Made by a program: the position numbers and the translations under genes
Notes under the pieces: model-generated
Database searches by the model: none
What the model saw: only the letters and a program-made list of their open reading frames with translations
Told to the model about the DNA's origin: nothing
Virus record (IMG/VR): IMGVR_UViG_3300030450_000692
Location: 1-21,899 of that record
Direction: 5' to 3' (one strand)
DNA length: 21,899 nt
Source of the DNA: a virus
Shown here: piece by piece, positions 1-21,899 of the stretch
Position numbering within the stretch: the stretch's first letter is position 1
Layout of the letters: each line of letters starts with the position of its first letter

Positions 1-170
1 GCAGGATGATCCGCAAGGAACTCAGCATACGCCTCAGGGCTATTCAAAATAATGGTAACCCCCTCAGGCGGCGACGACCGACCAAGATTCATGCTGATCG
101 TCCCAATCAACGTACCAATTGCCACCAACAAGCCCGTCACGGCCACAACGAACTTAGTGATCCTGCCCAT
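1..170 (-). CDS. Small membrane protein, cut by the left edge
   Basis: Fifty-six codons are visible with no stop, so the gene continues past the left edge. It starts at the ATG at 170, directly after the TAG stop of the gene before it (TAGATG), which suggests translational coupling; no good Shine-Dalgarno is visible. Residues about 7-26 (starting FVVAVTGLLVAIG) form one uninterrupted hydrophobic span, followed by a polar stretch with SSPPEG and an acidic tail. The length of the whole protein is unknown. It lies downstream of a terminase-small-subunit-like gene with another tiny membrane protein in between. A lysis accessory or holin-like role is possible but unproven. The membrane span is clear; the function is not. 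Confidence 0.6.
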   Translation of the reverse strand, partial: MGRITKFVVAVTGLLVAIGTLIGTISMNLGRSSPPEGVTIILNSPEAYAEFLADHP

Positions 171-272
171 CTAATCGAACAACGATTGTAACGTCCGACC
201 CAAACCCCAAACCGTAAAGGCGATACACGCGAACAGGACACAAATCGTCCCGCACAACACCCACTCCCTCAC
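171..272 (-). CDS. 33-aa single-span membrane microprotein
   Basis: A GTG start overlaps the TGA stop of the upstream gene (GTGA), and the TAG stop directly abuts the ATG of the next gene. The product has one hydrophobic segment (about residues 5-22, VLCGTICVLFACIAFTVW) and a short polar C-terminus ending in FD. No soluble domain is present. Tight stop/start coupling on both sides is the main evidence that it is translated. It is too short for family recognition. With its neighbour it forms a pair of adjacent small membrane proteins, an arrangement seen in phage lysis or envelope-modifying gene pairs, but that is only an inference. Confidence 0.5.
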   Translation of the reverse strand: MREWVLCGTICVLFACIAFTVWGLGRTLQSLFD

Positions 273-427
273 TGACACGACTCGCACACCTCAGGGTTCT
301 CAATACCGCACACCAACGGCTCATCAGATTGCGGCCCATGAAACGGATCCCCCCACGGCCCCAACACAGGACGCTCACCAAACGCCTCCTCACGCCACTC
401 CAACAACTCATCACCAGGCCCACTCAC
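269..427 (-). CDS. Hypothetical 52-aa protein with C-terminal cysteines
   Basis: The GTG start overlaps the terminase-like gene's TGA stop (GTGA), and its own TGA overlaps the next GTG. The product is acidic, with an N-terminal half rich in Glu and Trp and a Gly/Pro-rich middle (GPWGDPFHGP). Three cysteines sit near the C-terminus (CGIENPEVCESC, about residues 40-51), which could bind a metal. I do not recognise the family. A longer open frame on the same strand covers this stretch, but its composition is unlike a protein and it lacks the overlap punctuation typical of this genome. Confidence 0.5.
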   Translation of the reverse strand: MSGPGDELLEWREEAFGERPVLGPWGDPFHGPQSDEPLVCGIENPEVCESCQ

Positions 428-879
428 TCCAAACCCCCACGAAACTCCGCAACCAAACCAGCCAACTCATCCGCCAACTCCACATCAGACAAACCAGCCA
501 CCTCACGCTCATCATCAACAACAACACGACGCTTCGGCGTGAACTTCTCAATGTACTGCAAATACAACGACGCAGCCTTCACATCACCACCAACCGCAGC
601 CAAATGCAAAGAATCAATCACACCCTGAGTCCGCTCAGGATGAATATTCAACTCAGCAGCCCGACGATCCCATTCCTTGATAAACCTAGGATCACGCTTC
701 CACCGCCGCACCGAATCCTCATGGACACCATTCAACTCAGCCCACTCATACTGATGCTTAGGATCCCTGTCGGGACCCTGCAACTTCCAATCCAAAAAAG
801 CCTTCCACGAATCAGGCATCACCTTCTCGCCCGTCTCAGGATCCGTCCGCCAGCCTCGACCGCCACCATTCTGCGCCAT
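424..879 (-). CDS. Terminase small subunit-like DNA-binding protein
   Basis: The product is 151 aa. I chose the ATG at 879 because GGAGGTG lies just upstream of it; an in-frame start 11 codons earlier has no such site. Residues about 42-66 form a helix-turn-helix-like segment (YEWAELNGVHEDSVRRW) followed by RDPRFIKEWDRR. A helical middle (about 86-112, VIDSLHLAAVGGDVKAASLY) and an acidic C-terminal helix follow. This plan of an N-terminal HTH, a central oligomerisation helix pair and an acidic tail matches phage terminase small subunits of the phBC6A51 type, which bind the packaging site and recruit the large subunit. It is the first gene of the leftward operon, beside a hairpin-rich non-coding region that could hold the packaging site. 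A plain HTH regulator is the alternative. Confidence 0.65.
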   Translation of the reverse strand: MAQNGGGRGWRTDPETGEKVMPDSWKAFLDWKLQGPDRDPKHQYEWAELNGVHEDSVRRWKRDPRFIKEWDRRAAELNIHPERTQGVIDSLHLAAVGGDVKAASLYLQYIEKFTPKRRVVVDDEREVAGLSDVELADELAGLVAEFRGGLE

Positions 880-959
880 GAGCACCTCCAACAAGTACCG
901 TAGCCGTCCCACAAAGCCATCTGGGACACACCCCGCCCTTTGGAAAAGGGGCCAGTTAC

Positions 960-980
960 GGGCGACGCGGAGCGTCGCCC
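960..980. repeat. Perfect 9-bp inverted repeat (hairpin)
   Basis: GGGCGACGC (960-968) is followed by a 3-nt loop and GCGTCGCCC (972-980). The stem is perfect and very GC-rich. There is no T-run on either side, so a classical intrinsic terminator is unlikely. It lies in the untranslated region before the terminase-like gene. A protein-binding site, a leader hairpin or part of a packaging site are all possible. Confidence 0.6.
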
Positions 981-998
981 TCTAGCCGCCAGCCGCGA

Positions 999-1023
999 GG
1001 CCCAGGCCCCCAAGGACTGGGCC
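999..1023. repeat. 7-bp inverted repeat with 11-nt loop
   Basis: GGCCCAG (999-1005) pairs with CTGGGCC (1017-1023). Together with the hairpin at 960-980 it makes a cluster of stems just upstream of the terminase-like gene. There is no U-tract. The function is unknown; cos or pac structure is one option. Confidence 0.45.
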
Positions 1024-1034
1024 GAGCAGGCCAC

Positions 1035-1063
1035 AGTATAGTTCAAGCAGTACAGTCTTTGCA
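1035..1063 (-). promoter_or_regulatory. Candidate leftward promoter for the late operon
   Basis: On the minus strand a TATACT -10 box (1035-1040) lies 17 nt from TGCAAA (1058-1063), which is a poor -35 match. The -10 is one mismatch from consensus. Transcription would start near 1028 and read the terminase-like gene. A weak -35 is typical of activator-dependent promoters, which would fit late control by a phage factor. This is a motif reading only. Confidence 0.35.
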
Positions 1064-1077
1064 CGAAGAATGCCAAC

Positions 1078-1107
1078 TTGAACGCACTGGGAACGGGTAT
1101 CTATACA
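1078..1107 (+). promoter_or_regulatory. Candidate rightward promoter
   Basis: TTGAAC (1078-1083) is followed after an 18-nt spacer by TATACA (1102-1107). It lies upstream of the palindrome cluster, so transcripts would run through the operators into the first rightward gene. The TTGAAC sits in one arm of an inverted repeat, GTTCAAG (1041-1047) and CTTGAAC (1077-1083). The match to consensus is moderate. Confidence 0.3.
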
Positions 1108-1163
1108 TGGGGGTGACGAGCTGGCCCCCACCCCCTCGGGGCCCCCCGCCCGACGCCTGAGCT

Positions 1164-1263
1164 GAGAATCGTTCTCGTTTTCGTTTTGGGAATGATTCCC
1201 AGGTCGCTAGCACGTTTTCGGGCGCCTGTCAAATCGAAACCTGCGCTTTTGAGAATGGTTCTC
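1164..1263. promoter_or_regulatory. Three related 13-bp palindromes, candidate operators
   Basis: GAGAATCGTTCTC (1164-1176), GGGAATGATTCCC (1188-1200) and GAGAATGGTTCTC (1251-1263) share the form GRGAATNNTTCYC. Each is a near-perfect dyad of a size bound by a small HTH dimer. Centre-to-centre distances are 24 and 63 bp. They lie between two candidate rightward promoters. Three similar operators beside an early promoter is a classic phage-repressor layout. The core resembles part of a Fur-type site but is shorter and lacks the A/T-rich outer repeats. The repeated dyads are plainly visible; their regulatory role is inferred. Confidence 0.6.
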
Positions 1264-1295
1264 GTTTCCAGGCGCTTACTCGATGGGCGCCGAAA

Positions 1296-1325
1296 TGTCA
1301 AGGCCCGACACCTGAGAAATATAAA
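1296..1325 (+). promoter_or_regulatory. Candidate rightward promoter just downstream of the palindromes
   Basis: TGTCAA (1296-1301) is followed after 18 nt by TATAAA (1320-1325), giving a good -10 and a weak -35. It is the best-placed promoter for the gene at 1530 and would leave a leader of about 200 nt. The third palindrome ends 33 nt upstream of the -35, a suitable position for a regulator. Confidence 0.4.
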
Positions 1326-1405
1326 CAGGGGGATCGGTACTAGATAGATGCACAAGGGGGTACTAGTTTGGTGCGCAGGTGTCATCAGACGCTCGCTGTT
1401 TGCTT

Positions 1406-1509
1406 CGGCTTTCATGTGAAAGCCGTAACAGCCCAAAAACTGAATAAGCGAAAACCGCAGGCGCCTAGCGCCTTGCGTTAGGTCGCTTTCGGAACCGCTT
1501 GTTTGGTTC
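1406..1509 (+). promoter_or_regulatory. Structured 5' leader of the first rightward gene
   Basis: Three inverted repeats follow one another. CGGCTTTCA/TGAAAGCCG (1406-1414 with 1417-1425) is perfect with a 2-nt centre. CGCAGGCGC (1456-1464) pairs with GCGCC and TGCG (1468-1477) with one bulge. GAACC/GGTTC (1493-1497 with 1504-1508) lies about 10 nt before the ribosome binding site. No U-tract follows any of them. They could act as a translational control element or an RNA processing site, or the first could be a DNA-level operator. Confidence 0.4.
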
Positions 1510-1529
1510 TAATCATGGAGAGAGAAACC

Positions 1530-2252
1530 ATGTCGAAAGCAAAGAAAACGCCTGCGGTTAGTTGGATTACGGACAGCCGAAGGAAGGCGATCGCCACGCT
1601 TACAAGCATGGCCGCCGAGGCTTCAGATTGGCATTGGGCATTTGGTGACCAGATGCTTGCTCTAATCCCGATCGGGAAAGAGGAAAGCGCAGTGCGCTTT
1701 CAAGATGCTGACGGGAACGGGAAGCGGTTTACGACGATCAAGGGCGCCTACGCTGCCTTGTGCAAGGTGACGAACGTGAAGGTTGCTTATGACCAGATGC
1801 TCACCTACCGCACGACGTGTGCAGCGTGGCCGAAAGCGGATCGCCCTGATCCTGCTGAAATGTGCTTCTATGCGTGTCAGCGTTTGAATGGCCGCAGGGC
1901 TGATACAGGCCCTGCGGGTATCGCTGCCATGAACGAATGGATCGCACATACCTTGAAGGAAAAGGGACGGGTAACGGTGAAGGATGCTGAGAAGCGTGCT
2001 TCCGATACGAACCCATCACCCCTAGGCGATCAGCCGAAGCCGAAGGCGAAGGCGAAGGCGAAGGCGAAAGCCGAAACGCTGAAGCCCTTCGCAGGTCCGA
2101 AGGCGTGGGATGACTACTGCGCAGCGCTTGAAGCCCTGCTGAAGTGTCAGCCACGGTCAGCGATTCCTAACGATGGGATCAGCGACCGCCTTACTGCGAT
2201 TGGTTCGGCGGTCGTAGTACCTGTACCGACAGCAGTCCTTGTAACCGACTAA
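1530..2252 (+). CDS. Probable DNA-binding regulator with Lys/Ala tail
   Basis: The product is 240 aa. The ATG at 1530 follows GGAGAGAG at normal spacing; an in-frame ATG 5 codons upstream overlaps that site and is less likely. The N-terminal part (about 33-120) has the order WHWAFGD ... YAALCKVTN ... LTYRTTCAAWP ... FYACQRLNGR. It loosely resembles actinobacterial plasmid and phage proteins with a GD-L-P start and an HTH ending in a YR..A.AWP segment; that likeness is from memory. Residues about 169-181 are PKPKAKAKAKAKA, a basic histone-H1-like tail that could bind DNA non-specifically. The gene is closed off by two terminators, so it is a separate transcription unit next to the operator cluster. 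An early regulator or genome-coating protein is plausible; the function is unproven. Confidence 0.6.
   Translation: MSKAKKTPAVSWITDSRRKAIATLTSMAAEASDWHWAFGDQMLALIPIGKEESAVRFQDADGNGKRFTTIKGAYAALCKVTNVKVAYDQMLTYRTTCAAWPKADRPDPAEMCFYACQRLNGRRADTGPAGIAAMNEWIAHTLKEKGRVTVKDAEKRASDTNPSPLGDQPKPKAKAKAKAKAETLKPFAGPKAWDDYCAALEALLKCQPRSAIPNDGISDRLTAIGSAVVVPVPTAVLVTD
2034..2069 (+). repeat. In-frame hexanucleotide repeat coding for Lys-Ala
   Basis: CCGAAG/GCGAAG hexamers are repeated six times in a row, coding for alternating Pro/Ala and Lys. Slippage would add or remove KA units without breaking the frame, so tail length may vary between relatives. Confidence 0.8.
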
Positions 2253-2265
2253 CCGCTACCGAATC

Positions 2266-2291
2266 GGGCCACCCTGCGGGGTGGCCCTTTT
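2266..2291 (+). terminator. Strong intrinsic terminator
   Basis: GGGCCACCC (2266-2274), a TGCG loop and GGGTGGCCC (2279-2287) are followed by TTTT. The 9-bp GC-rich stem with a tetraloop and U-tract lies just after the stop at 2252, so it ends transcription of the first rightward gene. Confidence 0.88.
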
Positions 2292-2315
2292 CGTTGTCCT
2301 ATTGCTATGCAATGG

Positions 2316-2345
2316 GCCACCTGGTCACGGGTGGCTTTTGTTTTT
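2316..2345 (+). terminator. Second, tandem intrinsic terminator
   Basis: GCCACC (2316-2321) pairs with GGTGGC (2330-2335) across an 8-nt loop and is followed by TTTTGTTTTT. It repeats the GCCACC/GGTGGC stem of the preceding terminator. The next gene begins only 21 nt later, so that gene needs either readthrough or a promoter within the terminator region. Confidence 0.8.
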
Positions 2346-2366
2346 ATCCACTAGGAGGTGGACGTT

Positions 2367-2594
2367 ATGGCGAGAAGAAAGACAGGAGTAACCAAGGAGA
2401 TGGTCGTCGCTCAGAGACATCTAGAGCTTGGGGACCATATCTATCAGAACAGGTTCGATCTCTTACAGGAGGAGTATCGGCCTAAGGCGGAGCGTTACAG
2501 GAAGCAGTATGTCCACGGGATCACGACGGAGATGGAGTTCGCTCTCGCTATATGTGATCTCTATTGTGAGCAGGAGGAGCAGGCTTATGGGTGA
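2367..2594 (+). CDS. Hypothetical 75-aa charged helical protein
   Basis: The ATG at 2367 follows AGGAGG (2353-2358) with 8-nt spacing; a GTG three codons earlier is inside the Shine-Dalgarno and is rejected. The product starts MARRKTG and is mostly charged and helical, with a basic N-terminus, a YRPKAERYRKQY stretch and an acidic C-terminus with one Cys (DLYCEQEEQ). It is the first gene after the tandem terminators. No family is recognised. Confidence 0.7.
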   Translation: MARRKTGVTKEMVVAQRHLELGDHIYQNRFDLLQEEYRPKAERYRKQYVHGITTEMEFALAICDLYCEQEEQAYG

Positions 2595-2802
2595 CCAGGA
2601 TCGTTTGTTCCCTGTTGAGGGGTGTCCTAGGTGTGGGACGGTGGACACGGGGCGCTTCTTCGGTGGGGCTGAGGTGTGTGTGGATTGTGTGCCCGTGTCT
2701 AGGGGGGAGGCGAGGGTTTGGTTGGCTAGGTGCCGTGCGTCCTTGCTTGGTGCCACCTTGGCTGATAAACTGGTGTCTAGTAGAGGGAGAGAGGAGAAGT
2801 AA
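2587..2802 (+). CDS. Small zinc-ribbon-like protein, 71 aa
   Basis: The start at 2587 overlaps the previous gene by 8 nt, with GGAGGAG upstream. Near the N-terminus there is a CPRC knuckle (about residues 12-15) and a second one, CVDC (about 32-35), spaced as in a zinc ribbon. The rest is a basic helical segment (ARVWLARCRASLL) ending in REEK. The metal site is inferred from the cysteine spacing. Such proteins may bind DNA or a host factor; the role is unknown. Confidence 0.7.
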   Translation: MGDQDRLFPVEGCPRCGTVDTGRFFGGAEVCVDCVPVSRGEARVWLARCRASLLGATLADKLVSSRGREEK

Positions 2803-2990
2803 TGGGTATCTTCCATGCAATACCGAAGGGTACGCCTCGCCTTGTGTACAGGGTGGGGGACCATGTGGAGGTGTGGATGGAGGCGCCGACGGGAGACTCG
2901 TCGGACTCGATCATCCTGAGGATTCCATGCACCAGCGTGGCTGAGGCTGATGATCTGGTGCGTGTGTGGGAGGAGGCGTGGAACCTATGA
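2802..2990 (+). CDS. Hypothetical 62-aa protein
   Basis: The ATG overlaps the previous TAA (TAATG), with GGAGAGAGGAG upstream. The protein reads like a small beta-rich fold (LVYRVGDHVEVWMEAP ... IILRIPCTSV) followed by a short acidic helix (ADDLVRVWEEAWNL). There are no catalytic motifs or membrane span. It is co-translated with its neighbours; the function is unknown. Confidence 0.65.
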   Translation: MGIFHAIPKGTPRLVYRVGDHVEVWMEAPTGDSSDSIILRIPCTSVAEADDLVRVWEEAWNL

Positions 2991-3121
2991 ACGAGTTGTC
3001 TGTTGAGGCGTTCTGGTTCATCATGTCGATTGGACTGGCAGGGTTCGCCCTGTTTGGTCTGTTCGAGGCACTGTTGGATTACATACAGAGGAGGAGAGGC
3101 AATGACGAAGAAGGATTATGA
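2987..3121 (+). CDS. 44-aa single-span membrane microprotein
   Basis: The ATG at 2987 overlaps the previous stop (ATGA), and the gene overlaps the next start by 20 nt. The product has one hydrophobic segment, about residues 9-30 (FWFIMSIGLAGFALFGLFEA), then a basic patch (QRRR) and a short acidic tail. The arrangement is typical of a small inner-membrane protein with a cytoplasmic basic end. It could be a superinfection-exclusion or host-takeover factor, but nothing in the sequence fixes its role. Confidence 0.6.
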   Translation: MNELSVEAFWFIMSIGLAGFALFGLFEALLDYIQRRRGNDEEGL

Positions 3122-3302
3122 GTTGATCGCTGAGGCGATCAAGGACGTGGGGGTGTTCTACCACCTCGACGGTGAACCGCTGCGTTCCGACGCTGAGGTG
3201 GTGCTGTTCAGCGTGGCGATGGAGTTGGCCCGTGAGTTGGGCGCCGCCAATCCACGCTTCGACAAGCAGCGGTTCATGGCTGCGTGTGGGGTGGCGGCAT
3301 GA
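3102..3302 (+). CDS. Small conserved-type phage protein, 66 aa
   Basis: The ATG at 3102 follows GAGGAGAGG. The sequence begins MTKKDYELIAEAIKD and ends with NPRFDKQRFMAACGV. This pattern (KDYELIAxAI at the start, NPxFDxxRFxxACG at the end) is a small helical protein that I recall from many tailed phages. No function is known to me. It shares 20 nt with the membrane microprotein upstream and 4 nt with the next gene. Confidence 0.75.
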   Translation: MTKKDYELIAEAIKDVGVFYHLDGEPLRSDAEVVLFSVAMELARELGAANPRFDKQRFMAACGVAA

Positions 3303-3559
3303 GTGAAGTAGATGCGTGTCGCTTTTGTGGCGACCCGCAGGACTGTGACGATTCATGCGAGGTGGATCGTGTCCGCCAGGAGGAGGCGAATGCCGCCATC
3401 TTGCGGATCGAGGAGGCGAGGGTGTGGAAGTCTCGCACCCATACGGAGGAGCAGCGGGAGTTGGATGAGTTGATGTGTGACTTGTCGAAGCCGTCGCCCC
3501 TGTTTGATTCATACAAGGCCATGATGACTAGGTACTACAAGGAGGCACATGATGGGTGA
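3299..3559 (+). CDS. Cys-rich hypothetical protein, 86 aa
   Basis: The ATG overlaps the previous TGA (ATGA). The N-terminus carries four cysteines within 14 residues (CRFCGDPQDCDDSC, about residues 7-20), a likely metal-binding knuckle. A long charged helix follows (RQEEANAAILRIEEARVWK), and the C-terminal part has LFDSYKAMMTRYYKE. This could be a zinc-finger plus coiled-coil adaptor. No family is recognised. Confidence 0.68.
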   Translation: MSEVDACRFCGDPQDCDDSCEVDRVRQEEANAAILRIEEARVWKSRTHTEEQRELDELMCDLSKPSPLFDSYKAMMTRYYKEAHDG

Positions 3560-3683
3560 TTTTCACATGCCCGACTCATGGTACGACCCGCCCGATGATC
3601 CCTGCGAGTGCGGGGACCGATGCCACCTGTGTGACAGGCAGATGGCCGAGGACTACCACTGGTCTACTGATCCGCGAGTATGA
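3552..3683 (+). CDS. 43-aa Cys-rich microprotein
   Basis: AGGAGG ends 6 nt before the ATG at 3552; another in-frame ATG at 3549 is too close to it. The product contains CEC and CHLC pairs (about residues 19-28) in a very acidic, aromatic sequence (SWYDPPDD at the start, EDYHWSTD near the end). A single zinc site is likely. It overlaps the previous gene by 8 nt. Confidence 0.58.
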   Translation: MGDFHMPDSWYDPPDDPCECGDRCHLCDRQMAEDYHWSTDPRV

Positions 3684-3693
3684 GGAGAGAGAG

Positions 3694-3918
3694 ATGAGCA
3701 ATCAGGAATGGCCGATAGGCCGACGCATCATTGAGGTGCGTCCACTCCACAAGTCGGAGATGGACGCCTGCGATTGGGAGGATTGGCAGGACGAGTGCGC
3801 TGTCTGCATCCTGTTGGATGACGGCTCCAAGTTGTGGCCGTCTGCCGATCCAGAGTTGAACACGTCTGGCTACATGCTGGGCTACCAGAAGGGAGAACTC
3901 TATGGCCTCTACCACTAG
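3694..3918 (+). CDS. Hypothetical 74-aa acidic protein
   Basis: The ATG follows GAGGAGAGAGAG, the strong form of the local ribosome binding site. The protein is acidic with several Trp (CDWEDWQDECAVC, about 26-38), a beta-like ILLDDGSKLWP stretch and a Tyr/Gly-rich C-terminus. Two Cys in DECAVC could bind a metal with the earlier Cys. The gene overlaps the next start by 17 nt. Confidence 0.68.
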   Translation: MSNQEWPIGRRIIEVRPLHKSEMDACDWEDWQDECAVCILLDDGSKLWPSADPELNTSGYMLGYQKGELYGLYH

Positions 3919-4780
3919 CGAGCAGGCTGTCCACATCGGCAAGGTGTGGGCACCCGTCCCACTCAAGCCGAGCGGTAACAGGAAGTTGTCACCGTGGATG
4001 CATCAGAAGAAGGCGGGCGGGCATGAGGCTGAGGTGGTGGTGAAGAACTCGTTCGGCACCCTCAGCTCTGAGTGCAAGTGGAAGACCCCGTTCTGCGAGG
4101 GGTGCTATGCGGGGGCAGCGGAGGTGTACCCGAACGTGCACGCCTTGTTGACGCACAACACCGACCTGACCAGGGGCAGGTCGTTCGATGAGTTGGTGCC
4201 CCTGTTTGATCGCCTCGTCCATGATGCTGAGGTCCAGATGGTGAAGCGTGGCGTGCCTGTATCGGACAGGTTCTACCGTCCGCATTGGGATGGTGAGTTG
4301 GATTCGTTCGAGGAGTTGCAGGCGTGGGATCAGGTGGCGAGGTACCACCCTGACATGCAGGTGTTTCTGTATACGAGGGGGCACATGCTGGTGCGTACCT
4401 TCATAGCGAACTGTGTGCCCGCACCCAATCTGGTGGTGTACCTGTCGGTGGACAGGCACAACGTGGACACGGCCCGTCAGGTGCAGCAGATAGATCCGAA
4501 GGGGTGGGTGAAGTACGCGTTCTGTGGTGACACATGGCAGGAGACGGAGGAGATCGCCGCCTTGTTCCCGAAGCAACGCAAGGGGCCACGCTGTCCCGAG
4601 TTGACGGGCAAGGTGCCTTTGATCGTGTGGGAGTCCGACGATGAGCGGGCTGCCCGTAGGTCTGATGCGATGGCGGCGGGCGTGAAGCGCCCGCCTGATC
4701 GTGTCGGAGTGGGGGCGTGTGTCGAGTGCGGCATGTGCCCGAAGGGAATCAACAACGTGCGCTTCGCACAAGAAAGATAG
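3902..4780 (+). CDS. GP88-like Cys-rich protein (radical-SAM-like?)
   Basis: The product is 292 aa. The N-terminal region has NRKLSPWM and then CKWKTPFCEGCYAG (C58, C65, C68), resembling the early cysteine cluster of the phage GP88 family. The middle contains RPHWDGELDS, then AWDQVARYHPDMQVFLYTR, equivalent to the RxHxxGDxxS and FxxYTR elements of that family. The C-terminus has CVECGMC (C273, C276, C279) and ends near NNVRF. The paired cysteine clusters suggest an iron-sulphur or zinc centre. GP88 proteins are common in actinobacteriophages and have no established function; a link to radical SAM enzymes has been suggested from the cysteines, which is not proof. GGGAG precedes the start. It is one of the two largest genes in this stretch and overlaps the preceding gene. 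Confidence 0.65.
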   Translation: MASTTSEQAVHIGKVWAPVPLKPSGNRKLSPWMHQKKAGGHEAEVVVKNSFGTLSSECKWKTPFCEGCYAGAAEVYPNVHALLTHNTDLTRGRSFDELVPLFDRLVHDAEVQMVKRGVPVSDRFYRPHWDGELDSFEELQAWDQVARYHPDMQVFLYTRGHMLVRTFIANCVPAPNLVVYLSVDRHNVDTARQVQQIDPKGWVKYAFCGDTWQETEEIAALFPKQRKGPRCPELTGKVPLIVWESDDERAARRSDAMAAGVKRPPDRVGVGACVECGMCPKGINNVRFAQER

Positions 4781-4789
4781 GAGAGAGAC

Positions 4790-4921
4790 ATGGAGAGTTG
4801 GCAGGATTACCACGACCCCGACCGTCCTTATACGGAGGAGTCGGTGTGGCAGGCCATCGCCGATTGGAAGGGGTTGGACTACAGCGAGATTGCTGACGGC
4901 GATCTGGTGGACTGGCTATGA
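4790..4921 (+). CDS. Hypothetical 43-aa acidic protein
   Basis: The ATG at 4790 follows GGAGAGAG. The product is highly acidic and Trp-rich (MESWQDYHDPDRPY ... VWQAIADWKG ... DLVDWL). Small acidic phage proteins of this kind often act as DNA mimics or bind host enzymes, but nothing here proves it. The stop overlaps the next ATG (ATGA). Confidence 0.58.
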   Translation: MESWQDYHDPDRPYTEESVWQAIADWKGLDYSEIADGDLVDWL

Positions 4922-5103
4922 GCATCTTCAAGGTTGAGTTCACCCTATGGGTGGGTGATGATGCGTTTGTGCCACGCGCTGGTGCTTGCGCCAGAGATCA
5001 CGTCGAGCATGACTTGGATTCGTGGATCCTTGATTGGGATGAGACAGAGATGTACCTCACCCCTGTGTGTGAGGGCTGCCCCGAATGTGGGGGTAAGCCA
5101 TGA
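4918..5103 (+). CDS. Hypothetical 61-aa protein with CxxCxxC
   Basis: The start overlaps the previous stop (ATGA) and has no strong Shine-Dalgarno, so coupling is likely. The N-terminal half is beta-like (FKVEFTLWVGDDAF), and an acidic/aromatic middle follows (DLDSWILDWDETEMY). The C-terminus has CEGCPECGGKP, a probable metal knuckle, with one further Cys at about residue 24. No family is recognised. Confidence 0.6.
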   Translation: MSIFKVEFTLWVGDDAFVPRAGACARDHVEHDLDSWILDWDETEMYLTPVCEGCPECGGKP

Positions 5104-5231
5104 GCATGTGGCTGGAAGACCTGACACTCATCACCACCGACGACCTCGAAGGTCTATGCGAGGAGTTGGAGATGAAGTTGGAGGAGGGGCGTGCCGAGTT
5201 GGTGCGCCGTGAGGAGGAAGACGATGGCTGA
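5100..5231 (+). CDS. Hypothetical 43-aa helical protein
   Basis: The ATG overlaps the previous TGA (ATGA), and the gene overlaps the next start by 8 nt. It starts MSMWLEDLTLITTDDLEG and continues as one strongly charged helix (EELEMKLEEGRAELVRREEE), consistent with a short coiled coil. The function is unknown; the overlaps on both sides are the main support. Confidence 0.55.
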   Translation: MSMWLEDLTLITTDDLEGLCEELEMKLEEGRAELVRREEEDDG

Positions 5232-5427
5232 GTACATGGACATGTCTGATCCGTCAGTCCAACAGATGTTGGCTGACGACAGGGCAGAGGCACTGGCCCG
5301 CATCAGGGCTAGGAAGGTGGCTGAACACAACTGCTATGAGGTGCCGTGGGATCACGAGACAACTGATGGCCCGTTGGGTGACGCCTATTCGTGTTCGATC
5401 TGTGGCGATTTGATGCAGGTCGGCTGA
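5224..5427 (+). CDS. Hypothetical 67-aa protein with C-terminal CxxC
   Basis: The ATG at 5224 follows GAGGAGGAAGAC. The N-terminal half is a helical Ala/Arg-rich segment (ADDRAEALARIRARKVAEH); the rest has CYEVPWDHE and a CSIC pair close to the end. Cys-10-25-Cys spacing with nearby His would allow one metal site. It belongs to the same class as the neighbouring CxxC microproteins. Confidence 0.62.
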   Translation: MAEYMDMSDPSVQQMLADDRAEALARIRARKVAEHNCYEVPWDHETTDGPLGDAYSCSICGDLMQVG

Positions 5428-5447
5428 CAAACAAGGGAGAGAGTGAC

Positions 5448-5912
5448 ATGGGTTACTACGTGAGGTTGGAGGACAGCACCGCTGTGCTCCCGAAGAAGCA
5501 CCAGGCGGAGGCATACCGCCGCATGTGTGCGCTGAATGACCACGACGAGCGCAAGCGTGGCGGCAGTTTCGGCCCAGACGGGGAGGAGAAGTGGTTCTCG
5601 TGGATGGACCCGAACTATCCCGATACGTGCGCTGATGCGAAAGCCATACTCGTGGACTTGGGGTTCTGGTTCAGCGACAAGCAGGTGGGTAGACGGCTGG
5701 CTGGAGCGTGCTTGTCGGAAGACTTGGTGTTTGAGGACTACGACTCCAAGTCGGGGCAGGAAGACTTGTTCATCTTCACCATCGCTGATCTGATGACGGG
5801 CTACATGGAGTGGTCTGGCGAGGACGGCGCCAGGTGGAGGTGGGAGTTCGGCCCCGACGGGGTGAAGGAACTCTTCCCGAAGCCAGTCGAGTGGGTGGAG
5901 GTGAAGGGGTAG
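5448..5912 (+). CDS. Conserved-type phage protein starting MGYYVRL, 154 aa
   Basis: The ATG at 5448 follows GGGAGAGAG. The sequence has the landmarks MGYYVRLEDS, KKHQAEAYRRMCALN, WFSWMDPNYPDTC, AKAILVDLGF, YDSKSGQEDLF and YMEWSGEDGARWRWEF. I recall the same order of motifs in hypothetical proteins of many actinobacteriophages and other tailed phages. The fold is likely a compact alpha/beta domain. No function is established to my knowledge. The stop codon overlaps the methyltransferase GTG start, so the two are co-translated. Confidence 0.75.
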   Translation: MGYYVRLEDSTAVLPKKHQAEAYRRMCALNDHDERKRGGSFGPDGEEKWFSWMDPNYPDTCADAKAILVDLGFWFSDKQVGRRLAGACLSEDLVFEDYDSKSGQEDLFIFTIADLMTGYMEWSGEDGARWRWEFGPDGVKELFPKPVEWVEVKG

Positions 5913-6859
5913 TGCGGGTAGGAGCCCTGTGTGCAGGGTACGGCGGCCTCGAACTAGGGCTGCAACTAGCAGGCATCGACACCGACCTGGTGTGGGTGTC
6001 GGAGACAGACAAGCATGCCTCTGCCGTGTTGGATGCACGGTTCGGGGTACCAAACTTGGGTGACCTGACCGAGATCACCGATCCACCACAGGTGGATGCG
6101 ATCACGGCGGGGTTCCCTTGTCAGCCCGTGTCCCATGCTGGGAGGCGGGCAGGTATAGATGATGAAAGGTGGTTGATCAGAGATGTCGTCTCTGTGGCAG
6201 AACGAGCAGGCGCACAATGGATCTTCTTGGAGAACGTGCGGGGTGTGCTCACCGCCAACCAAGGTGACGCCTTCGGGCAAGTCCTCGATGCGTTGGCCGA
6301 AGGAGGCTTCAATGCGGAATGGGCATGTATACGAGCCGACCAGTCAGTGGGCGCCTGCCATCGCAGGGAACGCTGGTTCTGTGTTGCCTACGCCAGTGGT
6401 GAACGACATGGGGGCGGGCAAGACGGTTTCCCAGTGGGATGCGTGGACGGCGGAGCAGAGGGAGAAGCATCGCAACGGCAACGGGCACGGCAAGAGCCTG
6501 TCGATAGAGGTGCAGCGCCTGTTGCCGACGCCGCAGGCGTGGGACCACAAGAGCTTCGGCCCGAACGTGGATTGGAAGAAGCGGGCGGAGAAGCACGCCG
6601 ACTCAGTTGCTTCGGTGCTTATGAACCTGCCGTCCGACGATGGGAGCAGCGGCTTGGACGGGTAGCGCCACCACCCACCGACGAGAAGGGCGTGTCCACC
6701 TGGTTCGTGGAATGGATGATGGGTCTGCCTAGTGGGTGGGTGTGCGACATGGGTCTGTCACGTACGCAGGAGTTGAAGATGTTGGGCAACGGTGTTGTCC
6801 CGCAACAGGCGGCAGCCGCATACGGGTGGCTGCTCAAACAGATAGGAGAGAAGACATGA
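5912..6859 (+). CDS. DNA (cytosine-5)-methyltransferase
   Basis: The product is 315 aa. It transfers a methyl group from S-adenosylmethionine to C5 of cytosine, probably protecting phage DNA from host restriction. The GTG at 5912 overlaps the previous TAG, with GGAGG at 5897-5901; an ATG at 5810 would add sequence out of place before the FxGxGG-like motif I. Visible motifs are AGYGGLELGL (8-17), PCQ with catalytic C70, ENV (107-109), RRERWF (151-156), FVEWMMGLP and the final LGNGVVPQQ (291-299). No restriction enzyme is adjacent, so it is an orphan. Oddly, residues about 162-232 (target-recognition region) have poor, A-ending codons and low-complexity composition, while another frame there looks like real protein. 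Two compensating frameshifts or a nested gene are both possible. The C-terminal motifs return to this frame near 6610. Confidence 0.9.
   Translation: MRVGALCAGYGGLELGLQLAGIDTDLVWVSETDKHASAVLDARFGVPNLGDLTEITDPPQVDAITAGFPCQPVSHAGRRAGIDDERWLIRDVVSVAERAGAQWIFLENVRGVLTANQGDAFGQVLDALAEGGFNAEWACIRADQSVGACHRRERWFCVAYASGERHGGGQDGFPVGCVDGGAEGEASQRQRARQEPVDRGAAPVADAAGVGPQELRPERGLEEAGGEARRLSCFGAYEPAVRRWEQRLGRVAPPPTDEKGVSTWFVEWMMGLPSGWVCDMGLSRTQELKMLGNGVVPQQAAAAYGWLLKQIGEKT
6312..6665 (+). CDS. Nested ORF inside the methyltransferase, LPTP-type
   Basis: A 117-aa frame lies entirely within the methyltransferase gene. GGAGG (6302-6306) is 5 nt before the ATG at 6312. It begins MRNGHVYEP and contains two LPTP motifs (6384-6395 and 6522-6533), then NGNGHGKSLSIE and WKKRAEKHADSV. 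These features match the variable LPTP-rich C-terminal region I recall from actinobacterial and phage methyltransferases. Its codons from 6380 to 6610 end mostly in G/C, as in neighbouring genes, unlike the main frame there. The frame stays open upstream to an ATG at 6183, where SSWRT and WP-x-MRNG landmarks also fit that family. It may be a real nested gene, the true central part of the enzyme reached by two frameshifts, or an ancestral frame preserved by chance. The Shine-Dalgarno also encodes Glu-Gly-Gly in the main frame, so it may be fortuitous. Confidence 0.45.
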   Translation: MRNGHVYEPTSQWAPAIAGNAGSVLPTPVVNDMGAGKTVSQWDAWTAEQREKHRNGNGHGKSLSIEVQRLLPTPQAWDHKSFGPNVDWKKRAEKHADSVASVLMNLPSDDGSSGLDG

Positions 6860-7077
6860 AGATCAAGGCTAGGTGCGGGGAGTGCAACGAGGAACAGTCC
6901 TTGGAGGTGGACGGCCTGGCGTACAACCAGTTCGTGCTCAGGGAGGGGCTGGTGCAGAATCTGTTTCCTGACCTGTCGTTGCAGGAGAGGGAGGTGGTGA
7001 TGGGTGCCCGCAACGGGTTCGGGTACTACTGTGCCTCATGTTGGGACAAGATGTTCCTAGAGGAAGACGAGGAGTAA
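6856..7077 (+). CDS. Small zinc-ribbon-like protein, 73 aa
   Basis: The ATG overlaps the methyltransferase TGA (ATGA), and GGAGAG lies upstream. An N-terminal CGEC (residues 7-10) and a C-terminal CASC (about 61-64) flank a helical middle (LSLQEREVVMGARNG) and a YYC aromatic patch. The order C-x2-C, helices, FC/YC-x2-CW fits a type of small phage zinc protein. The tail is acidic (EEDEE). The function is unknown. Confidence 0.68.
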   Translation: MKIKARCGECNEEQSLEVDGLAYNQFVLREGLVQNLFPDLSLQEREVVMGARNGFGYYCASCWDKMFLEEDEE

Positions 7078-7079
7078 CG

Positions 7080-7256
7080 ATGTCGATTCGTCCGCTAGGG
7101 GAAACGAGAACGTGGACACGCAAGCAACTGCTTGCCATACGAGAGGCCGATGCAATAATGCTGAGGAAGAAATGGAAGGGAGAGAATGAGCGAGAAGAAC
7201 CTGCAACTGAAGTACGAGGTGCTGCTGTCGGGGATGATCCCGTTCCACGTCGATGA
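7080..7256 (+). CDS. Hypothetical 58-aa basic protein
   Basis: The ATG at 7080 follows GAGGAG. The product begins MSIRPLGETRTWTRKQLLAI, has a helical basic middle (MLRKKWKGENERE) and ends VPRR. Its last 24 codons overlap the next gene in another frame (71 nt), unusually long for this genome; either the N-terminal part is what matters or one of the two starts is wrong. No family is recognised. Confidence 0.48.
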   Translation: MSIRPLGETRTWTRKQLLAIREADAIMLRKKWKGENEREEPATEVRGAAVGDDPVPRR

Positions 7257-7335
7257 AGACGGGGGCGTGGTGACTGGCCGATGGCAGACATCGAAGGCAC
7301 AAGTAGTGTCACTGGAGGTGACAGAAGATGAGTGA
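7186..7335 (+). CDS. Hypothetical 49-aa protein
   Basis: The ATG at 7186 follows AAGGGAGAG. The product is beta-like (NLQLKYEVLLSGMIPFHVD ... GGVVTGRW ... QVVSLEVTEDE) and acidic at the end. It overlaps the previous gene by 71 nt and the next by 8 nt. The amphipathic beta pattern and good ribosome binding site support it; the function is unknown. Confidence 0.52.
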   Translation: MSEKNLQLKYEVLLSGMIPFHVDEDGGVVTGRWQTSKAQVVSLEVTEDE

Positions 7336-7567
7336 TGAAGAAGACGGGGAGATGTCAGCGGAAGCGTTCTACTCCACCGTCATACCGTCAGCGTGGATCG
7401 GGTTACTTGACCTGTGCCACGACATGATGATGCGCCTTGGGGACTTCCTTGAAGCACAAGGCCAGATGGTGGAAGAAGCCAAGGCGCACATGCGCCACCC
7501 ATCTACCCAAGAGGAAGCGGAAATCATTCCGTTCCCAACCGACAATGAAGGAGAGCAAAGTGAGTAA
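7328..7567 (+). CDS. Hypothetical 79-aa acidic helical protein
   Basis: The ATG at 7328 sits inside the end of the previous gene, with GGAGGTGACAGAAG upstream. The protein has a hydrophobic-aromatic helix (AWIGLLDLCHDMMMRLGDFL) and a Gln/Glu-rich second helix, then a short EIIPFP tail. It is very acidic. No known domain is evident. The stop lies within the first codons of the next gene. Confidence 0.62.
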   Translation: MSDEEDGEMSAEAFYSTVIPSAWIGLLDLCHDMMMRLGDFLEAQGQMVEEAKAHMRHPSTQEEAEIIPFPTDNEGEQSE

Positions 7568-7955
7568 CGAAATCATTCCCGCCAACTCCACCCCCCAAGG
7601 GGTGGACAGGCAGCGAGGGTACAAGACGGACAGGACGAGGGCGTTGTGGCGTCTCGCCCAAGGTGCAGCCAAGCAGCCAGGTGAAGCCCTCGTTTCAACG
7701 GCGGTCGTCTGCGACGACCGTCGAGACGCCGTGGTCATGGCGTCCCGCATACGCCTTGGGCGTGTCGGAACGATCAACAATGCGTTGGCGGATGTCAACG
7801 CAACGGGGAGGCTGGAGGCGTGGGCGGAGGAACACCACTTCGGGCACACCATTGGTGTGAGGTTCCTGCCGAAGCATCCGCCAGGGCGCCTCAACGCACC
7901 GTATGAGGTGCCGACCCGTCCCACCTTGCAGGCGCGAGAAGCGGCCAACCAGTAG
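7560..7955 (+). CDS. Hypothetical 131-aa basic protein
   Basis: I chose the GTG at 7560 (GGAGAG 4 nt upstream), giving a start inside the previous stop region; an ATG five codons earlier covers the ribosome binding site. The sequence contains RALWRLAQGAAKQPGEALV, a VVCDDRRDAVVMASRIRLG segment and a GRLEAWAEEHH helix, and ends in a Pro/Arg-rich tail. It is alpha-rich and positively charged, which could fit nucleic-acid binding. It is the last gene before the gap at 7956-8068. I do not recognise a family. Confidence 0.62.
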   Translation: MSNEIIPANSTPQGVDRQRGYKTDRTRALWRLAQGAAKQPGEALVSTAVVCDDRRDAVVMASRIRLGRVGTINNALADVNATGRLEAWAEEHHFGHTIGVRFLPKHPPGRLNAPYEVPTRPTLQAREAANQ

Positions 7956-7984
7956 CTATCCACCAGCCTGTCACCAGCTTGCGT

Positions 7985-8047
7985 TATACTGGCTGCTAGC
8001 AGGCAAGCAGGCCAGCGGCCCACCCCTTAGGGGGTGGGCCTGCTAGC
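7985..8047 (+). promoter_or_regulatory. Candidate promoter plus switchable hairpin before the replication genes
   Basis: A TATACT box (7985-7990) has no good -35. Downstream, GGCCCACCCC (8017-8026), a TTAG loop and GGGGTGGGCC (8031-8040) form a perfect 10-bp stem. GCTAGCAGG (7995-8003) can instead pair with CCTGCTAGC (8039-8047), and the two stems share positions 8039-8040. No U-tract follows, so the hairpin is either a weak or Rho-assisted terminator for the upstream operon or a leader switch for the gene at 8069. Confidence 0.45.
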
Positions 8048-8068
8048 CCTAGCCCACAGGAGAGAGAG

Positions 8069-8911
8069 ATGAACGAAGAGCATTACTTCGATGCTGAAGA
8101 CGAACGCTGGCATCATACGTGGCATCAGTCTGACCTGAAGACGTTGGACATGTGCCCTGAACGGGCGCGTCTGATGTGGACGGGCGCTGTGGACGATCCC
8201 GAAGGGGACGCTTCGGTGCTGGGTACGGCATGCCATAACGCTGTCGAGTACCTCATCACCATCCCTGAGGGGATGGATGCTGCGCCCGTCTGGATCAACG
8301 ATGAGACTTATACTGCCCTCCATGAGCGGTTCGGTCACGAGTTGGACGAACTCGTTCCAACGATTGACAAGTGGAACAGTTACAAGTCTCGTACCGATCT
8401 TGAGCAGGTTGGTGCAGCCAAGTTGGACTCTTGGTACGAGCAGGTGTACCCGAGCCTGACCCCTGTCGGGGTGGAGGTGGGGTTCGACCAGGTGCTGTTC
8501 GAGGACGACGAGCGTGTCGTTCGGATGACGGGACGAATCGACCTGATAGATAGCAACTTGGGTTTGGTTGATTGGAAGTTCCCGAAGCGTGACTACACGA
8601 GGAACAAGTGGGAGTACGACAGGTGGGACATCCAGTCCACTACGTACTGTTGGGCAACGGGCCGCAACACGATGACGTTTTACTGCATGTACGGCACGAA
8701 GGGTGAGGTGTCGTCCATGAGGATTGAACGAGGCGAGCAGGACTTCCAGTTCCTGCGACGCAAGGTCGAGGCGGCGAGCCGCCTCGTGGAACAGTCAAGC
8801 CTGAAGGTTTGGCCGTTGAATGATGCAGGCTGGTGGTGCTCCGAGAAGTGGGCGCCATGCTGGTCTGTTTGCAAAGGGAACACAGCAGCATCGGAGGATG
8901 CAAATGGATAA
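8069..8911 (+). CDS. Cas4/RecB-like PD-(D/E)XK exonuclease
   Basis: The product is 280 aa, with a start after GGAGAGAGAG. It opens with a SDLKTLDMCPE helix (C29), then GTACHNAVE (H56), GRIDLI (D158), LVDWK (D168, K170) and a downstream Q189-containing helix: the His, Asp, Asp/Glu-x-Lys and QxxxY order of RecB-family nucleases. Three further cysteines (C257, C264, C268, in CSEKWAPCWSVC) with C29 can hold an iron-sulphur cluster, as in Cas4 and AddB. Such phage enzymes resect DNA ends for recombination and are not evidence of CRISPR. It heads the replication module, co-transcribed with the next genes, and its stop overlaps the next start. Confidence 0.85.
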   Translation: MNEEHYFDAEDERWHHTWHQSDLKTLDMCPERARLMWTGAVDDPEGDASVLGTACHNAVEYLITIPEGMDAAPVWINDETYTALHERFGHELDELVPTIDKWNSYKSRTDLEQVGAAKLDSWYEQVYPSLTPVGVEVGFDQVLFEDDERVVRMTGRIDLIDSNLGLVDWKFPKRDYTRNKWEYDRWDIQSTTYCWATGRNTMTFYCMYGTKGEVSSMRIERGEQDFQFLRRKVEAASRLVEQSSLKVWPLNDAGWWCSEKWAPCWSVCKGNTAASEDANG

Positions 8912-9497
8912 GGACAAGCTGATAGTCGCGCAGAACTGTAACTCTGCGACGGCACAGGTAATGGCAGCCCTAGTGGCGTCGGGTTCGTTCTCGTATGAGG
9001 ACGTGCGCGCCAACTGGGCTGATTTGCACGGCATTGTGAACGCGAACACGTTTACTGCCGTAGCCACACAGACGGTCGCTGCGGCCATACCAGGGGTGCA
9101 GGCTACACCCACCCCACCCCCACCCCCCGCAGCCCCTCAGGCGGCTCCTACGCCGCCCTCACCGCCTTCTGCGGCACCATCCCGCCCCAAGTCCAACTGG
9201 ATCAGGGAGGATGCGTTCGACAGCATCGTTGGTGCCGTCGAATACGAGCGCCTCAGCGGCATCACGTTCGGCTCCAAGGAGTCGAACTTCTACTGCAACC
9301 AGAGCGTCAAGGCGTCAGGTCAACTGCCGAACGGCACCCCCATCAGGAACGTGGCAACGTACCCTGACGCCAAGGTCAAGCCCGCTGATCGCCTTGAAGG
9401 CGATTGGGGTCCAACCCTGGCCGAATACGCCGACTTCGCCATCGACTTCGGTAAACTCCCGTCATCGTTCACGCGGCCTCCCGCCTACGTGAGGTGA
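8904..9497 (+). CDS. Two-domain protein with a Pro-rich linker, function unknown
   Basis: The product is 197 aa; GGAGG (8893-8897) lies 6 nt before the ATG at 8904. The N-terminal domain (1-65) is helical (NCNSATAQVMAALVASG, YEDVRANWADLHGIV). A proline/alanine linker (about 70-100, TPPPPPAAPQAAPTPPSPP) leads to a C-terminal domain (about 100-197) with AVEYERLSGITFG, CNQSVKASGQLPNG and DWGPTLAEYADFAIDFG. The low-complexity linker and its place between nuclease and helicase suggest a replication or recombination accessory protein, such as a single-strand-binding or annealing factor. No OB-fold motif is certain, so this is conjecture. Confidence 0.7.
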   Translation: MDKDKLIVAQNCNSATAQVMAALVASGSFSYEDVRANWADLHGIVNANTFTAVATQTVAAAIPGVQATPTPPPPPAAPQAAPTPPSPPSAAPSRPKSNWIREDAFDSIVGAVEYERLSGITFGSKESNFYCNQSVKASGQLPNGTPIRNVATYPDAKVKPADRLEGDWGPTLAEYADFAIDFGKLPSSFTRPPAYVR

Positions 9498-9498
9498 C

Positions 9499-10536
9499 AT
9501 GACTACGCGGCTGACCCTCGATGAGGCTCAGGCGCGGGTGCAGCAGGCGCGGGTTGGGGATTCTGGACCTCTCTCCCCAGATGAACCAGCCCGCCCTGTT
9601 GCCGTCCCTAGCCTGCCTACCTGCCTTGACATAGCGGAGCGTCTCATTGAAGACGCAACCGACATGTCCAACAAGTGGCCCCTTGGGGTTCACGACATAG
9701 ACGACGCCCTTGGTGGCGGCTTGAAGAAACGCGAATGCATGATCGTTTCTGGGAAAGCCCACACAGGGAAGACGGTGTTGATCATCAACGCTGTGGCCCG
9801 CAACCCGAACAACATCGTCATGTGGATGACACCTGACGAACCCGACCTGATGGTGCTGTCCCGCATCCTGAGCATCAGGTTGAACAAGAACCCCCGTGAG
9901 GTATACGACCTGGCGAAGCGTGGCGACGAACAGATCTTGACTGCGATCCGTCACCAGTCGGAAACGGATCTGCGGAACCTGCGGATCATCGACCGTGCCG
10001 CTTTCTCCAAGTACGGCGAAGCGATGCGACGGTCAGGCCACCAGGTGGACGGACCCATCGACATAGCGGACCACATGTTGGGCACATGGTCCGAAGCATC
10101 ATACGGACGCAAAGCCGACGTGTTCATCTGGGACTTCGCATCCCAACTAGACGACCCCCAGTTGGGTGATGACCCTGCCCGCATCTCAGCGTTGAAGTCG
10201 TTGGGTATGCGTCACGATACTGTCACCATCATCGTGCATCAGGCGTCACGCAGTTCGGCGTCCCGTGGCGCAGCATTGGGCATCGAGTCGGGCCGTTACG
10301 GCGGTGAGGATCTAGCCCACTTCATGTTGACGGTGTGGCGTCCACATGAAGACGAAAGCCTGCCCGCCGATGAGCGTGCCCGTTTGGAAAACGTGTTCGG
10401 TATAGCATTGGTGAAGAACAAGAGGTTCGACGGCAAGAAGGTCACCATCAACATGGAGATCACCGACGCGGGCAAGCTGTTGGACCCGTGGGAAGAGACG
10501 GTCATCCAGCACCGCCTCGACCAAGGAGAGTTCTGA
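9499..10536 (+). CDS. DnaB-like replicative helicase / RecA-fold ATPase
   Basis: The product is 345 aa and starts 1 nt after the previous stop, behind GAGGTGAC. The RecA-type core begins at PLGVHDIDDALGGGLKKRE. Walker A is SGKAHTGKT (84-92), a TPDEP motif (111-115) sits where DnaB has its catalytic Glu, and Walker B is VFIWDF (208-213). IVHQASR follows like the sensor region. The DnaB primase-binding N-terminal domain is absent; only about 55 divergent residues precede the core. It would unwind DNA at the phage fork and is near a separate primase gene. A RecA-like recombinase is the alternative, but the GGGL..RE entry favours DnaB/KaiC-type ATPases. Confidence 0.83.
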   Translation: MTTRLTLDEAQARVQQARVGDSGPLSPDEPARPVAVPSLPTCLDIAERLIEDATDMSNKWPLGVHDIDDALGGGLKKRECMIVSGKAHTGKTVLIINAVARNPNNIVMWMTPDEPDLMVLSRILSIRLNKNPREVYDLAKRGDEQILTAIRHQSETDLRNLRIIDRAAFSKYGEAMRRSGHQVDGPIDIADHMLGTWSEASYGRKADVFIWDFASQLDDPQLGDDPARISALKSLGMRHDTVTIIVHQASRSSASRGAALGIESGRYGGEDLAHFMLTVWRPHEDESLPADERARLENVFGIALVKNKRFDGKKVTINMEITDAGKLLDPWEETVIQHRLDQGEF

Positions 10537-10703
10537 TGGGTGTCACCGTCGAAAAGCAAACCATCTACCTGGGTGCAGGGTTGACGCGTACAGGATGGGT
10601 GGTGTGGGACGACGACGTGTCCGTCGGATGGCACGCCGACTATGTGGCAGCCCAACTCAACGCCGCCACCTTGGTGGAACAGAGAGAACATCGTGACGGG
10701 TAG
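10536..10703 (+). CDS. Hypothetical 55-aa protein between helicase and primase
   Basis: The ATG overlaps the helicase TGA (TGATG), with AAGGAGAG upstream. The product has MGVTVEKQTIYLGAGLTRTGWVV-type beta strands, then a DDDVSVGWHADYVAAQL helix and a basic end. It overlaps the primase GTG by 11 nt. It may bridge helicase and primase, but only gene order hints at this. Confidence 0.55.
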   Translation: MGVTVEKQTIYLGAGLTRTGWVVWDDDVSVGWHADYVAAQLNAATLVEQREHRDG

Positions 10704-11760
10704 CGACCTGTCGTCTTGGTTCCACACGACGTTCCACGGGTTCCCCCACGCGTGGGGCGAATCAGGCGACAACCCCATCACAATCTGGGAAGACCTGACG
10801 CTCGCCCACTTTCGCCGTCACCTCGACGGGAAGGCACCATTGGGGATCTACCCGATGGTGTACGACCCCACCAACAAGCACGTAGGCCCACGAGGGTGGG
10901 GCGAGAACCGAAGGTACCCCGACATGCAACCCGAACTATGGGTGTGCAGTTGGGGGTGCATCGACATTGACGCCCAGTCCGACCACCACAAGGGGCAAGG
11001 CACCGAAGACGAGGTAGCCGACTATGCGTTCAGCCTCAGCACCGTGCTGGCTGCACAAAACATCCCATCGTGGGTGGAACGCACCCGCTCAGGCGGCGCC
11101 CACGTATGGGTGTTCCCCGACACATGGTGCTCCACCGCAGACATGCGACGGTGCCTACAGGCAACAGAACAGATCGCAGGGGTACCAACCGACTCGCCGT
11201 TCCCCAAGAGCGAATCGCTACCAGGGCCACCAGGGAACTTCGTGAGGCTCCCGTACTACGGGGACCGACCCCACCAAGACAGGCAGGTCATCATCAAGGA
11301 AGACGGCACGCCCATACCGTTGGAAAACTTTCTGCACGACGCCAACGCGAACCGCGCCAAGATCGCTGACATCAAGGCGGCGGCGTTGCTGAAGGCAACA
11401 CCGCAGCGCATCGAACGGCGCCCACTTTCACATGAAAGCAGAGACGCCCCCACAGAAATGAAACCCAACCTCAAAGAAATGTTTGAGCACGGGCCACCCC
11501 AATCGGTGTTCGTGGAGAACCAAGGGGCAGGCAAAGGCAGGCACGGGTGGCTGTATAAGTTCGCGGCGTTCGCATGCCGTGACGGCCACCCTGTCGGCAT
11601 GGTGGTACCGTGGCTGCTGGACCTGGACAACAGGTTCACCCGCAAGTTCTACAACAACGGGAAACCCCAACACGACCAGTTGTACCAGTTGCAGAAACTG
11701 GCAGAGAAAGCCTTCCAAGATGCCGAAACGCACACGCCTAGAGCACGCCTTTATCGTTGA
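10693..11760 (+). CDS. Archaeo-eukaryotic-type primase (PrimPol-like)
   Basis: The product is 355 aa. I chose the GTG at 10693, which has AGAGAGA upstream and overlaps the preceding stop; an ATG at 10642 would require 62 nt of overlap with unlike sequence. The core reads WGCIDIDAQ (D91, D93) and later RTRSGGAHVWVFPD (about 131-143), the DxD and sGGxHxW motifs of archaeo-eukaryotic primases, then SLPGPPGNFVRLPYYGDR. About 150 residues follow as an alpha-rich C-terminal part, with YKFAAFACRDGHPVGMV. It should make primers for the fork and works with the DnaB-like helicase two genes upstream. The 3' end overlaps the RusA-like gene by 41 nt. Confidence 0.8.
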   Translation: MTGSDLSSWFHTTFHGFPHAWGESGDNPITIWEDLTLAHFRRHLDGKAPLGIYPMVYDPTNKHVGPRGWGENRRYPDMQPELWVCSWGCIDIDAQSDHHKGQGTEDEVADYAFSLSTVLAAQNIPSWVERTRSGGAHVWVFPDTWCSTADMRRCLQATEQIAGVPTDSPFPKSESLPGPPGNFVRLPYYGDRPHQDRQVIIKEDGTPIPLENFLHDANANRAKIADIKAAALLKATPQRIERRPLSHESRDAPTEMKPNLKEMFEHGPPQSVFVENQGAGKGRHGWLYKFAAFACRDGHPVGMVVPWLLDLDNRFTRKFYNNGKPQHDQLYQLQKLAEKAFQDAETHTPRARLYR

Positions 11761-12070
11761 GGGGCGTCCCAAACCGAAGGGGCGCCCCCGCATGACACGC
11801 CGTGGCCGTGTCTACACGCCAAAGGAGACGTTGGAGTACGAAGCCAAGATCGGTGAAGCGTATGACGGCCCCATGTTCGAAGGGCCGATCCTTATGAGGA
11901 TCGCATACACCCCCGACTATCAGACCATTGAGATCGAAGAGATGCCTGACGCCACGTCGAAACTACGGTTCGATCTAGACAACGCAGTCAAGGCCACGTT
12001 GGATGGGTTGAACGGCATCGCGTACCCCGACGACAAACTCGTGTACCACATCGAGGCAACAAAGCTGTGA
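11720..12070 (+). CDS. RusA-like Holliday junction resolvase
   Basis: The product is 116 aa, close to the RusA family length (~120). Landmarks are EGRPKPKGRPRMT (14-26), RVYTPKETLEYE (30-41) and FDLDNAVKATLDGLNG (84-99) with D85, D87, N88 and K91, then AYPDDKLVYHIEATK with D104 and D105. The DxDN..K..lDaLnG..y.DD..v signature is diagnostic of RusA resolvases, which cut four-way junctions symmetrically. It would resolve branched phage DNA before packaging. The start at 11720 lies inside the primase gene; no strong Shine-Dalgarno is visible, so coupling is likely. Confidence 0.88.
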   Translation: MPKRTRLEHAFIVEGRPKPKGRPRMTRRGRVYTPKETLEYEAKIGEAYDGPMFEGPILMRIAYTPDYQTIEIEEMPDATSKLRFDLDNAVKATLDGLNGIAYPDDKLVYHIEATKL

Positions 12071-12513
12071 GCAGCACCCAGTTTTCCGAACAAGAGTTTG
12101 GGAAACGACTCGACGGGATGGGCGACCTAGCCGAAGGCGTCTTTGAAGAATGGTGCGGCGTCAACTATGTCAGGTTCGGGCTGAACCGTCCCCCCATCGC
12201 CATGTGGAAGTTGCCGCTGCGGATTAGGCACACACCAGACTATTTGACATCCGACTATCTGGTCGAGGTGCAAGGCTTCGGACGCAAGCAAGTCGTCCAC
12301 ATGAAGTTGGACAAGTGGAAGTCGCTGCTGTGGTGGGACCGCAACGTCATGCCCGTCCGCCTGTTCCTCCACGACTCGCACAATGATCGGCAACTCATGT
12401 TCCCGATCAAGAAGCTGCGCCCCCTCGTGGACAAGGCAGAGGTCCGCAAGTTTCCCGAAGGCAACGAGTATTATGCGATCAACGCAGGGGAGGTATGGTC
12501 GCTCTTAGGATAG
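12067..12513 (+). CDS. PD-(D/E)XK-like nuclease, small phage type
   Basis: The product is 148 aa; GTG overlaps the RusA stop (GTGA). Early residues FGKRLDGMGDLAEGVFEEW carry E23; RHTPDYL supplies D58, and YLVEVQGFG supplies E67 and Q69 where a canonical enzyme has Lys. A basic-aromatic segment (HMKLDKWKSLLWW) and a strand VMPVRLFLHDS follow, as in core folds of this superfamily. Similar small proteins with tPDyl..EvqG occur in actinophages. The Gln in place of Lys, or a migrated Lys (K80 or K83), would need testing. It probably nicks or cuts phage or host DNA. Confidence 0.6.
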   Translation: MSSTQFSEQEFGKRLDGMGDLAEGVFEEWCGVNYVRFGLNRPPIAMWKLPLRIRHTPDYLTSDYLVEVQGFGRKQVVHMKLDKWKSLLWWDRNVMPVRLFLHDSHNDRQLMFPIKKLRPLVDKAEVRKFPEGNEYYAINAGEVWSLLG

Positions 12514-12516
12514 TGA

Positions 12517-12930
12517 ATGTCGAAAGTAGTAAGCGTGGACCCGACAGGTTGGATCCTTGACAGCACCCTAGAGGACTATTACCGAAGCGTGCTTCCCCTC
12601 GGGGATTCAGCAAGGCCGCTCACTGAACTCCAAGCGTTGATGGAAGCCCCGCCTGGGCACGACGTTCACCCCCACGCCGCCCCGTGGAACACAGACAGCG
12701 AAGAACTCAGCGCACTCGTCAAGCAGGCGTTGAGAGAACTACCAGAGATTCACCAAACGGTGATCGAGGCGCTATGGGGTGGCGGCCTGTCGCTTCGGGA
12801 AGTCGAACACTTCACAGGCGTGCCGAAGACAACGGTGGCCCGCAAACGAGACGAAGTACCTGAACTCCTCGGGAAAATCTTGAAGCGTCTAGTGCCCGAC
12901 ATTGCGGACAGGTACTACATCGAAGACTAG
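12517..12930 (+). CDS. Sigma-70 region 4-like HTH protein
   Basis: The product is 137 aa, starting 3 nt after the previous stop. The C-terminal half (about 62-115) reads ELSALVKQALRELPEIHQTVIEALW, then GGLSLREVEHFTGVPKTTVARKRDE, a sigma region 4-type helix-turn-helix with a preceding helix pair. Region 2 is missing, so it is not a full sigma factor. The N-terminal 60 residues are acidic and look like a separate binding segment. As the last gene of the rightward operon it is well placed to be a late-transcription activator. Its stop overlaps the stop of the opposing gene. Confidence 0.72.
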   Translation: MSKVVSVDPTGWILDSTLEDYYRSVLPLGDSARPLTELQALMEAPPGHDVHPHAAPWNTDSEELSALVKQALRELPEIHQTVIEALWGGGLSLREVEHFTGVPKTTVARKRDEVPELLGKILKRLVPDIADRYYIED

Positions 12931-13232
12931 ATCTCAGGGTCGGGGCGGGCGTCCAACGCCCGCAACGTCATGTCCTGAATCATCCTGCCGAAAAACTCCT
13001 TGAACACAGGATGCACGATGAACCCGTGCTGGGCGCGCCAATCCTCAGACACCAAGCCCTCAGCCTCCTCCTCGGTCATCACAACCAGGATGCCCAGCCT
13101 GTCTCCGCACCAGCCCGCATGGGTGCCGTCCTCAATGTCGAACAGGTTCGCTTCACGAAGCATGTTGTCATGCACCGTTGACGTGATGTCATCGCCGTGT
13201 GCGGCGAGAAACGTCTCCCATTCGTCGCCCAT
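12927..13232 (-). CDS. Hypothetical 101-aa protein, last gene of the late operon
   Basis: The ATG at 13232 overlaps the stop of the holin-like gene (TGATG). The product (MGDEWETFLAAHGDDITS ...) has a beta-like core DRLGILVVMTEEEAEGLV and EDWRAQHGFIVHPVFKEFF, and an acidic composition. No membrane span, so it is not itself a holin. Its TAG stop overlaps the opposing sigma-like gene by 2 nt at 12928-12929. No family is recognised. Confidence 0.68.
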   Translation of the reverse strand: MGDEWETFLAAHGDDITSTVHDNMLREANLFDIEDGTHAGWCGDRLGILVVMTEEEAEGLVSEDWRAQHGFIVHPVFKEFFGRMIQDMTLRALDARPDPEI

Positions 13233-13426
13233 CAGGCAGCGCGCTTGTCGAGCACTTCCTTCGCCCAAGCCTTGACAGCCGCCAAGGCCGCTGCGACGGC
13301 TGCGACAACAGCCGTCTTCACGGTGGACACGTCCGTCAAAACCAGGACGCTGAGGCCCGCCTGCACCGCAGTAGCGACGAGCCGCTCAATCTTGTCGGAC
13401 CAACTACCTGAACTTAAAGCAGTCAT
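13232..13426 (-). CDS. Holin-like small membrane protein, 64 aa
   Basis: The ATG at 13426 follows GAAGGGGAAGAA and overlaps the upstream stop (ATGA). The sequence starts MTALSSGSWSDKIERLVAT; a hydrophobic stretch AVQAGLSVLVL and an alanine/valine-rich stretch TAVVAAVAAALAAVKAW follow, ending in a charged WAKEVLDKRAA. This two-segment pattern resembles r1t-type holins of Gram-positive phages, which form membrane holes for the endolysin. The gene lies in the same operon as the endolysin, separated by four short frames. A structural membrane protein is a less likely alternative. Confidence 0.6.
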   Translation of the reverse strand: MTALSSGSWSDKIERLVATAVQAGLSVLVLTDVSTVKTAVVAAVAAALAAVKAWAKEVLDKRAA

Positions 13427-13560
13427 TTCTTCCCCTTCTTAGATCGCTTGGCGTGATCATGGGCGATAGCGACCGCCTGATCGCGCGGGTACCCCTCGTT
13501 GATGAGGCGCCCAATGTTCGTGTTGATGGCGTTCTGAGAAGCGCCGCGCACCAGAGGCAT
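13423..13560 (-). CDS. Small conserved-type phage protein starting MPLV, 45 aa
   Basis: The product begins MPLVRGASQNAINTNIGRLI, continues NEGYPRDQAVAIAHDHA and ends in a lysine-rich KRSKKGKK tail. This short protein type (MPL-K/R-G-S, NI..l...G.p..QAvAIA, basic end) is found in many tailed phages near structural or lysis genes. I know no established function. The stop overlaps the holin-like start (ATGA). Confidence 0.72.
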   Translation of the reverse strand: MPLVRGASQNAINTNIGRLINEGYPRDQAVAIAHDHAKRSKKGKK

Positions 13561-13561
13561 A

Positions 13562-13600
13562 CTAGTACCTGGGGCGACGAGGCTTCTTCTTCCCTGCCAT
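13562..13600 (-). CDS. Possible 12-aa basic peptide
   Basis: An ATG overlaps the stop of the preceding gene (TGATG) and opens a 12-codon frame, MAGKKKPRRPRY, ending 1 nt before the next ATG region. Seven of twelve residues are Lys or Arg. The punctuation matches real genes nearby and the peptide fills an otherwise empty 40 nt, but it is too short for any statistical support. It may simply carry ribosomes to the next start. Confidence 0.3.
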   Translation of the reverse strand: MAGKKKPRRPRY

Positions 13601-13731
13601 CAGTCGCGCAGGGCTTTACGGGCGCCGCTCTTAGACGGCGAGCCGACCTCACCGATGCCGCCACCAGTCTTCACTGTGGTGACAAGCACCTTGGGGGCCT
13701 TCACTAGGCGTGGCGTTGAACCATCCCTCAT
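13600..13731 (-). CDS. Hypothetical 43-aa basic protein
   Basis: The ATG at 13731 follows AGGA with 4-nt spacing. The product reads MRDGSTPRLVKAPKVLVTTV, then a Gly/Ser stretch and a basic end (KSGARKALRD). It is positively charged with beta-like V/T repeats. It sits between structural and lysis genes, so a virion-associated role is possible. No family is recognised. Confidence 0.55.
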   Translation of the reverse strand: MRDGSTPRLVKAPKVLVTTVKTGGGIGEVGSPSKSGARKALRD

Positions 13732-13737
13732 GGTGTC

Positions 13738-13923
13738 CTACTTCCCGAAGGGGCGTCCGCCGCTGTTGGCGTTCCCCAGTTTCGTACTACGGAGATACGC
13801 AGCAGCCTTCTTGGCTTTCTGCGACATGTCCCACATATTGAACGACGATGTTGAGTCATACGGCTGGTCATTCTGACTGCCGAACGTCTCCTCGAAAGTT
13901 CCGTAACCTTCACCTTTGGGCAT
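13738..13923 (-). CDS. Hypothetical 61-aa protein after the endolysin
   Basis: The ATG at 13923 follows AGGAGG (about 10-nt spacing). The product begins MPKGEGYGTFEETFGSQND, has a helical MSQKAKKAAAYLRS segment and ends NSGGRPFGK. It is polar with no membrane span. It lies between endolysin and other small late genes; the function is unknown. Confidence 0.66.
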   Translation of the reverse strand: MPKGEGYGTFEETFGSQNDQPYDSTSSFNMWDMSQKAKKAAAYLRSTKLGNANSGGRPFGK

Positions 13924-13936
13924 CGAAATGCACCTC

Positions 13937-14710
13937 CTACATAAAGAACAAGGCGTCCCATGTCGCCTTGTTCACTTCACCGTTCGGCTTCAAAAAGCCC
14001 CGCTGCCGTTGAAACAACCGCACAGCAGCCTTCGTACGCCATCCGAAGATGCCGTCCGCAGGACCAGGGTCGCACTTCCAACGAGGCAACGTCGCCTGCA
14101 CCATACGGATCTTGTCGCCACGCATCCTGCGCTTCAACGGGTTGGCATCCAACCCGTCGCCCAGCGACCTCAAATAGGCGACCACGCCGTCCCAATCGAC
14201 ATGCGGGACATGCGCGCCAGGAGGCGCCTCGTGCGCTGCACCTGACATCACCCAGTCATACAGCCATCCACCAGGGCAGCTCGTGGAAGCCAAATCCTGA
14301 TGCCCCTTGATCCACAGCCCACCACCATACTTATGTTGCAACTCGTCGATGACGGTGCGGAAGCCCTGCTGGGCTTCCAAACTCAACGGCTGATTACCGT
14401 CCCCAATGTACGAGACGGCCACCGTGCGGAAGTTCCAGTTCTTCGTCGCACCACCCACGGCGCCGTTGCGGCGCCCCTCGTAGATGGTGCCGTCCACGTC
14501 CACCAGCCAGTTGTATGCGATGGACGACCAGCGTCGCACCTGCATGTGGTGACGCTCGAAGGCTTGCACAGCGGTGGCCCCCGTGGGGCCACCTACCACG
14601 CCGCTGTGGTGAATGACGATGCCTTGGACACGTTTCGGGTTCAGCCACGTCCAACCTTTGGTGGGTGCGGTGGCGCCCCAGTCTGCACGCCTGACGTAAG
14701 CAGCCCTCAC
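13937..14710 (-). CDS. Endolysin: amidase plus peptidoglycan-binding domain
   Basis: The product is 257 aa. The GTG at 14710 overlaps the preceding gene's stop (GTGA). The N-terminal domain (about 8-160) is an N-acetylmuramoyl-L-alanine amidase of the amidase_2/PGRP fold: RRADWGA, IVIHHSG (H34), YNWLVDVDGTIYEGR, WIKGHQDL (H137) and TSCPGG (C145), where H34, H137 and C145 are the zinc ligands. The C-terminal part (about 190-257) is a PG_binding_1-type module (KIRMVQATL, DGIFGWRTKAAVRLFQRQRG, NKATWDAL). It cuts the bond between muramic acid and the stem peptide. There is no signal peptide, so release needs a holin; a holin-like gene is about 500 nt downstream. No spanin was seen, fitting a Gram-positive host. 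Confidence 0.93.
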   Translation of the reverse strand: MRAAYVRRADWGATAPTKGWTWLNPKRVQGIVIHHSGVVGGPTGATAVQAFERHHMQVRRWSSIAYNWLVDVDGTIYEGRRNGAVGGATKNWNFRTVAVSYIGDGNQPLSLEAQQGFRTVIDELQHKYGGGLWIKGHQDLASTSCPGGWLYDWVMSGAAHEAPPGAHVPHVDWDGVVAYLRSLGDGLDANPLKRRMRGDKIRMVQATLPRWKCDPGPADGIFGWRTKAAVRLFQRQRGFLKPNGEVNKATWDALFFM

Positions 14711-17700
14711 CTAATCCGCTCCAACGACCGTATCTCCGACCTAGACATCGACCGCTCCCGATCACGCTGCATCCGCGCACCCCGCGTATCCCGTGGCCCC
14801 TGCCTACGGATGCCAATGGGCATCGCCCAACTCAACCACGCTGAAAACAGTTTGTCGTCATCCTTGTAACGATCCTCACGAGGAATCAGACGCCTCGCCT
14901 GAGACAGGTACGGCACGAACGTGCCCAATCCGTACAGGACATTCTCACGTATCCCGTACTTGCCTCGACTGTTCCTCGCCACCATGTCACCAGGCATCTT
15001 AGACAAGAACGGCAACAACCCTGGGATGTTGAACATCGGAGGAGGCTTCACATACTCCGTTGAGATCGGAATGTTCCTGAATATCTGGGCGCCCATCACC
15101 GTCTCAACAGGGAACTTGATCTGAGGGGCCAACCCCTCAGCGAGACGGGTCAAGCCGCCGAAGGGGCGCTCCATGTCTTGGAGCGGCATGTCGGCAAACT
15201 CGATGAGATCCATGAACGGCAGGTCAGGGAACGCCCAAGTGCGGGCACCCTGGTTCGGGTTGCCCATCAGGCCCGACAGGTCGATACCCCACCGCTTCCC
15301 GTACCACGCTGGCGTCGTACGATCTTCCTGCACCCCCAGTTCGATGTTGTTCTTCAACTGGAGGTATCTGACGAACGGCTTCGGGTTATACAGCAACTGT
15401 GTCGCCATCAAAGGCAACGAGTTCCGTGTCCACGTATAGAACGGGTACGCCCTGGCGCCAAGGTTGCGTTCCCAGTCGGTCATCCCTTCCTTCGAGTAGT
15501 TGAAGTGGAACTGGTTGACGCGGAAGATCACTTCAGCGTCGCTCATGCCGTTGAAGATGCTGTCCAACGCCAACGATCCGCGAACCCATTCCTCCATCTC
15601 AGAGTTGCCGTTACGAACCGCCGTGTTCCACACGTTGTCTCGACGCAACGGATTCCACCTGAGGGGACGCCCGTACCTGTCAACGGTCGTGGCACCATGC
15701 AGTCGGAACGACTGCGCCACCTCGGAAGCAGCCTGACCCGCACCGATGGCGCCCGAACGGTACACCCTGCGAAGATCACGCATCGCCCCGTCGCCCTGAG
15801 CGGCCAACTTTTCTGCCCCCAGTTCGGCGGCTCGCCGCTTCAACGCTGCGGGACGTGACCGCATAAACTGGTATCCGCCGCCCTCGTTGCGGACTTGCTC
15901 GGGGGTCAACCCGATTTCCTTCAACGCGTCCTCCCACCCCGCCTTGATGGCACGGCCACGCAACGCGATAAACCGTGCGGCATTCTCCAAGTCCATGCCT
16001 GCCAACATGTTGTTGAACAAGGCGCCGAACCCGTTGCGCTGAACAAACGCGGGGCGCGCCACCGCCTGAGCCTTGAAGTAGCCAGTGACCGAATCCCAGG
16101 CTTGAAGCAGCTCACCAATCTCGCCACGCCCAGCGTTCATACGTGAACGCAGCAAATCCCCCAACTGTTTATTGAGTTCAGGATCACCCAGCGTGCCCCT
16201 CATATAGGCGGGGCCGAACGGCAAAGCCGCATCGTCAAGACCCGCCCTCAACGCTTCCGCTACGTTGGTTTCAAACCCTGGCTCAAACTCCCCACCAGGC
16301 GTCATCCTTCTCGGTCGTGTCCCCGTCGGATCAAGCAACCGACCGAACATGTTGTCAGCGTCTTGGAAGACACCCAAGTCCGTTTCAAGAATCTCACCCA
16401 ACTCGTCAGGCATGCGATGGAAGTTCGCTTCCATCGCGTTCCGTTGCGCGTCAAGATCCAACGCCTCGGCAGCGAACCTGTTGTAATTGTTCTTCACAGG
16501 GTCGTTCACATACGTTCCCATGTGGCGTTGCGCCCTGTTGCTGAGATCAACGGTCTGCTTGTCGAACTCCTCCTGCACCCACAGGAGGGTTCGACGCCTC
16601 GCCTCCACCTCTAACAGCGGTATACGTTCGGCGCCCCGCTCAAACGTGTCAGCGATGTCCTCCAGCGCATCCGTAGCGTCAGGTTGCAGTTTCCGCCCTG
16701 GCCCCAGCGTCCGCTTTTCTTCTTGAACAAGGCGTCGGACTTCTTTCTCTTGCGCTTCTGCTGCGGCTTGCCTGGCCTTCACCGCCCAAGGACGGTTCGC
16801 TATGTCCGCTTGGGACACAGGGATCCTGTACCCGCTGTTGAACGTGATCGGCGCCTCCAGCTCGGCAGCCAACCTGCCGACCTCATGCACCTGATCGACG
16901 TAATCCCGTATGGCGCGGGGAGTTCCCTCCGAAACGAACCCCTTCTCCAACCCGCTGATCAAAGACTCCAAGTCCCTGATCGTCTGGTCCTGCCCGCCCA
17001 AACGGGCGGCAGCGTTCTTCGCCACCTCCAACGTGTCACGGGCAATCGCCAACTGCTGCGTGATGTGGGAATAAGCCTCCTCCACGGCTCGCATGTTGCG
17101 GCCCAGATCGTCCACGCCACCCAAGGTTTCGCTGATCGACCTCAAAGCCCTAGCCATACGGCCCGTCACTTCCAAACCGACAGCCATGTCGAGCAGATCT
17201 TCCATCGCCGTTTGTGCCTCAGGGGCGGTACGGAACCGCCCCGTTCGAGAAGCACGAACCGTGGAAGCGTTCACGTCTTCGATCAGATCCATCATTGACA
17301 TTTGGATCTTCCTGATCTGCGGATCCAACCCCCACATGTCTTCCGCAGCCTTCACCCTGGCCGCATCAGCCGCCGTAGCCTGCTGGTTGTAATCGTGTGC
17401 TGTGGATGCTGCTCGGCGCGCTGAGTCGTACTTCTTCTTAGCCGCTTCACCCATGTTCTTTTGGGCTTTGCGGGCCTTCGATGACGCTTTCGCCAAGTCG
17501 TTGAAGAAAGCCTTCACCTCGTCCAAGGTGGCGGCTTCAACGAAGATCCCCTGCGCTGCCAGATGGTCCTCCATCCCAGCCCAAATCAGTTCACGGCCTT
17601 GAGCCGACTTGTACCCGTCGATCAGTTTCGCAACATCCGTCTCAAAGAACGTGTTGTTCGCAGCCCACTCGGGGTCCACCTCGCGGACAAACATTTCGAT

Positions 17701-19764
17701 CTGCTTACGAACCGACGGGGCGTGAGCCAACTGGACGCCACCGATCTGCAACGGCCTGCCAGGTTCAACAATCTCAAACGAAGCACGCGTCGGGCCACCC
17801 TTGCGGTTCCAAGTGAACTTCTCCCCTGGCGCGAAGACCCGTTCCTTCGTCGCATACGACTGGTCGCGCTTCGGTTTACCCTTCCCCGCCTCTGCGCCCT
17901 CGTCCGCTAGGCGCTGCCCCGCCTCGTGTGCTTTCGTGTATTTGGGGTCCGTGTACACCTTGCGGGCTTCCGCTGAGACGCGGCGCGTGACATAAACCTC
18001 GTTGGGCTTCAACTCTTGGCGTATCGACCGCTTGGCGATTTCTTCCCAACCCGTGCTGATGTCGTTCCAGAACCTACGCAACTCCTCGTGGAGTTGCTGG
18101 GCTGTGACCGTCCCATCGCCGTGGGCTATCACCCACTCTTTGAACTCGTCCAAATGTCTGCTGACATCATTGGGTATGACGTTGCCAGCCTCATCAACGT
18201 ATTCCCAAGGCTCATCCATCGCATCGTGCAAGATGCGAGACGCCTTACGGCGCATCGCCATAGCCTCCGTCTCCACCATCCCAGGAATCAACTTCTGAAC
18301 AGGGCCAAGGCCAGTCTCGGATATGTCGAAGCCGCCCTTGTGGGCCATGTCGAGCATCTGCCCCTGCAACGAATCAACCATGTGCGAATACTTGCCAGCG
18401 TTGGCGAACCCGATGGATTCGCCCGTCTCAACCATCCGCCCCGCCCAATACTTCACAGGGTTCTCGTCCTGCAACCACGAACGAAGCAGATCGTCACGGG
18501 ACAGTTTGGACGACAGGTTCTTAGCAACATTGGACTGCAACGCCCTCTGCACGCCACGGCCAGGAGCCGACACGACCGTGCGGATAACTACACCCAGCCC
18601 CGTGTCGGTCAACTCCTCGGCGCCACGGGCAACCTGCCGTCCGACACCAACCTTCTGACGCATCCCAGGGACAGCCACATACCGCTCCCAGTTCGGAGCA
18701 TCCAACGACGCCTGACCGTTACGCCAAAACAGTTCCGTTCGAGACTTCTGCGCCCTCGTTGAAACCCCCAACAGCTCGTCGGCAGTCTCCTCAATGAATG
18801 AACGAGCCGCTTCTCCCGTCGGCACAGCGTCGCCCGCTGCGCCCACGGCAAACCCCTCGTCTGCGAAACCTGGACGCTTCCCCGCCAACACGCGCGCTTC
18901 TTCCTCAAACAGTCTGCGTGCATCGTCACGGCCCAAACGGACAGCCCGCTCAAACAACTTCGTTGACTGAGCGGCATCCAACCCGTACTTGGCGCCAGCC
19001 GCCTGAAACGCAGGCGCCCACTCTGCTGCACGGCGCGCCGACACGGCCCCGCCAGTGATCGCATCCAAAGCCTTGTCCATGCCGACAAGACGCCCGAACA
19101 TGCCCGTACCAGGCATCGAGAAGCCCAACCCGACCTCATAGCCGATGCCACGCAACGCGCTCGGACCCGCAGCCATCTTCGACCCCGTGTTAGCCACACG
19201 CTGCCGCGCCGCATTGAACGCTGCCCGCTCCGCAGCCGTCTTCGCCCCGTTAGCCGCACCCATCAACTCGTCGGCCACCTGACGCCAACTCTGCTTCGCC
19301 AAAGCACCCGAACCGAACGTCAAATAGGTGATCGGATCCAACGCCACATCGCCTATGAAGCCGACTATACGGTTGCCCCATTTGCCCAGATCGACATTCT
19401 CGTCACGGAGAATGTCGCCAAACCCGTAATGGGAAGCGATCTGGTTGCCCCAGTCGGTGCCAGAGAAACCCTCGCCCTGCACAAGGTCGATGGTTTCCTT
19501 CAAGGTGGACACCGCTGCGCGGCGCCCAGTGTCAAGCAGATTCAAACCCGCGCCAATCGGCCCCTCCAAGACAGGGGACAGGGCTTTCTGCCACCACGGC
19601 TTCTCAGGCTCACGATTGATCTGGCTTACATCAGGCAACCCGCCCTGCTGGGCGACCTGATTGGCGGCAGACGCCATCCACCCACTAGGGGCGGGCGTTG
19701 AAAAGCGTCTTGGTCGTGGGGCGCTTAGTGCCCGTGCCATTGTTGAACGAGGAATGGCGACCAT
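14707..19764 (-). CDS. Giant ejection / internal virion protein, 1685 aa
   Basis: This is the largest gene in the window. The ATG at 19764 lies 3 nt after the previous stop; no strong Shine-Dalgarno is visible, so coupling is likely. The N-terminus (about 100-240) has a WGNRIVGFIGDVALDPITYL segment and Gly-rich GIGYEVGLGF. The middle, about residues 750-1000, is alanine-rich and coiled-coil-like. Near residues 1410-1450 is FHFNYSKEGMTDWERNL followed by YPFYTWTRNSLPLM. I recall this F.Y...t..E....yPFYtwtRns element at the C-terminal part of very large internal proteins of podovirus-like phages. It follows proteins of ~185+ and 525 aa, the T7 gp14-gp15-gp16 pattern. It probably enters the host with the DNA. 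No transglycosylase motif was seen. A tape-measure protein is the alternative. Confidence 0.65.
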   Translation of the reverse strand: MVAIPRSTMARALSAPRPRRFSTPAPSGWMASAANQVAQQGGLPDVSQINREPEKPWWQKALSPVLEGPIGAGLNLLDTGRRAAVSTLKETIDLVQGEGFSGTDWGNQIASHYGFGDILRDENVDLGKWGNRIVGFIGDVALDPITYLTFGSGALAKQSWRQVADELMGAANGAKTAAERAAFNAARQRVANTGSKMAAGPSALRGIGYEVGLGFSMPGTGMFGRLVGMDKALDAITGGAVSARRAAEWAPAFQAAGAKYGLDAAQSTKLFERAVRLGRDDARRLFEEEARVLAGKRPGFADEGFAVGAAGDAVPTGEAARSFIEETADELLGVSTRAQKSRTELFWRNGQASLDAPNWERYVAVPGMRQKVGVGRQVARGAEELTDTGLGVVIRTVVSAPGRGVQRALQSNVAKNLSSKLSRDDLLRSWLQDENPVKYWAGRMVETGESIGFANAGKYSHMVDSLQGQMLDMAHKGGFDISETGLGPVQKLIPGMVETEAMAMRRKASRILHDAMDEPWEYVDEAGNVIPNDVSRHLDEFKEWVIAHGDGTVTAQQLHEELRRFWNDISTGWEEIAKRSIRQELKPNEVYVTRRVSAEARKVYTDPKYTKAHEAGQRLADEGAEAGKGKPKRDQSYATKERVFAPGEKFTWNRKGGPTRASFEIVEPGRPLQIGGVQLAHAPSVRKQIEMFVREVDPEWAANNTFFETDVAKLIDGYKSAQGRELIWAGMEDHLAAQGIFVEAATLDEVKAFFNDLAKASSKARKAQKNMGEAAKKKYDSARRAASTAHDYNQQATAADAARVKAAEDMWGLDPQIRKIQMSMMDLIEDVNASTVRASRTGRFRTAPEAQTAMEDLLDMAVGLEVTGRMARALRSISETLGGVDDLGRNMRAVEEAYSHITQQLAIARDTLEVAKNAAARLGGQDQTIRDLESLISGLEKGFVSEGTPRAIRDYVDQVHEVGRLAAELEAPITFNSGYRIPVSQADIANRPWAVKARQAAAEAQEKEVRRLVQEEKRTLGPGRKLQPDATDALEDIADTFERGAERIPLLEVEARRRTLLWVQEEFDKQTVDLSNRAQRHMGTYVNDPVKNNYNRFAAEALDLDAQRNAMEANFHRMPDELGEILETDLGVFQDADNMFGRLLDPTGTRPRRMTPGGEFEPGFETNVAEALRAGLDDAALPFGPAYMRGTLGDPELNKQLGDLLRSRMNAGRGEIGELLQAWDSVTGYFKAQAVARPAFVQRNGFGALFNNMLAGMDLENAARFIALRGRAIKAGWEDALKEIGLTPEQVRNEGGGYQFMRSRPAALKRRAAELGAEKLAAQGDGAMRDLRRVYRSGAIGAGQAASEVAQSFRLHGATTVDRYGRPLRWNPLRRDNVWNTAVRNGNSEMEEWVRGSLALDSIFNGMSDAEVIFRVNQFHFNYSKEGMTDWERNLGARAYPFYTWTRNSLPLMATQLLYNPKPFVRYLQLKNNIELGVQEDRTTPAWYGKRWGIDLSGLMGNPNQGARTWAFPDLPFMDLIEFADMPLQDMERPFGGLTRLAEGLAPQIKFPVETVMGAQIFRNIPISTEYVKPPPMFNIPGLLPFLSKMPGDMVARNSRGKYGIRENVLYGLGTFVPYLSQARRLIPREDRYKDDDKLFSAWLSWAMPIGIRRQGPRDTRGARMQRDRERSMSRSEIRSLERIR

Positions 19765-19767
19765 CTG

Positions 19768-21345
19768 TTACCAATCCACAAACGGGATCTGAGCACCTTC
19801 TGGACCCCACAGTGACCCAGGCCCAAAGAACCCTCCCCCTTGAGCCTCAGGAACAACAACAGGGAGGGGCGCCTGCCCACCTGCACCCATGCCGCCCTGC
19901 GTGGCATTCTGCGTCGCCAACATCACCGCCATGGCATCCTCAAAGTTCGGGTGTGAAGCCTCCAATTCCAACATGTCCGCCACCTGGCCGACGCCCTGAA
20001 CCGTTGGGTTATACCCAAGGTACACCCCGCCGTAGTTCATGGTCGGGTCCGCTGTCTGCTGGCTATTCAACCAAGCCGTCTCAGCATCAACAAACACGCC
20101 AGGAGCAACCTCGATCTGATCCGCCGACCTGATCGCCTCCGCGTACAGCGTCTCCATCTGAGCATCAGACATCCCCATCACCATCTCAGGAGTCATACCC
20201 TCAAACGCCCAGCCCGTGGTCGGATTCGACAACCAAGCGTTGGCACGCTGCCAGTCGTCGTCGGCTTCGCTCGACGCCGACTGGACCGCGAGATCTTTCT
20301 GTAGGCCGATCTGCGCCAACGTCTGCGCCAACTGCCTGTTCTGCCCCTGAGAAAACTGTTCGGCCTGCTGCAAACGCTCAAGGTTCGCCATCTGGATGCC
20401 GTAATCGAACTCGTGAACGAGTTCCTTCATAGCTAACACGTCGTCGGCAAGATCCCGACGGGCCTGCTGCTTCATCCCAGCAGCCTGCATCGAACGATCC
20501 AACGACCACATCGAATACAAGCCGTCCATGTCGGCTATGTGCTGCTCGTTACGGGACCGCTGCGACTCCAGAACGTCACCCGTACGGGTAGCCGACACCA
20601 GGAAAGCGGCACCAGCCTCACCCAACTCGCCAGCCGTCGCCTCGATAAGGCCGTCGCGCAGGTCAGCCGTCTCCGCCTGACGCTCAACGGAGCCTTCCCG
20701 TATAGTCGTCAGCCGTTCACCAAACCTGTCTTGCATGTCAAGCAACGTGGCGTCCAACGCCTCGTCGGAAGCATCCAAACGGGCACCCTGGGTGGCTTCC
20801 CAAGCGTCGGCGGTTTCCATCCGACGACGCGCCTCTCCCTGCCCCAGCTCAAGCATTTCCTGGATACGGCCCGTCTGGGGGGTCGTATACAGACGCTCCA
20901 ACATGCTGAGATACGTGTCGTATGGCGCCGATACCCCTGTCGGATCAAACTCGGGCTGCGTAAACGTCGGCAGAGTGGGTGGCCTGTATAACTCCAATTC
21001 TTGGGCACCCTGAGAACCCTCAACAAGTTGCGCCGCAGACGGCCCAACAGGCGCAGGGGCATCGGGAGTGGGGGAACTTGTCCACTCATCCCACTTTCCC
21101 GCCACGTAGGGACCAGCAGTGAACGGGTTTATCACCTGCGCCCACCCAGGCTGATTCGCCATAGCGTCAGCCCAACCGCCAGCGATGTTCCCTGGCGCAT
21201 CAGAAACGCCCCTCAGGAACTCGTTTATCGGGGCGTCTTCAGGCCACGCATCGTCGGGGCCGTACATGACGACAGGCGCAACAGCATCCCAAACTTTGCC
21301 GCCCGTATTGTCCCAAGCTGAACCAGCCCAGTCTTGCCAACCCAT
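19768..21345 (-). CDS. Structural protein, probable internal virion protein, 525 aa
   Basis: The ATG at 21345 overlaps the previous TAA (TAATG). An upstream in-frame GTG would add 8 residues inside the neighbouring gene and is rejected. The first ~150 residues are Trp/Gly/Pro-rich (MGWQDWAGSAWDN). About residues 150-360 are an almost continuous charged helix with coiled-coil character (EARRRMETADAWEATQGAR, AEQFSQGQNRQLAQTLAQI). The C-terminal part is Gly/Pro/Met-rich and ends IPFVDW. There is no enzyme motif. Its position before the giant protein suggests a gp15-like ejection component. Confidence 0.62.
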   Translation of the reverse strand: MGWQDWAGSAWDNTGGKVWDAVAPVVMYGPDDAWPEDAPINEFLRGVSDAPGNIAGGWADAMANQPGWAQVINPFTAGPYVAGKWDEWTSSPTPDAPAPVGPSAAQLVEGSQGAQELELYRPPTLPTFTQPEFDPTGVSAPYDTYLSMLERLYTTPQTGRIQEMLELGQGEARRRMETADAWEATQGARLDASDEALDATLLDMQDRFGERLTTIREGSVERQAETADLRDGLIEATAGELGEAGAAFLVSATRTGDVLESQRSRNEQHIADMDGLYSMWSLDRSMQAAGMKQQARRDLADDVLAMKELVHEFDYGIQMANLERLQQAEQFSQGQNRQLAQTLAQIGLQKDLAVQSASSEADDDWQRANAWLSNPTTGWAFEGMTPEMVMGMSDAQMETLYAEAIRSADQIEVAPGVFVDAETAWLNSQQTADPTMNYGGVYLGYNPTVQGVGQVADMLELEASHPNFEDAMAVMLATQNATQGGMGAGGQAPLPVVVPEAQGGGFFGPGSLWGPEGAQIPFVDW

Positions 21346-21899
21346 TAGCGCCCCACCCCAGAACCCCACGTCGGAATCGCACGATCCATAATCCCCGACC
21401 GCATATAACCACCCGCACCAGAACCCATAGCCTCATCCATAGCGGTAAGCGGATCGTCCATGACCAGTGTCCCAGCCAAATAGTTGTCCACCAAACCCCG
21501 CGTCAAACCGCCCTCGAAGCCGCCGTACAGATTCATGCGTTGACGCTCCAACTCCGCCCGCCGCTCGTTGTCCGACCATTGGCGCACATCCGTCTCAAAC
21601 CGCCTGTCGCTTGCAGCCAACCCCTCGGCGCGATTCAACAGGCCAGAATCCATCATCCCACGGCTGTTGAACTGGCCAGGAAGGCTTCGGTTGTACTCAT
21701 CCCACTTGCGGTCCTGAGCCTGATTCCAAAACGCTCGACCCTCCCCGACCTTGCCGTAGTCGGAAGTGTTCTGAGCCAGATCCAACCCGAACTGAAGGTA
21801 TTCGCCCGTGCTCGGATTGAACGTCCCCAAGGACGCAGTAGGGCCGCTTCCGTAGTTGTCAGCAGCAGGGCCACCTGCTGGGACATACGGGTCAACCCC
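21345..21899 (-). CDS. Structural protein, cut by the right edge
   Basis: The frame is open to the right edge, with 184 codons visible; the N-terminus is missing. The first visible residues (GVDPYVPAGGPAADNYGSG) are Gly/Pro-rich. Then come TGEYLQFGLDLAQNTSDY, FWNQAQDRKWDEYNRSLPG, FNSRGMMDSGLLNRAEGL and a charged helix (RQWSDNERRAELERQRMN). The SRGMMDSGLL motif followed by charged helices recalls small virion components at the tail tube or ejectosome (gp14-like). Its TAA overlaps the next ATG. Internal start codons exist but the open upstream frame argues against them. Confidence 0.6.
   Translation of the reverse strand, partial: GVDPYVPAGGPAADNYGSGPTASLGTFNPSTGEYLQFGLDLAQNTSDYGKVGEGRAFWNQAQDRKWDEYNRSLPGQFNSRGMMDSGLLNRAEGLAASDRRFETDVRQWSDNERRAELERQRMNLYGGFEGGLTRGLVDNYLAGTLVMDDPLTAMDEAMGSGAGGYMRSGIMDRAIPTWGSGVGR

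Follow-up and report, generated by a model that had tools for sequence, protein, structure and literature searches.

Small phages such as SPP1 and lambda use the replicase of their host. The plasmid RSF1010 features a RecA-type ring helicase, RepA, together with an AEP primase, RepB′, and extension is carried out by host polymerase III. The AEP fold is recognised by three motifs—hhhDhD/E (I), sxH (II), and hD/E (III) (PMC10345425)—and the spacing of the motif III acid is reported as variable in RepE/RepS (PMC5862659). CAPP of Marinitoga (PDB 7NQD/7NQF) carries a motif III Glu, residue 260 by our own count, whose role is described in PMC10345425, and in vitro extension of DNA primers has been reported for two CAPP enzymes (PMC8211822). 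The PrimPol of NrS-1 is described as the only DNA polymerase encoded by its genome (PMC7102993) and that of S-2L as the sole possible polymerase (PMC8065100). In both systems the AEP belongs to a larger polypeptide whose C-terminal region is helicase-like, and NrS-1 has a separate helicase and an SSB of its own.

The window, a 21,899-base virus record (IMGVR_UViG_3300030450_000692), encodes its helicase motor (DnaB/KaiC-type) and its AEP primase in separate genes, alongside recombination nucleases. It poses the question of whether a phage primase replaces the replicative polymerase or hands primers to the host replicase. The window lacks an exact terminal repeat and is a partial genome, so the question cannot be answered from it alone and relatives are needed. 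The rightward gene run starts at ~1503 and ends at 12930, where it meets a leftward ORF ending at 12927; the preliminary description had rightly placed the end of the operon inside the window, but its start at 8069 lies within a run already under way from ~1503. The genes it had named (helicase, AEP primase, nucleases, and resolvase) are found at its coordinates. All lie on the + strand. A PD-(D/E)XK exonuclease (PDDEXK_1, Cas4/RecB-like; 8069–8911) matches PF12705 (E 5.6e-14) and the exonuclease family phrog_1218 (E 1.4e-13). Between it and the helicase (9499–10536) lies a 197-aa protein with a proline-rich linker (8904–9497), for which the mechanical ORF starts at 8820 and has 225 aa. A small ORF of ~55 aa (10536–10703), taken from the ORF table and the sequence, separates the helicase from the primase (10693–11760), which is followed by a RusA-type Holliday junction resolvase (11744–12070; PF05866, E 2.1e-17; phrog_140, E 3.3e-21), a second, predicted resolvase (12067–12513), and, as the last rightward gene, a sigma-70 region 4-like DNA-binding protein (12517–12930; PF04545, E 0.0019, under the Pfam cut-off; phrog_36 transcriptional regulator, E 0.0033). 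Between 7400 and 13500, promoter-like sites (1 versus 1.4) and terminator-like sites (5 versus 5.2) do not exceed shuffled sequence, and neither kind occurs on the + strand.

The helicase (345 aa) matches phrog_19, a family of DnaB-like replicative helicases, at E 2.7e-13. Pfam recognises it only below cut-off (KaiC, 3.2e-4; DnaB_C, 0.0053), and among PDB profiles KaiC (2.8e-13) stands ahead of replicative DNA helicase (1.1e-4); in the distant relatives G014/G015, DnaB_C matches go down to E 9e-12. Gly85, Gly90-Lys91-Thr92, and a C-terminal KNKR, which we take to be the DnaB motif, are invariant across 12 aligned sequences. The protein thus has the features expected of a RecA-like motor with a Walker A and a DnaB C-terminal motif, as judged by its sequence. 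The phrog_19 match starts at helicase residue 47 and at profile position 316, so that a full DnaB N-terminal domain seems to be absent. This domain is missing from some ring helicases.

The protein encoded at 12067–12513 (148 aa) matches nothing in Pfam or PHROG at E 1 and no PDB sequence better than E 0.23; its assignment as Hjc/RecU-like with a PD-(D/E)XK nuclease fold derives from the predicted structure (AF2 pLDDT 85.9). The 12 best VIA-align rows are all Holliday junction resolvases of the Hjc or RecU/PrfA type, with 2wcw on top (Z 10.2, rmsd 2.6, 107 residues aligned), and Thr56-Pro57-Asp58, Glu67, and Lys80 are invariant across 12 aligned sequences. The 197-aa protein recurs in all eight relatives with which it was aligned; neither it nor its 225-aa ORF has a match in loci L028 and L030 or in the circular genome MW202803, and no usable family was found (best phrog_14234, unknown function, E 0.0011).

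The primase (355 aa, GTG start) consists of an AEP core at residues ~3–237 and a helical C-terminal part that looks PriCT-like; PriCT_1 itself is recognised in 9 of 29 aligned primases, the window's own protein not being one of them. PF22548 (AEP-TOTE) is matched with 46.7 bits (curated cut-off 27; E 3.1e-12 to 3.8e-12). The best structural match of the AF2 model (pLDDT 83) is the CAPP Prim-Pol domain 7nqf_B (VIA-align Z 23.9, rmsd 3.1, 209 residues aligned, 22% identity), and Foldseek again ranks CAPP first (E 3.4e-11). The repair polymerases LigD and Prim-PolC share the fold at Z ~10–12. Matching is poorer for the PrimPols of NrS-1 and S-2L (6zp9, Z 8.1; 6jon, Z 6.0, rmsd 10.7) and low for RSF1010 RepB′ (3h25, Z 7.8; 3h20, Z 8.2, rmsd 15.7), which was compared by fold only. 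Motifs I (D91-I-D93) and II (H137) are as in CAPP, and all 40 sequences in the alignment retain the DxD and the His. Motif III is different: Ser168 stands opposite the CAPP Glu, and an acid, Asp167, occurs one residue earlier—an arrangement found in 14 of 14 sequences from the window's clade. Taken by profile, predicted fold, and motifs I and II, the protein most probably belongs to the AEP (prim-pol) superfamily and is of the TOTE/CAPP type. PADLOC, run on the seven module proteins, matched only a weak Cas4 and two models for PrimPol, no CRISPR partner as in CAPP; judged by these PADLOC models, a TOTE or CRISPR defence role is unlikely.

The absence of a polymerase motif noted in the preliminary description holds for the window, in which family A, two family B models, and PolC alpha are all without a match; the longest unassigned rightward ORF has just 249 aa (1503–2252), and the best family A frames of long-primase phages span 622–794 aa. 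The further proposal that a polymerase lies in the missing part did not survive the profile search extended to larger relatives. One of these, G004 (36.8 kb), matches the window DNA end to end at ~78–98% identity except for 1314–3298, a stretch with almost no DNA match in it, and carries terminase, portal, scaffold, capsid, adaptor, stabilisation, and tail genes beyond the window. The module is kept in G004, in G014 and G015 (37.8 and 42.5 kb), and in MW202803, and since all four carry the terminase–portal–scaffold–capsid–adaptor block, the unseen part of the window is accounted for. No recognisable DNA polymerase was found in these genomes by profile searches and Pfam scans (E 0.01 or 0.001, models of all polymerase families included). 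The scans covered 91 ORFs in G004 and 103 in MW202803, each of at least 130 aa, and 80 in G014 and G015 together, of at least 180 aa; a DNA polymerase was absent among the families shown, which for MW202803 are 25 of 32. MW202803 and the three relatives of 36.8–42.5 kb thus have no recognisable polymerase other than the AEP, and the option of a polymerase in the missing part is largely closed, for the window itself by way of G004. An SSB family was likewise absent among the families shown for the four genomes, at these ORF lengths; the 197-aa protein stays a possible SSB candidate.

MW202803 (Caudoviricetes sp.; Podoviridae sp. isolate ct52p938, Manatee Spring) is a circular genome of 42,055 bp deposited as complete and provides a reference genome for the group. 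Its gene order agrees with that of the window for the exonuclease, DnaB-like helicase, AEP primase, RusA, and Hjc-like protein; it has no annotated DNA polymerase and carries a P22/SU10-like portal. The differences compared with the window are a primase of only 34% identity that keeps the motif III Glu; extra genes, among them those for an RNA ligase and an AAA_5 ATPase; and the lack of a match to the 225-aa ORF and the sigma-like protein. Helicase and primase are separate genes in the window and in MW202803, unlike the AEP of NrS-1 and S-2L with its helicase-like C-terminal region; the AEP is the only polymerase-like enzyme, as reported for NrS-1 and S-2L. No paper describing the helicase–AEP–nuclease module was recognised among the open-access papers searched, viewed mostly at listing level, and the lineage is known from metagenomes only. 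A host or prophage was also sought: a pattern scan with the primase alignment over one genome each of 84,980 species gave 29 loci, the best at E 7e-18 and 27% identity, and with no segment above 39% there is nothing near the window's clade and no host.

AEP-TOTE phages form two cleanly separate groups, with short (~290–390 aa) and long (~500–600 aa) primases. Relatives were counted among the matches listed, so the true numbers are at least those given. On this basis, none of the 17 records that combine a short primase with a DnaB-like helicase, window included, has a family A polymerase; DNA_pol_B_2 and PolC alpha are likewise at 0/17 each, and DNA_pol_B at 0/8. The 17 records span 4.2–42.5 kb and only four reach 36 kb, so that the fragments add little to this count, and the tree label "noPol" on small fragments assumes what the large relatives show. 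Among 14 control genomes, family A and PolC alpha exceeded the cut-off in 10 each, DNA_pol_B in 5, and DNA_pol_B_2 in none, which makes the negative result of the last model weaker than the others.

The long-primase group, which includes HTVC023P, DSL-LC04, and Klebsiella phage K21lambda1, carries a related AEP-TOTE primase with the motif III Glu. A family A polymerase accompanies it in 30 of 33 records among the matches listed (PF00476, E 4.5e-45 or better), the other three being truncated contigs; the method can thus detect a polymerase in phages that carry such a primase. These 33 were drawn from 80 other loci (23 of 70 viral contigs and 10 of 10 GenBank phages), the 47 left out being mostly shorter contigs but also L076 (14.9 kb). 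Primase length was measured in all 33 (23 + 10), although in L092 the protein is cut by the locus end at 438 aa and in L094 it runs off the contig. Helicase type splits alike: a relative of the window's helicase occurs in every one of the 16 short-type relatives and in none of the 80 other loci (flanks examined, among the matches listed), and the long-primase phages feature UvrD/SF2-type helicases instead. This resembles the grouping of virioplankton polymerase A with SF2 and UvrD-like helicases described in PMC6302109. Within the short type, all 16 relatives among the matches listed have the primase downstream of the helicase homologue; in the window's clade the two are adjacent or almost adjacent, and in MW202803 they are separated by four annotated genes. 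The two groups amount to a natural experiment, with related primases accompanied by a polymerase in one and not in the other.

The most probable explanation, to which we assign a probability of roughly 0.6, is a phage lineage without a polymerase of its own that borrows the host replicase. The phage helicase would unwind the phage DNA, the primase would lay primers, and the host DNA polymerase III holoenzyme, with host clamp and SSB, would extend them; the exonuclease, RusA, and the Hjc-like protein may serve recombination and the resolving of branched DNA before packaging. The module has its own helicase and no phage polymerase, and having a ring-helicase motor but lacking a polymerase is in keeping with small phages that depend on the host replicase. 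Among the three readings offered by the preliminary description, this one is favoured, that of a polymerase in the missing part falls away, and the PrimPol reading is credible, since the solved structure closest to the primase is that of a prim-pol (PDB profile E 6.9e-12). This structure, and the polymerisation of DNA by CAPP enzymes in vitro, make a need for the host enzyme less certain.

A replisome in which priming and extension are both the work of the 355-aa AEP, which with the separate ring helicase would copy a genome of ~40 kb without a classical polymerase, is a serious though unlikely alternative. The intact motifs I and II, the primer extension by CAPP, and the reported precedents of S-2L and NrS-1 speak for it. 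The shifted motif III weakens it somewhat; the polymerases of NrS-1 and S-2L have large additional C-terminal regions, and no counterpart of the NrS-1 SSB appears among the families shown for the four large relatives. Moreover, the long primase stands beside a family A polymerase and is presumably just a primer-maker. The stricter version, a short AEP with a repositioned third acid as the replicative polymerase of a podovirus lineage with a DnaB/KaiC-type ring helicase, is slightly more doubtful still; if true, this enzyme would be the sister of a widespread group that pairs such a primase with a family A polymerase. A role of the AEP chiefly in gap filling, end processing, or other recombination or repair steps, with host primase and host replicase copying the genome, is improbable: the operon is rich in recombination enzymes and the fold is shared with LigD and Prim-PolC, but the constant position downstream of the helicase and the occurrence of PriCT_1, typical of primases, argue against it. 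Least probable is a polymerase too divergent for the profiles or of a family other than those tested. A number of ORFs lack an assignment, the whole-genome profiles did not extend to families D, X, Y, and RT, and the Pfam scans were bounded by ORF length and, in MW202803, by the families viewed; the success of PF00476 in the long-primase records, the inclusion of all polymerase families in the Pfam scans, and the modest size of the longest unassigned rightward ORF stand against it.

The module genes are under purifying selection, with dN/dS values of 0.03–0.24 in 19 gene comparisons with four relatives; those of the primase are 0.17–0.24 (four comparisons).

The window, a tailed-phage genome record of 21,899 bases, carries a rightward gene run from approximately 1503 to 12930 that meets leftward genes at its end. 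The replication module at 8069–12930 consists, in this order, of a PD-(D/E)XK nuclease; an unknown protein; a RecA-like motor (9499–10536), which matches DnaB-like phage helicases; a small ORF; an archaeo-eukaryotic primase (AEP); RusA; a 148-aa protein (12067–12513) directly 3′ of RusA with no match in Pfam or PHROG; and a sigma-region-4-like protein. The helicase, AEP primase, nucleases, and resolvase that a preliminary description had assigned to a rightward operon are, hence, all found, and the run stops in the window at 12930.

Profile searches of the window yield no match to family A, to two family B models, or to PolC alpha—in agreement with the earlier remark that the module shows no polymerase motif. 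The window on its own is not decisive for the absence of a polymerase, and the whole records of relatives were searched. Searching viral contigs with the primase gave six close relatives (primase identity 81–94%); a broader search, with the primase alignment as query, gave at least seven further window-type loci and, among the matches listed, the distant relatives G014 (37,759 bp) and G015 (42,541 bp) with the same module. The related contig G004 (36,765 bp) aligns with the window DNA end to end at ∼78 to 98% identity, except for the mostly unmatched stretch 1314–3298, and extends beyond it at both ends, by ∼5 and 9.3 kb. These extensions hold terminase, portal, scaffold, capsid, adaptor, stabilisation, and tail genes. 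Both ends of G004 fall in tail genes as judged by comparison with MW202803 (Podoviridae sp. isolate ct52p938), a 42,055-bp podovirus genome deposited as circular and complete, in which the module has the same order as in the window; the gap between the G004 ends would be small and contain tail genes only.

The window, the six close contigs, seven further window-type contigs, G014, G015, and MW202803 make up 17 records with a short AEP primase and a window-like helicase (short-type). Family A polymerase, PolC alpha, and DNA_pol_B_2 were each detected in 0 of these 17 records, and DNA_pol_B in 0 of 8 records; the DNA_pol_B_2 result is the weakest of these negatives because the model passed the cut-off in no control genome. 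When long ORFs were scanned with Pfam, 22 families were matched in G004 (91 ORFs), 32 in MW202803 (103 ORFs, with 25 of the 32 families listed), and 18 in G014 and G015 together (80 ORFs). No DNA polymerase occurs among the families listed for any of them. The scans were working since DnaB_C, AEP-TOTE, and PDDEXK_1 turned up in all three ORF sets. A polymerase in the missing part, one option of the preliminary description, is thus contradicted by the relatives: the G004 extensions carry structural genes, and the profile search proposed there, run on relatives including circular MW202803, retrieved no recognisable polymerase.

Distant primase relatives in other phages are longer (about 500–600 aa; long-type). 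An annotated DNA polymerase lies within a few kilobases of the primase in six of the ten GenBank regions viewed, as a rule with one or two helicase genes nearby, and outside the stretch viewed in the other four. Virioplankton polymerase A groups that accompany SF2 and UvrD-like helicases, as described in an excerpt of PMC6302109, look like this long-type group. Family A polymerase was found in 30 of 33 long-type records searched—all ten GenBank phages among them—and the remaining three contigs stop soon after the primase: one inside it, the others with 840 and 2,519 bases left. Where flanks were examined among the matches listed, a relative of the window helicase is present in 16/16 short-type relatives versus 0/80 other loci; RusA relatives occur in all 16 and relatives of the 148-aa protein in 13. 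In an AEP-core tree, rooted at the midpoint only and with long branches joining at the split, 17 short-type sequences stand apart from 23 long-type sequences (support 100/99). The association of primase type with polymerase, therefore, represents one evolutionary split and not many independent ones.

Phages that encode a helicase or primase of their own and lack a polymerase are already known, and SPP1 and lambda rely on the host polymerase. More unusual are two features: a CAPP/TOTE-type AEP encoded by a separate gene is combined with a DnaB/KaiC-type motor, and relatives that possess polymerase A are cleanly set apart. The lineage has its own helicase motor, its own AEP primase, and two predicted resolvases, and its circular relative has no recognisable polymerase. 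The phage itself would open and prime its DNA, and the host replicase would extend the phage-made primers; we regard this reading as the most likely one, at a probability of roughly 0.6. That the AEP itself replicates the phage genome as a PrimPol is a credible but clearly less likely alternative. It has a precedent in S-2L, whose PrimPol is described as the sole possible polymerase (PMC8065100, in excerpt). Two CRISPR-associated prim-pols (CAPPs) lengthen DNA primers in vitro (PMC8211822, in excerpt).

The window primase model has a pLDDT of 83, with the AEP core mostly above 90. By far the closest solved structure is the Prim-Pol domain of Marinitoga CAPP (Z 23.9; next listed family, Z 11.7), which is also matched by the sequence profile (E 6.9e-12). 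Motif I (DxD) and the motif II His are kept in all 40 aligned sequences. The motif III Glu is present in 23/23 long-type and three distant short-type sequences; the window's clade (14/14) features a Ser at this position, immediately preceded by an Asp. Counted on the profile alignment with the window primase, this Glu is residue 260 of CAPP. According to the review PMC10345425 (in part), Glu260 contributes to holding the initiating nucleotide, and activity is lost when the triad of motifs I and III is mutated. In RepE/RepS primases, the motif III acid is replaced, and another acid precedes at variable spacing (PMC5862659, in part). Given purifying selection (dN/dS 0.17–0.24 in four comparisons), the primase is presumably active. 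Its C-terminal helices are PriCT-like by sequence pattern, and Pfam PriCT_1 is matched by 9 of 29 aligned primases, the window's own protein not among them.

Against PDB profiles, the helicase motor scores better with KaiC (2.8e-13) than with DnaB (1.1e-4), the match lying mainly near Walker A. Between helicase and primase (window 10536–10540), L002, L003/G003, G004, L005, and G006, all loci or contigs of relatives, carry ∼250 to 275 additional bases, which L001 lacks like the window. The model of the 148-aa protein (pLDDT 85.9) best matches archaeal Hjc (Z 10.2) and RecU Holliday junction resolvases, and its Thr-Pro-Asp, Glu67, and Lys80 are invariant in 12 aligned sequences; the module, therefore, bears two predicted resolvases side by side. 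The folds of RusA and the 148-aa protein, only the latter modelled here, are presumably unrelated.

Further upstream, the rightward run includes a GP88-family protein (3902–4780; PF17338, E 3.8e-22) and a C-5 cytosine DNA methylase (5810–6859; PF00145, E 1.7e-37). Cumulative GC skew peaks at ∼8000 to 9000, the start of the replication module; this peak need not be an origin because gene direction switches a few kilobases further on. The leftward ORF 13937–14710 is taken as an amidase, with a 90% identical relative in G004, whose Pfam families include Amidase_2 and PG_binding_1 in a scan that names no ORF for them. A single leftward ORF at 14707–19764 (1,685 aa), the MW202803 relative of which is annotated as "chromosome segregation," probably encodes a virion protein. 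The large terminase, not part of the window, is separated into halves by a frame change at ∼10528 to 12100 of locus L016 (G004 27528–29100) and at the end of locus L018 (contig G006), with ∼130 additional bases in G004; the cause may be a frameshift, a gene in two pieces, or misassembly.
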